Translations under genes and position numbers: made by a program | Source: Tardiphaga robiniae | Lineage (GTDB): Bacteria > Pseudomonadota > Alphaproteobacteria > Rhizobiales > Xanthobacteraceae | Direction: 5' to 3' | NCBI RefSeq assembly: GCF_001618955.1 | Contig: NZ_LVYV01000053.1 | Location: 62,001 to 126,000 of the forward strand | DNA length: 64,000 nucleotides | In this document: one piece after another, positions 1-64,000 of the stretch | Numbering within the stretch: position 1 is the stretch's first letter | How the letters are laid out: the number at the start of each line of letters is the position of its first letter | The notes under the pieces: generated by a model | Databases searched by the model: none | What the model was told of the DNA's origin: nothing | What the model saw: only the letters and a program-made list of their open reading frames with translations

Positions 1-681
1 GCGCATCCGCGCCACGTCAGTGATGGCTTCGGCCACAGCCGGCATCCGCGCTCTGGCGGCCGCGGCGATATCGGCGGGATTGCCGTCTTTGGTCGGCGAC
101 ACCTCGCGCCAGAATTTGACCACGCCGATCGCGAGCGCCAGCATCGCGAACAGGAACACGACGCCGAACAGCAGCGCCAAGAAGTTGTGCGGGAAGATCG
201 CGTAGAAATTCCCGGCCAACGGTTCGTGGATCAAGCGGCCGTTCATCGCGATCGCCAGGATCATGAACAGCGCGAGACCGCCCGAGAGCGCGAAGGCGAC
301 CGTCAGTCCGGCGCGCTCATAGAGACGACCGAAAGCGCGCGGCCACGCATAGTCCTGATAAGTGCGCACGCGCACCTTGGCCATCGCCTGCGGGACATTG
401 ACTGCAAATTCATGCGGCGGCGCATATTGGCAAGCGTAAAGGCAGGAACCGCAGTTATGACAGAGATTCGCAAGGTAATGCGTATCGGCCTTTTTGAATT
501 CGAGCCGCCGCGTCATCGCCGGGAACACCGCGCAAAATCCCTCGCAATAACGGCACGCGTTGCAGATCTGCATGACGCGTGCGATCTCGGCCTCGCCGGC
601 GGTGAGCGCATCGGCGAAACTGACGCCGCCCTCGCAGGCGCCGCCGGCGACGGGCGCTTCCAGATCAGTGACCGGCGGCAT
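1..681 (-). CDS. tcuB: TcuB-like Fe-S membrane protein (partial, runs off the left edge)
   Basis: The first 227 codons are visible; no stop is reached. The start ATG lies inside the end of the upstream flavoprotein gene (17-bp overlap). Two ferredoxin-type CxxCxxCxxxC motifs are seen, C40/C43/C46/C50 and C74/C77/C80/C84, followed by two hydrophobic segments around residues 125-185. This is the architecture of TcuB, which in tricarballylate users passes electrons from the flavoprotein TcuA to the membrane quinone pool. The direct coupling to a TcuA-like gene supports an electron-acceptor role for that dehydrogenase. The physiological substrate here need not be tricarballylate, because the rest of the operon is not a tcu locus. 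Confidence 0.85.
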
Positions 682-2113
682 AGTCGAGCTCCTCGTGGAA
701 TGTGGGATGGCGATGCCCAGCGCTCGCCGCGGCATTGACGCCGGCGATGCGGCCGAACGCCGTGCCGATGCTCATGCCGACGCCGGCGGTGTAGCCCTTG
801 CCGAGCACATTGCCGGCGACCATCTCGCCGGCGGCAAACAGATTGGTGCTGGCGACGTCGTTGAAGCGGCAGGCCGCCGTGGCATCGGTCTTCATGCCGA
901 GATAGGTGAAGGTGATGCCGGGCTTGAGCGGATAGGCATAGAATGGCGGCGTGTCGATCACACGGGCCCAGTGGGTCTTGGCCGGGGTGAGGCCGTCGGT
1001 GCGGCAATCGTCGAGCGCGGTGTGATCGAAGGTACCGGGACGGCAGGCCGCGTTATACGCCGACAGGGTCTCCATGAAGACCCCAGGATCGACGCCGATC
1101 TTCACCGCGAGTTCATCCAGCGTATTGGCCTTGGTGCCGTCGAACACCGGCGGCATAAAGCGGCCGATCGCCTTCTGGTCGATGATCGACCATGCGGTCT
1201 GACCGGGCTGCTGGGCGACGAGGCGGCCCCAGATCGCATAGCGCTTCGGCCAGAAATCCTCGCCCTCGTCATAGAAGCGCCTGGCCTCGCGATTGACGAC
1301 GACGCCGAGCGAGACGCAATCGATCCGCGTGCAGATGCCGCCATCATAGAGCGGCGCGCGCGCATCGATGGCGACGCAATGCGCCTGCGTGGGATCGCCG
1401 ATGGTATCGGCGCCGGCATCGATCATGAACTTCAGCAACACACCCTGATTGAAGCGGGTGCCGCGGATCAGGAAGTTCTCCGCGGTCCATTCACCGCGCT
1501 CGTTCTGCCCCCAGGCCTCGCGCTGCCATTCCAGATTCGATTCGAAGCCACCGCAGCCGAGCACGCAACTTTTTGCGGTGATGCGCTCGCCACTCTCGGT
1601 GATCGCGGCGACAAACGCGCCATCCTTCAGCTTGAGACTCTTCACAGGCATATCGTAGCGGATCGCGATACCCAGCGCCTCGGCGCTGCGATAATACGCA
1701 TTCACCAGCGCCTTGCCGCCCCCCATGAAGAACGCATTGGTGCGCGCCACATGCAGCGCGCCCGACAAAGGCGGCTGGAAATGCACGCCGTGCTTGCTCA
1801 TCCATGGCCGGCAGCGCGACGAGTGCCGGATCACCATCCGCGCCAGTGGCTCGTCAGTCATGCCGCCTGTGACCTTCAAGAGGTCCTGCCAATACTCTTC
1901 CTCGGGATAGGCTTCGACCAGCACGTCCTGCGGTTCGTCATGCATGCAACGCAGATTGCGCACATGCATGGAATTGCCGCCGCGCCATTCCTTCGGCGCG
2001 GACTCGAGCATCAAGACCGAAGCGCCTGCCTCGCGCGCCATTAGCGCCGAGCACAAAGCCGCATTGCCGCCGCCGATCACGAGCACGTCAGGCATGGATG
2101 TGGATGTCTTCAC
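665..2113 (-). CDS. tcuA: FAD-dependent tricarballylate dehydrogenase-like flavoprotein
   Basis: 482 residues, usual length for the fumarate reductase/TcuA flavoprotein family. An N-terminal Rossmann motif (VIGGGNAAL) binds FAD, and the C-terminal FAD_binding_2 signature ([19 protein letters not shown]) is present. The family oxidises or desaturates carboxylic acid substrates and reduces FAD. The next gene is the Fe-S partner TcuB. The GTG start at 2113 overlaps the preceding stop as GTGA; an ATG six codons later (2095) is the alternative. It is one of two related flavoproteins in the operon, so the pathway probably includes two desaturation or aromatisation steps. The substrate is not evident from the sequence. 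Confidence 0.8.
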
Positions 2114-3822
2114 GCGATGGGCTCCGATGCGACGTGGCGCCCTGCGAGCCAGCCGAATGTCAATGCCGGACCGAGGGTGATGCCCGGGCCGGGATAGGCG
2201 CCTTCCATAACCGAGGCCATGTCATTGCCGCAGGCATAGAGGCCCGAGATCGGTCGACCGCCTGTGGCGAGCACGCGGGCCTGATCGTCGGTCACGATGC
2301 CGGCGGACATACCCAGATCCGCCGGCTGCACCGCAACGGCGTAGAATGGCCCATCCTTCAGCGGCGCGACGCACGGGTTCGGTTGCTGATCCGCATCGCC
2401 GAGCGAGCGCTGATACACATTGCTGCCGCGTCCGAAGGCTGGATCTTCCCCGCGTTCGGCATCCTTGTTGAAAGCGGCGACGGTGTGCTCGAGTGCCGTC
2501 GACGGCGCACCGATCTGTCTGGCGAGTTCGCCGAGCGTCTTTGCGCGCTTGAGATAACCGGACTGGACATCCGAGCTAACCGAAGCAGTGAACGGCTTGA
2601 TCTTGCCGAGCCCGTATTTCCAGAGAAAGCGGCTGTCGCAGATCAGCCAGGCCGGGATCGCACTATTGGCATGCGCAAGCTGAGCGCGGACGAATTCATG
2701 ATAGGAGACGGCTTCGTTGACAAAGCGCTGGCCGTTGCTATCGACAGCGATCAGACCGGGTTTGGCACGATCGGTCACCGTATGCGGATAGACGCCGCGG
2801 CTGCCATCGGCGCGGGTGAAAGTCGAGGCCGGCACCCAAAAGGCGCCGTCGCGGGTCGGCGCGGAGAGCTGCGCACCGATCGCCATCGCCAATCGCGCAC
2901 CACGGGGCGCATCGCCGGCGGAAACCGTTGCTGTCAGCGCACCGGCACTGTCCGGCACGAAATCGCGACGCAAGTCTGCGTCATGTGAGATGCCACCGGT
3001 CGCCAGCACCACGCCGCGGCGCGCGCGCACACGATGCAGCCGCGCCGAGGCATCGCGCGTTTCCAGCATGGCGACGCGTCCATTGGCGTCGGCTTCCAGA
3101 CGATTGACCGTGTTGCAAGTCCGGACGGTGACACCGAGATCCAGAGCGGATTTTAGTAACCGCGCCACCAGCGCATTGCCGAGATAGAGCGTGGTGCCGC
3201 GGCGCGCGCCGAGCCGCTGCAGCCCATATTTGAACAGCAGTTTCGCCACATGCAGCGCCGAGCGCGGCGACTTCGCCATGCGGCGCAGATGCGGGATGTC
3301 CTGACGGCTGATCATCATGCCGCCGAACAGCATGAATTCCGGCAGCGGATCGCGCACCAGCGCGAACGCCTTGCCGAGCGAGCGCGCGTCGAAGGGCACC
3401 GGCTCGAGCACGCGGCCGCCTGCCGTCGCGCCGGGCAGATCCGGATAATAATCGGGATAGGTGACGACGGGCTGCAAACGCAGGCTGGTGCGTGCTTCGA
3501 GATCGCGGATCGCCGCATCGCCGCTCGTGATAAACGTCTCCAGCCGCTGGCGGTCGGTGCCGGGCACCGTTTCGGCGAGGTAAGTACGCGCGGCGTCGAG
3601 ACTGTCGGGGCGTTGCGCAGCAGCGGCCTTGTGATTGGCGGGAATCCACACCATGCCGCCGGAGATCGCCGTCGTGCCCCCCACAACGTCGGCCTGTTCC
3701 AAAAGTAAAACCGAGCAGCCCTGCGCGGCCGCGGTGCTGGCAGCGGTCAGGCCGCCGGCACCTGCGCCTACAACGACGACGTCGAAGACGTCTTCCGGTG
3801 CGTCAGGGCTCGCTGGTGTCAT
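2110..3822 (-). CDS. FAD-dependent dehydrogenase of the 3-ketosteroid-delta1-dehydrogenase family
   Basis: 570 residues, typical of KstD-like enzymes. FAD motif VVGAGAGGL near residue 17, then the family's GGTTAISGG segment. Near the C-terminus is the signature YPGPGITLGPALTFG, which in KstD carries an active-site Tyr and precedes the last FAD contact. These enzymes desaturate a ring next to a ketone. Start ATG overlaps the SDR stop by 4 bp (ATGA), and its stop overlaps the tcuA-like start, so translation is probably coupled. A steroid substrate is unlikely because no steroid-degradation genes are nearby; a small cyclic ketone is more plausible (inference). Confidence 0.75.
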   Translation of the reverse strand: MTPASPDAPEDVFDVVVVGAGAGGLTAASTAAAQGCSVLLLEQADVVGGTTAISGGMVWIPANHKAAAAQRPDSLDAARTYLAETVPGTDRQRLETFITSGDAAIRDLEARTSLRLQPVVTYPDYYPDLPGATAGGRVLEPVPFDARSLGKAFALVRDPLPEFMLFGGMMISRQDIPHLRRMAKSPRSALHVAKLLFKYGLQRLGARRGTTLYLGNALVARLLKSALDLGVTVRTCNTVNRLEADANGRVAMLETRDASARLHRVRARRGVVLATGGISHDADLRRDFVPDSAGALTATVSAGDAPRGARLAMAIGAQLSAPTRDGAFWVPASTFTRADGSRGVYPHTVTDRAKPGLIAVDSNGQRFVNEAVSYHEFVRAQLAHANSAIPAWLICDSRFLWKYGLGKIKPFTASVSSDVQSGYLKRAKTLGELARQIGAPSTALEHTVAAFNKDAERGEDPAFGRGSNVYQRSLGDADQQPNPCVAPLKDGPFYAVAVQPADLGMSAGIVTDDQARVLATGGRPISGLYACGNDMASVMEGAYPGPGITLGPALTFGWLAGRHVASEPIA

Positions 3823-4526
3823 ACCATGCCGCCGTTTGGCTGCACGATCTGGCCTTGCACCCAGGATGCCTGATCGGAGGCGAGAAAGCGCACGACCTCC
3901 GCGATCTCCTCCGGGCGCCCGATGCGGTTCAACGGACTGAAGGCGGCCATGCGCTGCTTCACTTCCTCGGTCTTGCCGGCATTGAAGAGATCGGTATCGA
4001 CGGGACCGGGCGCGACGCCGTTCACGCGCACGCCGCGACCGGACAATTCCTTGGCCATCGCGCGCACTAGGCTCTCAACCGCCGCTTTGGTTGCCGCATA
4101 GGGACCGGTACCCGGCACCACATGACGCACCAGCGAGGTCGTGATAGCGACGATGGCGCCCTTATCCTTCACCTTGCGCGCGGCTTCAGCGAGCACGTTG
4201 AAAGCGCCGACCACATTGACATCGAGTAACTCACGGAAATTGTCCGGCGAGAAGGTCGTCAGCGGCGCGCCAGGAACGTTGATTCCGGCATTGGCGATCA
4301 CCGCATGCGGCGCCGAACCGAAGTCGGCCTCGACCTGCTCGAACACTTTCGCGACCGCCGACGCATCGCGAATATCGACCTGATAGCTCTTGCCGGGACC
4401 CGATGTTGCCTTGGTCGCATAGGTCGAAGCGACCTGCCAGTCGGCATCCGCAAAGGCCTTGACACAGGCAGCGCCGATACCGCGCGAACCACCGAAAATG
4501 ATTACAACGGGAGATGATGTCGACAT
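3819..4526 (-). CDS. Short-chain dehydrogenase/reductase
   Basis: 235 residues, classical SDR length. Cofactor motif GGSRGIG at 12-18, NAG at 79-81, and catalytic S131, Y143 and K147 (YAATK) are all present, so the enzyme should be active as an NAD(P)-dependent alcohol/ketone oxidoreductase. A good ribosome site (GAGGAC, 6 nt spacing) precedes the ATG at 4526. It ends in a 4-bp overlap with the KstD-like gene. It probably interconverts a ring hydroxyl and ketone before desaturation; the substrate is unknown. Confidence 0.8.
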   Translation of the reverse strand: MSTSSPVVIIFGGSRGIGAACVKAFADADWQVASTYATKATSGPGKSYQVDIRDASAVAKVFEQVEADFGSAPHAVIANAGINVPGAPLTTFSPDNFRELLDVNVVGAFNVLAEAARKVKDKGAIVAITTSLVRHVVPGTGPYAATKAAVESLVRAMAKELSGRGVRVNGVAPGPVDTDLFNAGKTEEVKQRMAAFSPLNRIGRPEEIAEVVRFLASDQASWVQGQIVQPNGGMV

Positions 4527-4620
4527 GGGTTAGTCCTCAAAGGAGTTAGCTGAATTGGCGAAGAGTTCCACCCTCCCGGCGAGGGCATGGTGGGTCGAGC
4601 GCCGATGTTGGTTCGTGTTG

Positions 4621-5589
4621 TCAGGACGACGACGTTCCGTTCATGCGTTCGCGCGTTGCCGCGATGGTCGCCTCGATGCCACGCTGCAGATCGTAGCGCG
4701 GCGCGTAGCCGAGTTCGGTCCGCGCGCGGCTGATATCGAGCGCACCTTTCACCGCGCTCAAAACCTTGCCGCCGTGATGGTAAGGCCCGCCGTCGCCGAC
4801 CGTGATCTTCGCGCCCGGAATGGCGCGATTGACGGCCTCGGCCGCGTCGCGCAGCGTCGGCGCTACGCCCGTCGCAATATTGTAGGCATCGTAACTGTGC
4901 TTCGACTTATCGAGCGCGAGCAGCGCTCCCGCAACAGTGTCGTCGATATAGACCTGATCGACCGCAAGATTTCCACCATCGGGCTGGTGGAACGGCTCGC
5001 CACGCAATGCCGCCTCCACGAAGGTTCGTGGCATTCGCAAGCGGGGCAGATGCGGGCCGTAAACCCAGCAGGTCCGCACATTGATGCATTCAAGACCATG
5101 GTCGCGTGAATAGACACGGCCATAATGTTCGGCGGCGAGCTTGGTAAGGCCGTAGATGCTGAGTGGCTTCTGCGGATGATCCTCGTCGATGACCGGGCTC
5201 AGGAAGTCGCCATAGGTCTCTTCGGTGCTGATATGGACAACACGCTTCACGCTACTGAGGCGCATTGCCTCGAACAGGTTGATCGCGCCCTCGATATTGA
5301 CGCGCTGCGCCCTGATCGGGATATCGGCGGCTTGGATCACGCCGACGATGGCCGCGGTATGGATCACCGCGTCGGGACGATGCGTCTCGAATAGCCGCAT
5401 CACCTGATGCCATTCGCCGAGATCGGCAACCACCGGGGTCAGCCGCTGATCGCACGCAGCAATGGCCGCGATCGACGGCGATACGCCAAGGTCGGTCGCG
5501 ATCACGGCATCGCCGCGCTTCAGCAGCGCTTCGACGATGGCGCTGCCGAGCCAGCCGCTACCACCGGTGACGAGAATTTTCTTTCTCAT
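4621..5589 (-). CDS. NAD-dependent epimerase/dehydratase (extended SDR)
   Basis: 322 residues. N-terminal TGGSGWLG nucleotide-binding motif at 8-15, catalytic Y146 and K150 (YGLTK), and an STEETYGD segment at 121-128 as in sugar-nucleotide epimerases. The family acts on nucleotide sugars or related hydroxyacids. It is separated from the SDR gene by about 95 bp with no recognisable terminator, so it is probably in the same transcript. A second epimerase lies two genes upstream; the two are not close copies. Their presence together with the ABC importer suggests a sugar-like or polyhydroxylated cyclic substrate. Confidence 0.75.
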   Translation of the reverse strand: MRKKILVTGGSGWLGSAIVEALLKRGDAVIATDLGVSPSIAAIAACDQRLTPVVADLGEWHQVMRLFETHRPDAVIHTAAIVGVIQAADIPIRAQRVNIEGAINLFEAMRLSSVKRVVHISTEETYGDFLSPVIDEDHPQKPLSIYGLTKLAAEHYGRVYSRDHGLECINVRTCWVYGPHLPRLRMPRTFVEAALRGEPFHQPDGGNLAVDQVYIDDTVAGALLALDKSKHSYDAYNIATGVAPTLRDAAEAVNRAIPGAKITVGDGGPYHHGGKVLSAVKGALDISRARTELGYAPRYDLQRGIEATIAATRERMNGTSSS

Positions 5590-5600
5590 GATATTCGCCT

Positions 5601-6023
5601 TTACCGCGGCTTCGGTTCGTCGTCCGTCGGCGGGCAGGTAATGACGAGGAAGGTCAGCGTGTCGGTGCCCGTACAGTGGAATTCATGCACCACGCCAGGC
5701 GGGATGTAGGTGACGTCATTGGCACGCACCAGGCGTCGCTCGCCGTCGACGGTGAGAATGCCCTCGCCGCTTAGCACGTGATAGATCTGCTCCTGCACCT
5801 TGTGCGAATGGCTTTCCACATGCGCACCTGGCTCATAGCAGGAGATGCGGTGGTCGAAGAAGCGGCTGCCGACAGTCTCGGGCGTCACGATCGCCTTCGA
5901 CAGCGCCTGATTGAAATGGCCGGGATACTGGATCCAGAGCAGCTCACCGAGATTGCGGGTGACCGCGTATTTCTTCTGGCCGGCATCGGCGAAGGCGTTC
6001 GGTTCGGGAGAGACGAAGGTCAT
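5601..6023 (-). CDS. Cupin domain protein
   Basis: 140 residues from the ATG at 6023, which has a GAGGAG ribosome site 7 nt upstream; a TTG at 6038 would add five residues without a better site. The central single cupin domain shows the two cupin motifs: HVESHSHKVQEQIYHVLSGEG and the later PPGVVHEFH. The histidines and Glu of motif 1 and the His of motif 2 are those that bind a metal in this fold. Small cupins in catabolic operons act as isomerases, dioxygenases or lactone/keto-acid tautomerases; the sequence does not decide among these. Confidence 0.75.
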   Translation of the reverse strand: MTFVSPEPNAFADAGQKKYAVTRNLGELLWIQYPGHFNQALSKAIVTPETVGSRFFDHRISCYEPGAHVESHSHKVQEQIYHVLSGEGILTVDGERRLVRANDVTYIPPGVVHEFHCTGTDTLTFLVITCPPTDDEPKPR

Positions 6024-6034
6024 TGAAGTGCTCC

Positions 6035-6949
6035 TCAAGAGAATGCAGGCAGGCCGGCAAGCAAATGCCGCTGGTCATATTCTGCGACGAATCCCAGGCG
6101 TTCGGCTGCATGGGTCAGATCGTAAAGCGGCGCGAACGGCTGCTTGGCATAAATCTCCGGCGCACGGATCTCGACGCTCCCGCCATGCAGCCGGCGCAAG
6201 CGATCCAACGTCGGTTCCGGCGACAGCGTCACTTGTGCCGAGAGATAAAAGCGCTCGAACGCGCCGGGTTGCATCGGCAGTTCGAAGGCGAGCCGGAACG
6301 CACGGGCGAGGTCTCTGGGATCGATATGGTGATGCAGCGGCCCGCCACCGGCGGATGATGGCCCACCGACCATTGGGCCACGGTAATTGTCGGGATCCTT
6401 GGCGCGGGCAACGATCTCACCGACCATGTCGGGATAGGCGACGAATACGGTGCGCAGCGCCACCACCGACATCCCGCGCAAGGCGTAGGCGCGAACCAGA
6501 TCCTCGCCCGCCACCTTGCTGACGGCATACGGATCGGTCGCCAGCAGCGGATGATCGAGATCGAGCGGCGCATAATGCGGCGCCAGCATCTTGCCCTCGC
6601 GCACCGTATAGCCGGCGACGGAATCACTAGAGCAGAACACCACGCGCTTGACGCCTGCCGCCTCTGCCGCATCGAGCACCGTGTAGGTGCCGAGCAGATT
6701 GACGCGCATGATGGTCTGGCCATCGCCCGACCAGATATTCGGGATAGCTGCGATATGCATGACGGCATCGGCACCGGCCGTGGCGCGCTGCACGAGCTCG
6801 GGTGATGTCACGTCGCCGACATGCCAGTCGATGTCGGCATCGCCATGGCGCCGGTCGAGACCGCGCACGCTATGGCCATGCGCCAGCAGGTCACGAACGA
6901 CGAAGAGGCCGAGCAAACCGGCCGCGCCGGTGACGAGAATCGTGCTCAT
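6035..6949 (-). CDS. NAD(P)-dependent epimerase/dehydratase
   Basis: 304 residues, extended SDR. TGAAGLLG cofactor motif at 7-14 and catalytic Y141 and K145 (YAVSK). The start overlaps the stop of the upstream TIM-barrel gene by 4 bp (ATGA) and its own stop lies 12 bp before the cupin start, so the three are tightly coupled. Related proteins act on uronic acids, nucleotide sugars and similar polyols. The substrate here is not known. Confidence 0.75.
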   Translation of the reverse strand: MSTILVTGAAGLLGLFVVRDLLAHGHSVRGLDRRHGDADIDWHVGDVTSPELVQRATAGADAVMHIAAIPNIWSGDGQTIMRVNLLGTYTVLDAAEAAGVKRVVFCSSDSVAGYTVREGKMLAPHYAPLDLDHPLLATDPYAVSKVAGEDLVRAYALRGMSVVALRTVFVAYPDMVGEIVARAKDPDNYRGPMVGGPSSAGGGPLHHHIDPRDLARAFRLAFELPMQPGAFERFYLSAQVTLSPEPTLDRLRRLHGGSVEIRAPEIYAKQPFAPLYDLTHAAERLGFVAEYDQRHLLAGLPAFS

Positions 6950-7782
6950 GCGCTCGCTCCTGCCTTGCAGGGCGCGAAGCCAAGCAGCTCCAGCGCCCGA
7001 TGACTGCGCAGGATCGCGGCGTCGGGATCGTGGTCGAGAATCTCCAGCGTCACAGCGCCTTCGAAACCGACGGCATCGAGTGCCTTGACCACGTCCGCAA
7101 AAGGCACGGTGCCAGTGCCGATCGGATCATGCCGCCATTTGTCCTGGCCGGTATCCGAGAAATGGACGATGCGCAGCAGATCGGAAAGCTGCCTGACGCC
7201 AGCAGCGGGATCTTCATCGATGAAATGCGCATTGGCAGCATCGTAACAAACGCCGATGGCCGAAGACGTGAAGCCACGCACGAAGCGTTCCAGCGCTGCG
7301 GCATCAGGGAACGCCGCGAACGGCACATTTTCGATCGCGAGACCAACGCCGCGATCCTCGGCACGCGGCAGAAGTTGCGAGACCCCCTCGCCGACCCAGG
7401 CGAAGCGGTTCTCGACGCTCGGCGGAAATAGTGGGCTCATCCGGCCCGGCACCACCACAACCGTCTCGGCACCGATATCGGCCGCAAGATCGATGGTGTC
7501 TTCGAACATCCTCACCGACGCCGCGCGGGCGCGTGAAAATGGACTGGCAAGATTGTGATCGAGGCTCGGCAGGTTGATCGCCGTCTTAGTGGCACCGATA
7601 TCCTGCAGAACCGCACGTAGCTCGCGCCGTGCTGCCGACCCAAAATCGTCGAATGACAGATGCGGCGGCTGCAACAGGAACTCGATCTGACGATAGCCGA
7701 GCTTACCCAGACGGCGCACGCAGTCCACCGCCGGGATCGACCAGATATAGCCGTAGGTGTTGACGCCGATGTCACGTGCCAT
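6946..7782 (-). CDS. Sugar phosphate isomerase/epimerase family protein (AP_endonuc_2 TIM barrel)
   Basis: 278 residues, usual length for the xylose-isomerase-like TIM barrel family. Metal-ligand-type segments are seen in order: AIENVPF around residue 165, CYDAANAHF around 200, VHFSD around 225 and TLEILDHDPD near 260. Members include IolE-like dehydratases, hydroxypyruvate isomerases and 3-dehydroshikimate dehydratases. It starts one base into the stop of the LivMGF gene (TGATG). It probably isomerises or dehydrates a cyclic polyol or keto sugar in this pathway; the exact reaction is open. Confidence 0.7.
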   Translation of the reverse strand: MARDIGVNTYGYIWSIPAVDCVRRLGKLGYRQIEFLLQPPHLSFDDFGSAARRELRAVLQDIGATKTAINLPSLDHNLASPFSRARAASVRMFEDTIDLAADIGAETVVVVPGRMSPLFPPSVENRFAWVGEGVSQLLPRAEDRGVGLAIENVPFAAFPDAAALERFVRGFTSSAIGVCYDAANAHFIDEDPAAGVRQLSDLLRIVHFSDTGQDKWRHDPIGTGTVPFADVVKALDAVGFEGAVTLEILDHDPDAAILRSHRALELLGFAPCKAGASA

Positions 7783-10343
7783 CAGACGGCTCTCAGGCTC
7801 GGAGTAAGATCGACGGCTTTGGTGATCCCCAGCAGCCGCTCCTGCAGCGCGACATCCGCCGCCAGCGTTTCCGCGTCGCCACTGAAGGCCACCTTCCCAT
7901 TGACCAGGACATAAGCCCGATCCGCCATCGCCAGCACGCTCTCGGCATGATGTTCGACGATCACGAGGCTGGCCTTGGTGGTGAGCTTGGCCACGGCTTC
8001 GCGCACTTCCTGCACGACCGCAGGCGCAAGACCTTCGAACGGCTCGTCGAGCAGGATCAGCCGGCTCGGTACCATCAGTGCGCGCGAGATCGCCACCATT
8101 TGGCGTTCACCGCCGGACAGATTCTCGGCACGCTGTCGCATCAGGAGACGCAGCTTTGGAAACAGGTCACAGATCTCTTCCTGCGAGGCGCCTCCACGGC
8201 GTGCCGCAAGCTTGAGGTTTTCCTCAACGGTCAGGTTGGGGAACAGACGACGCCCTTCAGGCACCAGCGAGATACCGAGACGATTGATCTCGTCAGGACG
8301 CAATCCGCCGATCTCCTTGCCGTTGAAAGTGATACGTCCGGACGACAGCGGCAGCACGCCAGTGATGGCGCGCAGCGACGTGGTCTTGCCGACGCCGTTA
8401 CGACCGAGCAACGCAACAACCTCGCCCGGCTGCACCGTGAGGTCCAACCCATCGAGCACCGTGCCACCGCCGTAACCGGCGCGGACACCCTCGACCTTGA
8501 GCAGCGGAGCCGCGGCAGTACCGATCTTTGGGATCGAGCGATCGGCAGCCGCGCGTGGCGGCGGAAGCGTCTTGCCATGGGCGCTACCGAGATAGGCGGC
8601 GATCACTTCCGGATGCCCTGCCACTTCGGCCGGCTTGCCATCGGCGATCAGGCGGCCCTGATGCAGCACAGTGATGCGGTCCGACATCGACAACACGCGA
8701 TCGATATCGTGTTCGATCAGAAGCACTGCGTAGGATTTTGCGAGGCGCTGGATAAGTTGACCGACGACCTTGCGGTCGGATTCTGCCAAGCCTGCCAGCG
8801 GCTCATCGAGCAGCAGCAGCTTCGCTTCGGTCGCCAGCGATACGGCGATCTCAAGCAGCCGCTTTTCGCCATGGGCAAGCGATGCACAGGCCTCGCCTGC
8901 CCGATCCGCGAGACCCACGGCATCGAGCAGCGACCACACTTTGGCATTCGCGGCATCGTTGTCGTAGGCATCCCGCCAGTAACCGCCCCATTGCCGCTGC
9001 GCGGCCTGCACAGCGATACGCACGTTTTCGAACGCGGTCAGGTTAGGAAATACGCTCAGGATCTGGAAAGAGCGCGACATGCCGAGCCGGGCCCGCTTAT
9101 GCGAGGCCAGATTCTGGATCGGCTTGCCTTCGAACAGCAATGCGCCTGAATCGATCCTGTGAACGCCGGTCAACAGGTTGAACAAGGTCGTCTTGCCGGC
9201 CCCGTTCGGACCGATCAGACTGTGCAAGCCAGTCCGGCTTACTTCCAGCGAGACATTGGCCTGGGTGACGATCGAACCAAAACGCTTCGAGACGTTCTGA
9301 ATCACAAGGATCGGCGTCGATTCCTGCTGACTTGCTACCTCCGACACCAGCGGCGCTATCGTCGCCGGCCGTTCAGGAATGACGGCACGCGTCAGCGTCC
9401 AGCGGTTACGGCCGATGACGCGCTGGAAGATGCCCTGCACGCCCTCATGCGAGAGCAGCGCGAAAGCGATGATGATCGGCGCGAAGAACAGCCACCAGTT
9501 TTCAGTGAAGGCGCTAAGGCGGTCTTCAAGCGTGATGAAGATGATCGCGCCCCATAGCGGACCGAGGAAGTGATGTACGCCGCCCAGTGCCGCCATCAGC
9601 ACGGGATCGCCGGCATGCTGCCAACTGAGATTGTTGGCGTAAACGCCCTGCAGCAACAGCGACATCAGCCCGCCGGCGACACCGATCACGCCGCCCGCCA
9701 CGATCAAAGCGATCAGCTTTGTGCGGTACGTGTCGAAACCCAAACTGATCACGCGTTGCTCGTTGTCACGGATGGCCTGCATCAGGCGCCCGAAGGGCGC
9801 GTGGACGAGGCGCCACATGACCCAGCAGGTTCCGATGACCATCACCAGCGAGAAAATGTGGAACGACATCGCCGAGCCGAACAGCGGACGCTCCACATTC
9901 TGCAACCCATTTTCGCCGCCGGTCACAGCGGTCCACTTGAACGCGATTTCGAATGCGATCTGCGAACAGGCCAGCGTCAGCAGTGAAAAGTACAAACCGC
10001 GACGGCGCAGGATGATGGCGCCGACAACCAGCGCCAGCAGTAGCGAGAACACGATGGCAATGACCATGCCGGTAAGTTCGTTACCGCCGAGCATGCCACC
10101 GCCGATGGCGAGTGCGTAGCTGGCGCAGCCAAAGAAGAACGACGCGCCAAAAGGCACCAGGCCGAGATAGCCGATCAGGAAGTTCACACCGCCGGCATAG
10201 AGCGTATAGACGGCGATCTGCGTGATGCGATGGATCGGCATGCCGGTGGCCAGCGCGATACCGGTCGCGGCAAGGAGCACCACCGTCATAACGACGATGG
10301 GGTGATCCCAAAGACGGAACAGGATTGAGCGATTGGTTGTCAT
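7782..10343 (-). CDS. Branched-chain-type ABC transporter, LivM permease fused to two ATPases (LivM-LivG-LivF)
   Basis: 853 residues from the ATG at 10343, which overlaps the livH stop as ATGA. Residues 1-310 are a LivM-like permease with repeated hydrophobic segments. Residues 345-590 are a LivG-like ATPase (Walker A GPNGAGKTT at 378-386, LLLDEP Walker B near 510, degenerate signature LAHGEKR). Residues 615-853 are a LivF-like ATPase (Walker A GRNGVGKTT at 647-655, intact signature LSGGERQ, ILLDEP). Normally these are two or three separate proteins. With LivH and the binding protein it should form a complete HAAT-type importer in the inner membrane. An in-frame extension upstream to 10625 is discarded because it lies in the livH coding region. 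Confidence 0.85.
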   Translation of the reverse strand: MTTNRSILFRLWDHPIVVMTVVLLAATGIALATGMPIHRITQIAVYTLYAGGVNFLIGYLGLVPFGASFFFGCASYALAIGGGMLGGNELTGMVIAIVFSLLLALVVGAIILRRRGLYFSLLTLACSQIAFEIAFKWTAVTGGENGLQNVERPLFGSAMSFHIFSLVMVIGTCWVMWRLVHAPFGRLMQAIRDNEQRVISLGFDTYRTKLIALIVAGGVIGVAGGLMSLLLQGVYANNLSWQHAGDPVLMAALGGVHHFLGPLWGAIIFITLEDRLSAFTENWWLFFAPIIIAFALLSHEGVQGIFQRVIGRNRWTLTRAVIPERPATIAPLVSEVASQQESTPILVIQNVSKRFGSIVTQANVSLEVSRTGLHSLIGPNGAGKTTLFNLLTGVHRIDSGALLFEGKPIQNLASHKRARLGMSRSFQILSVFPNLTAFENVRIAVQAAQRQWGGYWRDAYDNDAANAKVWSLLDAVGLADRAGEACASLAHGEKRLLEIAVSLATEAKLLLLDEPLAGLAESDRKVVGQLIQRLAKSYAVLLIEHDIDRVLSMSDRITVLHQGRLIADGKPAEVAGHPEVIAAYLGSAHGKTLPPPRAAADRSIPKIGTAAAPLLKVEGVRAGYGGGTVLDGLDLTVQPGEVVALLGRNGVGKTTSLRAITGVLPLSSGRITFNGKEIGGLRPDEINRLGISLVPEGRRLFPNLTVEENLKLAARRGGASQEEICDLFPKLRLLMRQRAENLSGGERQMVAISRALMVPSRLILLDEPFEGLAPAVVQEVREAVAKLTTKASLVIVEHHAESVLAMADRAYVLVNGKVAFSGDAETLAADVALQERLLGITKAVDLTPSLRAV

Positions 10344-11209
10344 TCGAAGCGCTCCCAGCGCTCGCCGAACAGGCCACGCGGCCGGAGCAGCATGATTGCA
10401 AACATTAGGGCATACATCGAAGCTGCAGCAGCTTCGGGCTTGAACTGAATGGTGAGCGACGTGACGATGCCGACCGCAAGACCGGCAACCACCGCACCAC
10501 GGAACGAGCCAAGACCGCCGATCGCCACCACCACAAAGGCGGGCATCACAGCATTGGCGGCCATCGACGGCGACACCGTCCACAGCGGTGCCGCCAGCAC
10601 GCCGGCAATGGCGGCAAGCGCGCAACCGAGGCCGAATACGGCCGTCAACACGCGCGGCAGGTTGATGCCGAGCAACTCGACCATTTCAGGATCGCGGCTG
10701 CCGGCACGAAGAACGCGACCGTAAGGCGTCCATTCCAGGAAGGCCCACAGACCGAGTAGCGTGGCTATCGTGGCGCCGAGCACGGCGACGCGGTATTTTG
10801 TAATCAGCAACGGGCCGATCTCGACGATGCCAACCAGGAACGGCGGTGGATTGAACGGTTTGCCGTCCGCCCCCCAGGCGAAGCGGATCAGCGCTTCAAT
10901 GAGGAGAGCCAATGCAAACGTCACAATCAGACTGAGCAGCGGCTCCTTGCCGTAGAGGCGACGAATGATTGTCACCTCCACCAGCATGCCGACCAGACCG
11001 ACCAGAACCGGCGCAAATATCACCGCCGGCCAGCCAAACAGCTGGAACAGCTCCCATGCCGCATAGGCGCCCAGCGCGAAGAACGCGCCGTGCGCAAAGT
11101 TGATCACACCGAGCAATCCGAACGTGATGGAAAGTCCCACGGCAATCAGGACGTAGATAAAGCCAAGGACGAGTCCATTGGCCGTCTGTGAGACGAGGGT
11201 ATCAAGCAT
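10340..11209 (-). CDS. livH: Branched-chain amino acid-type ABC transporter permease LivH
   Basis: 289 residues, about eight hydrophobic segments, standard LivH length. The motif NFAHGAFFALGAYAAW near residue 38 and the conserved EWTPYGRVLRAGSRDPEMVELLGIN cytoplasmic loop are typical of this permease. It partners the fused LivMGF protein to build the membrane channel. It sits between the binding protein (55-bp gap) and the fused gene (4-bp overlap). The name reflects family, not substrate: such importers also carry aromatic and alicyclic acids, which fits the catabolic genes around it. Confidence 0.88.
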   Translation of the reverse strand: MLDTLVSQTANGLVLGFIYVLIAVGLSITFGLLGVINFAHGAFFALGAYAAWELFQLFGWPAVIFAPVLVGLVGMLVEVTIIRRLYGKEPLLSLIVTFALALLIEALIRFAWGADGKPFNPPPFLVGIVEIGPLLITKYRVAVLGATIATLLGLWAFLEWTPYGRVLRAGSRDPEMVELLGINLPRVLTAVFGLGCALAAIAGVLAAPLWTVSPSMAANAVMPAFVVVAIGGLGSFRGAVVAGLAVGIVTSLTIQFKPEAAAASMYALMFAIMLLRPRGLFGERWERFE

Positions 11210-11264
11210 GTTTCCACCCGTTCGGAAGCTATGACGCGACGAGAAGAAGGGTTGCTATGCCGGC

Positions 11265-12503
11265 TCAGAGAGCCGGCATGTTGCAACCAACTTCTTCCTT
11301 GGTGCCGAATGCCTTCTCGGTATCGGCAGCTGATTCGGACGTGTTCTTCAGCACATCGAAGTAATCCCACTTGTCGGAGATCTGCTTCTTGACGCCGACG
11401 ATGACCGCAGGGCGCACCATCTGGTGATCCCAGTCGCGGAAGAAGAACGGGAACGCCTCTTCCGAGTTCTTCCACTTCTCGAGCTCCGTCACGATCGCCT
11501 TGGCATCGGTCGACTTGGCGGCTTCGATCGACTCGAGCAGAGCGCGCATACCCATCCAGCCGGACCAGGTCTTGTCCGATGGCGGCTCGTTGTACTTCTT
11601 CTGGAAGTCAGCGCTCATCTTCTTTTCGGCTTCGGTGTTCTTCGTATTTTTGAAGTACCAGGGCTTCACATAGATGCCGGTCGAAGCCTGGGTGCCGACA
11701 TCCCAGAAATCGGTGTCGGTGACGGCGATCGCCGCATACGGGATCTTGTCCTTCATCCCCATCTCGTTCCACTGCTTCAGGAAGTTCGAGAAGTCGCCGC
11801 CCACGAGACCGCCGACAACCACGTCCGGCTTCGCCTGACGAATTTTCAGAATGTAAGAGCTATAGTCAGCGGTGTTGATCGGCACTTCATCGACGCCAAC
11901 TTCGGTTGCGCCGACCTTCTTGAGCAGCGCGCGCGACGCACGCAGGATGTCCTGGCCGAACGCGTAGGACGCCGTGATGAAATAGACCTTCTTGCCGATC
12001 TGCGAGACATACGGCATCAGGCCTTCCATCTGCACAGGCACGGTGGCCTGGGTGCGGAAAGTGTAGCGGCTGCAGCTCTTTCCTGTGATTTCGCTGGCGG
12101 CGGCGCCGGTGAGGATCAGCGGAATCTTCTCACGATTGGCGACGCTCATCATAGCCAGCGCCGACGAGCTGTAATTGCCGCCAACCACGGCGACCACTTT
12201 ATTCTCGTCGATAAGGCGCTGCATGTTCTGCTGGGAGACCTGCGGATTGGGTTCATCCAGCCAGACCAGTTCGATCGGGCGCCCGAGCACCTTGCGGCCA
12301 GCCTGCTCGACGGCAAGCTCGCTGCCGCGCTGCAGGTATTGACCGATCGCAGCACCTGGGCCCTGCTTAGAATAGATCAGGCCGATGCGGATCGGTTCGT
12401 TGGACTGAGCATTCGCAACCTCGCTCAATCCAAGACCGGACAGTGCTGCGACGCCCGCCATCGCACATATGAAGGACCGTCTATTTGCGTTCATTCTCAT
12501 CAT
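11265..12503 (-). CDS. Periplasmic substrate-binding protein of the Liv-type ABC importer
   Basis: 412 residues from the ATG at 12503, chosen because GGAGGG lies 7 nt upstream; three further ATGs cluster within 18 bp. The N-terminus (MNANRRSF followed by an alanine-rich core ending ANA-QS) is an export signal. The mature protein begins with IRIGLIYSKQGPGAAIG, the Peripla_BP_6 (leucine-binding) pattern. The domain continues with GGNYSSSALA and the ADYSSYILKIRQAKPDVV segment. It delivers the substrate to LivH/LivMGF. Being the third gene of a catabolic operon, it probably binds the pathway substrate, not an amino acid. Confidence 0.85.
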   Translation of the reverse strand: MMRMNANRRSFICAMAGVAALSGLGLSEVANAQSNEPIRIGLIYSKQGPGAAIGQYLQRGSELAVEQAGRKVLGRPIELVWLDEPNPQVSQQNMQRLIDENKVVAVVGGNYSSSALAMMSVANREKIPLILTGAAASEITGKSCSRYTFRTQATVPVQMEGLMPYVSQIGKKVYFITASYAFGQDILRASRALLKKVGATEVGVDEVPINTADYSSYILKIRQAKPDVVVGGLVGGDFSNFLKQWNEMGMKDKIPYAAIAVTDTDFWDVGTQASTGIYVKPWYFKNTKNTEAEKKMSADFQKKYNEPPSDKTWSGWMGMRALLESIEAAKSTDAKAIVTELEKWKNSEEAFPFFFRDWDHQMVRPAVIVGVKKQISDKWDYFDVLKNTSESAADTEKAFGTKEEVGCNMPAL

Positions 12504-12540
12504 CCTCATTCCCTCCGGTGGTTTTTGCTTTGTTTTTGTC

Positions 12541-14331
12541 TTAGGTCGTGCGGTGCGGTTTGCCAAAGACCGGTTCCTTGTAGGGAATAGGAGGCAGCTC
12601 CCATGTGCCGGTCGATGGCGGCCGCACTTCTGAGTCGACATGCAGATCGATGACGCATGGCCGACGGTTTTTGATGGCAGTTTCCACGGCGCCGCGGAGA
12701 TCCTCGCTGCGCGTGACGGTCACGCCGTCCGCACCGCAGGCACGTGCCCAGGCGGCGAAGTCGGGATTGTAGCGATCACCGCCGGGGCCCTGATTGCCCT
12801 TGTAGAAGGCGGTACCGAATTCACGTCCTTCGAACAGCCCGTATTGCAGATCGCGGATCGCGCCCCAGGCGAAGTTGTTCCAGACGATCCAGACGCAGGG
12901 CAGATCATATTCGACGGCCGTGGCGACCACATAGGGTGCCATCATGAAACCACCGTCGCCGACAACCGCCACGCAGGGACGATCGGGAGCTGCGAGCTGT
13001 GCGCCTAGAACGCCGCAGACGCCGAAGCCCATCGACGAATAGCCCCAACTGTTGAGCATGCTCTGCGTGCGCTTGGGCTTCCAGAACTGCATGAACCAGT
13101 TGTGATGCACACCGGAGTCGAGCGACAGGATGACATCATCCGGCAGTACGTCGAGCAGCGCGCCGACGACATATTCCGGACGGATCGGCGTGGTCACCGC
13201 GCTGAAATTCGGCCGAATGAAGGCTTCCCATTCAGCGGTCCAATTCGCGACTTCCTCACGCCATGCTCCAAAACCTTCGCGCGTGATCTCGCGGCGCTTC
13301 GGCAGCGCGGCGATAAGCTGCGCTGCGAACACCTTGGCATCCGCGATGATGCCGAGGGTCGGCGGATAGTTGCGGCCCAACTCTGCTGGATCGATATCAA
13401 CCTGAAGCAGCTTCGTGCTTGGGAAATTCCAGGAATAGCCGGGATGCCAGCTCGACGACGAACGATCGTCGAAGCGCGTGCCGATACAGATCACAAGATC
13501 CGAGAAGCGTCCGGCCTGGTTTGCGGGATAGGCACCGTTGCGACCGATGAAGCCGAGCGTGAGCGGATCATCCGCGGGAACGCAACCCATGCCATTCGGC
13601 GAAGTGATGACCGGAATGCCGAGCTTCTGCTGCAGCTCGGAAATCTCCGGGCCGGCTTCAGCAAGCGTCGTGCCGTGCCCGATGAAGAAGACCGGACGCT
13701 TGGCCTGCGACAGCAGATCGAGCGCGATCTTGATGTCGTTGTCGCTGGCGCTGGGGCGATGACCGCCATGCACATGAGACAGCGCCGGCAGTTCGACGTC
13801 ATCCTCTTCCTGGAAGACGTTGTAGGGGATGTCGAGATTGACCGGCCCCGGACGGCCCGTGACCATCGTATCGAAGCCCTGGCGCAACGCGAGCGGAAGC
13901 ATGTCGACGCGGCTTGGCTGGAACGAGCGCTTTACGACGGGGCGCAAAACCTGGGCGAAGTCCGACTGATTGTGCGCGTAGAGTTCCTGAAACGGGCCGC
14001 GATTGGCTTGCGAGGTCGGCACGTTGGCGGTGATCGCCAGAAAGGCAGATGAATCCGACAGAGCAGTCGCCAGCGACATCACCATATTGGCCGATCCCGG
14101 CCCGGTCGACGTCAGCGTTGCAACCGGCTGATGCTTCACGCGAAAATACGCATCCGCCATATGCCCGGCGCACTGTTCATGACGCGGCGAGATCAGCTTG
14201 ATCTTGTCGCGCACAGCGTGCAGCGCATCCAGGATGCCGACATTGCCGTGTCCGCAGATCCCGAAAACGAAGGGCACCTTCTGTTTGACGAGATATTCGG
14301 CGATAACTTCGCCACCCTTCATCTTAGCCAT
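12541..14331 (-). CDS. Thiamine diphosphate-dependent enzyme of the acetolactate synthase superfamily
   Basis: 596 residues with the three ThDP-enzyme domains. The catalytic Glu is E52 (RHEQ), which activates the cofactor. The ThDP/Mg motif starts GDGG at 458-461 and ends NN at 485-486. A central domain (200-340) carries GHGTTL and IGTRFDD. The family cleaves or forms C-C bonds next to a carbonyl: acetolactate synthase, benzaldehyde lyase, sulfoacetaldehyde acetyltransferase, and cyclohexane-1,2-dione hydrolase. A biosynthetic AHAS is unlikely since no small subunit is present and the gene sits among catabolic genes. It lies 33 bp after an aldehyde dehydrogenase gene, which suggests that C-C cleavage yields an aldehyde. 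Confidence 0.8.
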   Translation of the reverse strand: MAKMKGGEVIAEYLVKQKVPFVFGICGHGNVGILDALHAVRDKIKLISPRHEQCAGHMADAYFRVKHQPVATLTSTGPGSANMVMSLATALSDSSAFLAITANVPTSQANRGPFQELYAHNQSDFAQVLRPVVKRSFQPSRVDMLPLALRQGFDTMVTGRPGPVNLDIPYNVFQEEDDVELPALSHVHGGHRPSASDNDIKIALDLLSQAKRPVFFIGHGTTLAEAGPEISELQQKLGIPVITSPNGMGCVPADDPLTLGFIGRNGAYPANQAGRFSDLVICIGTRFDDRSSSSWHPGYSWNFPSTKLLQVDIDPAELGRNYPPTLGIIADAKVFAAQLIAALPKRREITREGFGAWREEVANWTAEWEAFIRPNFSAVTTPIRPEYVVGALLDVLPDDVILSLDSGVHHNWFMQFWKPKRTQSMLNSWGYSSMGFGVCGVLGAQLAAPDRPCVAVVGDGGFMMAPYVVATAVEYDLPCVWIVWNNFAWGAIRDLQYGLFEGREFGTAFYKGNQGPGGDRYNPDFAAWARACGADGVTVTRSEDLRGAVETAIKNRRPCVIDLHVDSEVRPPSTGTWELPPIPYKEPVFGKPHRTT

Positions 14332-14364
14332 TACTTCTTCCCATCTTTTTTTTGTTCAAGGCTC

Positions 14365-15816
14365 TCAGGCCAGGATGGTGACCATACGTTCTTCGCTCAT
14401 CTCCCGGATAGCGTAATGCGGACCTTCGCGTCCGAACCCGCTGTCCTTGGAGCCGCCATAAGGCATGACATCGACGCGCGAGCTCGGTGTCTCGTTAATG
14501 TGAACGCCGCCGACCTGCAGCTTGCGCGCGGCCTGCAGTGCAACATCGATACGCTTGGTGAAGATGCCGGTTGCAAGGCCGAACGGCGTTGCATTGACGC
14601 GTGCAATCGCCTCGTCGATCGCGTCGAAGGGAGCGATGCACAGCACCGGCCCGAACACTTCCTGGCAACCGAGTGGCGTGCTTGCATGAACATCCGTCAG
14701 CAGCGCCGGAGGAACCACAGCACCTTTGCGCTCGCCGCTGACAAGAAGACGCGCGCCACGTTCAACCGCGTGCGCAACCCACGACTCGATGCGCTTGGCC
14801 GACGCTTCGCTGATGACGGGACCGACCACCGTCGTGTCATCAGCCGGATCGCCATAGGGCAGCGCCTTGACCAGCGGAACAAGGCGATCAATCACCTGCT
14901 GCAGCAGCGGACGCTGTACCAGCAACATCTGGATCGAGGTACAGACCTGCCCTGCCTTGCGATAGCTGGCATTGATCACCTTTGGCAGCGCCACATCGAG
15001 ATTGGCGTCATCGCAAATGATGCAATGCGCGATCGAACCGAGCTCCATCTGTGTCCGTCGCAGTCCGGCGGCCGACTGAATCGCGCGGCCGACTTCAGTG
15101 CTGCCGGTGAAGGCATAAAAGCGGACCAATGGCTCTTCGAGCAACCACTGCGCCACCTCGGCATCGCCATGCACGACCGACATCAAACCTGCCGGCAGGC
15201 CTGCTTCGAGGAGACATTCCGCCATGATGCAGGACGACATCGGCGTATGCAGCGACGGCTTGAGAACCAGCGCATTGCCGGCCGCGAGTGCCGGACCCAC
15301 TTTATGCGCCACAGTATTGAGTGGCGCATTAAACGGTGTGATGGCGCAGACTACGCCGAGCGGCACGCGGAGCGTGAAACCAAGACGTCCGGCCTGCCCG
15401 GCGGCCCCTTCGATCGGGACCGTATGACCGCGGAAATTCCGCGCTTCCTCGGCCGACAGCCGGAACGTGTTGGCCGTGCGCTGAACCTCGCCCATCGCAT
15501 CGCGGCGCGGGAAACCCGCCTCCTTGCCCAACACATCGGCGAGTTCCGACGCCCGCTTCTCGATCAATGCAGCGGCACGTTCGAGGATGGCGCCGAGCTC
15601 ATGCGGCGTCAGTTTGCTGGCCTGAAATGCGGCATCAGCCGCGGCAATACAGTCCGAGATTTGTTCGCGTGACGGCAATTGAGCCTGCATGCACGGCATG
15701 AGATGGAACTTGTCCATCACTGCCACGGCCTTCGCGCCATTCGTCCAGTGGCCACCAATCAGCAGCCGGCACGTTGGCAAATCCGCCGCAGTTTGCGGGG
15801 CCAAGGCATCCGCCAT
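14365..15816 (-). CDS. Aldehyde dehydrogenase family protein
   Basis: 483 residues from the ATG at 15816, which has a GAGGGAG site 9 nt upstream; an ATG 33 bp earlier is less well placed. Catalytic residues are visible: N163 (PFNAPLN), the general base E258 in MELGS, and nucleophile C292 (GQVCTS). The usual FTGSTEVGR NAD-binding segment is present. It should oxidise an aldehyde to an acid (or acyl-CoA). It is the first gene of the operon, followed by the ThDP enzyme, and lies opposite a LysR gene. The family position resembles vanillin/benzaldehyde and semialdehyde dehydrogenases, but the substrate cannot be fixed. Confidence 0.85.
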   Translation of the reverse strand: MADALAPQTAADLPTCRLLIGGHWTNGAKAVAVMDKFHLMPCMQAQLPSREQISDCIAAADAAFQASKLTPHELGAILERAAALIEKRASELADVLGKEAGFPRRDAMGEVQRTANTFRLSAEEARNFRGHTVPIEGAAGQAGRLGFTLRVPLGVVCAITPFNAPLNTVAHKVGPALAAGNALVLKPSLHTPMSSCIMAECLLEAGLPAGLMSVVHGDAEVAQWLLEEPLVRFYAFTGSTEVGRAIQSAAGLRRTQMELGSIAHCIICDDANLDVALPKVINASYRKAGQVCTSIQMLLVQRPLLQQVIDRLVPLVKALPYGDPADDTTVVGPVISEASAKRIESWVAHAVERGARLLVSGERKGAVVPPALLTDVHASTPLGCQEVFGPVLCIAPFDAIDEAIARVNATPFGLATGIFTKRIDVALQAARKLQVGGVHINETPSSRVDVMPYGGSKDSGFGREGPHYAIREMSEERMVTILA

Positions 15817-15953
15817 TGCGTTCAACTCCCTCAGATTTTCTTGTCTCATTGCGGATTAGAGCCGAATTGACATAAGCGAAAATACTGATTTGCATTGGGT
15901 GCTATAAGGGATGCATATAGCTCCTCCCAAGTTCCTCCTTTCGCCGGTGTCCC
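15817..15953. promoter_or_regulatory. Divergent promoter region between the catabolic operon and lysR
   Basis: The 137-bp gap is the only intergenic space from which the 15-kb operon can start and is also the lysR promoter region. It is AT-richer than its surroundings. LysR regulators usually bind such a divergent region and activate the opposite operon with an inducer. I cannot mark a reliable T-N11-A operator. Confidence 0.45.
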
Positions 15954-16934
15954 ATGGATCTGCGTCAGCTGCGTTATTTCGCCCAGATTGTTGAAAGCGG
16001 GAGTCTTTCAAAAGCTTCGCGTTGCCTGTTCGTGGCGCAACCGGCGCTGAGCCAACAGCTGGCCAAGTTGGAGGACGAAGTCGGTAAACCGCTCCTGAAC
16101 CGCTCTGCGCGCGGCGTCACACCAACGGACAATGGGCTCGCGCTCTATCACCACGCACGCTTCATGCTGCGCCAACTCGACCAGGCCCTGTCGATTGCGC
16201 GCCAGGAAGCCGGTGAGGTCCGCGGCATGGTCTCGCTCGGCCTGCCATCGACAACGCTAGTCGCACTCGGCCTGCCATTGATGCGACGAATTCACGAGAA
16301 GTATCCGGGCGTTCTTCTCAATGTCGTCGAGGGGATGAGCGGGCACATCGCGCAGATGATGCGTCTGGGGCAGCTGGATCTGGCGATCCTCTTCACCAAC
16401 GATGTTTCGTCGAAGCTCGACGCCACCGCACTGCTGGATGAAGAACTCTTCGTGCTGCTGCCGCGCGACAACACGCTCGTGCCGGCCGATCAAACCAGCA
16501 TCACGGTCGCCGATGTCGCCAAACTCCCACTCATTCTCCCCACCAGCACACACGGCCTGCGGCGACGCGTGGTGGCGGAACTCGAGCGTCGCGATCTGAC
16601 GCCGCATGTCGTTGCCGAGATCGACTCACTGACCTTGCTGATGAACTGCGTCTATGACGGGATGGGCGTCACGATCAAACCGATGTCAGCCCTTCAACAT
16701 GAAGGCGAGCGCGGTCGGAACTGGCGCGCCTTGCGCATTTCCGACGCCAATCTCGCGCGCCGCAATTACATCTATTCGATCGGAAAGAGCTTGATGTCAC
16801 CTGCGGCATCCGCGGTCGCGATTGAACTTCGCGATACGGCGCAGATGCTGGTGACGTCGGGAACGTGGCAAGGCGTCTCGCTAGTGGAACCTAAACAAGA
16901 GAGTCAGAGCGTGTTGCAGGTAGCGGCCGAGTGA
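15954..16934 (+). CDS. LysR-family transcriptional regulator
   Basis: 326 residues. The winged helix-turn-helix is at about 4-62 (LRYFAQIVESGSLSKAS, then QPALSQQLAKLEDEVG), and the effector-binding domain spans about 90-295. The opening MDLRQLRYF and the RSARGVTPT segment place it in the Nac/Cbl-like group. It is transcribed away from the ALDH/ThDP/ABC operon with 137 bp between the starts, the classic layout for a LysR activator of the opposite operon. The inducer is probably a pathway intermediate (inference). Confidence 0.88.
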   Translation: MDLRQLRYFAQIVESGSLSKASRCLFVAQPALSQQLAKLEDEVGKPLLNRSARGVTPTDNGLALYHHARFMLRQLDQALSIARQEAGEVRGMVSLGLPSTTLVALGLPLMRRIHEKYPGVLLNVVEGMSGHIAQMMRLGQLDLAILFTNDVSSKLDATALLDEELFVLLPRDNTLVPADQTSITVADVAKLPLILPTSTHGLRRRVVAELERRDLTPHVVAEIDSLTLLMNCVYDGMGVTIKPMSALQHEGERGRNWRALRISDANLARRNYIYSIGKSLMSPAASAVAIELRDTAQMLVTSGTWQGVSLVEPKQESQSVLQVAAE

Positions 16935-17163
16935 ATGGCGAGATCAACGACGCTGTGTTACGGCAATGTCGTCGATCCTTGGTTCTCAGCTCCACCGCAA
17001 CGTCCGCTTTGCGCCAGAAGAATCCATCGGCACAGTTCTGCACCTGACCAGGCGCCGCTGCCGTTTCGTCTTCGATCTAACGAGACGGCACGAAAGCGAA
17101 AAACGCGATCCAACAACGCTTCCAGACTGTCGATATCGTTGCGAAATCGCATCCTAATACACC

Positions 17164-17835
17164 TCAGCAGCCCGAAAGCGCGGCTACCCCTGGCGTCGCC
17201 GTGGCACCCGTGGCATTGGCAGCCGCCATCATTCCGGGGGCGGCAAGGTTCATCGAGACGGTCTCATTGCAGGCCGTCGCATTCGGTGTAGGCATCGTCG
17301 CCGACGGGGCGATACTGGTATCGCCGAGGATGGCAGTCGGCGCCTCAAGCGTGCCGGGCAGGACGCTGGAAATCAGCGGAGTGGTGAGCGGCAACGATGA
17401 AGGGTCGCTTGGGCTGGTATTCCCGTTCAGGATACAGCTGCTGGAGTCCAGCGGGCTACCAACCGGCGTGGTCGGGGTGACCGTACCGGTCGCGCTACCG
17501 AGATTCGTCGTCGAGATCGTTCCCAGGGCGGCGGCGGGTGTCGCCGCACTTGGCGCTGTGGTTGGCGCGCAATTGATAACGGCGCCCGGCGTTGTTGGGT
17601 CCGACGCCAGCGGCACCGGAGCCAAGCTGGTATCCGCCGCCCCCGGAAGCGTCGCCGCGGAGAACGGACTCGGGCCGTTGAGCGGCGAGGAAACCATCGT
17701 ACCAGGAGTGGTTGGAAGCCCCATCGACGTCGTGCCCATGGTCGAGACCTGCGCCAGAACCGCATCGCAGCCCAACAGCGATAGCATCAAAACGCCCAAC
17801 AGTCGCACCATGGCTACGTTTTCTTTCCTGCTCAC
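17164..17835 (-). CDS. Secreted Ser/Thr/Pro/Ala-rich low-complexity protein with scattered cysteines
   Basis: 223 residues from a GTG that overlaps the adaptor gene stop (GTGA); an ATG at 17811 would give 215. The start MVRLLGVLMLSLLG...LAQ is a signal peptide. The remainder is dominated by Thr, Ser, Pro, Ala and Gly, with short TTP/PTT/ATP repeats and four isolated cysteines after the signal. No domain is recognised. It is the last gene of the RND efflux operon, where an outer-membrane factor would often sit; it is too short and unordered to be a TolC-like protein. A cell-wall or periplasm-spanning linker role is only a guess. Confidence 0.6.
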   Translation of the reverse strand: MSRKENVAMVRLLGVLMLSLLGCDAVLAQVSTMGTTSMGLPTTPGTMVSSPLNGPSPFSAATLPGAADTSLAPVPLASDPTTPGAVINCAPTTAPSAATPAAALGTISTTNLGSATGTVTPTTPVGSPLDSSSCILNGNTSPSDPSSLPLTTPLISSVLPGTLEAPTAILGDTSIAPSATMPTPNATACNETVSMNLAAPGMMAAANATGATATPGVAALSGC

Positions 17836-19085
17836 GCCGCCTGCTTGTGGGCCTTCACCTTCTGACCTTCGGCCAGATTCACCATCGGATTCAGTACCAC
17901 CTCGTCGCCTGCCTTGATGCCATCACGCACTTCCAACGAGGTGCCAAAATCGCGCGCGATGACGATCTTGTGCATATGGACGATGCCGTGCTCGGCTACG
18001 GCCACTTGCGTGCCCCCGGCGTTGAAGATCACAGCATCTGCCGGCACGATAAAGGCCGGCGTCTTGCGCGGAACGTGCAGATCCACGGTGCAATAGATTC
18101 CCGGGCTGAGAGCCCCGTCCGGATTGGGGATGTCGACTTCGGTCAACAAGGTCCGGCTGCCGGGCTGCAACGCAGAGGCGATCCGCGTGACCGTGCCGTC
18201 AAACACCCGATTCGGAATTTCCGGAACGTGGACGCTCGCTTTCACGCCGGGAGTCACACCGAACGCCGCGTCCTGCGGCACGAATAGCTGAACGCGGACG
18301 ACATTGCTGTGCATCAGCGTATACATGAACGTGGATCCGGACTGAACCAAGCTGCCATTGTCGATATTGCGCTGGGTGACAACCCCGTCAAACGGTGCGA
18401 CCACGCGCTGATAGGCCTTCTCCTGCGTGAGAATCCGGATCTGCGCCTCTTGCGCGGCGATATTGGACTGCGCAACTCCGACCGCCGCCTGCTGGGCCGC
18501 CAGTGTCAGCCGGTCGTTGTCGCCCTGCTGCAGCGTCAGCCAACCCTGCTTCACAAGCCTGCTGTCCCGGCCGTTGGTGGCGTCCGCCAGATCGCGGCTG
18601 GCCTGTGTCTGCTGCAACGCAGCCTGGTTCTGCTTCAGCGTGGCCTGGGCTTGAGTGATTTGATGATCGAGTTCCGGCGCGGTGATTTCGGCCAAAAGGT
18701 CGCCGGCCTTGACCCGATCGCCAATGTCAACATAGCGCTTTTCAACATAGCCGCTGGTGCGGGCAAAGATATTCGCCGCTTCGAACGCCGTGGTGGTGGC
18801 CGGTAGTGAGATGTCGTTGCTGACGGTGCTGTCGCTGATAACCGCGACCTTTACGTCCGGGATGAGATTCCGGAGTTCCTTTGCTGTGTCCGCAACGGCC
18901 TGCTGCGCCTGCTCATGCCGCCAGAAGCCGAAGCCGAGACCGCCGCCGAGTAACAGCAGGACCGCCAGAACCAGCATCAGCCGGGCCTTTGAGCGAGGCC
19001 GCACCGGCGGCGGATCCGCCTGCCGATTTACCACGGACGGCCCCTCCTGCGTCCGCGCCTCATGCAACCTCTGAATCCCGGTCAT
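17832..19085 (-). CDS. RND efflux periplasmic adaptor (membrane fusion protein)
   Basis: 417 residues. A membrane anchor at about 35-53 (MLVLAVLLLLGGGLGFGFW) is followed by the lipoyl/barrel-sandwich half (VEKRYVDIGDRVKAGDLLAEI), a coiled-coil hairpin rich in Gln and Ala (about 135-210), the second lipoyl half (VVAPFDGVVTQRNID) and a C-terminal barrel. This is the HlyD/AcrA-type order. It links the inner-membrane pump to an outer-membrane channel. It overlaps the pump gene by 4 bp and its own stop overlaps the next start. No outer-membrane factor gene is in the operon, so a channel from elsewhere must be shared. Confidence 0.88.
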   Translation of the reverse strand: MTGIQRLHEARTQEGPSVVNRQADPPPVRPRSKARLMLVLAVLLLLGGGLGFGFWRHEQAQQAVADTAKELRNLIPDVKVAVISDSTVSNDISLPATTTAFEAANIFARTSGYVEKRYVDIGDRVKAGDLLAEITAPELDHQITQAQATLKQNQAALQQTQASRDLADATNGRDSRLVKQGWLTLQQGDNDRLTLAAQQAAVGVAQSNIAAQEAQIRILTQEKAYQRVVAPFDGVVTQRNIDNGSLVQSGSTFMYTLMHSNVVRVQLFVPQDAAFGVTPGVKASVHVPEIPNRVFDGTVTRIASALQPGSRTLLTEVDIPNPDGALSPGIYCTVDLHVPRKTPAFIVPADAVIFNAGGTQVAVAEHGIVHMHKIVIARDFGTSLEVRDGIKAGDEVVLNPMVNLAEGQKVKAHKQAA

Positions 19086-22000
19086 GAACTAGCCTCCTCA
19101 AAGACGCCGTGTTGCGGCTGGCCGTCGACGCGTTTGCGCAACAGCGAAAACAAGTACGGCACGATCAAAAGCGTGGTCGGCGTCGCAAACAGCAATCCGC
19201 CGATCACCGCGCGAGCGAGCGCTGCATTCTGTTCCTCCCCGGCGCTGCCGATCGCCATAGGAATCATGCCGACGATCATCGCCGCAGCGGTCATCAGCAC
19301 CGGCCGGATCCGGGTGTGGCCGGCTCTGATTGCGGCCTCGAACGCAGAATGGCCCGCGAGTTGCTGCTCGCGCGCGAAGGTAACCAACAGGATCGAATTC
19401 GCCGACGCCACGCCGACTGCCATGATCGCGCCCATCATCGACGGCACGTTCAGGGTCGTACCCGTGATGAACAGCATGGTGACGATGCCGGTCAGCGTCG
19501 CAGGTAGCGCCAGCATCACCACGAACGGGTCGCTAAAGTTCTGGTAGTTCACCACCATCAGGAGGTAGACGAACACGGCAGCGAACAGCAAACCGATACC
19601 GAGGTTGACGAAGGCATCGTTCATGCTCTGGATCTGCCCCAGTACGACAATGCTGTTTCCGGGCTTCATCTCCTTCTGCAAATCGGCCGTTACCTTGTTG
19701 ATGTCGGCGGAGATCGCGCCGAGGTCGCGGTCCTGTGCGCTGGCATAGACGTCGTAGACCGGCTGTACATTGGCCTGGTTCAGGTTGGTGGGCAGCGGCT
19801 CGCGCTTGAAGGTCGCGACGTTGCTGAGCATTCCCGGCACCGGCTGGCCGCCGACGGTCAGCGTGCTCGACACCGGCGTATTGCCGTAGGCGTTGAGCGA
19901 ATTGACTCGGTATTCGGGTGTCTGCACGGCGAGATAATAGGGAATTCCAGATGTCGGATCGGTCCAGAAGTTCGGCGACACCTGCGACGAGGAACTCAGG
20001 CTGACATTGATATTCGTCGCAATCGTACTGGCATTGAGTCCCAGCTGCGCCGCGCGGGTGCGGTCGATCTCGGTATAAAATGACGGCGCGTCAGTTTCCT
20101 GCTGAAGATGCGCATCGACAATGCCGGGGATCGCCGCGATGCGCTCCCGTAGCTTCTGCGCGATGGCAAGGTCACCGGGATCGTATCCGACGGTCCGGAC
20201 GTCAATCTGCGCCGGCAGCCCGAAATTCAAAATCTGCGTTACGATATCGGCGGCCTGGAAGTAGAACACCTCTTCAGGGAATGCGGCCGGCAGCACTTCA
20301 CGCAGCTTGCGGACATAATCCGCCGTAGGCTTGTGACCTTCTTTGAGCTCCACCTGGATAATGCCGTCATTGACACCGATGGTTGAGCCGTCGGTAAAGG
20401 CAAGATTATAGGGTCGCGCAGGCAGGCCAATATTGTCGACGATCAGACTGCGCTCGCTCTCCGGAACGATCTGGCGGATCTTGTCCTCCACCTGCTGAAA
20501 GATTTTTTCGGTGGCGTCGATCCGCGTACCGGCGGGGGCACGGACGTGGAGCTGGATCTCGCCGCCGTCGATCAGCGGGAAGAAATCGCGGCCGACTGAG
20601 ACCAGCATGACGCCGCCGAGGCCGATGATCAGCACTGCAGCCACCGGCACGGCGACGCGATTCTTGAGTAACTGGGTCAGCAGCGCAACGTAGCCAGTAC
20701 GCGTCCGCTCGAAGCCGCGCTCGAACGCACTCGACAGCCGCGCGAACAGCCCCTTCGGATGGCCATCGTCTGGGCCGTGCTTTTCGTACCGCAGCAGCAG
20801 CCCGATGGTGATCGGGGTGAGCGTCCGCGACAGGCCGTAGGATGCCAGCATGGCGAATACGACCGCCAGGCCAAGCGGCGTGAACAGATATTTCGCGGGG
20901 CCATCGAGGAACACCACCGAGGTAAAGACGCAACTGATAGCCAGCGTCGAGACCAGCGTCGGGATCGCGATGCCGGCTGCGCCATGCAGGGTCGCGTCCG
21001 GCAGCGCCATGTGCTCCTCGGTCAGCAGCCGATGCGTGTTCTCGATCGTCACCGTGGAATCATCGACCAGAATGCCGACCGCAAGCGCGAGGCCGCCCAG
21101 TGTCATCGTGTTGAGCGTCTCGCCGAGGAAATACAACACGACGAGCGACGACAGGATCGCCAGCGGGATCGAGATCATCACCACAAGCGTTGAGCGCCAT
21201 GATCCCAGGAAGAGCAGGATCATCAGCGCCGTCAGGCCGGCTGCGATCGCACCTTCGTGCAGAACGCCCGTCACCGATGACTTGACGAATACGGACTGAT
21301 CGAACAACTCGTTGATCTTTAACCCGGCGGGCGCTGCTGCCCGCGCCTGTTTAAGCACGTCCTTGACTGCGTTGACCACGGTCAGCGTCGAGGCGTTGCC
21401 GTTCTTGATGATACTCAACAACACCGAACGCCGGCCGTCCTGACGCACGATATTCTGCTGCACTGCCGACCCGTCGCGAACCTGGGCAACGTCTTTCAGA
21501 AAGATCGTCGCGCCGTTGACAAACTTGACCGGGATCATGTTGAGGTCAGCGATGCTGGCCGGTGTTGCGTTTGTACGCATCGTATACTGCTTGTCGCCGA
21601 TCTTGGCCGTTCCGGTCGGCAGCGTCAGGTTCTGAGTGTTGACCGCGTTGACGACATCGAGCGGCGTCAGTCCGCGCGACAGCAGTTTATCAGGATCGAG
21701 ATCAACCATAATCTGGCGATACTTGCCGCCCGCCGGCGTAGGTAGCGTCACGCCATGCACCGGCGCCAGCTGTTGCCGGACCCTGTAGATGCCGAAATCA
21801 TACAACTGCTGTTCGTTCAGCGTATCGGAGTTGAGGCTGAGCTGCAGCACCGGAACGCTGGAGGCATTAAATTGCACCACGATTGGCGGCTGGATGCCAG
21901 GCGGCATCAGCGCACGGATCGCATTTGTAGCCGAAACGATCTGCGAAATTGCGAGGTCGAGATTAACGTCGGGTTGGAAGTAAATCTTCTGAATCGAGAG

Positions 22001-22264
22001 CCCGTTCAGAGTCTGTGCTTCGATATTCTTGATGCCGTTGACGTTGGCGCTGATGGAGTACTGGCTGTAGGTCGAGACCCGATCTTCCATCTCAGGTGTC
22101 GAGAGCCCCGTGTAGCTCCAGATCACCGTTACGACGGGAATTCGGATCTCTGGGAAGATGTCGGTCGGCATCGAACGGATGGCAACACCTCCGAGGAACA
22201 GGATCAGCACCGCCACCACGTAATAGGTATACGGAAATCTCAGTGCAAACCGCACGATGCCCAT
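19082..22264 (-). CDS. RND (HAE1-type) efflux pump, inner-membrane permease
   Basis: 1060 residues, the standard RND length with two copies of TM1-TM2-12. It begins RFALRFPYTYY. The proton-relay segment in TM4 (GILVDDSTVTIENT) keeps the paired aspartates. The porter-domain motif MPTDIFPEI follows TM1. The group resembles the MexF/AcrB-related pumps that have short loops and often act on solvents, antimicrobials or metabolites. It is followed by its adaptor gene and preceded by a small secreted protein gene (72 bp away) that carries the shared promoter box. It might export a product of the nearby polyketide cluster, but that cluster has its own exporter. Confidence 0.9.
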   Translation of the reverse strand: MGIVRFALRFPYTYYVVAVLILFLGGVAIRSMPTDIFPEIRIPVVTVIWSYTGLSTPEMEDRVSTYSQYSISANVNGIKNIEAQTLNGLSIQKIYFQPDVNLDLAISQIVSATNAIRALMPPGIQPPIVVQFNASSVPVLQLSLNSDTLNEQQLYDFGIYRVRQQLAPVHGVTLPTPAGGKYRQIMVDLDPDKLLSRGLTPLDVVNAVNTQNLTLPTGTAKIGDKQYTMRTNATPASIADLNMIPVKFVNGATIFLKDVAQVRDGSAVQQNIVRQDGRRSVLLSIIKNGNASTLTVVNAVKDVLKQARAAAPAGLKINELFDQSVFVKSSVTGVLHEGAIAAGLTALMILLFLGSWRSTLVVMISIPLAILSSLVVLYFLGETLNTMTLGGLALAVGILVDDSTVTIENTHRLLTEEHMALPDATLHGAAGIAIPTLVSTLAISCVFTSVVFLDGPAKYLFTPLGLAVVFAMLASYGLSRTLTPITIGLLLRYEKHGPDDGHPKGLFARLSSAFERGFERTRTGYVALLTQLLKNRVAVPVAAVLIIGLGGVMLVSVGRDFFPLIDGGEIQLHVRAPAGTRIDATEKIFQQVEDKIRQIVPESERSLIVDNIGLPARPYNLAFTDGSTIGVNDGIIQVELKEGHKPTADYVRKLREVLPAAFPEEVFYFQAADIVTQILNFGLPAQIDVRTVGYDPGDLAIAQKLRERIAAIPGIVDAHLQQETDAPSFYTEIDRTRAAQLGLNASTIATNINVSLSSSSQVSPNFWTDPTSGIPYYLAVQTPEYRVNSLNAYGNTPVSSTLTVGGQPVPGMLSNVATFKREPLPTNLNQANVQPVYDVYASAQDRDLGAISADINKVTADLQKEMKPGNSIVVLGQIQSMNDAFVNLGIGLLFAAVFVYLLMVVNYQNFSDPFVVMLALPATLTGIVTMLFITGTTLNVPSMMGAIMAVGVASANSILLVTFAREQQLAGHSAFEAAIRAGHTRIRPVLMTAAAMIVGMIPMAIGSAGEEQNAALARAVIGGLLFATPTTLLIVPYLFSLLRKRVDGQPQHGVFEEASS

Positions 22265-22336
22265 TGCTCGCTCCCAGATAGTCCGTCCGTGGATGAATCC
22301 TACGACTGCCCCTAAGCGCCGCGTGAAAGCTGAACC

Positions 22337-22606
22337 TCAGCAGCGGCAGATGTTCAGTGACTTATCGAGTTGTTCGTCGAGCAGATGCTGCCGCGCATCG
22401 AACGTTGAAAGTCGCTGCTGTTCGTCCGCGTTCGCATCTTCGTCTGACAGAAAGCCATTCGGGGTCGGCTGGGCGTGCCCCGCCGGAGCCGGCAGGGGTT
22501 TCGATGCGATGATCGACTCACGAGCCATAGCAGCATTCGGAGCTGCCGCGATGGCGATCAACGCGATGAAGACTGCTGACACTACTGGCGTGAGATTTGG
22601 GTGCAT
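22337..22606 (-). CDS. Small secreted protein, first gene of the RND efflux operon
   Basis: 89 residues from the ATG at 22606. A signal peptide (VVSAVFIALIAIAAAPNAAMA) is followed by a short Pro/Ala/Asp-rich mature region that ends in the pair of cysteines of ICRC. No family is recognised. The gene lies 72 bp upstream of the RND permease on the same strand and about 100 bp downstream of a TTAAAT-type promoter box, so it is probably the leading gene of the operon. Its role is unknown; it could be a small periplasmic modulator of the pump or a stress-induced secreted peptide. Confidence 0.55.
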   Translation of the reverse strand: MHPNLTPVVSAVFIALIAIAAAPNAAMARESIIASKPLPAPAGHAQPTPNGFLSDEDANADEQQRLSTFDARQHLLDEQLDKSLNICRC

Positions 22607-22676
22607 TGGATCATTCCTTCCTTGGCGCCAGACCGGATTGGCGATCCAGCGGCGCGCCATCGTTACGTCTTTGGAA

Positions 22677-22720
22677 GAAATAGTGATGCGATGCCACGGG
22701 CCAACTAAATAACGATTTAG
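22677..22720 (-). promoter_or_regulatory. Shared regulon promoter, copy 1 (RND operon)
   Basis: Read on the minus strand, the 16-bp box CTAAAT-CGTT-ATTTAG (22705-22720) is a perfect inverted repeat. It is followed after exactly 22 bp by TATTTC (22677-22682) as the -10, which lies 70 bp before the start of the small secreted protein gene. The same layout recurs at 25273, 25918, 28628, 28768 and 33969. Confidence 0.6.
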
Positions 22721-22772
22721 GAAACGGTGCGCCGAGCAACGGACAGCGATCTCGCGGCGATGTGATCGCGGT

Positions 22773-24146
22773 CTAAACTTTTATCTCGGAAGCGTCAGGG
22801 AATCCGATTTCGATCACACATCCCTCCCCCGAAAAGATCGTCAACCGAAAGCCGTGCAATTTGGCAATCGTGGCAACAAGAGTAAGGCCAAGCCCAAGAC
22901 CTGGTGTCTTGCGAAACGCATCGGAACGGTAGAACCGCCGCAGCACCGCACTACGCTCATGTTCGCTTATCCCCGCGCCGGTGTCCGTGATGCGCAGGAT
23001 ACTCTCGCCGTCCCCGGACACCGTCGTGATCTGGACCTGCCCACCCCGCGGCGTGAACTTGACGGCGTTATCGACCAGATTGGCGACCGCTTCCATCAGC
23101 AGGTCACGATCTCCCTCCACGATCGGGGCATGAACGATATCGGTGCGCAGCGTGATGCCCTTGTCTTCGGCGATCGGCGCATAGAGATCGCGGACCTCGT
23201 GCAGCAGTTCCTCCAGTGCGACCTTGCCGAACCCGGTGGAGCGACGGCTGTTCTCGATCTCGGCCAGCCTCAGAAGCGCCGCGGCAATCGCTAGCGACTG
23301 GTCCATGCTCGCGATAGCCTTGTCGACCACAGATCGCAGTTCGGGCAGCGTCCTGGCGTTGTTCCGGCCGCGCTCCAGCGCCAGGCGTGCCCGGGTCAAT
23401 GGGGTCCGCAGGTCGTGCGCGATGTCATTGCCGACTCCGGCAATCGCGTGGATCAGCGTTTCGATCTCGTCCAGCATGCTGTTGACCATGCCGGCGAGTT
23501 GAGTGAACGGATCGCGACCGCGATTGACCGGGAGCCGTTCGTGCAGACTGCCCGCCACGATGCGCTGAATGCGCTCATTAACGCCGGAGATCCGACGTTC
23601 GGCGCGCAGACTGAGCAGTGCGCCCAGCGCGAGGCATAGCAGCAGAGCCGGGATCAGACCGAGAGCCAGAGCCTGGCTGACAACCATCAACAGCTGAATC
23701 GCCTCATCGACATAGCGGCCGATCACCAATATCTCGCCGTCCGGCAACTGCTGGCCGATGGCCTGAACGGTTATTTGCTCCGGGCCAGCGGGGCGCTGCC
23801 TTATGATCTCGACAGTCTGCACTGTGGCATCCAGCCGCAGCGTCGCCGGCGGGCGCTCGAGATTGCCGGCGACCCGGCTTCCATCCGCCCGGAACAGGCC
23901 GATGAAATGCACGTCGCGCGAATCCTGGCTGAGTTGAAGATGAAGCGCGTCGAGCCTGCGTTCATTCGGCAATGCCGCCACCGTTTGCAGCTGCAAGGCG
24001 ATGACATGGTCGGAGCGGGTCACTAGCAGGCGGTCGGTCTTCCAATAGATGAAGCCGAACAGGACCAGCACGAACAAAGAAAGCGCGACAGCCGCGACCG
24101 TAGCGGCGCGGAAGGTTGAACTACTCGCAAACTCGGCCAGATTCAT
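22773..24146 (-). CDS. Sensor histidine kinase (first of two paralogues)
   Basis: 457 residues from the ATG at 24146; an ATG at 24218 would add 24 residues that read through a palindromic repeat, and alignment by eye with the second kinase favours 24146. Order: TM1 near the N-terminus, a periplasmic domain of about 120 residues, TM2, HAMP, the phosphoacceptor H-box IAHDLRTPLTR, and the ATPase with VDNAVKFTP (N box) and DTGAGI (G1). It lies 93 bp downstream of the rpoH-like gene and has no adjacent regulator. It is clearly related to the kinase at 25967-27349, so it may phosphorylate the same response regulator. Confidence 0.88.
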   Translation of the reverse strand: MNLAEFASSSTFRAATVAAVALSLFVLVLFGFIYWKTDRLLVTRSDHVIALQLQTVAALPNERRLDALHLQLSQDSRDVHFIGLFRADGSRVAGNLERPPATLRLDATVQTVEIIRQRPAGPEQITVQAIGQQLPDGEILVIGRYVDEAIQLLMVVSQALALGLIPALLLCLALGALLSLRAERRISGVNERIQRIVAGSLHERLPVNRGRDPFTQLAGMVNSMLDEIETLIHAIAGVGNDIAHDLRTPLTRARLALERGRNNARTLPELRSVVDKAIASMDQSLAIAAALLRLAEIENSRRSTGFGKVALEELLHEVRDLYAPIAEDKGITLRTDIVHAPIVEGDRDLLMEAVANLVDNAVKFTPRGGQVQITTVSGDGESILRITDTGAGISEHERSAVLRRFYRSDAFRKTPGLGLGLTLVATIAKLHGFRLTIFSGEGCVIEIGFPDASEIKV

Positions 24147-24189
24147 CGCGTGAGCGGCCCGTGAGGGACATTTGGACCGCCAACATAAC

Positions 24190-24235
24190 GGATTTCCCGC
24201 GCTTGCACGATTCGTCATCGTCCGCCGGAATGACG
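24190..24235. repeat. Degenerate palindromic repeat (solo copy)
   Basis: This gap between the rpoH-like and kinase genes contains GATTTCCCGCG and CCGGAATGACG (24225-24235), the latter matching the ends of the palindromic repeats beside the GIY-YIG gene at 43 kb. It looks like a decayed half copy of that repeat. Confidence 0.4.
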
Positions 24236-24239
24236 CAAT

Positions 24240-25193
24240 TCAATGCGTTGCCAGCGCCGGGGCGCGGGTGTGACGTAGATCGTGCGAAAGCTTGCGCGCC
24301 GCCGACTGCACCTTCTCGAACGCCCGCTGCTCGATCTGGCGGATCCGCTCGCGCGACAGCCCATAGTGCTGCGCGAGGTCTTCGAGCGTATCCGGCTCGT
24401 CGGCGAGATAACGCGCCTCGAAGATGTGCCGCTCGCGCGCATTGAGTACGTCGATCGCGCGCACCAGAACCTGACGTCGATGATCGATTTCGTCCTGCTC
24501 GACCGCGATCAGCTCTGGTGTGGGCGCCTGGTCGATCAGATAGTCCTGCCACTCGGTGGCGCCCTCGTCATCGTGCACCAGCGCGTTGAGCGAAGCATCA
24601 CCGCCGAGCCGACGGTTCATGTCGACGACGTCCTTCTCGGGCACGCCCAGATCGGTGGCTATCAGGGTCACCTGGTCGGGCCGCAAGTCGCCGCCTCCCA
24701 ATGCCGAAATCCTGCTCTTGGCCGAACGTAGCTTGAAGAACAATTTCTTCTGACTCGCGGTGGTGCCGATCTTCACCAGCGACCATGAGCGCAGGATGTA
24801 GTCCTGGATCGCCGCACGGATCCACCACACCGCGTAGGTGGAGAAGCGGAATCCCTTGTCCGGGTCGAACCCGTCAAGGGCCTGCATCAGGCCGAGATTG
24901 GCCTCCGACGTGATCTCCGACAGCGGCAGGCCGTAACCACGATAGTTCATGGCCATCTTGGCGGCGAGGCGCAAGTGGCTGGTGACAAGTTGCTCGGCTG
25001 CAGTACGGTCACCATGATCGCGCCAGCGTATCGCCAACACGTATTCCTGCTCGCGCTCGAGCATCGCAAAACGCCGGATGTCGGTTCGGTAATTCAGGGC
25101 GGTGCCGGCTGCCGCGGGCGACCGCAGCCCGATCCGAGTCGCCAGACCAGACGCCGGTGTGGAATACTCCGTCGACGTTCCATCGGTATTCAT
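24240..25193 (-). CDS. rpoH: RNA polymerase sigma-32 (RpoH-family) sigma factor
   Basis: 317 residues from the ATG at 25193 (GGAGGGG, 5 nt spacing); in-frame codons upstream lie in the promoter. Region 2 shows NLGLMQALDGFDPDKGFRFSTYAVWWIRAAI, with the WWIRA core that reads the -10. An RpoH-box-like QKKLFFKLR follows; the canonical form has Asn where this has Lys. Region 4 ends with LSRERIRQIEQRAFEK. It is a little longer than typical RpoH (about 285-300), with an N-terminal extension. Rhizobia and relatives carry several RpoH paralogues for heat, oxidative and pH stress. Its own start is preceded by a regulon box at 25301-25316. Confidence 0.88.
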   Translation of the reverse strand: MNTDGTSTEYSTPASGLATRIGLRSPAAAGTALNYRTDIRRFAMLEREQEYVLAIRWRDHGDRTAAEQLVTSHLRLAAKMAMNYRGYGLPLSEITSEANLGLMQALDGFDPDKGFRFSTYAVWWIRAAIQDYILRSWSLVKIGTTASQKKLFFKLRSAKSRISALGGGDLRPDQVTLIATDLGVPEKDVVDMNRRLGGDASLNALVHDDEGATEWQDYLIDQAPTPELIAVEQDEIDHRRQVLVRAIDVLNARERHIFEARYLADEPDTLEDLAQHYGLSRERIRQIEQRAFEKVQSAARKLSHDLRHTRAPALATH

Positions 25194-25272
25194 GTCAGCC
25201 CCTCCGCTATGATTGATCTGTTGCTGATCGATGTCCGGGGCCGATGTCACGGCCTTTGCGGACGATCCTGAA

Positions 25273-25316
25273 AAGATAGCGGCGGCGATCACGGGAACCA
25301 TTAAATTACAGGTTAA
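25273..25316 (-). promoter_or_regulatory. Shared regulon promoter, copy 2 (rpoH-like and kinase)
   Basis: Minus strand: box TTAACC-TGTA-ATTTAA (25301-25316), then 22 bp, then TATCTT (25273-25278). The -10 is 79 bp before the rpoH-like ATG. One half-site is perfect, the other has two changes. Confidence 0.6.
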
Positions 25317-25351
25317 GGATATAAATTCGAATTCAGGTTCGGCTTGCAGCA

Positions 25352-25395
25352 CGAACAAAGCCGGCGTGACGTGGCTTCCGCAACGTCACGCCGGC
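25352..25395 (-). terminator. Rho-independent terminator after the glycine-rich gene
   Basis: A perfect 13-bp inverted repeat, arms 25360-25372 and 25383-25395 (GCCGGCGTGACGT and complement), with a 10-nt loop. On the minus strand it is followed by TTTGTTCG. It lies 21 bp beyond the stop of the glycine-rich protein gene and separates it from the rpoH-like promoter. Confidence 0.75.
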
Positions 25396-25416
25396 GATGC
25401 CTTGCAGGACGGTTCG

Positions 25417-25842
25417 TCAGCTGCAGCCGGCGACCCAGGGATAATGGTTGGGATGCAGCGGGCCGTAAACATACGGACAGCCGTAGCCGTAGTCATCGTA
25501 GTAGCCCGGGAAGCCGAAGCCACGGCCGGTATGTCTGACGAGGTGATGTCCGGCAAAGGTGTGCGATCCGAATCCGCCTCCTCCGAAACGCTGGCCGCCT
25601 ATTCCACCTACATGACCGGCGGCGATGCCGCCTGCCATATGGCCACCGCCGACACCGGGTCCGAAGCCGCCCATGTGACCACCACCGAAGCCGCCGCCAA
25701 AGCCGCCCATATGGCCGCCACCGCCGCCGAAACCACCACCGTGGCCTCCACCACCACCGCCGCCGCCCGCATCAGCGGCGGTAGCCAGCAGACTCAATGC
25801 CAGCGCAGCCGTTGCGAATACCTTGAATGTACGTCCTTTCAT
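25417..25842 (-). CDS. Secreted Gly/His/Met-rich protein
   Basis: 141 residues from the ATG at 25842; codons upstream in frame are discarded. A signal peptide (KVFATAALALSLLATAADA) is followed by a Gly tract with repeated GGGHMGGF-type units, several GH and HM pairs, and an aromatic C-terminal part with GYYDDYGYGCPYVYG and a final Cys. The His and Met spacing would suit binding of copper or another soft metal, but no known metal-binding family is matched. It is a single-gene unit, with the shared promoter box upstream and a strong terminator downstream. Confidence 0.65.
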   Translation of the reverse strand: MKGRTFKVFATAALALSLLATAADAGGGGGGGGHGGGFGGGGGHMGGFGGGFGGGHMGGFGPGVGGGHMAGGIAAGHVGGIGGQRFGGGGFGSHTFAGHHLVRHTGRGFGFPGYYDDYGYGCPYVYGPLHPNHYPWVAGCS

Positions 25843-25917
25843 GATCTCATCCTTTCCATCGATGCCGCTGTTGCCGTGAACATCCATCCGGCGTCTAGGC
25901 AACAGCGCGATCTACGA

Positions 25918-25961
25918 AACATGGTGAGCGGGTACGGCGAGGCGATTAAAATGCGCTTTAG
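25918..25961 (-). promoter_or_regulatory. Shared regulon promoter, copy 3 (Gly/His/Met-rich protein)
   Basis: Minus strand: box CTAAAG-CGCA-TTTTAA (25946-25961), 22 bp, then CATGTT (25918-25923). It lies 75 bp before the start codon. The box has one mismatch in each half, the -10 matches TATCTT at four of six bases. Confidence 0.5.
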
Positions 25962-25966
25962 ACAAA

Positions 25967-27349
25967 TCACCTTTCCGGCAATGGACAGGCGATCTCCGCG
26001 ACGCAGCCGGGACCGGTCGACAACGTCAGCCGGAAGCCGTGCAGCTTGACGATCGCGGAAACCAGGCTGAGGCCAAGACCAGTGCCGACGGTCCTGCGGC
26101 TCTTGTCGGAGCGATAGAACCGCCGCAGCACCGCTTCGCGCTCGTCTTCTCCAATGCCCGGACCGGTGTCCGATATTCTGATAATGACATCGCTGGGCCC
26201 TCGCACGAGCGCCAGCCGGACGCATCCGTGGGGCGGCGTGAACTTGACCGCGTTATCGACCAGGTTGATGACGGCCTCCTGCAGCAGATCGCGGTCGCAT
26301 CGGACAATGGCATCGTCGTCGACATCGACGCGTAGGCTGACCTGCTTGTCTTCAGCGATCGGTTCGTAGAGGTCGCAGGCCTCATGCAGCAAACCCGCCA
26401 GCACCACATCGCCGAACCCCCTGCGGTCACCATAATGTTCGATCTCCTGGATACGCAGCAGGCTGGTGATAATGGTGAGCACTTCGTCAACGCCAGCGAT
26501 CGCGCGGTCGGCGACCGCCTGCAGGTCCGCGACCGTCGTGGCATTGGCGCGGCCGCGCTCAAGGCCGACGCGGACACGGGTCAGCGGCGTGCGCAGATCA
26601 TGCGCGATCTCGTTGCCGGTCCCCGCCATTTCGGTGACCAACACCTCGATCTCGTCGAGCATACCGTTGGCGATGATCGCCAGCTTGTCGAAAGGGTGGT
26701 CGAGGTTGGCCGTGGGAAGTCGCTCGCGCAGGTCAGCATCAATGATACGCCTGACCTGCGCATGGAGTTCATCGACACGACGCTGCACCCGCAGGCTGAG
26801 CACGCCACCGATCGCCAGGCTGAGGGCGCCCGCCACCGGCAGACCGAGCAGCAGGGCGCGGCCGATCGCTGCCGCCAGTTCCTTGAGTTCACCGCTATGG
26901 CGGGCGATGACCAACACTTGGCCGTCGGGCAAGCGGCGACCGATGGCGCGCACGGACATCGACTCCGGTTTGCGCGGATCGATCCTGACCACCTGCGTCG
27001 CATGAATCCGAGCGTCGATCGCCAATTGCGGCGGGATATCGCGCAGATTGCCGGCGATCCGTTTTCCGTCGGCGGTAAACAGACCGGCCAACCGGGTCCG
27101 ACGCGGATCGGCCGCCAGGCGGTCCTCGATGGCGATGACCCTGCGCTCCGGCACGTCCGAAGCGATCGCCTGGCTCGCCTCCGCGATCGAAGCGTCCATG
27201 TCGGCCCGCATCGAACTGCCAGCCTCCCAGTACACGAAGGCTGAAAACAAAAGAATGCAGAGCGCAATCGCAATGGACGTCCACCGGAACGTCGTCGTGC
27301 GGACGAAATCAGGAAGGCGCACGAAGAATAAATCCTGCGCCGCGAACAT
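25967..27349 (-). CDS. Sensor histidine kinase (second paralogue), partner of the adjacent response regulator
   Basis: 460 residues. TM1 near 22-40 (SIAIALCILLFSAFVYW), a periplasmic domain of about 120 residues, TM2, HAMP, H-box IAHDLRTPLTR, N box VDNAVKFTP and G1 DTGPGIG. Its 5' end overlaps the response-regulator gene by 41 bp, so the pair is co-transcribed and probably translationally coupled. It shares the periplasmic motifs LxLxxDxRDxxxxGLF-like and LPDGxVLVIxR with the kinase at 22.8-24.1 kb, which marks the two as a duplication. The periplasmic signal is unknown. Confidence 0.9.
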   Translation of the reverse strand: MFAAQDLFFVRLPDFVRTTTFRWTSIAIALCILLFSAFVYWEAGSSMRADMDASIAEASQAIASDVPERRVIAIEDRLAADPRRTRLAGLFTADGKRIAGNLRDIPPQLAIDARIHATQVVRIDPRKPESMSVRAIGRRLPDGQVLVIARHSGELKELAAAIGRALLLGLPVAGALSLAIGGVLSLRVQRRVDELHAQVRRIIDADLRERLPTANLDHPFDKLAIIANGMLDEIEVLVTEMAGTGNEIAHDLRTPLTRVRVGLERGRANATTVADLQAVADRAIAGVDEVLTIITSLLRIQEIEHYGDRRGFGDVVLAGLLHEACDLYEPIAEDKQVSLRVDVDDDAIVRCDRDLLQEAVINLVDNAVKFTPPHGCVRLALVRGPSDVIIRISDTGPGIGEDEREAVLRRFYRSDKSRRTVGTGLGLSLVSAIVKLHGFRLTLSTGPGCVAEIACPLPER

Positions 27350-27986
27350 TATGGATCATCGGCGGATCGCCCGGCGTGTCCACCTTGTGCCGCAACCGCC
27401 CCATATGGACATCGACAAGATTAGTGTCTGGGACGAATTTATAGTTCCAGACCTCCTCCAGCAACATCGCCCGCGTCAGCAGCTGCTCGTTACGCTGCAT
27501 CATGTATTCGAGAAGGCGGAATTCCCGCGGCAGCAATTCGATCTCCCGCTCGCCACGCCGCGCGGTGCGTTCGATCAGGTCGAGTTCGAGCGGTCCCACC
27601 CGCAACATGGTTTCCCGCGTTTCGATTGGACGGCGCAACAGGGCCTCGATCCTCGCCACCAGTTCGACGATCGCAAAAGGCTTGGTCAGATAGTCATCAC
27701 CGCCCATACGTAATCCGCGGACGCGATCATCGACCGCTCCAAGCGCGCTCAGGATCAGCACGGGCGTGCGAATCTGGTCATGCCGCAGCGCCTCGACGAT
27801 GGTGAGTCCGTCCATTCCCGGTAACATGCGATCGACGATCATCAAGTCCGGCTTGATGAAGCGGGCCTTGTCGAGTCCCTCGATGCCGCTCGCGGCATGT
27901 TCGACCTCGAAGCCGCGCTGCGTCAGTTCGGCCACGAGTTCCTCGGCGGTCTCACTGTCGTCCTCGATCAGCAGAATCTTGGTCAT
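27309..27986 (-). CDS. OmpR/PhoB-family response regulator
   Basis: 225 residues from the ATG at 27986 (MTKILLIEDDSE); codons upstream in frame are noncoding. Receiver domain: acidic pocket E8/D9/D10, phosphorylation site D52 (MIVDRMLPG), and the conserved Lys in YLTKPF. The C-terminal winged helix (about 130-225) has the RNEQLLTRAMLLEEVWNYKF and VDVHMGRLRHKVD segments typical of the family. It lies 95 bp after a DUF305-like gene on the same strand. It is the natural candidate to bind the TTAAAT boxes that head the operons around it, since OmpR-type regulators bind paired half-sites just upstream of promoters (inference). Confidence 0.9.
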   Translation of the reverse strand: MTKILLIEDDSETAEELVAELTQRGFEVEHAASGIEGLDKARFIKPDLMIVDRMLPGMDGLTIVEALRHDQIRTPVLILSALGAVDDRVRGLRMGGDDYLTKPFAIVELVARIEALLRRPIETRETMLRVGPLELDLIERTARRGEREIELLPREFRLLEYMMQRNEQLLTRAMLLEEVWNYKFVPDTNLVDVHMGRLRHKVDTPGDPPMIHNVRGAGFILRAPS

Positions 27987-28081
27987 CTGGAGTATCTCGG
28001 GCACCGTTTGATCTGAAGACACGATAAGGTGCGCACCCGCCGTAGCGTAACGGAAAACGTCGCCATTTTGCCGAAACTCGG

Positions 28082-28549
28082 TCATTTCGTCCATCCGGTG
28101 GGCCCAAACCTCGCCGTTGCGACAGGTACCGAAGATCCCGGGATCGCGTACGGCATTGCTCCGGCATCTGCATGTCGTGTCGCCATTATCTGCCGGGCCA
28201 AGCGGCGGAGCTTTTCCTCGTGCCCGTAGCACAGCACGGCCTGCGCCATGTCGATTACGTCCGGCCCTCGCGATACCAGTTCCGCAAACACATCCTGATC
28301 CCCGTCCGCCATCGGCCGGAGATTGATATCAGCGACCATCTTGTCGGACGCAGAACAGCTGTTGAGAGCGAGCGAACTCGCTCCAATGAAAACGGCCGCG
28401 GTGGCCGGGCGACGCTCAATCGCTGCCGGTTGAAACGGCGGCGACTTGTGCGGCGGACGCGCCACCGCAAATGCGGTTGCGGCAAGCAACAGCGATCCCC
28501 CTAGCGAGATCGCACATTGTCGAACGAACGACGTCAGAATTCCAAGCAT
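28082..28549 (-). CDS. Exported DUF305-like protein
   Basis: 155 residues, ATG at 28549 with AGGTGG 4 nt upstream. The N-terminal hydrophobic stretch (SLGGSLLLAATAFAVA) suggests export or membrane anchoring. The C-terminal half fits the DUF305 ferritin-like pattern: VIDMAQAVLCYGHEEKLRRLARQIM, but the usual paired histidines before this segment (MxxHH) are replaced by SRGPD, so metal binding may be lost. It starts 107 bp from a regulon box and lies just upstream of the response regulator and kinase, so it is probably the first gene of that operon. Confidence 0.6.
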   Translation of the reverse strand: MLGILTSFVRQCAISLGGSLLLAATAFAVARPPHKSPPFQPAAIERRPATAAVFIGASSLALNSCSASDKMVADINLRPMADGDQDVFAELVSRGPDVIDMAQAVLCYGHEEKLRRLARQIMATRHADAGAMPYAIPGSSVPVATARFGPTGWTK

Positions 28550-28627
28550 CGACCCACCTGCGGACGGCCCTTACTGATGCAGCAGCCATCGGAACGCGCC
28601 CAGCCGGACGGCGGACCAATGGCCACA

Positions 28628-28671
28628 ACATCTTCGAAAGGCTTGTGTTCTTCAATTAAATACGAATTTAA
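28628..28671 (-). promoter_or_regulatory. Shared regulon promoter, copy 4 (DUF305-like, response regulator, kinase)
   Basis: Minus strand: perfect palindrome TTAAAT-TCGT-ATTTAA (28656-28671). The -10 is less clear: AGATGT after 22 bp, or GATGTT after 23 bp. The distance from box to start codon (106 bp) matches the other copies. Confidence 0.5.
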
Positions 28672-28767
28672 CTTGCGACGCAGCGACGTCCCATGCGCAA
28701 CGATTGCCGGCCAGACACCTGTCATCGACACCCCCGGCAGCGGCCGAAGCAGAGCGTCGGCCGATTC

Positions 28768-28811
28768 TTAAATCGCAATTTAATCGCTCCGCGGACTTTC
28801 TTCGCTATCTC
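28768..28811 (+). promoter_or_regulatory. Shared regulon promoter, copy 5 (type III PKS cluster)
   Basis: Plus strand: perfect palindrome TTAAAT-CGCA-ATTTAA (28768-28783), 22 bp, then TATCTC (28806-28811). The predicted transcript starts about 45 nt before the TTG start codon. Confidence 0.65.
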
Positions 28812-28862
28812 GACCTTCATCGGCCGGCGCTCGTTTCGGCGGAGGCATACGGAGGGACTCCC

Positions 28863-29939
28863 TTGCCAGTAGTTTATATCAATCGTGTCGCAACGGCTGT
28901 GCCGCCTTACGACGTTCATGATGCCTTTCGCCGCTTCGCACAGTCGACGCTCCATCTGGCCAGCCCCCGTCAGGCGCGGCTGTTCGAACGCATGGCCGAC
29001 AAGTCCGGTATCGAGCACCGCTTCTCGTGCCTTACGCCGAGCAACCGGCCGGAAGGCGACCATTTCGATGCCGGCGGCTTCTATGCCCGTAGTGATTTTC
29101 CCGATACGGCGACGCGGATGGAGCAATATGAGCGACACGCGCCCGAACTGGCGCAAGCCGCCGTCGATCGCCTGCATCTCGGAGCGGATCGTGACCGCAT
29201 CACACACCTGATCGTCACCAGTTGCACAGGCTTCTCCGCGCCCGGCCTCGACCTCGATCTCATCGCGCGTTGCGAGCTTCCGACGACGGTCGAACGCACC
29301 GTGATCGGCTTCATGGGCTGCTACGCCGCCATCAACGCGCTGAAGCTGGCCTATCACATCGTCCGCTCCGAGGCGGCGGCGCGCGTACTGGTCGTCAACC
29401 TCGAACTCTGTACGCTGCATCTCAAGGAAACCGCCGATCTCGAACAGATGCTCTCGTTCCTGCTGTTCGCCGACGGTTGCGCGGCAAGCCTTGTGAGCGC
29501 CGAGCCGTCCGGCATCGCGCTCGACAGCTTCCACGCAATGCTGGTCCCCGATACCCGTGAATTGATCACGTGGAACATCCGCGACGCCGGATTCGACATG
29601 GTGTTGTCGGGACGCGTTCCGGCCGTCATCCAGGATGGCCTGCGGCAAAGCGGCGAGCGAATCCTCGCCGGCGCGCCCGCCACGTCAATTGACCTGTGGG
29701 CGGTGCATCCCGGCGGCCGGACCGTTCTCGACGCGGTGGAGCGAGCTTTTGCTCTCGCGCCGACGGCGCTGGCGGCGTCGCGCGACGTGCTGCGCCGTTA
29801 TGGCAATATGTCGTCGGCCACGGTCATGTTCGTAATCGAGAAGCTGATGCGCTCGCGCGCGCGTGGCCGCAGCGGATGCGCGATGTCGTTCGGCCCCGGA
29901 GTGGTCGCGGAAACCATGCTGTTCCGGACTGGGGCGTGA
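28863..29939 (+). CDS. Type III polyketide synthase (chalcone/stilbene synthase family)
   Basis: 358 residues from the TTG at 28863, which has GGAGGG 6 nt upstream; the length then matches the family (about 350-390). The Cys-His-Asn catalytic triad is present: C153 (GFMGCYAA), H282 (WAVHPGG) and N315 (RYGNMSSAT), with the SFGPG loop near 342-346. Such enzymes extend an acyl-CoA starter with malonyl-CoA and cyclise it to pyrones, resorcinols or phloroglucinols. The next three genes (methyltransferase, flavoprotein, exporter) follow with 4-bp overlaps or less. The starter unit and product cannot be predicted from the sequence. Confidence 0.92.
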   Translation: MPVVYINRVATAVPPYDVHDAFRRFAQSTLHLASPRQARLFERMADKSGIEHRFSCLTPSNRPEGDHFDAGGFYARSDFPDTATRMEQYERHAPELAQAAVDRLHLGADRDRITHLIVTSCTGFSAPGLDLDLIARCELPTTVERTVIGFMGCYAAINALKLAYHIVRSEAAARVLVVNLELCTLHLKETADLEQMLSFLLFADGCAASLVSAEPSGIALDSFHAMLVPDTRELITWNIRDAGFDMVLSGRVPAVIQDGLRQSGERILAGAPATSIDLWAVHPGGRTVLDAVERAFALAPTALAASRDVLRRYGNMSSATVMFVIEKLMRSRARGRSGCAMSFGPGVVAETMLFRTGA

Positions 29940-29943
29940 CACC

Positions 29944-30681
29944 ATGAGCACATTCAGTACCACCCACGCTGTAGCAACGGACCTGTCGCAGCGGAGCACC
30001 GAAGCCGAATGGCTGGACAGTGCCGATGCAAGTCCGGAAGAGCTCGAACTTGTGCTGCGCGACCTCGCCCGCTTTAACGGCGCGATGCTCGGGCACCGGG
30101 CGGTGATCGCCTGGCTGGACGCCGCCATCCAGCGGATACCTGAAGGTACCGAGCTCACGCTCGTCGATGTCGGTTGCGGCTATGGCGACCTGCTGCGGGC
30201 GATCCGCAGCTGGGCCGCCGGGCGCGGCCGGCAGATCAAGCTGATCGGGCTCGATCTCAATCGCGAGACGGTCCGCATCGCGCAGTCGGCGACAGGAAAC
30301 GATCTCAACATCGAATATCAGGTGATGGACATCTTCGACTTCATCCCGCCCTTCCCCATCGACTTCGTCGTCAGCAGCCTGCTCACGCATCATATGTCCG
30401 ACAAGATGATCGTGACGTTCCTGCGCTGGATGGAGGGGACCGCGCAGCGTGGCTGGATGATCTATGACCTGCAGCGCCACCGGGTGCCGTTCCATTTCAT
30501 CGGCCTGATGGGTTGGCTGACGCGGCTGCATCCCATTGTCATTCACGATGGCCGGATCTCGGTTGCGAGAGCCCTCACCCGCGCCGAATGGACGGCACGG
30601 TTACGCGATGCCGGGATTGCGCCGCGCGCGGTGCGCCTGCGGTGGTTCCTGTTCCGTTTCGTGATTGGACGCGTGCGATGA
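29944..30681 (+). CDS. SAM-dependent methyltransferase of the PKS cluster
   Basis: 245 residues from the ATG at 29944, four bases after the PKS stop. SAM motif I is VDVGCGYGD near residue 75, followed by GLDLN (motif II acidic residue) and the VMDIFDF segment. The C-terminal third (GLMGWLTRLHP...VARALTRAEWTARL) is typical of class I methyltransferases found beside bacterial type III PKS genes. It probably O- or C-methylates the aromatic polyketide. The stop overlaps the next start as ATGA. Confidence 0.85.
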   Translation: MSTFSTTHAVATDLSQRSTEAEWLDSADASPEELELVLRDLARFNGAMLGHRAVIAWLDAAIQRIPEGTELTLVDVGCGYGDLLRAIRSWAAGRGRQIKLIGLDLNRETVRIAQSATGNDLNIEYQVMDIFDFIPPFPIDFVVSSLLTHHMSDKMIVTFLRWMEGTAQRGWMIYDLQRHRVPFHFIGLMGWLTRLHPIVIHDGRISVARALTRAEWTARLRDAGIAPRAVRLRWFLFRFVIGRVR

Positions 30682-31826
30682 TCCGGGTCGAGACGATCGT
30701 CATCGGCGGCGGGCCGGCCGGCAGCGCGGTAGCCTGCGGTCTGGCCGGTCATGGCCATGACGTCATGCTGATCGAGCGCACGGCCACCTCCCAGCATAAA
30801 GTGTGTGGCGAATTCCTCAGCGTCGAGACACAGCTGCTGCTACGGCGGCTGGGCGTCGATCCGCTGGCGCTCGGCGCCGTGCCGGTCGATGAGGTGGCAT
30901 TGTATTCCTCGCGCCGCAGCGTGACCTCGGCACTACCGTTTCGCGGGCTGTCGCTGTCGCGCTATCGACTCGACGCCGCGCTGCTGCGACACGCGCATTT
31001 CAGCGGCGCACGCCTGCATCGCGACGTGACGGTGAAAACGGCGAGACCGGATGGATCCGGCTGGCTGGTCGTGTGCGACAACGGCCACACAGTCAGTTGC
31101 CGGAACCTCGTATTAGCCACCGGCAAGCTGGGTCTGCGCGGCATCGACGACACGCGCGACGGCTCGCAGGTCGGTTTGAAAATGCACCTGCGGCCTGCCC
31201 CCGACATTCGCCGAGCGCTCGAGGGCCGGGTCGAGCTTTACTTTCTGGAGGCCAGCTATATCGGCCTCGAACTGGTCGAAGACGGTATCGCCAACCTCTG
31301 CATGGTGCTGCCGGGTGAAACCATGAGCCAGTTAGGATCCGGTTGGCCCGCGCTACGCAACCATGTGGCGGCGGCGCTTCCCGCACTGGCGGAGCGGCTG
31401 GCAGACGCCGAGCCGCTGTGGGACAAGCCGAAGGCCGTGGTCTGTCCCAGCGGCGGGCATCTTCATCGCGAGCGAAACGCTGCGGCCTATCGGGTCGGCG
31501 ACCGTCTCGCCCATATCCCACCCTTCACCGGTGATGGCGTTGCCATCGCCCTTGGATCGGCCGCGCTGGCGGTCGCGCATATCCGGGAGGGCCTTTCACC
31601 TGATGTCTATCTGGCAGCCGCGCGAAAACTCACGGCCGGTCCGATCCGACTGGCGAGCATCGTCTCCTGCCTTGCTGGCCATCGCATCAGCCGAAACCTG
31701 ATGTTCGCCGCGGCCACGCGCGGCCCGGGCCTGATCGGCTCGATCGTCCGCCGCACCCGACTGACCCGCGCGCTGGATGGCCTTGACCCTGCCGTGCTGC
31801 CTACCCCGCCGCTCGTGAGCCCATGA
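30678..31826 (+). CDS. FAD-dependent oxidoreductase (geranylgeranyl reductase/hydroxylase family) of the PKS cluster
   Basis: 382 residues from the ATG at 30678, which overlaps the methyltransferase stop. N-terminal FAD motif IGGGPAGSAVA at 9-19, then the HKVCGEFLS segment typical of geranylgeranyl-reductase-like flavoproteins, and a later AYRVGDRLAHIPPFTGDGVAIAL region that binds FAD ribityl. In such clusters this enzyme hydroxylates or reduces the polyketide product. It overlaps the MFS gene start by 4 bp, so the whole cluster is one operon. Confidence 0.85.
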   Translation: MIRVETIVIGGGPAGSAVACGLAGHGHDVMLIERTATSQHKVCGEFLSVETQLLLRRLGVDPLALGAVPVDEVALYSSRRSVTSALPFRGLSLSRYRLDAALLRHAHFSGARLHRDVTVKTARPDGSGWLVVCDNGHTVSCRNLVLATGKLGLRGIDDTRDGSQVGLKMHLRPAPDIRRALEGRVELYFLEASYIGLELVEDGIANLCMVLPGETMSQLGSGWPALRNHVAAALPALAERLADAEPLWDKPKAVVCPSGGHLHRERNAAAYRVGDRLAHIPPFTGDGVAIALGSAALAVAHIREGLSPDVYLAAARKLTAGPIRLASIVSCLAGHRISRNLMFAAATRGPGLIGSIVRRTRLTRALDGLDPAVLPTPPLVSP

Positions 31827-33361
31827 CGACCCTGCGCACCGAACTGCCCCTCGCGGACACCCGGACATGGCTCGGCTTTGTCCTGATGTGTCTTGGGATG
31901 TTCATGGCGATCCTCGACATTCAGGTCGTCGCAACATCGCTGCCGACCATTCAGAATGCCCTCGCCATCTCCCCGGAGACGATGAGCTGGGTCCAGACCT
32001 CCTATTTGATTGCCGAGATCATAGCCATTCCCCTGACGGGCTGGTTGACGCATGTGCTCTCAATGCGCTGGCTGTTTGCCGCCGCCCTCGCGCTATTCAC
32101 GCTGGCGTCGATCGGCTGCGCCGCGAGCGGCACCTTCGCCGCCCTCGTGTCGTTTCGTGTGCTGCAGGGATTCGCGGGCGGCACGCTCATCCCGGCGGTG
32201 TTCGCCGCGGTCTTCCTGCTGTTCCCGCCGCGCAGCCAAGGTATTGCCACGACGATCGCCGGCATTGTGGCGGTGCTGGCGCCGACGGTCGGACCTGTGG
32301 TCGGCGGCTGGATCACGCAGACCTGGTCCTGGCACTGGCTGTTCCTGATCAATGTCGTTCCCGGGCTGATCGCTTGCGTTGTGGCGCCTCCTCTGCTGCC
32401 CCGGCAGCAGCTGAACTTTGGCGACCTTGCGGAAATCGATTGGCGGTCGCTGGTTCTGATGGCGATGTCGCTGGCCACTCTGGAGATCGGACTGAAGCAA
32501 TCCCCCCATGATGGCTGGGTGTCGGTCACCTGCACGGGCCTGTTCACAATCAGCGCGCTCTGCGGCGGCCTGTTCGTCCGACGCACATTGCGCGCTGCCC
32601 ATCCGGTCGTCCAGCTTGGCCCGTTCCGAAACCGCTCATTCGCGATCGGATGCGCGTTGAGCTTTTGCCTGGGCGTGGGCCTGTACGGCTCGGTCTATCT
32701 CATCCCGGTTTTTCTGGCTTACGTCAGGGGTCACGACGCCCTGCAGATTGGTTCGACGATGCTGGTGACCGGCGCCGCGCAACTGGCGATGTCGCCCATC
32801 GCCGTCGCGCTGGAACGGCGACTCAATGCGCGCTGGCTGACCGCCGCAGGTTTTGCGGTGTTTGGTATCGGACTCGCCCTCAGCATGTTTCAGACACGCG
32901 ACACCGATTTCAACCAGATGTTCTGGCCACAGGTCGTTCGCGGCGTCGCCATCATGTTCTGCCTATTGCCGCCGACCCGCCTGGCGTTGGGTTCGCTGCC
33001 GGAAGCGCAGGTGCCGACAGCGAGCGGCCTGTTCAATCTGATGCGCAATCTGGGCGGCGCGATCGGCATCGCGCTGATTGACACCATCCTATACACCCGC
33101 GCTCACATCTACGCCGCTGCGTTGCATATGCGGTTGTTATCGGGAGACCCCACGGCGGCAACGGCCATTGGCCTCGATCCCGCATTGCTGACAAGCGGTC
33201 TCTCCGGCCCACCCACTCCTGCCATGGAAGCCCTGGTCCAGCCCATGATCGAAAAGACAGCCTTTGTCTGGAGTGTGAACGACGCTTGGGCAATGCTCGC
33301 AGCAACAGCGCTGCTTGCTGTGCTGCTGGTACCATTCGCATGGGTCGGGCGCGAACGGTAG
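31823..33361 (+). CDS. DHA2-family (EmrB/QacA) MFS drug/metabolite exporter
   Basis: 512 residues with about 14 hydrophobic segments, the DHA2 size. Motif MAILDIQVVATSLPTIQ in TM1, the WVQTSYLIAEIIAIPLTGWL segment of TM2 and RVLQGFAGGTLIPAV in TM4 match EmrB. It is the last gene of the PKS operon (ATGA overlap) and probably exports the product, giving self-protection or delivery to the surroundings. No EmrA-type adaptor is beside it. Confidence 0.9.
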   Translation: MTTLRTELPLADTRTWLGFVLMCLGMFMAILDIQVVATSLPTIQNALAISPETMSWVQTSYLIAEIIAIPLTGWLTHVLSMRWLFAAALALFTLASIGCAASGTFAALVSFRVLQGFAGGTLIPAVFAAVFLLFPPRSQGIATTIAGIVAVLAPTVGPVVGGWITQTWSWHWLFLINVVPGLIACVVAPPLLPRQQLNFGDLAEIDWRSLVLMAMSLATLEIGLKQSPHDGWVSVTCTGLFTISALCGGLFVRRTLRAAHPVVQLGPFRNRSFAIGCALSFCLGVGLYGSVYLIPVFLAYVRGHDALQIGSTMLVTGAAQLAMSPIAVALERRLNARWLTAAGFAVFGIGLALSMFQTRDTDFNQMFWPQVVRGVAIMFCLLPPTRLALGSLPEAQVPTASGLFNLMRNLGGAIGIALIDTILYTRAHIYAAALHMRLLSGDPTAATAIGLDPALLTSGLSGPPTPAMEALVQPMIEKTAFVWSVNDAWAMLAATALLAVLLVPFAWVGRER

Positions 33362-33496
33362 TTCGGTCCGGGCGAGTGGCGCTGCCGCCGCCATCTCGAA
33401 AAGCGATAGACGTGTTACGGCATCTCCCTTTCAAGATGATCTCGTTTTCCGCACAAGAGATTATTATCGACCGGGCCGTGCCGCTCGCAAAGGCGC

Positions 33497-33799
33497 TCAG
33501 TACCGGGCACGCCACCCGTCAGGCGTCCGCTCATAACTACCGCGGAAATCGATGTTCTCCACGCAGTTGGCGTGCATGTCGGCCGCGGCCTGCAGACATT
33601 CCTGATAATCATAGTAGCCGCAGATCTGCGGTGCTCCCCCTGGACCATTGGATGAGCCCGGCAACAGACAGAACGGCGACGCGTCACGGTGCAGTGGCGT
33701 AGCTTCGGCGGGTTGCGGTCTCAGCGCTGCAAACGAAAGCGCGACGGCAACGGCAAAAGCCGCAGTGAGATACCTGGGTTGTCGATCGAAAATCATCAT
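33497..33799 (-). CDS. DUF3551 family secreted small protein
   Basis: 100 residues. Signal peptide (LTAAFAVAVALSFAALRPQPAEA) followed by the DUF3551 pattern: FCLLPGSSNG, CGYYDYQECLQAAADMHANC, and a short tail. Four cysteines in the mature part may form two disulfides. The family is common in Bradyrhizobium-type genomes and its function is not known. A GGAGATGG site precedes the ATG. It converges on the exporter gene and is preceded, at 33969-34012, by the shared promoter box. Confidence 0.7.
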   Translation of the reverse strand: MMIFDRQPRYLTAAFAVAVALSFAALRPQPAEATPLHRDASPFCLLPGSSNGPGGAPQICGYYDYQECLQAAADMHANCVENIDFRGSYERTPDGWRARY

Positions 33800-33968
33800 C
33801 CATCTCCATCTGCTGTGAACCTCAAAGCGTGCCGCTCGCGGTCCCGCAGTCGCATCGATCGGGAAATCGCGATTGCAAAGCCTGCAAGATGGGCAGCCGA
33901 GGGCTACGTTTCCGAGATCATCGTGCGCTGGAAATTCAAGATTTTCTTCGCACAGGTCTCATACCGAA

Positions 33969-34012
33969 GAGATAGGAAACTCTATGTATTTCCCGAATAA
34001 ATACGTGTTTAA
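33969..34012 (-). promoter_or_regulatory. Shared regulon promoter, copy 6 (DUF3551 protein)
   Basis: Minus strand: box TTAAAC-ACGT-ATTTAT (33997-34012), 22 bp, then TATCTC (33969-33974). The leader to the DUF3551 ATG is about 170 nt, longer than at the other copies. The flank shares AAGTTAAA..CGTATTTA with the copy at 28656. Confidence 0.55.
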
Positions 34013-35184
34013 CTTTCGAAAGCGCTCGGAGCGCGCCCGATCGACGTTCCCAATGAAGGTCTGACTGACAGCGGGAAGTCGACCTCTCGAATCTTCCGCA
34101 GGGTTTCCAAGAGGGGGCCATCATCTTCGGCACAAAGCGCCATTCACGCTTAAAAAGGGTAATTAGCCCGCCCAGCGTCCACGGTTGTGCCATTTCACGA
34201 CGTTTGGTGACTACGACCTCAAGATACTGACTAGGCGACCACCATTCCCCCGGCTGCGTTGTCTTTCGATCAGCACGTAAAATGTCGGCTTCCAACGATT
34301 GCTGCGGGCTGCATCGTTCGTCACGACTGCCCCTGTCCGACTTAGAAGCGCGTACGATGTGCTCCAGGCCGAAACGCCAACACATGCTGTGCTCGATTTT
34401 GCCCTTGGTGGCGGGAGCGTCGCTTACGGAAAGTTGGGGCGACTGGTGCTCGGGACGATCGGGGTCATCTCATTGGGAGTCATCCCAATCATTGAGTGCC
34501 TCCATGGTAGGTTTCCTCTGGTGCGGATGGAGGTTCTGCACTTGATCAACGCAGATCAGTCGAAGCACTCCTTGCCCGTCGCATACTGGCCAGGACTCAC
34601 GCCTTCCCTCGTGCAAACTTGAGGGTGTATCGAGGCAGGTCGGATCAGACCGGCATTTTCACACCACAGCAAGATGCCAACGGATATTGACGTGGTTGTT
34701 GTCAGAGAGGGCAAGAACTGGCTCGCTGTATCTCGTCGAAGCCTTCATCGTGCATTTGACGAGGTTCTGGGTATGGGACCGGTGACGTTCCTACGCCACA
34801 AGCGCTTGTGCGACATTCATTCTATCCTGCGAGAAAGCGATCCGACGCAAACCACAGTGGCCAAAGTCGCAATCGAACATGGATTTATCGAATTGGGGCG
34901 TTTCGCCTACTACTACCACACTCTTTTCGGAGAGCATCCGTCGAGGACGCTCGGCACTCGTCCCTCTACGCATCGCTCGCTGTTGCATGACATTAGCCCG
35001 GTTCCAGATCTGTGGCTTTGAAATTGCATCTCGGAGTCACCTAGCGCATCCAGGACGATGATCGCGCGCTTGATCACGGCCTTCAGGGCGGCGTGCAGTT
35101 GCTGCGTGTCATGCCGGCACCCATTGCGTATTGCCGGCTCTGTGGCACGATAAAGCGAATTTTCAGCAGTCGGTTTGTGTGCAA
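34013..35184. other. Decayed, gene-poor stretch
   Basis: About 1.2 kb with short frames that stop often and codon use unlike the neighbours. I see an AraC-family C-terminal remnant (34674-35021) and, in the same frame upstream (34299-34622), a weak receiver-domain-like piece (THAVLDFALGG) ending in a TGA. A minus-strand frame at 34913-35200 (95 aa) is not convincing. The stretch may be an old insertion or deletion scar. Confidence 0.45.
34674..35021 (+). pseudogene. AraC-family regulator remnant (C-terminal DNA-binding domain only)
   Basis: 115 codons are open and encode both helix-turn-helix motifs of an AraC domain: VSRRSLHRAFDEVLGMGPVTFLR, then VAIEHGFIELGRFAYYYHTLFGEHPS. The N-terminal effector domain (normally about 200 residues) is missing, and a TGA at 34620-34622 lies in frame just upstream. 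The first helix of the domain is altered (DVVVVREGKNW). It is therefore probably a pseudogene and not a small regulator. It does not appear to control a neighbour. Confidence 0.55.
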
Positions 35185-35487
35185 ATGATCTTTGAGCCAA
35201 TTCGATTGATGCCTGAGGCGCCCGGGCAAACCCCGGCGAAGAACCGCACGATCTTTTCTCTCCTGGCGGCGATTAGATGGGTCCAGCGTTACGTTGACAG
35301 CGAAGCCAAGACAACGCCGCGGTGGGCGAAGCTGATCGCTGTTCTTGATGAGGCGACTGTCGGGGAAATTGAGCCGCCCGACGTTCGAGCCGCGCTCCAT
35401 GTCGCTTTGATGGCTGAAGGATGGGCGATGCCAGACGAGCTTGAGCAGCCAGATATATTCACATCTGGCCGAGTGGATTCCCCGTAA
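35185..35487 (+). CDS. Small hypothetical protein
   Basis: About 100 residues from the ATG at 35185, or 118 from 35131; no clear ribosome site decides. The middle (FSLLAAIRWVQRYVDSEAKTTPRWAKLIAVLDEA) could form amphipathic helices; no signal or membrane segment, no known family. It lies between the AraC remnant and the amidohydrolase gene. The codon pattern is more plausible than elsewhere in this stretch, but it may still be a chance frame. Confidence 0.35.
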   Translation: MIFEPIRLMPEAPGQTPAKNRTIFSLLAAIRWVQRYVDSEAKTTPRWAKLIAVLDEATVGEIEPPDVRAALHVALMAEGWAMPDELEQPDIFTSGRVDSP

Positions 35488-35565
35488 ATCCACCGGTGGC
35501 GGCGCCACCTTCAAGTGGACGCCGACATCTGTCATAGTGCAAGCCTCACTGCTCGGAGAACGCTC

Positions 35566-36894
35566 ATGTTGTTCCCTGTCGGTAGTCTATGGCTCGCAGC
35601 AGTTCTCGCGCTGGCATTTTGCACCAGCGCAAGCGCCGACGATGTGCTCTTCGAAAATGTTCGAATCTTCGACGGAAGAAGCGCCACTCTTTCCGCTCCG
35701 TCACATGTGCTGGTCAAGGGTAACGTCATCGAGCATATCTCTGCGGCGCCGATAGCAGCCGCAGACGCTCAGCGTGTCGCAGGAAACGGGTATACGCTGA
35801 TGCCCGGCCTGATCGACAATCATTGGCACGCGATGTTGGTGCGGGTGACGCCGGCACAGGCTTTCGGTGACGTCGGCTACAACAATCTGCTGGCCGGCAA
35901 CGAAGCGACTGACACTCTCATGCGCGGCTTCACCACGGTTCGCGATGTTGGCGGGCCGGTGTTCGGCCTCAAGCGCGCCATCGACGAGGGCATCGTCAAG
36001 GGCCCGCGCATCTATCCCTCAGGCGCCATGATCACCGTCACGAGCGGGCACGGGGATTTCCGTCAGCTGACCGATCTGCCACGCACGATCGGCGGCATGC
36101 TCACCCGCATGGAGCAGGTCGGTGGCGCGATGGTCGCGGACAGCCCTGACGAGGTACGCCTGCGCGCGCGCGAACAACTCATGCAAGGCGCCTCCCAGGT
36201 CAAGTTGACGGCGGGCGGCGGAGTGTCGTCACCTTTCAGTCCGGTCGACGTGACCACTTTCACCGAGGCGGAACTACGCGCCGCCGTTGAAGCGGCCGAG
36301 AACTGGGGCACATATGTCGCCGCGCATGCCTTTACTCCGGCTGCAATCCAGAGAGCCGTTGCCGCTGGCGTGAAGTGCATCGAACACGGCATGCTGATGG
36401 ACGAGGCAACCGCCAGGCTGCTTGCCGAGAAGGGCATCTGGTTGAGCTTGCAGCCCCTCCCCGAGGACCTGAGGCTTGGCTTTCCGGAGGGGTCAGTCCA
36501 GCGAGCCAAGGCGGATGAGGTCTGGCCCGGCATAGCGAGGTCCTACGAGTTTGCCAGGAAGTACAAGATCAAGACGGCGTGGGGTACCGACGTGCTGTTC
36601 TCTCGCGCGCTGGCGCAGCAACAGGGCGCAATTCTGGCCTCGCTCACGCGCTGGTACACCCCCGCCGAAGCGCTGGTCATGGCGACATCGACAAACGCCG
36701 AACTGCTGGCACTGTCCGGCAAGCGCAACCCCTATCCCGGCAAGCTCGGCGTCGTGGAACAAGGCGCACTTGCGGATTTACTGCTTGTCGACGGCAATCC
36801 GCTGGACAACATCAACCTGATTGCAGATCCCGCGAACAACTTCAAAATCATCATGAAGGACGGCGTCATCTACAAGAACACTTTGAGCAAGTGA
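35566..36894 (+). CDS. Secreted metal-dependent amidohydrolase (Xaa-Pro/Xaa-Arg dipeptidase-like)
   Basis: 442 residues from the ATG at 35566 (GGAG, 7-8 nt spacing); 17 codons upstream in frame are discarded. A signal peptide (SLWLAAVLALAFCTSASA) leads into the amidohydrolase fold. Metal ligands H86 and H88 lie in DNHWHAM, further candidate ligands are the Lys in QVKLTAGGG, the His in YVAAHAF, the His in CIEHGM and the Asp in AWGTDVLF. This matches the periplasmic prolidase-like/imidazolonepropionase-related group that hydrolyses dipeptides or N-acyl amino acids. It stands alone, with no partner genes. Confidence 0.8.
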   Translation: MLFPVGSLWLAAVLALAFCTSASADDVLFENVRIFDGRSATLSAPSHVLVKGNVIEHISAAPIAAADAQRVAGNGYTLMPGLIDNHWHAMLVRVTPAQAFGDVGYNNLLAGNEATDTLMRGFTTVRDVGGPVFGLKRAIDEGIVKGPRIYPSGAMITVTSGHGDFRQLTDLPRTIGGMLTRMEQVGGAMVADSPDEVRLRAREQLMQGASQVKLTAGGGVSSPFSPVDVTTFTEAELRAAVEAAENWGTYVAAHAFTPAAIQRAVAAGVKCIEHGMLMDEATARLLAEKGIWLSLQPLPEDLRLGFPEGSVQRAKADEVWPGIARSYEFARKYKIKTAWGTDVLFSRALAQQQGAILASLTRWYTPAEALVMATSTNAELLALSGKRNPYPGKLGVVEQGALADLLLVDGNPLDNINLIADPANNFKIIMKDGVIYKNTLSK

Positions 36895-37085
36895 GCCTAC
36901 GTCAAACCAGGCGATGTTATGCACAAATCCGTCGGAGTGGCGGGATTCCAGCGTCTGCCGCTAAAACCGATCGGGCGTCTCGGGCGTATCTTGGTTGCTG
37001 GGCCGCGATCGACGATGGCAGCTCATCTTGATCTGTCCCGCGCCAGTCGGAGGCGTAGTCGTTCCGAGACAAAGCAGGTGCCCGC

Positions 37086-37493
37086 ATGCGCAGCCTCCTC
37101 TTTTTGATCGCTATAGTGATCGGCCTCGCATCGCCTGTCCGTGCTGCGGATGATGTCGCGGCGGCGCAGAAGATCATCAGCTCCCAAGCCGATGCGCTGG
37201 CGCGCGACGACGCTGTGACTGCCTATGGATTCGCGGCCCCCGGCATCCAGAGCATTTTCACCGATCCCGACAGCTTCATGGACATGGTGCGCAACGCCTA
37301 TGCGCCCATCTATCGCCATCGCAGCTTCGAATTCACCGAGAGCAATACGTCCGGTGGCACGATCGAGCAGAAAGTCCATATCGTCGATGCCGATGGTGTG
37401 CCGTGGGATGCGCTCTACACGCTGGAGCCCCAGCCGGATGGCAGCCTGAAGATCAGTGGCTGCATGTTGCTGAAGGTAGGCCAGGCTGTGTGA
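37086..37493 (+). CDS. DUF4864 family secreted protein
   Basis: 135 residues. A short signal peptide (LLFLIAIVIGLASPVRA) precedes a domain with IISSQADALARDDAVTAYGFAAPGIQSIF, the pattern of DUF4864, a cystatin/NTF2-like fold of unknown role. The start ATG has AGGTG six nt upstream. It may be monocistronic; the next gene starts 83 bp later on the same strand. Confidence 0.7.
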   Translation: MRSLLFLIAIVIGLASPVRAADDVAAAQKIISSQADALARDDAVTAYGFAAPGIQSIFTDPDSFMDMVRNAYAPIYRHRSFEFTESNTSGGTIEQKVHIVDADGVPWDALYTLEPQPDGSLKISGCMLLKVGQAV

Positions 37494-37576
37494 CACCTCA
37501 CAGCGGCATTCACATTCGCACCTCACATCATCTATAATAGGTCCTGCACGTCTCTCGTCCTACGGTTGCTTCCCGG

Positions 37577-38041
37577 GTGAATTTGTTGCGGTATCTGTCC
37601 CTCAGCGCACTGTCTCCGATTGTCCTGGGCAGCCTGTTGGCGTGCGGGGTGTCGACCATCGCGATGGCTGACGCGCGTCGCCTATCCCTGATGCCTGATC
37701 CGCGCGGCGAGTTCATTCGGCTCTGCGCGCCCTTCATGGTGTCGCGCTATGCGCATCCCGAAGCGATCTGCGACTGCGTCCGCACCGCGCTGATCAGCGA
37801 AATCGGCGATCGCGATATTCTCGACGCTATCCTCTACGGCGTCACCGAGCGCGGCGTCCCCACGCTGAACCAGAACTGGCTGCCACCGGACAAACAAACC
37901 TTGATCCCGCGGACCATGACGGCGATTGCCGAGCCGACGCTTGATTGCATGTTCGGTAACGGACCGGCCAAACGCGCGCTCGAAAACGTACCGATCGATG
38001 GATTTCCGGCGATGCCGCCAGTGCAGGATCTGACGCCTTAA
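37577..38041 (+). CDS. Small secreted hypothetical protein
   Basis: 154 residues from a GTG at 37577 with no strong ribosome site, so the start is uncertain. The N-terminus (LLRYLSLSALSPIVLGSLLACGVSTIAMA) is a signal peptide, with an LLACG stretch that could alternatively be read as a lipobox. The mature part has paired cysteines (AICDCVRTAL) and a final Cys near 128. No family is recognised. It ends in a 4-bp tail-to-tail overlap (TTAA) with the MFS gene. Confidence 0.6.
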   Translation: MNLLRYLSLSALSPIVLGSLLACGVSTIAMADARRLSLMPDPRGEFIRLCAPFMVSRYAHPEAICDCVRTALISEIGDRDILDAILYGVTERGVPTLNQNWLPPDKQTLIPRTMTAIAEPTLDCMFGNGPAKRALENVPIDGFPAMPPVQDLTP

Positions 38042-39288
38042 GCGACAGACGCGCCCGGCGCGAAAGCCGTGCGGCGACGCGCGCGCAACATCAGCGCCGT
38101 GATGATGGTGACGTTAAGCGCGTTCCAGGCAAGGCCGTTCATGAACGCTGCCGCGTAGGAACCCGTGGCGTCGAAGATGACGCCGGACATCCAGCCGCCA
38201 AGTGACATGCCTCCTACCGTGCCCAATATGACAATACCGACACGCGTAGCCGCCTGCGATGCAGGCATCGCCTCGCGGATGACGATGGCATAGGCCGGCA
38301 CGATGCCGCCCTGAAACAGGCCGAACATCGCGGAGATGATGTAGAGCGAGGCAAGGCTGTCGAAGAACAGATAGAACAGCAGCGCGACGCCCTGCGCGAT
38401 CGATCCCACCAGCAGCGTGCGGATGCCGCCGATGCGATCAGCGAGGAATCCCGAGCCGACGCGACTGATGATGCCAAAGGCAAGCATCAGCGACAGCATC
38501 TCGGCGCCGCGCGTCACGCCGTAGCCGAGATCGCCGCAATAGGCGACGATGTGGACCTGCGGCATCGCCATGGCGACACAGCAGCCGATGCCGGCCACGA
38601 AGAGAAGCGTTGTCAGCGTGTTGTTGCTGAGCTGGAGATCGACCTTGGGCGGCGGCGCATTGACGTGACTACGTCGTGTGACCGTACCCATCTGCGCGCG
38701 CAGAACCGCAAGCATCAGGAGCATCAGGACGGTCGTGACGACCCCGACACTGATATGCGTCGACCGCCAGCCAAAAGTCAGAATGCCCCAGCTGACAATC
38801 GGCGGCCAGAGCGTGCCGCCGATATAGCTGCCAGTCGCAGCGACAGTCACCGCAATGCCACGCCGGCGCTCGAACCAGTGCGACGCTTCCGCCATCAGCG
38901 GCCCGAAGGTTGCCGACGACCCTGCCCCGATCACCACGTGAATAAGATTGAACTGCCAGAGCGCCGTGGACCGCGACGCGAGAAGATAACCGGCACTCAT
39001 CAGCACCGTCGCGAGCGCAATCGTGGCCACGATGCCAAACCGGTCCGTGAGCCTGCCGGCGATCACGCCGCCGAGGCCGAAGCCGACCATGGTCAGGGTA
39101 AAGGCCAGCGACGCCGCGCCGCGGCTGGCCGCGAAATCGGCCTGCACGGCCGGGAGCGCCACCACCACCGACCACATGCCCACTGACCCGAGCGAGCCGA
39201 TGATCAAGGCAAGCGACAGCCGGATCCAGGCCTGACGGGAGTCAGGCAGGAACGGCGTCGAATCTGAAGTGGGGGTCGCGATCGTCAC
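38038..39288 (-). CDS. MFS transporter (MFS_1, monocarboxylate/oxalate-formate antiporter-like)
   Basis: 416 residues with 12 hydrophobic segments. Loop 2-3 has the MFS motif GRLTDRFG, and loop 8-9 ADRIGG. The order of segments and the ATFGPLMAEASHWFERRRGIAV stretch resemble the oxalate/formate antiporter and monocarboxylate porter group. The start is a GTG at 39288 without a strong site. It is a single gene beside flhA, transcribed away from it. The substrate is unknown. Confidence 0.8.
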   Translation of the reverse strand: MTIATPTSDSTPFLPDSRQAWIRLSLALIIGSLGSVGMWSVVVALPAVQADFAASRGAASLAFTLTMVGFGLGGVIAGRLTDRFGIVATIALATVLMSAGYLLASRSTALWQFNLIHVVIGAGSSATFGPLMAEASHWFERRRGIAVTVAATGSYIGGTLWPPIVSWGILTFGWRSTHISVGVVTTVLMLLMLAVLRAQMGTVTRRSHVNAPPPKVDLQLSNNTLTTLLFVAGIGCCVAMAMPQVHIVAYCGDLGYGVTRGAEMLSLMLAFGIISRVGSGFLADRIGGIRTLLVGSIAQGVALLFYLFFDSLASLYIISAMFGLFQGGIVPAYAIVIREAMPASQAATRVGIVILGTVGGMSLGGWMSGVIFDATGSYAAAFMNGLAWNALNVTIITALMLRARRRTAFAPGASVA

Positions 39289-39421
39289 GGCGGCAACATC
39301 CTCGGCGTGTGCCCACAGGTCAAGCGATATGCCGAAGGATTAGGCATGCAGAAGCAGCGCAACAACAGCGGGCCGCCAAACTGGCTCCGGGCTTGTGGCA
39401 AAGCCGCGCAATAACGCCTCG

Positions 39422-39436
39422 TTAACCCTTTGCTAA
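39422..39436 (+). promoter_or_regulatory. CtrA-like box upstream of flhA
   Basis: TTAA-CCCTTTG-CTAA fits the CtrA consensus TTAA-N7-TTAA with one mismatch. It lies about 170 bp before the flhA start, in an otherwise noncoding gap, as expected for a CtrA-controlled class II flagellar gene. Confidence 0.5.
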
Positions 39437-39601
39437 CCATACACACGGCAAAAATTGCCGAGTGGAGTCGCGTCTCGTCAGCTGACCGGGGGAATGCCCG
39501 TGGATGCCAGTGCGGTGCCTCACTTGCGGATCGGCGGCCCTTCGGCCGCTGCGCAGACGTTCGGCAGTCGCGAACGACATTCGCGCGGGGAAGCGGCATC
39601 G

Positions 39602-41737
39602 ATGACGGATTTGATCGCGGGTCAGGGTCTGGGCGCACCCAAGAGCGGCGGTTTCGACTTCGCCAGCATCAAGACGAACGTCCTGCGCGGCGATATCGGC
39701 CTCGCATTTGGCGTTCTGATCATCCTTGTCGTCCTGATCATGCCACTGCCAGCCATCGTGATGGATCTGTTCCTCGCGATCTCCATCACCATGTCGGTGC
39801 TGATCCTGATGACGGCGCTGTTCACCCAGACGCCGCTGGAATTCTCGTCGTTCCCCACCGTGCTGCTGATCTCGACCATGTTGCGGTTGTCGCTGAACCT
39901 CGCCTCGACCCGCCTGATCCTGTCGCATGGCCACGAAGGCACCGCCGCCGCCGGCCACGTCATCGAGGCGTTCGGCAATTTCGTAATGGGTGGCAACTTC
40001 GTCATCGGCATCGTCGTGTTCGCGATCCTGGTGATCGTGAACTTCATCGTCATCACCAAGGGTTCGGGCCGTATCGCCGAAGTCGCGGCACGCTTCCAGC
40101 TGGACTCGATGCCCGGCAAGCAGATGGCGATCGACGCCGACCTCTCGGCCGGCCTGATCGACGAGGCCACCGCCAAGGCGCGCCGCAAGGACCTTGAAGA
40201 CGAAAGTGGCTTCTTCGGCGCCATGGACGGTGCTTCCAAGTTCGTCCGCGGCGATGCCATTGCCGGCCTGCTCATCACCGCCATCAACGTCATCGGCGGG
40301 ATCATCATCGGCGTCGCGCAGCAGGGCCTGTCGTTCTCGGAAGCCGGCCGCACCTATACGCTGCTGACCGTCGGCGACGGCCTGGTCACACAGGTTCCGG
40401 CGCTGATTGTCTCGACCGCCGCAGGCCTGCTCGTCTCGAAGGCGGGCATTACCGGCGCCGCCGACAAGACGCTGATCAAGCAATTCTCCGGCTATCCGCA
40501 GGCGCTGGGCATGTCGGCCGGCGTCATGCTGACGCTGGCGCTGCTGCCGGGCATTCCGATGCTGCCGTTCCTCGCGCTCGGCGGCGGCGCAGCCTATCTC
40601 GCCGTCACTGCCAACAAGCGCAACAAGATCGCCCGCGCGGAAGTCGCGCATCAGGCCGCAGCACCGGCCGCGGCCGCCGCCGCACAAGCCGCCGCCGCGG
40701 ACGAGCCGATCTCCGCATCGCTGAAGATCGACGATCTCAAGATCGAGCTGGGCTACGCGCTGCTGCCGCTGGTCAATGGCCCGGACGGCACCGATCGCCT
40801 GACCGAACAGATCAAGGCGCTGCGCAAGTCGCTCGCTGTCGAAATGGGTTTCGTGATGCCGTCGGTCCGAATTCTGGACAACGTGCAGCTCGAAGCCAAC
40901 ACCTACATCATCAAGATCAAGGAAGTAGACGCCGGCACCGGCCGCATCTGGCCGAACCAGTTCATGGTCATGGATCCCGGTGGTAATCAGGTCAATGTCC
41001 CGGGCATTCACACGACAGAGCCGACCTTCGGCCTGCCCGCGACCTGGGTCGATGCCGGCCTGAAGGAAGAAGCCTCGCTCAAGGGCTACACCGTGGTCGA
41101 TGCCGCCACGGTCTTGTCGACGCATCTGACAGAGCTGCTGAAGGGCAACATGTCGGACCTGTTGTCCTATGGCGAAGTCCAGAAACTCCTGAAGGATCTG
41201 CCGAAGGAACAAGGCGAACTGGTCAAGGACATCGTCCCCTCGCTCATCACCGTGTCGGGCATCCAGCGCGTACTGCAATTGCTGCTCACCGAACGTATTT
41301 CGGTGCGCGATCTCTCGACCATCCTCGAAGGCATTGCCGACGCCCTCGCCTTCTCGCGCAACCCCTCGACCATCGTCGAGCATGTGCGTGCGCGCCTCGC
41401 GCGACAGATCTGCGCGCAGAACACGTCCTACAACGGCTACCTGCCGCTCATCGCACTGTCGGCGCAGTGGGAGCAGGCCTTCGCGGAATCGATCATCGGC
41501 ACCGGCGAAGAACGCAGTCTCGCGATGCAGCCGTCGAAGCTGTCGGAGTTCATGACCACCGTGCGCGATCGTTTCGAACAGGCCGCGCGCGAAGGCGAAG
41601 CGCCGGTGCTGGTCACCTCGGCCTCGATCCGGCCGTTCGTGCGCTCGCTGGTGGAACGGTTCCGCGCACAAACCACCGTGCTGTCCCAGGCGGAAATCCA
41701 CCCCCGCGCGCGCCTGAAGACCGTCGGAAGCGTCTGA
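39602..41737 (+). CDS. flhA: Flagellar biosynthesis protein FlhA
   Basis: 711 residues from the ATG at 39602 (GGGGAAG about 10 nt upstream); an in-frame extension to 39455 is possible but reads through the promoter. The N-terminal half has eight membrane segments, beginning IGLAFGVLIILVVLIMPLP. The conserved FHIPEP region is recognisable as SSFPTVLLISTMLRLSLNLASTRLIL, and the KQMAIDADLSAG loop follows. The C-terminal cytoplasmic half (about 360-711) docks export substrates. FlhA forms the gated ring of the flagellar type III export apparatus. Other export genes (flhB, fliR) are not adjacent. Confidence 0.93.
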   Translation: MTDLIAGQGLGAPKSGGFDFASIKTNVLRGDIGLAFGVLIILVVLIMPLPAIVMDLFLAISITMSVLILMTALFTQTPLEFSSFPTVLLISTMLRLSLNLASTRLILSHGHEGTAAAGHVIEAFGNFVMGGNFVIGIVVFAILVIVNFIVITKGSGRIAEVAARFQLDSMPGKQMAIDADLSAGLIDEATAKARRKDLEDESGFFGAMDGASKFVRGDAIAGLLITAINVIGGIIIGVAQQGLSFSEAGRTYTLLTVGDGLVTQVPALIVSTAAGLLVSKAGITGAADKTLIKQFSGYPQALGMSAGVMLTLALLPGIPMLPFLALGGGAAYLAVTANKRNKIARAEVAHQAAAPAAAAAAQAAAADEPISASLKIDDLKIELGYALLPLVNGPDGTDRLTEQIKALRKSLAVEMGFVMPSVRILDNVQLEANTYIIKIKEVDAGTGRIWPNQFMVMDPGGNQVNVPGIHTTEPTFGLPATWVDAGLKEEASLKGYTVVDAATVLSTHLTELLKGNMSDLLSYGEVQKLLKDLPKEQGELVKDIVPSLITVSGIQRVLQLLLTERISVRDLSTILEGIADALAFSRNPSTIVEHVRARLARQICAQNTSYNGYLPLIALSAQWEQAFAESIIGTGEERSLAMQPSKLSEFMTTVRDRFEQAAREGEAPVLVTSASIRPFVRSLVERFRAQTTVLSQAEIHPRARLKTVGSV

Positions 41738-42066
41738 GTCGGCGGCAAGAGGCCAGCAACCTTGCCCGAAACCGATGTAAATTCGTCACAGACAAGAGAT
41801 TTGCTAGAATGTCGCATCCCGAGGCCATTTCGGGGCGACGGCACGAATCACTCTCAACGCTCTGATAATAAATAATAATTTATGAATTTCAGGACCAAGC
41901 CGGGTGCTTCAATCGCGCCGGATCACGTCTTATCACTGCCTTGTGATCGACTATTTGGAACGGAACGACCCAACACCACGTTTCCTATGCGTGATGAGTT
42001 GAACCTGCCGACGCGGACACGACACAAACGGTCGTAGGCAGAGTAAGACGGCAGGGAGCGTTTCCA
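41738..42066. other. Intergenic region downstream of flhA
   Basis: 329 bp without a gene. It has an AT-rich run around 41862-41890 containing the palindrome ATAAAT-AATA-ATTTAT. No terminator is evident after flhA. The last 200 bp presumably carry the promoter of the next small gene. Confidence 0.4.
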
Positions 42067-42273
42067 ATGAACCACTCGATTTACAGCGCGGATCGCATGA
42101 CCCACCTCAAGGTGGTGATCGTTGCTCTGGTCGCCGGTATCTTCGTGGCAGGCTTCGGAATCTCGGCCCGCATGAATGCTGACGAAGGCTACAGCCAGAC
42201 CGCCAGCGCTCGTGTGATCAAAGCAGGCCAGCCGGTTGCTGTCACCACTTCGAACGCCAGCATGGTCCGCTAA
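42067..42273 (+). CDS. Small single-span membrane protein
   Basis: 68 residues. One membrane segment (VVIVALVAGIFVAGFGISA) and a short polar C-terminal tail (ARVIKAGQPVAVTTSN). GGGAG lies about 8 nt before the ATG. Proteins of this type recur as short hypothetical membrane proteins in Bradyrhizobium relatives; no function is known. A strong terminator lies 90 bp after the stop. Confidence 0.65.
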   Translation: MNHSIYSADRMTHLKVVIVALVAGIFVAGFGISARMNADEGYSQTASARVIKAGQPVAVTTSNASMVR

Positions 42274-42363
42274 GGAATTCAGGAATTCGCGTGGCGATGT
42301 CCCCCAAGGTCGTCAGGTGAATACATAGAAGCTCCACTTCCCCCCGAGTGGACTTCTGAATGG

Positions 42364-42396
42364 AAAACGCCCGCTCCCCACGGGCGTTTTTCTTTT
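42364..42396 (+). terminator. Rho-independent terminator
   Basis: Perfect 10-bp stem, arms 42364-42373 (AAAACGCCCG) and 42381-42390, with a 7-nt loop and a TTTTTCTTTT tail. It ends the transcript of the small membrane protein gene. Confidence 0.9.
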
Positions 42397-42416
42397 GTGG
42401 GGTGCTTTCTTGCTTT

Positions 42417-42930
42417 CCCTCCCTCAAGCAGCGCAGCTGCGCAGTGGGAGGGATATTCTGCGCGCCAGCGCGCCATCACAGATCAAATTTCAAACAGCCA
42501 CGCTCTCGCAGTCTCGCGGCGCTTGCGCGTCCGAGGTATGAGCAGTGCCCCTCATCAAACATGAGGGGTGGCGGCGCGCCGTGAGGCGCGAAGGGTGGTA
42601 TCTGTCGCGATCCGCTCCACCGGAACGCCGGCAAGCTGCAACCGCGCAACGCCTCACGGCGCGCCACCGCGGCGATTTCTGTCCCCGGGACCGTTCTTCC
42701 GGGCAAAGGCGCAGAGCTCCGCACTCCGCTGATCCCGACGGTTTCCCGCCGTTCACCAATGCCACGTCCAGCCAGCATGAGTGGCAGACCCCCCCGTAGT
42801 GGGGCCGGACGGTGACCCAAGGCCTCCCGAGTGCGCGGGGTACGTCACCCCACACCCGCAGGCGCCGCAATCCAGATCCCACCTCAAGACGCCTCATGAA
42901 GCGCCCCTCGCGAACCGGATGAGCGGAGGA
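42417..42930. repeat. GC-rich, palindrome-dense intergenic element, noncoding
   Basis: Several inverted repeats are nested here. CCCTCCC/GGGAGGG (42417-42452) encloses the palindrome GCGCAGCTGCGC. CCCCTCAT-CAAAC-ATGAGGGG (42548-42568) is an 8-bp hairpin. A 16-bp inverted repeat joins 42573-42588 (GGCGCGCCGTGAGGCG) to 42650-42665. CCCCGTAGTGGGG lies near 42793. Frames in both directions are Arg/Pro/Ser-rich and not credible as proteins. It could be a mobile structured element or a noncoding RNA. Confidence 0.5.
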
Positions 42931-42994
42931 TAATCCTGCTGGGGATATTGTCAAGATAAAATAGGAAGAAATGTTTAAGCCCTATTCTCTCGAT

Positions 42995-43108
42995 TGTCAT
43001 TCCGGGGGCGCTCTTGCGCGAGCCCGGAATCCATAACCACGATCGCGCGTATGGATTCCGGACCTGCCCCCAGCCGGCTACGCCTGTCGGGCGCGTCCCG
43101 GAATGACA
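42995..43108. repeat. Palindromic repeat (REP-like), full copy upstream of the GIY-YIG gene
   Basis: A nested palindrome of 114 bp: outer arms TGTCATTCCGGG (42995-43006) and CCCGGAATGACA (43097-43108), inner arms CCGGAATCCAT (43024-43034) and ATGGATTCCGG (43051-43061). The whole can fold into a long branched hairpin. It ends 88 bp before the nuclease start. Confidence 0.8.
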
Positions 43109-43196
43109 GCCAGTGAGCTCAAAATCGCATCGCACCTAGCTGCGCGAACTACACTTTCCTCACCAAAGCCCAACACCGATAATCGCGGTGATCGCA

Positions 43197-43484
43197 ATGA
43201 CGTATTACGTCTATCTGCTGGCCAGCCGAAAATACGGCACGCTATACATTGGCGTGACGAACGACCTTATACGGCGAGTCTACGAGCATCGTAGTAAGGT
43301 GGTTGACGGCTTCACGCGACGTTATGACGTCGACAAGCTCGTTTGGTTTGAGGTCTACGATGACGTCCTGTCGGCCATTGCGCGTGAGAAAGAACTCAAG
43401 AAATGGCGCCGCGACTGGAAGATCCGATTGATCGAAGAGCAAAATCCAAACTGGATGGATTTGTATCCGGTGCTTTCCGGCTGA
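43197..43484 (+). CDS. GIY-YIG nuclease family protein (UPF0213 type)
   Basis: 95 residues from the ATG at 43197; a GTG three codons earlier is possible. The core motif reads YYVYLLASRKYGTLYIGVTNDLIRR, that is the GIY (as YVY) and YIG elements with the catalytic Arg region, followed by FTRRYDVDKLVW, a Glu-containing REKELKKW helix and NPNWMDLYP. The domain is complete and stand-alone, like YhbQ and similar. It lies within palindromic repeats: a full copy upstream, a half copy beginning 11 bp after its stop. That layout suggests a link between the nuclease and the repeats. Confidence 0.88.
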   Translation: MTYYVYLLASRKYGTLYIGVTNDLIRRVYEHRSKVVDGFTRRYDVDKLVWFEVYDDVLSAIAREKELKKWRRDWKIRLIEEQNPNWMDLYPVLSG

Positions 43485-43494
43485 CGTGGAGTTT

Positions 43495-43613
43495 ATGGAT
43501 TCCGGGCCCGCGCAAAAGCGCGTCCTCAGACACACCAATTGGTGTGTCGGGGAATGACAATTGAGAGGTTTGCATTACAGCGACTGCGCCGCTTTCATGC
43601 GCCCCGGAATGAC
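43495..43613. repeat. Palindromic repeat, degenerate copies downstream of the GIY-YIG gene
   Basis: ATGGATTCCGGG (43495-43506) equals the inner arm of the upstream copy; CGGGGAATGACA (43548-43559) equals its outer arm; GCCCCGGAATGACC (43600-43613) is a further outer arm. Between them is the hairpin ACACACCAATTGGTGTGT (43530-43547). The order inner arm to outer arm is the same as in the right half of the upstream repeat. Confidence 0.7.
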
Positions 43614-43654
43614 CAACATTGGGGCCACTGCCGGATGACGAGAGAGCCAAACGA

Positions 43655-44548
43655 TCACCGCGCCGGCGGCACCGTTTCGATCAGCTTGCCGGTGAAAACG
43701 ATCGGGCCCGTGGCTGCACCGGTTGGCGAACCGCCTTCCGGCTCGACGGTCACGGCATAGGTGGCCTGATTGACGACGTCGGGATCATAGGCAGCGAGTG
43801 CAGCGCGCGATGTGAAGTCGTTGCTGCCGATCACGCCGAGCGAACGCGGACGCTGCAGCTTGTCGGACACAATCCAGAGCTCGTAGCTTTTGCCGGCCTG
43901 CGGTTCGGCGCCAACCTTGCGCACTGTAAAGTTTTTGGTCGCTGCATCGACAGTGAGGATGAATGCGGGTGACGCAGCGTCGGTCTGCAGCAAGGCGACG
44001 TATTGCGACTGAGCTGCTGCGGGCGGCGCGACCGGCGCTGGCGCCTGCACCACCTGCGTCGCTGCCTTCGGGCGTAAACCTGCCGGCAGCAATTCGGGGC
44101 GATAGGCCTGCACGGCGATCAGCGCAACAAGCATGGCGGCAATCGCGGTCATGCCGGTGGCGACACCGCGCCAGCGTTTTGCCTGGACCGAGAAATCAAT
44201 CACATTCGAACGATCGAGCGTCGGACGGTCAACTGTCGAACTATCAATGGAAGATGGTTCAGCGACAGCTGCAGCGACCGGCTGCGGCGCTTCCGGATGC
44301 ACGATCGCTTCTTGCGTATCGGCCAGACCGATCGCAACGCGGATTTTCTCCCAGACTTCAGGACGCGGCTCGACAAGGCCGACCATCTGATTCAAAACGC
44401 CGAGCTTGCGCTCCCACGCCTCGACCACCGCGGCAAAATCCTTGTCGACGGACATCATGGTCTCGACCTGCACGCGCTCTTCGGCACTGAGCGTGCCAAG
44501 CGCGTATTCCGCGGCAAGCGCGATATGGTCTTCGCTATAGGCCATCAT
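43655..44548 (-). CDS. Anti-sigma factor (RskA/ChrR-associated type), membrane-anchored
   Basis: 297 residues from the ATG at 44548, which overlaps the sigma factor stop. The N-terminal part (EDHIALAAEYALGTLSAEER) is the cytoplasmic zinc-less anti-sigma helix bundle typical of RskA. One membrane segment lies near 140-160 (MTAIAAMLVALIAVQAY). The C-terminal RskA domain in the periplasm includes AGKSYELWIVSDKLQRPRSLGVI. It should hold the ECF sigma factor inactive at the membrane until a periplasmic signal, perhaps oxidative, releases it. Confidence 0.85.
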   Translation of the reverse strand: MMAYSEDHIALAAEYALGTLSAEERVQVETMMSVDKDFAAVVEAWERKLGVLNQMVGLVEPRPEVWEKIRVAIGLADTQEAIVHPEAPQPVAAAVAEPSSIDSSTVDRPTLDRSNVIDFSVQAKRWRGVATGMTAIAAMLVALIAVQAYRPELLPAGLRPKAATQVVQAPAPVAPPAAAQSQYVALLQTDAASPAFILTVDAATKNFTVRKVGAEPQAGKSYELWIVSDKLQRPRSLGVIGSNDFTSRAALAAYDPDVVNQATYAVTVEPEGGSPTGAATGPIVFTGKLIETVPPAR

Positions 44549-45093
44549 GTCAGTCCCAGACACTCCCGGATGTCCATCATACTGCGGCGCAGCCACGTCT
44601 TCACTGTATTGACCGGCGCTTCGAACTTCGTCGCGAGTTGTTCGCGGCTCCAGCCATTGTAGTAAGCAAGCAGCACCAGTTTCTGCCGGTCCGGTTCAAG
44701 CCGGCCCACGCACTCCAACAAGCGCTTCAATTCTTCGGTCATTTCCTGACGCGCGAGCGGGTCAGGTGTATCGGCTGCCACTTCCATTGCAGCCGGCTCT
44801 TCCTCGATAGACGTTTCGCTTCTCTTGCGAACTACATCGATGGCCCGGTTACGAGCGATCGACGCCATCCACGTGATCGGCGAGGCAACACCGGGATTGA
44901 ATTGCCCGGCGCTGTTCCAGATCTTGACATACGTCTCCTGGATGACTTCCTCGGCGAGATCCTGTCTGCGCAAGATACGGAGCACGACACCAAAGAGTTT
45001 CGCGCGCGTTGCTGCATAGAGTCGCTCGAAGGCGACTTCATCCCCTTTGGCAACTGCGGCAAGAAGCCAGACCAGTTCAGCCGGCGTCAGCAT
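44545..45093 (-). CDS. ECF RNA polymerase sigma factor (SigK-like)
   Basis: 182 residues; GGGGAG lies 5 nt before the ATG. Region 2 has LAEEVIQETYVKIWNSA and ITWMASIARNRAIDVVRK, which bind core and melt the -10. Region 4 (LLAYYNGWSREQLATKFEAPVNTVKTWLRRS) is a clear helix-turn-helix. A linker rich in Glu joins them. The co-transcribed RskA-type gene makes it a SigK/RskA pair. ECF systems usually autoregulate; the 200-bp gap upstream is the likely promoter. Confidence 0.9.
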   Translation of the reverse strand: MLTPAELVWLLAAVAKGDEVAFERLYAATRAKLFGVVLRILRRQDLAEEVIQETYVKIWNSAGQFNPGVASPITWMASIARNRAIDVVRKRSETSIEEEPAAMEVAADTPDPLARQEMTEELKRLLECVGRLEPDRQKLVLLAYYNGWSREQLATKFEAPVNTVKTWLRRSMMDIRECLGLT

Positions 45094-45221
45094 TACGTCT
45101 CCCCAACCTCAATATACCTTTCGCCTTACGGAGGTGCCGCCCGGCGGTATTACCTGTCGTAACATAGATTATAGCAAGCGGGCCATGTCGCTGTTTATGC
45201 TGTGGATAGACCACAAACAGC

Positions 45222-45247
45222 AAACCCGGACCTCGCGGCCCGGGCTT
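45222..45247 (-). terminator. Probable terminator after fliI-fliJ
   Basis: On the minus strand an 11-bp stem (AAGCCCGGGCC with GGTCCGGGTTT, two G-T pairs) and a GCGA loop, followed by a weak TGCTGTTTG tract. It lies 46 bp after the fliJ stop. Confidence 0.55.
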
Positions 45248-45292
45248 GATGACTTCAATCTTTGAGGCTCGTTGGCTCGCCGCTTCTGCGGA

Positions 45293-45712
45293 TCAGGCCA
45301 CTGCGCCGATGCGGGCACGCATCAGGCCAATGCTGTCGAGGTCGGCCTGTTCGCGTGCGTTCTCTTCGTCGCGCGCGCGGGCCTGGTCGCGCTCGTCGAG
45401 CAGTTCGACCTTCTTGAGTTCCTCGAATGCTTCACTCAGCAATGCCTTCGCGTCTTCGAGCTGAACACGCAGCTCATCGGCCGAACGCGTCAGGTTCTCG
45501 CGACGCTGGATCGCGGCCTTGGCGTAGGTCGGGTAGGCAAAGTGGGTGGGATCCTGAATACCGGCGCGATCCTGTTCGGTCTGGATCTCGCGCTCGAGAT
45601 CGACCGACATGCGCTGGAAATCCGCGATCATGCCTTCGATCTGATTGACCCGGCGGCGCTTCTCATCGACCTGGAACTTCTTCAGGCGGATCAGGGTGTC
45701 ACGTGACTTCAT
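45293..45712 (-). CDS. fliJ: Flagellar export chaperone FliJ
   Basis: 139 residues from the ATG at 45712 (GGGGAG, 9 nt spacing); 14 upstream codons in frame are discarded. It is almost wholly alpha-helical and charged: DTLIRLKKFQVDEKRRRVNQIE, then a long coiled coil rich in Glu, Arg and Gln. This is the FliJ pattern in alphaproteobacteria. FliJ is the stalk of the export ATPase ring and links FliI to FlhA. It follows fliI on the same strand. Confidence 0.85.
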   Translation of the reverse strand: MKSRDTLIRLKKFQVDEKRRRVNQIEGMIADFQRMSVDLEREIQTEQDRAGIQDPTHFAYPTYAKAAIQRRENLTRSADELRVQLEDAKALLSEAFEELKKVELLDERDQARARDEENAREQADLDSIGLMRARIGAVA

Positions 45713-45821
45713 CGACTCATACTCCCCAGAAGTCCCAGTCTCAACGCGGGACACAACCGGCCGGCCGCAAGGGGCAGGCCGGCCGAAACTCGTCTCTGAG
45801 GGTCATGATGGCCTGACAAAG

Positions 45822-47147
45822 TTAGCGTTCCGTTTCCAAACTACCAACGATCTGTTGCAGTTGCTGATAACCTTGGGCCAGTCCGCAGACTTCGTCCTTC
45901 CGTTGTCGCAGGAATGCCTCAAGCGGCTCATGGAGCCGGATCGCCTCGTCCACTTCCGGACTGGAACCGGCGCGATAGGCGCCGAGCCGGATCAGCTCTT
46001 CCATATCCGAATAAGTCGCCATGATCTGCCGGGCCCGCGTGATCGTCGGCAAATAGGCCGGATCGCAGGACCGCGGCATGGTTCGCGACACCGACTTCAG
46101 GATATTGATAGCAGGATAGCGGCCGCGCTCGGCGATACCGCGTTGCATCACGATATGACCGTCGAGAATGCCGCGCACGGCGTCAGCAACGGGTTCGTTG
46201 TGATCGTCGCCGTCGACCAGCACCGTGAAGATGCCCGTGATGGAGCCTTCATCGGTGCCCGGCCCTGCCCGCTCCAGCAGTTTCGGCAGTTCGGTGAACA
46301 CCGTCGGCGTATAGCCTTTTGCAGTCGGCGGCTCGCCGACGGACAGACCGATCTCGCGCTGCGCCATGGCGAAACGCGTGACCGAGTCCATCATGCACAT
46401 GACGTCCTTGCCCTCATCGCGGAAGAACTCCGAGATCGACAGCGTCAGATAAGCCGCTTGGCGCCGCATCAGTGCAGGCTCGTCCGAAGTCGCCACGACT
46501 ACGACGGCGCGTGCGAGACCTTCTTCGCCCAAGTCCTCCTGCAAGAACTCCTGCACTTCACGGCCACGTTCGCCGATCAGGCCGATGACCGACACGTCGG
46601 CATCGACATTACGTGCCAGCATCGACAGCAGCACCGACTTGCCGACGCCGGAGCCCGCAAAGATGCCCATGCGCTGGCCGCGGCAGCAGGTCAGGAAGGT
46701 ATTGAGCGAGCGCACCCCGAGATCGAGCGGCGCGCCGACGCGTTTGCGAGAATGCGCCGGCGGCGGAGACGCGCGATATGGCATCGGTGCCGGACCCTGC
46801 AGCAACGTCCCCTTGCCGTCGATCGGCTCGCCCATGGCGTTCACGACGCGGCCGAGCCAGGCGATCGAGGGCCGCACCTGGCTGGCGGCATTGGCGATCA
46901 CCGCCCGGCAGCCGCGACGTACGCCTTCCAGTCCGGCGAAGGGCATCACCACGGCGTTGTCGCCACTGAAACCGATCACCTCGGCGGGGATGGAACGGCT
47001 TGTGCCGGTCTCGATGGTAATTCGGGCACCGACCGACATCGCGTGGATCGGCCCGGCCACCTCAACCATTAACCCGCGAACACCGACCACCCGGCCGTAA
47101 ATATTGACGCCATCGAGGTCAGTAATCTGTTCCGCAAGGGCTTTCAT
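45822..47147 (-). CDS. fliI: Flagellum-specific ATPase FliI
   Basis: 441 residues, the family length. Walker A GSGVGKS at 165-171, the [11 protein letters not shown] segment, Walker [15 protein letters not shown], and the [22 protein letters not shown] stretch conserved in FliI/YscN. It energises loading of flagellar export substrates as a hexamer with FliJ. It is divergent from ctrA, with 372 bp between, and a CtrA-like box lies 40 bp upstream of its start. Confidence 0.95.
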
Positions 47148-47519
47148 TGCAAAACCCTTAAGTTTCGCTTCATTGCCGGCTCGGCCTTAACCCCGTGTTT
47201 ACCCGCATCGTTAATCATTACGTCACTGTCTTGGATGACTGAGAGCATTCGCGCCATCAGAATGAAGGGGCGAGTCGATGGAGTCGGTTAGGTCCGGCTC
47301 TTAATGTGGAGCTTGAGCGGGTACGGGTACAAAAAGAGTCTTTGCTGCAACATCTTATGGCGATTCGACAAAAATTGCACGATTAGAGCTTGCGCTGAAG
47401 AATCAGGTTTTGTTAACCATATCCAGTCAGGATCCGAATCAGTTGTTCGTAGGCGTTTTTTGGTGCCGCAAGTATGGCGGCCGACCTGACGCCCGGAGCG
47501 GCGACTAAAGGGGACTGGC
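47148..47519. promoter_or_regulatory. fliI-ctrA divergent control region with clustered CcrM sites
   Basis: 372 bp with no gene. Six GANTC sites lie at 47272, 47281, 47336, 47362, 47400 and 47436, much denser than chance. A CtrA-like TTAA-CCCCGTG-TTTA is at 47187-47201, and TTAACCAT near 47413. The layout resembles the methylation-sensitive ctrA promoter of Caulobacter. Confidence 0.65.
47187..47201 (-). promoter_or_regulatory. CtrA-like box upstream of fliI
   Basis: TTAA-N7-TTTA, one base from the CtrA consensus TTAA-N7-TTAA. It is 40 bp from the fliI ATG. Confidence 0.45.
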
Positions 47520-48221
<702 letters not shown>

Positions 48222-48263
48222 GTTTCAAGCCGGCATAAGCGTCACTCCCCGAAAGTTCTCACG

Positions 48264-48292
48264 AAACCCCGCCAGCAGGCGGGGTTTTTGTT
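48264..48292 (+). terminator. Rho-independent terminator of ctrA
   Basis: Perfect 10-bp stem, AAACCCCGCC (48264-48273) with its complement (48278-48287), AGCA loop, then TTTTTGTTT. It lies 42 bp after the ctrA stop. Confidence 0.9.
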
Positions 48293-48379
48293 TGCGCGGA
48301 TGAACTCTCCCATTGCTCGCCGAGACGAATACAATGAGCGGTATCGAGCGATGTCGCTTGAAGCGCATTCGGGGGCGGA

Positions 48380-48790
48380 ATGGTTCTGCAATCTCTGGTC
48401 GGGCTGCCGGCCTTTCTGGTCTACTTCTGTACCGGCATCGTCGCCGTGATGCTCTATCTGTTCGTCTATCTGCGCGTGACCGCACATGACGAGTTCGCAC
48501 TGATCCGCAAGGATTGCGCGCCGGCTGCGATCGCGCTCGGGCTCAGCCTGCTCGGCTTCGTGCTGCCGGTGGCCAGCGCCATCGTCCACTCCGCCAATGT
48601 GGTCGACTGCCTGATCTGGGCGATCATCGCGCTGATCGTGCAGATCGCCGTCTATTTCATTCTTCGCATTCCGGTGCCGCAATTGTCGGATCGCATAGCC
48701 AATGGCGAGATGGCCCCGGCCCTCTGGCTCGGCCTCGCCTCCCTTGCTGCCGGCGTGCTGAACGCTGCCTCCATGGTGTATTCGCCATGA
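48380..48790 (+). CDS. DUF350 family membrane protein
   Basis: 136 residues with four membrane segments (residues about 7-28, 48-68, 75-95 and 110-130). The charged segment between TM1 and TM2 (THDEFALIRKDCAPAAIALG-type) and VDCLIWAIIALIVQIAVYFI are the DUF350 (UPF0719) pattern. Its stop overlaps the next start as ATGA. DUF350 genes sit beside ATP-grasp GspS-like and DUF1190 genes in several bacteria, as here, and are thought to act in membrane maintenance. Confidence 0.85.
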   Translation: MVLQSLVGLPAFLVYFCTGIVAVMLYLFVYLRVTAHDEFALIRKDCAPAAIALGLSLLGFVLPVASAIVHSANVVDCLIWAIIALIVQIAVYFILRIPVPQLSDRIANGEMAPALWLGLASLAAGVLNAASMVYSP

Positions 48791-49185
48791 CCAGCGGGCC
48801 CGCAAAGAACTTCGGCAAGCGCCAACCCGTGCAACCGATGCATGAGGAAGCTCCGTCGCGCAAACGTTCCAACCATGTGGCGCTCCTGCTCATGGGCACC
48901 ATGGCCCTGGGCGGCGGTGCCTATGCGCTGATGCCGAGCGAACATTGCGACCCGAACCGCGCGGCCATCGCCGGCCAGCAGCAGGAGTGTCAGCAGCGCA
49001 GTTCGTCGTCATCCTCCGGCGGCCATGGTTATTCAGGGGGCAGCAACAGTTCCTCCGGACGCAGCAACTTCGCCAGCACCGGATCGTCATCCAGCGGCGG
49101 ATATGACAGCTCGTCATCCAGCAGCAGCCACGTAACCCATGGTGGCTTCGGCTCCTTCGCCTCGCATTTCTCCGGCGGCGGCTAG
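48787..49185 (+). CDS. YgiB/DUF1190-like Ser/Gly-rich protein
   Basis: 132 residues from the ATG at 48787, overlapping the DUF350 stop. A membrane or lipid-anchor stretch (HVALLLMGTMALGGGAYALM) is followed by a Cys-containing piece (EHCDPNRAAIAGQQQECQQ) and a Ser/Gly-rich tail ending HVTHGGFGSFASHFSGGG. The ending GGFGSxAxHFSGG is characteristic of DUF1190 proteins. In enterobacteria ygiB is followed by ygiC, as here. The role is unknown, presumably as a substrate or partner of the ATP-grasp ligase. Confidence 0.75.
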   Translation: MTSGPAKNFGKRQPVQPMHEEAPSRKRSNHVALLLMGTMALGGGAYALMPSEHCDPNRAAIAGQQQECQQRSSSSSSGGHGYSGGSNSSSGRSNFASTGSSSSGGYDSSSSSSSHVTHGGFGSFASHFSGGG

Positions 49186-49191
49186 TTTTTC

Positions 49192-50349
49192 ATGCAACGC
49201 ATCGCATGTTCCGAGCGTGACGATTGGCAGGCCACAGCGGCCGCGACGGGCTTCGTATTTCATACCGAGGCCGGCGACCGCTATTGGGACGAGCGCGCCT
49301 ACTACGCCTTCACGCTGGATGAGATCGAGCGTCAGATCGAAGCCCCGACCGCCGAACTCAACGCGATGTGCCGCGAGCTGGTGAGCCGTGCGGTCAAGGA
49401 TGAGCGCTATCTGCGGCTACTGAAGATTCCGCAGGCCTACTGGACCTTCATCGCCGCAAGCTGGCAACGGAGCGATCCCAGCCTCTACGGCCGCTTCGAT
49501 TTCCAGTTCGACGGCAAAGGTCCGGCAAAGCTGCTCGAATACAATGCGGACACGCCAACCTCACTGTTCGAGGCCGCGGTGTTTCAATGGACCTGGCTCG
49601 AACAGGCGATCGAGCGCCAGATCATCCCGAAGCGGGCCGATCAATACAACTCGCTGCATGAGCGGCTCATCGAGGCCTGGCGCAAGATCGGCGCCGACAA
49701 AGCCATTCATCTCGCAGCCGCCATGGACAATGCCGAGGACCGCGGCACAGTGCAGTACCTCGCCGATGTCGCGCAGCAAGGCGGCCTCACACCGGCGCTG
49801 ATCGACATCAAGGACATCGGTTATGCCGACACCGGGCACTTCGTCGATCTCAAGGACCAGCCGATCGACCTGATGTTCAAGCTTTATCCGTGGGAGTGGA
49901 TGTTCCGCGAGGCATTCGGCAGCCGTCTGAAAGGCGCATCGACGCGCTGGATCGAGCCACCGTGGAAAGCCATTCTGTCCAACAAGGGCATCCTGCCGCT
50001 GCTATGGGCGATGTTTCCGAACCACCCGAACCTGCTGCCGGCTTATTTCGACGATGATGCTGCAGCCACCGAGCTCGGCACATCCTATGTGCGCAAGCCG
50101 CTCTATTCGCGCGAAGGCGCCAATGTCACGCTGGTGAGCGGCGGCAGCGCCATCGATGCGCAGCCCGGTCCCTATGGCGAAGAAGGTTTCATTCGGCAGA
50201 TGCTAATGCCGCTGCCGAACTTTGCGGATCAGTATCCGGTGCTGGGCAGCTGGCTGGTCGATGACGTGCCATGCGGGCTCTCGATCCGCGAGGATGAGAA
50301 TCCGATCACCGGCAACATGTCACGCTTCATTCCGCACGCGATCCTGTGA
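49192..50349 (+). CDS. Glutathionylspermidine synthase-family ATP-grasp ligase (YgiC-like)
   Basis: 385 residues, the size of the synthetase domain alone; the amidase half of true Gsp is absent. Recognisable pieces: AYYAFTLDEIE at the start, FQFDGKGPAKLLEYNADTPTSLFEAAVFQW, IEPPWKAILSNKGILPLLW, and YVRKPLYSREGANV, the last typical of the ATP-grasp lid. It starts six bases after the DUF1190-like stop. Related proteins (YgiC, YjfC) do not make glutathionylspermidine; they probably join a peptide amine to an unknown acceptor. Confidence 0.85.
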   Translation: MQRIACSERDDWQATAAATGFVFHTEAGDRYWDERAYYAFTLDEIERQIEAPTAELNAMCRELVSRAVKDERYLRLLKIPQAYWTFIAASWQRSDPSLYGRFDFQFDGKGPAKLLEYNADTPTSLFEAAVFQWTWLEQAIERQIIPKRADQYNSLHERLIEAWRKIGADKAIHLAAAMDNAEDRGTVQYLADVAQQGGLTPALIDIKDIGYADTGHFVDLKDQPIDLMFKLYPWEWMFREAFGSRLKGASTRWIEPPWKAILSNKGILPLLWAMFPNHPNLLPAYFDDDAAATELGTSYVRKPLYSREGANVTLVSGGSAIDAQPGPYGEEGFIRQMLMPLPNFADQYPVLGSWLVDDVPCGLSIREDENPITGNMSRFIPHAIL

Positions 50350-50355
50350 TGGCAC

Positions 50356-51237
50356 TCAGCGTGCCGGCGAAGCTGCGGCCTTGAGACCCACAGGTGTCAT
50401 GCTCGGCACGATCGACGGTGCGGCACGCAAAACGTTCGGGCGGTACAGGCCACGCTTGTCGGCATACGGCTTGAACGCATCGGTCAGACCGACAACGGTC
50501 TCTGCGGCACCCAGCGCCAGGAAGCCATCAGGCTCCGTGCACTTGGCCAGACGACCGAATATCTGCGTCTTCATCTCCTGATCGAAATAGATCAGCACGT
50601 TGCGGCAGAAGATGATGTCGAATTTGCCCATGCTGGAGAAGTCCTGCAGCAGATTGAGCGGCTTGTACTGGATCATCGACCGGATCTCCGGATTGATCTG
50701 CCACATCTCGCCGGTCTGCTTGAAGTATTTGACCAGCAGCTGGATCGGCAATCCGCGCTGGACTTCGAACTGGGTGTAGATGCCCGACTTCGACTTCTCG
50801 AGCACCTGCTGCGAGATATCCGTGCCGATGATCTCGATCCGCCATCCGGCGAGCTGGGCGCTCATTTCCTTGATGGTCATCGCGATCGAATACGGCTCCT
50901 GACCGGTAGACGCAGCCGCACACCAGATTCGCAGGCTCTTGCGGGCCGCACGTGCCTGGATCATCTCCGGCAGCACGACATCGCGCAGATGGTCGAATGG
51001 AAGCTTGTCGCGGAAGAAGAAGGTTTCGTTGGTGGTCATCGCCTCGACCACGTCGGACGCTAGCGTCGACGAGCCGTTCTTGATCTTCTGAACCAGCTCA
51101 TCAAGGCCCGACAGATTGGCCTTGCGTGCGAGCGGCATCAGCCGGCTTTCGACCAGATACTGCTTGTCAGCAGACAGATCGAGACCCGAACGTTCCTTCA
51201 GGAACTTGCGCAGGAAATCGTAGTCTGCCGGTATCAT
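50356..51237 (-). CDS. cheR: Chemotaxis protein methyltransferase CheR
   Basis: 293 residues from the ATG at 51237, which overlaps the cheB stop by 4 bp. The N-terminal helical domain ([25 protein letters not shown]) precedes the SAM domain with [10 protein letters not shown], the [12 protein letters not shown] motif I, GTDIS and FCRNVLIYF. CheR methylates glutamates of chemoreceptors with SAM and, with CheB, sets adaptation. It is the last gene of the cheAWYBR operon. No receptor gene is in the window. Confidence 0.93.
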
Positions 51238-52400
51238 GACCGATCTCCCGAGAAAAGACGAACCACTTTCGAACCGATCTGATTGAGCGGCAGGATAGCC
51301 GAGCAAATGCCCGCATTGGCGGCAGCGCCGGGCATACCCCACACCACGCTCGATGCTTCGTCCTGCGCGATGACATTGCCGCCAGCCGCGACGATATCCT
51401 TGCCGCCGCGCATGCCGTCCGAACCCATGCCTGTCAGCACGACGGCGAGGATGGCGCCGTGCCAGACGTCGATGGCAGACGTGAACAGTGGATCGACAGC
51501 AGGCTTGCAGAAATTCACCGGCGGACCGTCATCAAGCGCGATGGCAATGTTGGCACCCTGCTTGACGGCGCGCATATGCTTGCCGCCTGGCGCGAGGTAG
51601 ATCTGACCGGCCTTGACGAGTTCGCCATCGACACCTTCGCGAGCCGGACGCTTGCTGGCGCGCGCAAGATGTTCGGCGAGAATGGTCGTAAAGGTCGGCG
51701 GCATATGCTGCGTGATCAGCACCGGCACCTTGTCGATCACAGCGCCGATTTCGGCAACCAGCGTCATCAGGGCCTGCGGACCGCCAGTGGACGAACCGAT
51801 CAGCAGCGCGCGTGGCATAGTGGCACTGAAAGGACGCTTCACAAGCTGCGCCTGCGCGGCGATTGATGTGACGGACCGGAATGACGGCGCAGCCTCACGC
51901 GCCGCGGGAGATGGCACGATCGACGGCGTCGTCGCCGACTTGAGGCGGCGAACCTTCGCGCCAAGATGACGTATCTTCTGCAACAGGTCGTGCTTGAAGA
52001 TGTCGGCTGCGGAAATCTCCCGGGTGCTCTCCGGTTTCGGAATGTAGTCGGCGGCGCCGAGTGACATCGCCTTGAAGCTGATCTCCGCGTTGCGGCGGGT
52101 CAGCGTCGACGCCATGATGATAATGAGATTCCGCTTCTTCGCCAGCAGCTGCGGCAGCGCCGAAATGCCATCGAGCTCCGGCATTTCGATATCGAGAATC
52201 GCAACGTCGGGATTGATGCGCTCGATCTGGTTGACGGCATCGAGACCGGTGCGGAGCGAGGCCGCGACGGCCATGTCCGGCTCGGCCTCGATCCAGCGTG
52301 AGATCAGGCCGCGAATGACCACGGAGTCGTCCACCACCATGACTCGCAGTGGCTCATACCGCGAATCGACAACAGGAGGACTTATCACATCAACACTCAT
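51234..52400 (-). CDS. cheB: Chemotaxis response regulator methylesterase CheB
   Basis: 388 residues from the ATG at 52400; 17 codons upstream in frame are discarded. Receiver with D70 ([12 protein letters not shown]), a linker rich in Ser/Thr/Ala, and the methylesterase domain with the catalytic Ser in GSSTGGPQA, His in ITQHMPP and Asp in GMGSDGMRG. Phosphorylated by CheA, it removes methyl groups from receptors. Overlaps cheR by 4 bp; separated from cheY by 99 bp. Confidence 0.94.
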
Positions 52401-52499
52401 GAACTCACCGGACGCAACACAACGCGACAAATGCACTGAAAAAATGCACAAACAAAAAGACAGGCGCCGGAAGTCAAATAAAGAATTCCGGCGTGGATT

Positions 52500-52865
52500 T
52501 TAGATCAGGCCGACTTCCTGAAACTTCGCCGACACGATTTCCTTGTCGAACGGTTTCATGATGTATTCGTTCGCGCCGGCGTGCAGGGCGCGCGCGATGT
52601 GAGCCACATCGTTCTCCGTCGTGCAGAACACGACCTTCGGAACGTCGCCGCCAGGCATACGGCGCAGGTTGCGCAGGAACTCGTAACCATCCATCACCGG
52701 CATGTTCCAATCGAGCAGAACAGCGTCCGGCAGGTTCTGCTTGCAGATTTCGAGCGCTTTCTCGCCGTCTTCAGCTTCGGTGATCTCGAAATCGAGACCT
52801 TCGAGAATCCGACGGGCGACCTTACGGATGACACTGGAGTCATCGACAACCAGACACGTCTTCAT
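52500..52865 (-). CDS. cheY: CheY-type single-domain response regulator
   Basis: 121 residues from the ATG at 52865. Acidic residues D8 and D9, phosphorylation site D52 (VLLDWNMPVMDG), Thr in FCTTEND and Lys in YIMKPFDKE. It carries CheA's phosphoryl group to the flagellar motor, or acts as a phosphate sink. It lies between cheW and cheB. The DWNMPVMDG sequence is of the alphaproteobacterial che-operon type. Confidence 0.92.
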   Translation of the reverse strand: MKTCLVVDDSSVIRKVARRILEGLDFEITEAEDGEKALEICKQNLPDAVLLDWNMPVMDGYEFLRNLRRMPGGDVPKVVFCTTENDVAHIARALHAGANEYIMKPFDKEIVSAKFQEVGLI

Positions 52866-52910
52866 GTGAGCCTCATTTCCACCGCGGACAAAATTGTCCA
52901 AGTGCTGGTC

Positions 52911-53393
52911 TTAGGCGGCCAGCTTGTCAGGCGAGATTTCAAGGATGCGATCAACGTCGAGTACGACCATCAGTTGACCATCGAGACGATGGACGCCATC
53001 GGCCATCTTGGCCATGCGCGGATCCAGATTGACCGGGTTCACTTCACGGCTCTCATCGGCGAGCTTCAGGACTTCGCCGATCGAGTCGATCAGCAAGCCG
53101 TAAGATTCACCGCGGAGATCGACGCCCACAGCCATCGGCGGCTTGCCGTCATCGTTCTTCGGCAGGCCAAGGCGCGAACGCATGTCGATCGCGGTCACAA
53201 TTCGACCGCGCAGATTGAGCACGCCGGCGACGTCGCTGGAGGACAGCGGCACGCGGGTCAGACGCTCGGGCATGAACACGTCCTGCACGCGCGAGATCGG
53301 CATGCCGAACAGCTGTCCACCGATCATGGTGGTCACGTATTCGGTGATCGCGCCGTCAGCGCTCGGAGCCTTGGTAGTGGTGGTGCTGGTCAT
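52911..53393 (-). CDS. cheW: Chemotaxis coupling protein CheW
   Basis: 160 residues from the ATG at 53393 (GAGGGAA, 6 nt spacing). A short Thr-rich start is followed by the CheW fold: EYVTTMIGGQLFGMPISRVQDVF, VLNLRGRIVTAIDMRSRLGLP, and VDLRGESYGLLIDSIGEVLKL. It couples receptors to CheA. The gene begins 12 bp after the cheA stop. Confidence 0.92.
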   Translation of the reverse strand: MTSTTTTKAPSADGAITEYVTTMIGGQLFGMPISRVQDVFMPERLTRVPLSSSDVAGVLNLRGRIVTAIDMRSRLGLPKNDDGKPPMAVGVDLRGESYGLLIDSIGEVLKLADESREVNPVNLDPRMAKMADGVHRLDGQLMVVLDVDRILEISPDKLAA

Positions 53394-53404
53394 TGCGATT
53401 TCCC

Positions 53405-56134
53405 TCACGCAGCCTGACGAACTTCAGTGGTTTGTTCTTTGAGCGCCGCAATCAGGCCGGGGCGATCAAACTTGGCGACGTAATCATGGAAACCTGCGAG
53501 GCGACCGCGCTCGATGGCCGCCGGGGAGATCATCGCCGACAGGGCGATAATTGGCGTGTGGCTCAGCCTCTGATCCGCCCGGATGGTTTCGGCGAATTCG
53601 AAACCGTTCATGTCGGGCATTTCGATGTCGGTGAGGATCACGTCGACCTCCTGACCTGAACGCAGGAAAGTCAAACCTTCCTGCGCGTTGGTGGCGACGC
53701 GCACCTTATAGCCCGCAGCCTTGAGCACGGGCGAGAGCATGTTGCGGAAGAACGCGGAGTCATCGACCAACAGCACCGACTGTGCCGTCGCGGAAACACG
53801 CATTTCCTTGCGGCTGAACCAATCGGCGAAAGCCATCGGCAGGAAGTGACCGACGTCGATCACTTCGGTCGCGAGACCCTTGATGACAGCCGAGCCGAGG
53901 ATCCCCTCGCGACCGCTGGCCACTTCGATATGCAGCCGCTCTTCGACGATATCGACGATTTCGTCGACGACGAGACCCATCGAGCGACCGTCGTCTGCGA
54001 AAACGAGGATCGGCTGGGTGCCCGACGTACGGACGGTCACGCCTTCCATCTGCACCAGCGGCATCAGCTGATCGCGGTACTGGACCATGTAGCGACCGTT
54101 CGACAGCTCGACTTTGTCAACGGTCACTTCTTCGAGACGCGTGACGAGACCGAGCGGCACCGCCTTGGGCTGTGCGGAACCAGCGCGGAACACCAGCAGC
54201 GACGTCAGCTGTTCTGCATTCATCGCGCGCATCGCGGCATTCTCGTCGGCGATCTCGTGGGCGTTCGACGCCAGAGCACCAAGCTCCTGCGCGATGCCGT
54301 TCGGATCGACGATCATGATCACCGCGCCATCGCCCAGGATGGTGTTGCCGGAGAACATGCCGATGTGACGGAGCTTGGTGGACATCGGCTTGACGACGAT
54401 TTCTTCGGTGTGGAAGACGCCATCGACGACGATGCCGAAGGTCTGGTTGCCCACCTGGGTCACGACGATGAAGCCGTTCTCCGGATCGGCAGAGCTGCCA
54501 TCATCGATCTGCAGCAGCTTCTTCAGATGCATCAGCGGCAGCAACTTGTTGCGCAGGCGGAGCACCGGGGTGTCTTTGATGCGCTCGATGCGATGTTCGG
54601 AGTTGGCGCGCGCACGCACCAGTTCGACGACCGCGAGCTGCGGGATCGCGAAGCGATCACCACCGGCTTCAACGATCAGCGCCGACACGATGGCCAGCGT
54701 GAGCGGGATCTTGATGGTGACACTGGAGCCCTCGCCGGCCACCGACTTGATGTCGATGGTGCCGCCGATCTGATCGATATTGGTGCGTACCACGTCCATG
54801 CCGACGCCGCGACCGGAGACGCTGGTGACAGCGGCCGCGGTCGAGAAGCCCGGCGCGAAGATGAACTTGTGAATCTGCGCTTCCGACATCTTCTCGATAT
54901 CGGCTTCGGTGGCCAGACCGTTCGAGATCGCCTTCGCCTTGATCCGCTCGGTGTTGAGACCGCGGCCGTTGTCGGCGATGCAGATCAGAATGTGGCCGCC
55001 TTCATGATAGGCGGACAGACGGATCGTGCCCTGCTCCGGCTTGCCTTCGGCAGCGCGCTCAGCCGGCGTTTCGAGGCCGTGATCCGCCGAGTTGCGCACC
55101 ATGTGGGTGAGCGGATCCTTGATAAGGTCGAGCACCTGGCGATCGAGTTCGGTATCGGCGCCGTGCATCTCGAGTTCGATCTGCTTGCCGAGTTCGCCGG
55201 CCAGATCACGCACGATACGCGGCAGCTTCTGCCAGGCATTGCCGATCGGCTGCATGCGCGTCTTCATGACACCGTCCTGCAGTTCGGCCGTCACGGTGGA
55301 CAGGCGCTGCAGCGGCACCTTGAATTCGGTGTCTTCATGACGACGGCTGATTTCCAGCAGCTGGTTGCGGGTCAGCACCAGCTCGGAGACCATGGTCATC
55401 AGATGTTCGAGCGTGTCGACATTCACGCGGATCGACTGGTTCGCGACCTTGTCAGCTTCTGGCTGGTCGACCTCGACCGCGGTCTTCTTGGCAGCAGGCT
55501 TCGGAGCAGCAGCCTTCGGCGCGGCGGGCTTTTCAGCAACCGGAGTCGGTGGCGCGACGGCGGCTGCAGGCGCAGGCGCGGCAGCTGCCGGCGGTGCGAC
55601 TTCGATGGCGGTTTCCTGGAAGGCGCGCTCAAGCTCTTCGAGCGAGACTTCACCGGGACGCAGCTCACGCTCGAGGGTTGGAACGATCAGCGGGGCCGGC
55701 TCCGCAGCGACAGGCGCTTCCGGTGCGATCGGAGGTGCGGACTCAGTCATCGATTCCATGCCTTTTTCGACCATGTGATGCAGTTCGCCGATCAGATCTT
55801 CGTCGACGCCTTCAGGCTCCACTTCCGTGGCTTCGAGCTGACTGAGAATTTCCTTGATGCGATCGATCGTGGTCAGGATGAGCGTAACCGCCTCTCCGGT
55901 GACCGGCATTCCATCGCGGAATTTGCCCATGAGTGTCTCGGCGGCGTGGGCCAAAGCTTCGAGACGGGGCAGTCCGAGAAATCCGCACGTGCCCTTGATG
56001 GTGTGAACGAGACGAAAAATATTATCGAGAATTTTCGCGTTATTCGGGTCCTGTTCGAAGCGGACCAGCTGATTGTCAACCGTATCCAGGCTCTCGTTGG
56101 TTTCCGTCAAAAACTCGCGGAGAAGATCATCCAT
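53405..56134 (-). CDS. cheA: Hybrid chemotaxis histidine kinase CheA with two CheW-like domains and a receiver
   Basis: 909 residues. HPt domain at 1-105 with H44 (VHTIKGT). An Ala/Pro-rich linker (about 135-230) stands where P2 usually is. Dimerisation and HATPase domains follow (about 230-480), with VRNSADHGLE, DNGRGLN and GRGVGMDVV. Then two CheW-like domains (about 480-620 and 640-770) and a C-terminal receiver with ILTDIEMPDMNG. It phosphorylates CheY and CheB. The attached receiver may act as an internal phosphate sink. First gene of the operon. Confidence 0.94.
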   Translation of the reverse strand: MDDLLREFLTETNESLDTVDNQLVRFEQDPNNAKILDNIFRLVHTIKGTCGFLGLPRLEALAHAAETLMGKFRDGMPVTGEAVTLILTTIDRIKEILSQLEATEVEPEGVDEDLIGELHHMVEKGMESMTESAPPIAPEAPVAAEPAPLIVPTLERELRPGEVSLEELERAFQETAIEVAPPAAAAPAPAAAVAPPTPVAEKPAAPKAAAPKPAAKKTAVEVDQPEADKVANQSIRVNVDTLEHLMTMVSELVLTRNQLLEISRRHEDTEFKVPLQRLSTVTAELQDGVMKTRMQPIGNAWQKLPRIVRDLAGELGKQIELEMHGADTELDRQVLDLIKDPLTHMVRNSADHGLETPAERAAEGKPEQGTIRLSAYHEGGHILICIADNGRGLNTERIKAKAISNGLATEADIEKMSEAQIHKFIFAPGFSTAAAVTSVSGRGVGMDVVRTNIDQIGGTIDIKSVAGEGSSVTIKIPLTLAIVSALIVEAGGDRFAIPQLAVVELVRARANSEHRIERIKDTPVLRLRNKLLPLMHLKKLLQIDDGSSADPENGFIVVTQVGNQTFGIVVDGVFHTEEIVVKPMSTKLRHIGMFSGNTILGDGAVIMIVDPNGIAQELGALASNAHEIADENAAMRAMNAEQLTSLLVFRAGSAQPKAVPLGLVTRLEEVTVDKVELSNGRYMVQYRDQLMPLVQMEGVTVRTSGTQPILVFADDGRSMGLVVDEIVDIVEERLHIEVASGREGILGSAVIKGLATEVIDVGHFLPMAFADWFSRKEMRVSATAQSVLLVDDSAFFRNMLSPVLKAAGYKVRVATNAQEGLTFLRSGQEVDVILTDIEMPDMNGFEFAETIRADQRLSHTPIIALSAMISPAAIERGRLAGFHDYVAKFDRPGLIAALKEQTTEVRQAA

Positions 56135-56334
56135 GAAAATAGGCCTTCACACTCCAGGCTCGCGACTTTCGCTACGCCTTTCGAAGTCTGGCTACTTTCC
56201 CCGCAAAGCGTTTAATATTAGTTGAGCATTCCCAAAAACAATGAATGCGACATTTAGCTATATGCTCGCACACGCACGAGCCCGCCAAACGGCGGACTCG
56301 TAAAGAGTTCATTAAGAGTTGAATGAGTTTGCGA

Positions 56335-56982
56335 TCAGATCGCGGTGACGACGATGGCGTCGCCTTCGGGCACCAAGGTCACCTTGAGGCCGCAAGCCTG
56401 CGCCAGCAGCCGCGTGTAGTAGGGCTGCACGGCATGGGCATCGATGCTGCCAACTTGTTCCGAGGCCAGCATATCGACGATGGCCTGCGGCAGGCGCGCG
56501 TTGAGGCCTGCAGCGGTGATCTTGAACCCCTGCGGCTCACCTTCGCCGATGCCATCGATCTTGAGCACGCCGCCGCGCGGAATCGTCTGCTGTGCGATTA
56601 CCAGCATGTTGAGCAACAGCTTGACCTTGTTCTTCGGCAGCAGAAGCCGCGGCAGATTCCATTCGATCTTGGTCTTGGCGTCTTCCAGATGACCGCGCGA
56701 CATGGTCTGCGCGTCCCCAAGATCGATCTGCGCGCCAGCCGAGCCAGCGGCACCGAAGGCGAGCCGGCAGAACTGCAGGCGGGCCGATGCGGTCTTGGCG
56801 CTCTTCCGGATCAGATCGAGCGCGAATTCCTTGTCTTCCGGTTTGGGATTGTCATCGAGCACTTCGAGCCCGTTGACGATGGCGCCCACGGGGCTGATCA
56901 GGTCGTGGCAGACCCGCGAGCAGAGCAATGCCGCGAGTTCAAGGGCATCGGGGGCCGGACCTGGCGTGGGAGTGTCGGACAT
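56335..56982 (-). CDS. chpT: Histidine phosphotransferase ChpT
   Basis: 215 residues from the ATG at 56982. The phosphoacceptor H26 lies in SRVCHDLISPVGAIVNGLEVL, the diagnostic start of ChpT. The rest forms a degenerate HATPase-like fold without intact ATP-binding boxes, for example the segment KNKVKLLLNMLVIAQQTIP. ChpT passes phosphate from CckA to CtrA and CpdR. It lies between the che operon and cysQ, transcribed toward cheA with a 200-bp gap, and may have its own terminator or promoter there. Confidence 0.92.
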   Translation of the reverse strand: MSDTPTPGPAPDALELAALLCSRVCHDLISPVGAIVNGLEVLDDNPKPEDKEFALDLIRKSAKTASARLQFCRLAFGAAGSAGAQIDLGDAQTMSRGHLEDAKTKIEWNLPRLLLPKNKVKLLLNMLVIAQQTIPRGGVLKIDGIGEGEPQGFKITAAGLNARLPQAIVDMLASEQVGSIDAHAVQPYYTRLLAQACGLKVTLVPEGDAIVVTAI

Positions 56983-57152
56983 GAAATGCGCTCCTGGGGC
57001 CACACAGAATGAACGGCGAATCAAGCATTTGCTTTACGGTTAGATACACCGCAGATGGTGGCGCGACCACAACAAGGCTGGCACAGTCCACCGGTGCAAC
57101 AGGCGCGTGTAGAAATGAACGGGGATGACATGCAGAGGATGAAGGCTGGTCG

Positions 57153-57989
57153 ATGACGGATGATTCGCGACCTCGCATGGATGCCGCGCGGGCTGCCACC
57201 CTGATGGAGCCGCTGACCGAGCTCGCCGCACAGGCCGGCGCTGCCATCCTCAAGGTCAACCGCAATGTCATGACCGTGGATGGCAAGGCGGACGGCTCGC
57301 CTGTGACCGAAGCCGATCTCGCGGCCGACCATGTCATCGGCGAAGGACTGGCCCGGCTGTTTCCGGGAATCCCGTCGCTGTCCGAAGAGCGCCTCCATCT
57401 CGCCACGCCCCCCTATGCCGGCACACTGTTCCTGATCGACCCGCTCGACGGTACCAAGGAATTCGTCGCCGGCCGTCAGGAGTTCACCGTCAATATTGCA
57501 TTGATCGTCGATGGCACTCCGCTGCTGGGTATTGTCGGTGCCCCAGCCCTCGGGCTGATCTGGCGCGGGCTGGTGGGGCGCGGCGCCGAACGTGTCGAAC
57601 TCGCGCCAGACCTGTCCATCCGCAAGATCACACCGATCCAGACCCGCGCGGCGCCTGCTCCGGGCGCGGCATGGACCGCTGCGGTCAGCCGTTCCCATGG
57701 CGACCAGCGAACCGAGGCTTTCATCGCCAGCCGCCCCGGTGCTGTCAGACAGGAGTTCGGCTCGGCGCTGAAATTCTGCCGCGTGGCAGAGGGCCAGGCC
57801 GACATCTATCCACGGCTGGCGCCGACTTGCGAATGGGATGTGGCCGCCGGCCATGCCGTGGTGGTCGCTGCAGGCGGCAAGGTGACGGACACCTTTGGCA
57901 AGGCGGTTCGCTTCGGCGGCGACCGGGAAGACTTCATCGTGCCGGAATTCATCGCCTGGGGTGACCCCAGCGTGAGCACGCGCGGCTGA
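57153..57989 (+). CDS. cysQ: 3'(2'),5'-bisphosphate nucleotidase / inositol-phosphatase family (CysQ-like)
   Basis: 278 residues. Metal-binding motifs are complete: GSPVTEADLAAD (near 49-60), the Glu in LSEE, DPLDGTKEF (about 94-102) and WDVAAGHAVV (about 229-238). CysQ hydrolyses 3'-phosphoadenosine 5'-phosphate, relieving inhibition of sulfur assimilation, and depends on Mg. It is divergent from chpT. Its stop is 8 bp from the end of the convergent YHS gene. Confidence 0.85.
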   Translation: MTDDSRPRMDAARAATLMEPLTELAAQAGAAILKVNRNVMTVDGKADGSPVTEADLAADHVIGEGLARLFPGIPSLSEERLHLATPPYAGTLFLIDPLDGTKEFVAGRQEFTVNIALIVDGTPLLGIVGAPALGLIWRGLVGRGAERVELAPDLSIRKITPIQTRAAPAPGAAWTAAVSRSHGDQRTEAFIASRPGAVRQEFGSALKFCRVAEGQADIYPRLAPTCEWDVAAGHAVVVAAGGKVTDTFGKAVRFGGDREDFIVPEFIAWGDPSVSTRG

Positions 57990-57996
57990 ACCCGCA

Positions 57997-58491
57997 CTAT
58001 TTCGCGAGGATATCCTGCACGCCCGGCCAGCGCTTGCGCGCGCCGGGCAGATATTTGGTCGGTGCCGCAGCAAAGGCGTCGCGGGTCTCCTCGCGGCCGA
58101 ACAGGTAAAGGCGTTCGCCCGTAATGAGCCACAAACGCGGATTGCCGGCGAAGGCGACCCCGCGGGCGACATCGACGGGATCATAGCCACCGAATTGCGG
58201 ACCGTAGATGTCCGGATGCGCGGCGAAGGAGGCGCGGTTGCCCTCATTGCGGAAGCGCCAGACGGTGCCCTCTTCCGACATTTCGAAGTCCGGCTGCCCC
58301 AGCGTCGGGCGGCCTTCGGTGAAATAGGCCACTGGATCGAAACCGCTGATTGCGAGACCCGTATATCGGTCAGTGACCACGCGTTCACTGGTCGCAGCCT
58401 GCGCGCCCGCCGGGACCAGAGCGGCCGCCAGCAGCAGAATCAAGGCAATTCCACGGCTCCAGCCTGACAATTCCCGCCGTTGTGCCGTCAT
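57997..58491 (-). CDS. Exported YHS domain protein
   Basis: 164 residues. The signal peptide (GIALILLLAAALVPAGAQA) is followed by a YHS-like domain: GLAISGFDPVAYFTEGRPTLG, then WRFRNEGNRASFAAHPDIYGPQFGGYDPV. The cysteine usual in TRASH/YHS metal sites is lacking, so it may not bind a metal. The C-terminal part contains LWLITGERLYLF. Such periplasmic proteins are common in alphaproteobacteria; the function is unknown. Confidence 0.75.
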   Translation of the reverse strand: MTAQRRELSGWSRGIALILLLAAALVPAGAQAATSERVVTDRYTGLAISGFDPVAYFTEGRPTLGQPDFEMSEEGTVWRFRNEGNRASFAAHPDIYGPQFGGYDPVDVARGVAFAGNPRLWLITGERLYLFGREETRDAFAAAPTKYLPGARKRWPGVQDILAK

Positions 58492-58604
58492 AGTTGATAC
58501 CGATAGTATAGGGAGTCGGGGACAATGACTGCAGAGTTAAACCGTGCTTCTCAGCATCCGGTTAAAGCCGCGGTCGCAAATTTGAAATACCAGGGGTTCT
58601 TTTC

Positions 58605-59189
58605 ATGACCTTCGCATCACGCCTGGCAGCGGTCGCGCTAGCCACGTTCACGCTCGCCTTCTCGCCGGCCTCTGCGCAGCAATCACCGCGCGGCCAGGCC
58701 GCACCGGACACCTACCGGTCCGAAGAACTCATGACGGCCGGGCACCGGTTTTTCGGCAACGTCTCGCGCGGCCTTGCTTCGGTGATCGAAAAGGCCGTCA
58801 GCCAGTGGGGGCTGCCGAACGGCTATATTCTGGGCGAGGAAGGCAGCGGCGCAATCGTGGCAGGCCTCCGTTACGGCGAAGGCACGCTCTATACGAAGAA
58901 TGCCGGCGATCTACGCGTCTACTGGCAGGGCCCTTCGGTCGGCTTCGACTGGGGCGGCGACGGCGCCCGCACCATGACGCTGGTCTATAACCTGCCTGCC
59001 ACCCAGGCGATCTATCAGCGCTTCGCCGGTATCGACGGTTCCGCCTACATCATCGGCGGCTTCGGCATGACGGCACTGACTGCCAACAACGTCGTGCTGG
59101 TGCCGATCCGTTCGGGTCTCGGCCTGCGGCTCGGCGCCAATATCGGCTATCTCAAATATACCCCCAGCGCGACCTGGAACCCGTTCTAA
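58605..59189 (+). CDS. DUF1134 family exported protein
   Basis: 194 residues. Signal peptide (LAAVALATFTLAFSPASA), then the DUF1134 domain with GHRFFGNVSRGLASVIEKAVSQWG, GYILGEEGSGAIVAGLRYGEG and a glycine-rich C-terminal half GLGLRLGANIGYLKYTP. The fold is related to outer-membrane-associated lipid-binding YSC84 proteins; no function is proven. It is the only gene between the YHS protein and the coiled-coil gene. Confidence 0.8.
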   Translation: MTFASRLAAVALATFTLAFSPASAQQSPRGQAAPDTYRSEELMTAGHRFFGNVSRGLASVIEKAVSQWGLPNGYILGEEGSGAIVAGLRYGEGTLYTKNAGDLRVYWQGPSVGFDWGGDGARTMTLVYNLPATQAIYQRFAGIDGSAYIIGGFGMTALTANNVVLVPIRSGLGLRLGANIGYLKYTPSATWNPF

Positions 59190-59242
59190 GCCCTCGATCG
59201 CGCAGTCCTGCGATCAAGCGCTTCTGAACGGCTGAATAAAGG

Positions 59243-59257
59243 TTAACGAGGCGTTAC
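59243..59257 (+). promoter_or_regulatory. CtrA-like box upstream of the coiled-coil gene
   Basis: TTAA-CGAGGCG-TTAC, one base from the CtrA consensus. It is 66 bp before the start of the membrane coiled-coil protein gene. Confidence 0.45.
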
Positions 59258-59323
59258 GCTGTCTTTGCCGGCGGTGCCATGGCATGCTAACCGCTGCATT
59301 TTGAGAGCGTGGGAGCATTCGTC

Positions 59324-60586
59324 ATGGTTGAACCGATCATGTATCTGGCGATCGGTTTTCTGGTCTCGATGCTCTGCGGCCTGATGATCATGCCGCTGGT
59401 GCATAACCGCGCCGTCCGCCTCACCACCCGCCGGCTCGAAGCCGCGACGCCGCTGTCGATGGCGGAAATCCAGGCCGACAAGGACCAGTTGCGCGCGGAA
59501 TTCGCCATGGCGGCACGCCGACTGGAAATGAGCGTCGACCAGCTCAAGAACAAGACCACCAGCCAGCTCGCCGAACTCGGCAAGAAGTCCGACGCCATCA
59601 ACCGCATGAAGCTTGAGCTCGGCGAAAAGAACGCCACGATCTTCGCGCTGGAAGCCCGTGAAGCCGCCGTGAAGGAAAAACTCGGCCTCACCGAGGCCGA
59701 CTTCACCAGCAAGACGGAAGCGTTGCGCGCCGCCGAACAGGCCCTGAGCGACAAGCAAAGCGAGCTCGCCAAGCTGAACCACGACCTCTCGGATCGCTCC
59801 ATGGTGGCCGACACCCGCCAGGTCGAGCTCATCGCCGTGCGCGCGCAGGTCGAGGAATTGAAGGGCCGCGTCGGCGATGCCGAAAAGGATTTCGCCAATA
59901 CGCAGCACCGGCTGGAGCTGCAGCGCGGCGAGTCCGACACCGCGACGCGCGAACTGACCGAGGCGCGCGCGCGCGTCGAGAATCTCAGCCAGCGCGTGAC
60001 TGATCTCGATCAGCAGCTCACCATCCAGGTGCGCGAAGCCGAACAGCTCGGCGCCCGCGTCACCGATCTCGAGAGCCAGCTCTCGACCCAGACCAAGATC
60101 CTGGCAGAGCGCGATTTCGAGAACAGTCAGTTGCGCCAAGCCAATGAAGCCGCCGAACAGATCGCGCGCGACCTGCGCGTCGAACTCGCCGCCATGAACG
60201 GCGCCAAGGGATCCCCTGTTCTCGAGAAGCTGCGCGCCGAGAAGGCCGCGGTGGAGACCGAACTCGCCACCGCCCGCGAAGAGCGCGCGAAGCTGCAGCG
60301 CGACCTCAACGGCGTCCATCAGCAGGCCGAGAGCGCATGGGCCACCGAGCGCATGGAAAATGCCCTGCTGCGCGAGCGCATCAACGACATCGCCGCCGAA
60401 GTCGCCAAAATGGCGATGACACTGGAAGGGCCGAATTCGCCCATCGAGGCAATTTTGGCTGCCGAACCGACGCCTTCCGCCCAGCCACGCGCGGCCAATG
60501 ACGCCGGTTTCGCGCCCAACAACACCCTCGCCGACCGGATTCGGGCGCTGCAGTCCCACGCCTCCCGCGCTCCGCAGCCCGGCTAG
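59324..60586 (+). CDS. Membrane-anchored long coiled-coil protein
   Basis: 420 residues from the ATG at 59324 (GGGAG, 8 nt spacing); a GTG at 59309 is less likely. One membrane segment at about 6-23 (YLAIGFLVSMLCGLMIMP), then about 320 residues of charged heptad-like coiled coil rich in Glu, Ala, Gln and Arg, and an unstructured tail (EPTPSAQPRAANDAG). The pattern recalls RmuC- or polarity-type scaffold proteins but no nuclease domain is present. A CtrA-like box upstream suggests a cell-cycle or division-linked role (inference). Confidence 0.7.
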   Translation: MVEPIMYLAIGFLVSMLCGLMIMPLVHNRAVRLTTRRLEAATPLSMAEIQADKDQLRAEFAMAARRLEMSVDQLKNKTTSQLAELGKKSDAINRMKLELGEKNATIFALEAREAAVKEKLGLTEADFTSKTEALRAAEQALSDKQSELAKLNHDLSDRSMVADTRQVELIAVRAQVEELKGRVGDAEKDFANTQHRLELQRGESDTATRELTEARARVENLSQRVTDLDQQLTIQVREAEQLGARVTDLESQLSTQTKILAERDFENSQLRQANEAAEQIARDLRVELAAMNGAKGSPVLEKLRAEKAAVETELATAREERAKLQRDLNGVHQQAESAWATERMENALLRERINDIAAEVAKMAMTLEGPNSPIEAILAAEPTPSAQPRAANDAGFAPNNTLADRIRALQSHASRAPQPG

Positions 60587-60660
60587 AGCCGCCCCGGGAA
60601 CCGGATCGGCCCAACCGGCCGGATGGGAGACTTATTGTGCGGATGTGCGGCAGGGTTCGC

Positions 60661-60689
60661 TTGACACCCCTGCCCCCTATTCCCTAAAT
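60661..60689 (+). promoter_or_regulatory. Sigma-70-type promoter for tRNA-Val
   Basis: TTGACA (60661-60666), 17-bp spacer, CTAAAT (60684-60689). A terminator-like hairpin lies between it and the tRNA. Confidence 0.55.
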
Positions 60690-60711
60690 CGCGCCACTGA
60701 CGTCAGTCCCC

Positions 60712-60737
60712 GCCGGGCATTACCGCCCGGCCTTTTG
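60712..60737 (+). terminator. Terminator-like hairpin before tRNA-Val
   Basis: 7-bp stem GCCGGGC/GCCCGGC with an ATTACC loop, followed by CTTTT. It could end the coiled-coil gene transcript. It also lies in the leader of the tRNA transcript. Confidence 0.5.
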
Positions 60738-60753
60738 GTCTGTACGGCATCCC

Positions 60754-60828
60754 GGGCGCATAGCTCAGCGGGAGAGCGTTCCCTTCACACGGGAGAGGTC
60801 CAAGGTTCGATCCCTTGTGCGCCCACCA
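60754..60828 (+). tRNA. tRNA-Val (anticodon CAC)
   Basis: 75 nt with encoded CCA. The acceptor stem GGGCGCA pairs with TGCGCCC, the D arm is GCTC-AGCGGGA-GAGC, the anticodon loop TTCACAC gives CAC, and the T arm carries GGTTCGATCC. All stems pair well. It decodes GUG codons. Confidence 0.95.
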
Positions 60829-61091
60829 CCTAACTGCTGATTTTCCTTATCTTTTTTGAATTAGGTATGATCGTTCTCGGCAACTGCCGGCAGAACGATA
60901 CGCAAACATAACGCATGCAACCGGGGAAAAACTGCGGAGTTTTGTTCCGGGAACGTTCACTGCAGCACCACTAGTCAGGGGCGTGCAGCGACGGCGTCGC
61001 GCGCATCGACGAGGTTCAAATCCTGGACTCGCAACCACCGATACCGACATTCGCTGATAGTGGCTGTTTGACGAGTCCACCCTTGGCATTT
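60829..61091. other. tRNA-flanking scar region
   Basis: No credible gene. It contains GAGGTTCAAATCCTGGACTCGCAACCA (61011-61037), which resembles a T arm plus acceptor 3' strand and CCA. Minus-strand frames through this sequence are chance readings. Confidence 0.4.
61011..61037 (+). other. tRNA 3'-end-like fragment 1
   Basis: GGTTCAAATCC (T loop) is followed by an acceptor-like strand and ACCA. The upstream part of a tRNA is absent. It may be an attachment-site remnant of an integrated element. Confidence 0.35.
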
Positions 61092-61490
61092 TTAGCCAGA
61101 TTCGTGGAAAACTCTCAAATTCAACCGGTTAGTGGCACTGGTTCGATTCCGGCCAGGGGCACCAACTAGGCTGTTCAAGCCCGTTCCAAAGCGTCCGCAA
61201 CCGTCCGCACAGTGCTCGGAAACCGCCACATCGCCCCGTTTTCTACGCAGGCCTCGCAGGCAGGCTGAGTCAGAATCTTGGTTAAACAAGCTGGGCGTCT
61301 CGCCGGATTTGGGCAGCGATCGTCGCGCGGAGCCCAAGCAATGCAGTATTGTCAGCAGCGGCAGCGCGAGCGTTAGCCAGCTCAGCGTCCACCAGAAGCC
61401 GCCTTCGCCGATCAGGCTAGCGAGCAGCCCGAACACGGTCGATACCGCGAGGATGATCGGCCAAAGCCACTGCCGCCCGAACGTGCTCAT
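61092..61490 (-). CDS. Small membrane protein with a read-through tail
   Basis: 132 residues from the ATG at 61490, overlapping the PepSY gene stop by 4 bp. The first 57 residues hold two membrane segments (WLWPIILAVSTVFGLLASLIG and WWTLSWLTLALPLLTILHCLG), the usual complete size of small proteins encoded after PepSY genes. The last 75 residues are Arg/Ser/Gly-rich and their codons run through a tRNA 3'-like fragment (61131-61164). The original stop was probably lost when foreign DNA joined here. Confidence 0.5.
   Translation of the reverse strand: MSTFGRQWLWPIILAVSTVFGLLASLIGEGGFWWTLSWLTLALPLLTILHCLGSARRSLPKSGETPSLFNQDSDSACLRGLRRKRGDVAVSEHCADGCGRFGTGLNSLVGAPGRNRTSATNRLNLRVFHESG
61131..61164 (+). 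other. tRNA 3'-end-like fragment 2
   Basis: GGTTCGATTCC, then GGCCAGGGGCACCA, looks like the T arm and acceptor end of a tRNA that is otherwise missing. It lies 303 bp after the end of tRNA-Val. Confidence 0.45.
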
Positions 61491-62608
61491 GCGGCGGCCG
61501 CCAGCCGCTTTGCGATTGCACCGCTCACAGGCCGCCACCGCTTCGCCCACCACAGATACAATCCGCTGACGAGTACAGCGATCGTCACGATATCCAGCAA
61601 CGCCCAGATGATCTTGAGCGGCAACCCGCCATAGTCGCCGAAATGCAGCGGCTGCGACATGAACAGCGCCGTCGCATACCACGGCATATCGCGCACGGAG
61701 ACCACGCGACCGGACGATGCATCGGCGAGCGCGGGCTTCAAAACTCGGTTCGTGATCGGCGTGTTGCCGGTGAGGAAGACCGCCACATGGGACGGTGTCG
61801 CGAACGGCGTGCCTGGAAAGGCGACCGTCATGACATTCATCCCCGGCACCGCAGCGCGCACCTCGCTCAGCACGTCGTCGAGCGACGCACGCCTCGCCGC
61901 ATTCACTGCTGGCTTGGCCTGCGACGCCATCTCGACGAGCTGACTCGCCTGCCAGGCCATTTCGATCGGCGCCGCCAGCGTGTTGATCACGCCGGTGAAG
62001 CTGACGACACCGAACCACGCCAGCGTGCCGATGCCGAGCAGGTTATGCAAATCGAGCCATCGCAGCCGGCGACCGCCATGTCTGCGGACAGCGCCGAAGT
62101 CGAGCCGCCGCGTGAACGGGCCATAGAGCACGACGCCCGAGACGATGGCGATGCACAGCAGCAGGCCCATGAAGCCGAGAAACAACGTACCCCAGATGCC
62201 GGCGAACATGTCGAGATGCAGCCGCAGCATCACATGGAGGAAGCCCTCATTGGGCTGCGGAATCTCGATTTGCCGCCCGGTCCGGGTGTCGAACACCTGA
62301 TAGTGGAAGTCGGCGGGGTCCGTGGTCATCGCGGGCGCCGTCGGCACTTTCACGATGGGGTGGTCGCGGTCGTAAAACAGATAGGGCACCACCTGCCCCG
62401 GCCACGCGGCCAGTGCCCGCGCGACGACATCGTCCATCGAGGCCGTCCCCGGCGCCGTGCTGACGGTTTCGAGCTTGAGGTCTGGGCCGAGCTCATCCTT
62501 GAAGATCAGCGGCAGGCCGGCGACGCAGAGCAGCAGCGCGAAGATCGTGCAGACCAGGCTGCTCCAACGATGCAGCCACGACCAGACCCGGATCGTGCGC
62601 GGAGTCAT
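61487..62608 (-). CDS. PepSY-associated membrane protein (iron-uptake reductase-like)
   Basis: 373 residues from the ATG at 62608; eight earlier in-frame codons are unlikely. TM1 (WLHRWSSLVCTIFALLLCVAGLPLIF) begins with the HRW motif of the PepSY_TM family, and three more membrane segments follow near 140-165, 190-215 and 335-355. Large periplasmic parts lie between. Genes of this type sit beside TonB-dependent siderophore receptors and are thought to reduce or release iron. That matches the receptor gene 44 bp upstream. Confidence 0.82.
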   Translation of the reverse strand: MTPRTIRVWSWLHRWSSLVCTIFALLLCVAGLPLIFKDELGPDLKLETVSTAPGTASMDDVVARALAAWPGQVVPYLFYDRDHPIVKVPTAPAMTTDPADFHYQVFDTRTGRQIEIPQPNEGFLHVMLRLHLDMFAGIWGTLFLGFMGLLLCIAIVSGVVLYGPFTRRLDFGAVRRHGGRRLRWLDLHNLLGIGTLAWFGVVSFTGVINTLAAPIEMAWQASQLVEMASQAKPAVNAARRASLDDVLSEVRAAVPGMNVMTVAFPGTPFATPSHVAVFLTGNTPITNRVLKPALADASSGRVVSVRDMPWYATALFMSQPLHFGDYGGLPLKIIWALLDIVTIAVLVSGLYLWWAKRWRPVSGAIAKRLAAAA

Positions 62609-62651
62609 TGCACCGCCGCGCCCGAACAGCACCGATTATGATCGTTACGCC

Positions 62652-64000
62652 TCACCACCGATACCGCATCCCCGCCAGCACTGTGCGGCGATTGGCGTAT
62701 TGGCAGTAGAAGCCCGACGAGCAGCTCGAATAATATTCCTTATCGAACAGGTTGTTGACGTTCAGCGTCAGCGACATGCCCTTCAGGCTGCGGGTGAGAT
62801 TACCCAACTCGTATTTTAGCGCGAGGTCCGCAACCGTATAGGCCGGCGTACGCAGGGTGTTGTAGTCGTCGCCGAAGGTAGAGCCGACATGGCGGACGCC
62901 GCCGCCAAGCGTCAGGCCTGTCACAGGCCCCGTGCGGAACGTGTAGTTCGCCCACGCCGAGCCGTAGAAATCCGGCACCGCCTGCGGGCGCATGCCGAGC
63001 AGGAGTGCGTCGGTGGATTTGGTGACGCGGGTGTCAAGGAAGGTCAACGCGCCAACCAGTTCGAGACTGTCGGTGAAGTTGCCGCGCACCTCGAACTCGG
63101 CACCGGTAGAGCGCACCTCGCCCTGCTGGACGAAGAAACCAGCGACGGCGGCAGGCGACTGCACGTTCTGCTGCCGGATGTCGAACACCGCCGCGGTGAG
63201 CAGGATCGGCAGGAACGTCGGCTGATATTTGACGCCCGCCTCATACTGCTCGCCGGTGGTCGGCACGAAAGGCGAATTGTTGACATCGACGCCGGCCACC
63301 GGCTCGAACGATGTCGAATAGCTCACGTAAGGCGCCACGCCATTGTCGAACAGATAGAGCAGCCCGGCGCGATAGGTCGTCTTGTCGTCGGCCTGGTTCG
63401 AACGCGACGACGCGATCCGGTTCTCCGTGCTCTGGTCCGCCCAGTCATGGCGGATGCCAAGGGTCGCACGCCAGCCGCCGAGGCTGATCTGGTCCTGCGC
63501 ATAAAGGCCGGCCTGCGACAGGTTCTGGCCATTATTGATGAAGGTCGCGAAAGCGCCGACGGGCTGATAATAGATCGGATTGACCACGTCCAGCGCGGTC
63601 GCACCGCCGATCTCGTAGCGCCAGTTGCTGCGGGTTTCCTGATAATCCACGCCGGTGATGATCTTGTGCTGCAGGGCGCCGGTAGCGACGTCGAATTGCA
63701 GGCGATTGTCGGCCGACAGACCATTTACATTTTCCGTCGAGCGGATGGCCCAGCGCGGCAGCTGACCGGTGGCGGTCAGCGGCGCGTTCATCTGCAGCGA
63801 CTGGAAGTCGATATCGACGTGCGAATAACGCATGCTGGATTGCAGGCTGACGACGTCCGTCAGTCGCTTCTCAAGCTGATAGCCGACGCCATATTGCTCG
63901 CGCCTGAAGCTGTCGAAGCCGGGATCGCCAACATTCAGCTTCGAATTCAGGTAGGGCTGATACTGCGCGGGCGCGAGCGACTTCGCATAGATAGAGTTGA
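62652..64000 (-). CDS. TonB-dependent siderophore receptor (C-terminal part; runs off the right edge)
   Basis: 449 codons are visible with no start in the window. The sequence has alternating beta-strand patterns of an outer-membrane barrel, the WANYTFRTGPVTGLTLGGGVRHVG strand pair, DLALKYELGN and NVNNLFDKEYYSSCSSGFYCQYANRRTVLAGMRYRW, the classic C-terminal TonB box region of FhuA/FpvA-type receptors. The final aromatic W is the outer-membrane assembly signal. It imports a ferric siderophore. The PepSY gene follows on the same strand. Confidence 0.9.
   Translation of the reverse strand, partial: NSIYAKSLAPAQYQPYLNSKLNVGDPGFDSFRREQYGVGYQLEKRLTDVVSLQSSMRYSHVDIDFQSLQMNAPLTATGQLPRWAIRSTENVNGLSADNRLQFDVATGALQHKIITGVDYQETRSNWRYEIGGATALDVVNPIYYQPVGAFATFINNGQNLSQAGLYAQDQISLGGWRATLGIRHDWADQSTENRIASSRSNQADDKTTYRAGLLYLFDNGVAPYVSYSTSFEPVAGVDVNNSPFVPTTGEQYEAGVKYQPTFLPILLTAAVFDIRQQNVQSPAAVAGFFVQQGEVRSTGAEFEVRGNFTDSLELVGALTFLDTRVTKSTDALLLGMRPQAVPDFYGSAWANYTFRTGPVTGLTLGGGVRHVGSTFGDDYNTLRTPAYTVADLALKYELGNLTRSLKGMSLTLNVNNLFDKEYYSSCSSGFYCQYANRRTVLAGMRYRW

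Follow-up and report, generated by a model that had tools for sequence, protein, structure and literature searches.

The described system closest to this locus is the rag locus of Bradyrhizobium japonicum, whose genes presumably lie in the order ragA-ragB-rpoH1-ragC-ragD. The preliminary description termed the regulon reported here uncharacterised; its core is probably not wholly so, because it resembles the rag locus. Further points of comparison are the OmpR-family systems for heavy metals, CzcRS/SilRS/CopRS/CusRS, and operators of the PhoB/KdpE/PmrA type. PMC3973600 credits an RND/MFP pump cotranscribed with an rpoH gene to Krummenacher and Narberhaus (2000), and the main text of a B. japonicum dRNA-seq paper (PMC4842269) mentions neither rpoH1 nor rag. 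The system in the 64-kb stretch of DNA analysed here (the window) is of an ordinary kind, OmpR-family and autoregulated. For the operator itself, as for ragA, ragB or ragC in Bradyrhizobium, we found no description in literature that covers subscription journals thinly.

Six boxes and the units they head

Six boxes had been placed at 22705, 25301, 25946, 28656, 28768 and 33997, and all were confirmed, each oriented toward its gene. The distances agree as well: the -10 follows at 22 bp in five copies and at 23 bp in the copy at 28656, and the start codon lies 80-108 bp away in five units and 198 bp away for the DUF3551 gene. Searching the window for TTAAAT-N4-ATTTAA with at most two mismatches gave 6 matches (0.11 expected; none of 100 shuffles reached 6), of which five are reported boxes, with the box at 25946 absent because it has three mismatches. 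The sixth match, at 41868, is an AT palindrome (score 13.2) that lacks a -10 where one would be expected and was rejected as a seventh member. The box scores that follow come from a matrix independent of the window, built from orthologous promoters.

Box 1 (22705..22720, minus strand; -10 TATTTC at 22677-22682; score 22.0, rank 4) heads the pump unit, all on the minus strand. Its first gene encodes a small secreted protein without a Pfam family (22337..22612), homologues of which stand behind boxes in loci L133, L135, L136, L150, L162 and L169. An RND efflux permease follows (19082..22264; RND_permease_2, 517.7 bits, below the 1250 cut-off), matched better by multidrug models than by the metal model, all below cut-off; most of the loci compared carry a homologue at 80-85% identity close to the regulator. 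The unit continues with an RND periplasmic adaptor (17832..19085; TIGR01730, 210.5 bits, cut-off 94.9) and ends with a Thr/Pro-rich secreted protein, also without a Pfam family (17164..17811), whose homologues adjoin the pump or the regulator in other loci.

Box 2 (25301..25316, minus strand; -10 TATCTT at 25273-25278; score 25.3) heads an RpoH (sigma-32) family sigma factor (24240..25193, minus strand; TIGR02392, 331.4 bits, above the 323.1 cut-off) and sensor histidine kinase 2 (22773..24146, minus strand). A degenerate tandem copy of the box (25318..25336, minus strand) lies 20 bp upstream, scoring 13.8 with a matrix of the window boxes and 8.1 with the independent matrix, and box pairs spaced 20 bp also precede rpoH in L139, L140 and L193. 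Box 3 (25946..25961, minus strand; -10 CATGTT at 25918-25923; score 18.0) heads a Gly/His/Met-rich secreted protein without a Pfam family (25417..25842, minus strand); Gly/His-rich proteins that look alike, as judged by eye, stand behind boxes in other loci.

Box 4 (28656..28671, minus strand; score 23.6) stands on the regulator's own operon and has a poor -10 (GATGTT at 28627-28632). The first gene of this operon encodes a DUF305/CopM-like secreted protein (28082..28549, minus strand), a weak assignment at 16.5 bits for DUF305 (cut-off 27) and 33.7 bits for the CopM metallochaperone NF049983 (cut-off 90). The presumed box-binding protein follows at 27309..27986 (minus strand), with a receiver domain (PF00072, 89.2 bits) and a winged-helix Trans_reg_C domain (PF00486, 84.7 bits), both above cut-off, which place it in the OmpR/PhoB family; we take it to be RagA-like, an orthologue of Bradyrhizobium RagA. 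Sensor histidine kinase 1 (25967..27349, minus strand) comes directly after it, with HATPase_c above and HisKA just below cut-off, and its best NCBIfam match, cztS_silS_copS, is below cut-off. By pairwise identity, on which the rpoH and kinase assignments were made, the kinase that usually follows the regulator elsewhere is more like kinase 2 than kinase 1.

Box 5 (28768..28783, plus strand; -10 TATCTC at 28806-28811) is the top site of the window at 26.6 and heads the polyketide operon, all on the plus strand. The synthase (28863..29939) has both the N- and C-terminal chalcone/stilbene synthase domains that define type III enzymes (PF00195, 70.1 bits; PF02797, 87.2 bits; above cut-off). It is followed by a methyltransferase-like protein (29944..30681; best NCBIfam PRK06202, below cut-off), a geranylgeranyl-reductase-like FAD-dependent oxidoreductase (30678..31826; QhpG and GG-red-SF, below cut-off) and a DHA2-family MFS exporter (31823..33361; TIGR00711, 379.6 bits, cut-off 230.2). 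The polyketide cluster stands under a box here, as proposed, but among the synthase loci compared this holds only for the present genome and its nearest relative. Box 6 (33997..34012, minus strand; -10 TATCTC at 33969-33974; score 17.3) heads a DUF3551 secreted protein (33497..33799, minus strand; PF12071, 31.5 bits, cut-off 26.5).

The sites first read as TTAAAT-N4-ATTTAA are present but directional, and a plain palindrome reading was rejected: with the independent matrix, no window box read in reverse scores above 11.8, against 17.3-26.6 for the forward readings. Column comparison of the core detected inverted symmetry in part (0.62) and, also in part, a direct repeat at 11 bp (0.49, the best of offsets 8-13). 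With both features in the core, the two-half-site binding mode of OmpR-family regulators, which use tandem direct half-sites some 10-11 bp apart, is a plausible prediction.

Fixed geometry, cluster confinement and co-occurrence with the regulator gene

Unsupervised motif discovery, from which the window was kept out, recovered the same box before 54 of the 56 orthologous response-regulator genes searched. The 56 came from 80 fetched loci, of which 23 with 41-54% identical regulators were left out, as was L133 because it is too near the window. With box 4 in the same position here, the operator expected of an autoregulated gene is present in the regulator's own promoter and conserved in its orthologues. 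The box in relatives reads YTRAAnnGCnATTTAATGG, with the -10-proximal TGG on one side only in all 39 sites used by the unsupervised search; TCG or TTG replaces TGG in five of the six window copies. When the matrix from these promoters is run over the window, its six best sites are the six boxes, each in the orientation already described (26.6-17.3); the next window site scores 13.2 and the best of 20 shuffled windows 15.8. As a paralogue control, 381 kb from 22 of the 23 low-identity loci (L191 left out) held one site, at 19.2.

Spacing was counted over 104 sites, reduced from 170 by dropping 5 L133 sites and near-identical sequences. Of 34 distinct regulator promoters, 32 have TANNT 22-23 bp from the box, with 4 matches over the 28 other distances (8-37); 23 bp is the usual distance (30/34). 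Among 70 distinct non-regulator promoters, TANNT occurs at 22-23 bp in 27, with 8 matches at other distances, and was not found at 22-23 bp in 43. Over 53 sites chosen without reference to the -10, its columns hold T 51, A 50 and T 49 times; the invariance of core and TGG in these sites is by construction, because the pattern that picked them required TGG and most core letters. This box and -10 design fronts the regulator gene in dozens of related bacteria, although counts overstate independent events because many of the compared genomes are close relatives.

At the cut-offs used, box plus -10 is confined to the cluster. In the 6.36-Mb genome the combined pattern with up to 3 mismatches occurs in 5 places, all reported boxes (reversed-pattern control, 1), and misses 28656 because its -10 is weak and shifted. 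The box alone, YTAAAN5ATTTANTNG, occurs exactly in 4 places, all reported boxes, and with up to one mismatch in 11, of which 6 are the reported boxes and 5 lie outside them; the reversed control gave 5. Random placement across the genome had been named as an outcome that would count against a regulon, and the scan favoured the regulon.

Regulator matches at E ≤ 1e-85 were found in 54 of 391 family genomes, the present one counted. Of 54 regulator-bearing genomes only 19 match a strict box pattern; of 26 genomes without the regulator none does (Fisher p 1.6e-4). A 2-mismatch search of 150 relatives returned mostly chance-looking matches in AT-rich genomes belonging to other families, together with the boxes of G004 and G011. 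In its strict form the motif co-occurs with the regulator gene, and in other genomes boxes stand before counterparts of several targets seen here: homologues of rpoH, the RND pump, DUF305, small secreted proteins and kinases.

In 20 of the 56 relatives examined, rpoH lies directly after the kinase, with the pump next. None of these 20 operon-type rpoH genes has a box at cut-off 17 (two have a site just under it, at 15.8 and 15.3, in the usual place), whereas all 18 outside the operon do. The sigma factor of the window shares about 47-54% of its residues with the operon type and 61-70% with another type, seen in L139, L140, L160 and G011. The contrast is weaker for the pump, which has a box in 3 of 23 cases when adjoining rpoH and in 8 of 16 when detached (p 0.015). 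Half of the 8 detached pumps that lack a site of their own (L135, L136, L149, L169) follow a boxed DUF305 gene; for the other four (L147, L151, L154, L160) no box turned up. Among 560 random 700-bp stretches taken from these loci, 32 held a site of at least 17, some presumably real boxes.

A candidate operator and the alternatives

In our view the boxes very likely serve as operator for the OmpR-family regulator encoded at 27309-27986, which would activate five units besides the operon it belongs to. The preliminary description had this regulator bind the boxes, control the operon in which it lies and switch pump, sigma factor and secondary metabolite together; confinement, the 54 of 56 promoters and motif-regulator co-occurrence support this at the level of sequence. 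In the mechanism we propose, the activated regulator would bind the directional box, centred near -42, stand in for a proper -35 and recruit RNA polymerase to a CTAnnT-like -10 at the fixed distance. It would thereby switch on its own operon, the RND pump, RpoH with the second sensor kinase, the Gly/His/Met-rich protein, the DUF3551 protein and the polyketide operon, with envelope or metal/redox stress as the most likely signal.

That the regulator represses at the boxes is unlikely; a site overlapping the -35 region could block polymerase, but no TTGACA-like hexamer is apparent there, the -10s are weak, and the fixed distance suits an activator in contact with polymerase, all of this being indirect evidence. 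It is quite improbable that another factor of the symmetric-site, FNR/CRP or LysR type, with a gene travelling with the cluster, binds instead. Such a binder would fit the inverted-symmetric TAAA-N6-TTTA core, and a class II dimeric activator would be well placed at a site centred near -42, yet 54 of 56 regulator genes have the site upstream, the TGG is one-sided, and only 3 of 57 loci yielded a homologue of the LysR gene in the window.

We give very little weight to the boxes and -10s being promoters of the cluster's own RpoH-type sigma factor, and neither RpoH nor a symmetric-site factor was supported as the binder. The cluster contains rpoH, and PMC4843759 quotes rhizobial RpoH -10 elements that the -10 CCTATNT resembles, but the conserved block spans about -50 to -32 and lacks the CTTG -35 quoted there. 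An rpoH homologue was found close to the regulator at 39 of 57 loci, fewer than the 54 of 56 boxed upstream regions, and B. japonicum has three rpoH copies according to PMC4843759, yet the strict pattern is absent from the 26 regulator-less genomes (rpoH uncounted there). Chance or an AT-rich background, for which the promoterless palindrome of the same form at 41868 might speak, has a negligible probability given genome confinement, regulator co-occurrence, the 54 of 56 promoters, the matrix ranking, the rpoH split and the -10 spacing.

With the regulator as the preferred binder, box and -10 could form a portable promoter cassette, an idea we hold tentatively and at somewhat less than even chances. 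Genes leaving an ancestral regulator-kinase-rpoH-pump operon would keep or regain the box, and lineages would recruit new operons into the stress circuit by gaining one, the polyketide operon being a recent capture. The circuit would then have two tiers, an envelope or metal two-component system commanding its own heat-shock-type sigma factor and a polyketide.

Comparison with known systems

For a two-component system that many Bradyrhizobium have beside rpoH and an RND pump, the locus supplies a concrete candidate operator, open to test, and a list of targets. The locus also presents a natural experiment on operon break-up with co-regulation kept, in which rpoH is boxless inside the operon (at the cut-off) and always boxed outside it, and a polyketide operon apparently added to a stress regulon.

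The window cluster contains all of the regulator, kinase, RpoH, RND permease and adaptor families of the rag locus, which lie in contiguous order in relatives. It differs in that its genes are split into units, each with its own box, and not in the presumed single-operon order; in its two kinases, polyketide operon and small secreted proteins; and in an rpoH nearer another type than the operon type. CzcRS/SilRS/CopRS/CusRS models are the best NCBIfam matches of the regulator and both kinases, and an RND pump and the DUF305/CopM-like protein lie nearby, but all fall under curated cut-offs (regulator, TIGR01387 for CzcR/SilR/CopR, 215.3 against 279.2 bits; kinases, 163 and 155.4 against 292.55). 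In sequence comparison with PDB chains, the regulator also matches KdpE and PmrA/BasR. With operators of the PhoB/KdpE/PmrA type the box shares a site at or next to the -35, a fixed -10 distance and a single direction; the sequence and mixed symmetry of this candidate operator set it apart.

The boxes and promoters of the window

The six 16-bp boxes of the TTAAAT-N4-ATTTAA type (at 22705, 25301, 25946, 28656, 28768 and 33997) are present in the window sequence as the preliminary description had placed them, and all are oriented toward a gene. The claimed spacing likewise holds, with a TATNTY-like −10 element 22 bp from each box (23 bp at 28656). From gene order, we infer six transcription units behind them. 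The first encodes a small secreted protein along with an RND permease and adaptor, the second an RpoH sigma factor and a sensor kinase, and the third a secreted protein rich in Gly, His and Met. The fourth encodes a DUF305/CopM-like protein, an OmpR-family response regulator (27309..27986, minus strand; the presumed box-binding protein, hereafter the regulator) and a second sensor kinase. A type III polyketide synthase, a methyltransferase-like protein, an FAD oxidoreductase and a DHA2 exporter are encoded by the fifth, and a DUF3551 protein by the sixth. The two related kinases (22773–24146 and 25967–27349) share one cluster with this single response regulator. They are 48–49% identical, judged by cross-matches to the cluster of Bradyrhizobium sp. 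NFR13, and in relatives the regulator is usually followed by a kinase closer to 22773–24146 than to the adjacent 25967–27349.

With up to two mismatches, TTAAAT-N4-ATTTAA matches the window six times against 0.11 expected, five of these matches being reported boxes. The genome scan proposed in the preliminary description was carried out by pattern across 6,360,215 bases in 56 contigs, and matches to the box plus −10 (up to three mismatches) were confined to five of the reported boxes, with one match for the reversed control. The box alone occurs exactly at four places, all reported, and with up to one mismatch at 11, of which six are reported (control, five). At these pattern cut-offs, the regulon appears to be local in this genome, and weaker sites may lie elsewhere. 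A perfect AT palindrome at 41868–41883 (ATAAATAATAATTTAT) lacks a promoter at the expected distance and is probably unrelated.

If the −10 element is set at −12 to −7, the box would cover about −50 to −35, with its T-N-G located where a −35 element would begin. This position, together with the fixed distance to the −10, would fit an OmpR-family activator bound at a class II-like site. The symmetry of the box is mixed (0.62 for an inverted core, TAAA-N6-TTTA, and 0.49 for an 11-bp direct repeat). A degenerate second box (25318–25336) precedes the rpoH box by 20 bp. The same spacing separates pairs of boxes ahead of rpoH at the Bradyrhizobium loci L139, L140 and L193; such pairing suggests an array of half-sites at the rpoH promoter.

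Recovery of the motif from related genomes

Of 391 family genomes, 54 (this one among them) hold a match to the regulator at E ≤ 1e-85, the matches in the other genomes being 66–98% identical; a closer look at 150 relatives placed the next best regulators at no more than about 59% identity. A scan of named genomes yielded 80 loci; in 57 the regulator is 68–98% identical, and 55 of the 57 are labelled Bradyrhizobium. An unsupervised motif search was run on the upstream DNA (at most 450 bp) of 56 regulator genes, using no window sequence and excluding the NFR13 locus (L133), whose regulator is 98% identical. The best motif was TAAAATGCTATTTAATGG(C/T), with a site scoring at least 19 in 54 of the 56 upstream regions; the remaining two scored 8.3 and −4.2. 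Downstream, at one fixed distance, is a C-T-A-n-n-T element, its T, A and T being present in 51, 50 and 49 of 53 distinct stretches, respectively.

With a matrix derived from 32 distinct sites, the reported boxes came out as the six top sites of the window (26.6, 25.3, 23.6, 22.0, 18.0 and 17.3), each in its reported orientation. For comparison, the top scores were 13.2 for any other window site, 15.8 over 20 shuffled windows and 19.2 in 381 kb from 22 loci with paralogous regulators (41–54% identical). The −10-like TANNT lies at 22–23 bp in 32 of 34 distinct regulator promoters, with four matches over the rest of the 8–37 bp range. Among distinct non-regulator promoters it does so in 27 of 70, with eight matches elsewhere; some of the 43 sites without it at 22–23 bp may be chance boxes.

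Of the 54 regulator-bearing genomes, 19 contain the strict pattern YTAAAN5ATTTARTGG, with 44 occurrences in all, and none was found in 26 genomes of one genus that have no regulator match at E ≤ 1e-85 (Fisher p 1.6e-4, which is optimistic given the kinship among genomes). The reversed pattern matched once in 80 genomes. The strict form is absent from 35 regulator-bearing genomes, including this one, where five of the six boxes have TCG or TTG at their end.

Targets in relatives and the polyketide operon

The 57 loci, taken at up to 20 kb each, hold 170 sites scoring at least 17, of which 116 lie outside the regulator promoter, spread over 38 loci (five sites in L133). The expectation that boxes would precede orthologues of the window genes was borne out for RpoH, RND permease, DUF305 and small secreted protein homologues. 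At the polyketide operon, among the 12 synthase loci compared, a box is found only here and in a near relative (G004), whose cluster matches that of NFR13. Homologues of the kinase at 25967–27349 also lie behind boxes, as do Gly/His-rich secreted proteins recognised by eye. The further proteins encoded behind boxes, of which ten were searched in Pfam and seven in NCBIfam, include a bicupin (oxalate decarboxylase family), a CusB-like adaptor, a cupin, a ferritin-like (Dps-type) protein, a di-haem peroxidase-like protein and an aldo/keto reductase; Pfam returned no family for one of the ten. About 400 bp from one box is a CyoA-type gene, with a small ORF between. In two genomes, oxalate decarboxylase family bicupins (L140:12174–13478 and L117:197–1450) stand directly behind boxes and match TIGR03404 above its cut-off.

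Of the 20 rpoH genes placed immediately after the regulator and kinase, none has a site at the cut-off (two are near it, at 15.8 and 15.3), whereas all 18 rpoH genes located elsewhere have one (p 3e-11, uncorrected for kinship). The contrast is weaker for the pump (a box at 3/23 pumps next to rpoH against 8/16 detached ones). In one same-genus relative (G011:C1:6848001–6887000 and 6902001–6922000; loci L069, L070 and L076), many box-like sites are scattered across some 75 kb surrounding its regulator. Two of these precede rpoH and small secreted protein homologues. The whole may represent a greatly expanded form of the regulon.

Synthase homologues (E ≤ 1e-90) are carried by 12 of the 391 genomes, counting this one. 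Because only this genome and G004 carry a box at the synthase, box control of polyketide synthesis looks lineage-specific; the other ten synthase loci, about 4 kb each, contain no site scoring at least 10. A kinase of 25–31% identity adjoins the synthase in five of these ten. At a locus from another genus (L237, G019:C27), the synthase homologue (1498–2556) lies next to a 57% identical OmpR-family regulator (3209–3880) in divergent orientation, and the box is absent.

Comparison with known systems

No description of this operator was found in our searches of open-licence PMC papers. The nearest NCBIfam models for the window regulator and kinases are those of heavy-metal systems; since these matches score below cut-off, a metal signal for the regulator is only a lead. 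The gene set of the window resembles that of the B. japonicum rag locus. A cited statement within PMC3973600 has an RND/MFP pump cotranscribed with an rpoH gene in B. japonicum.
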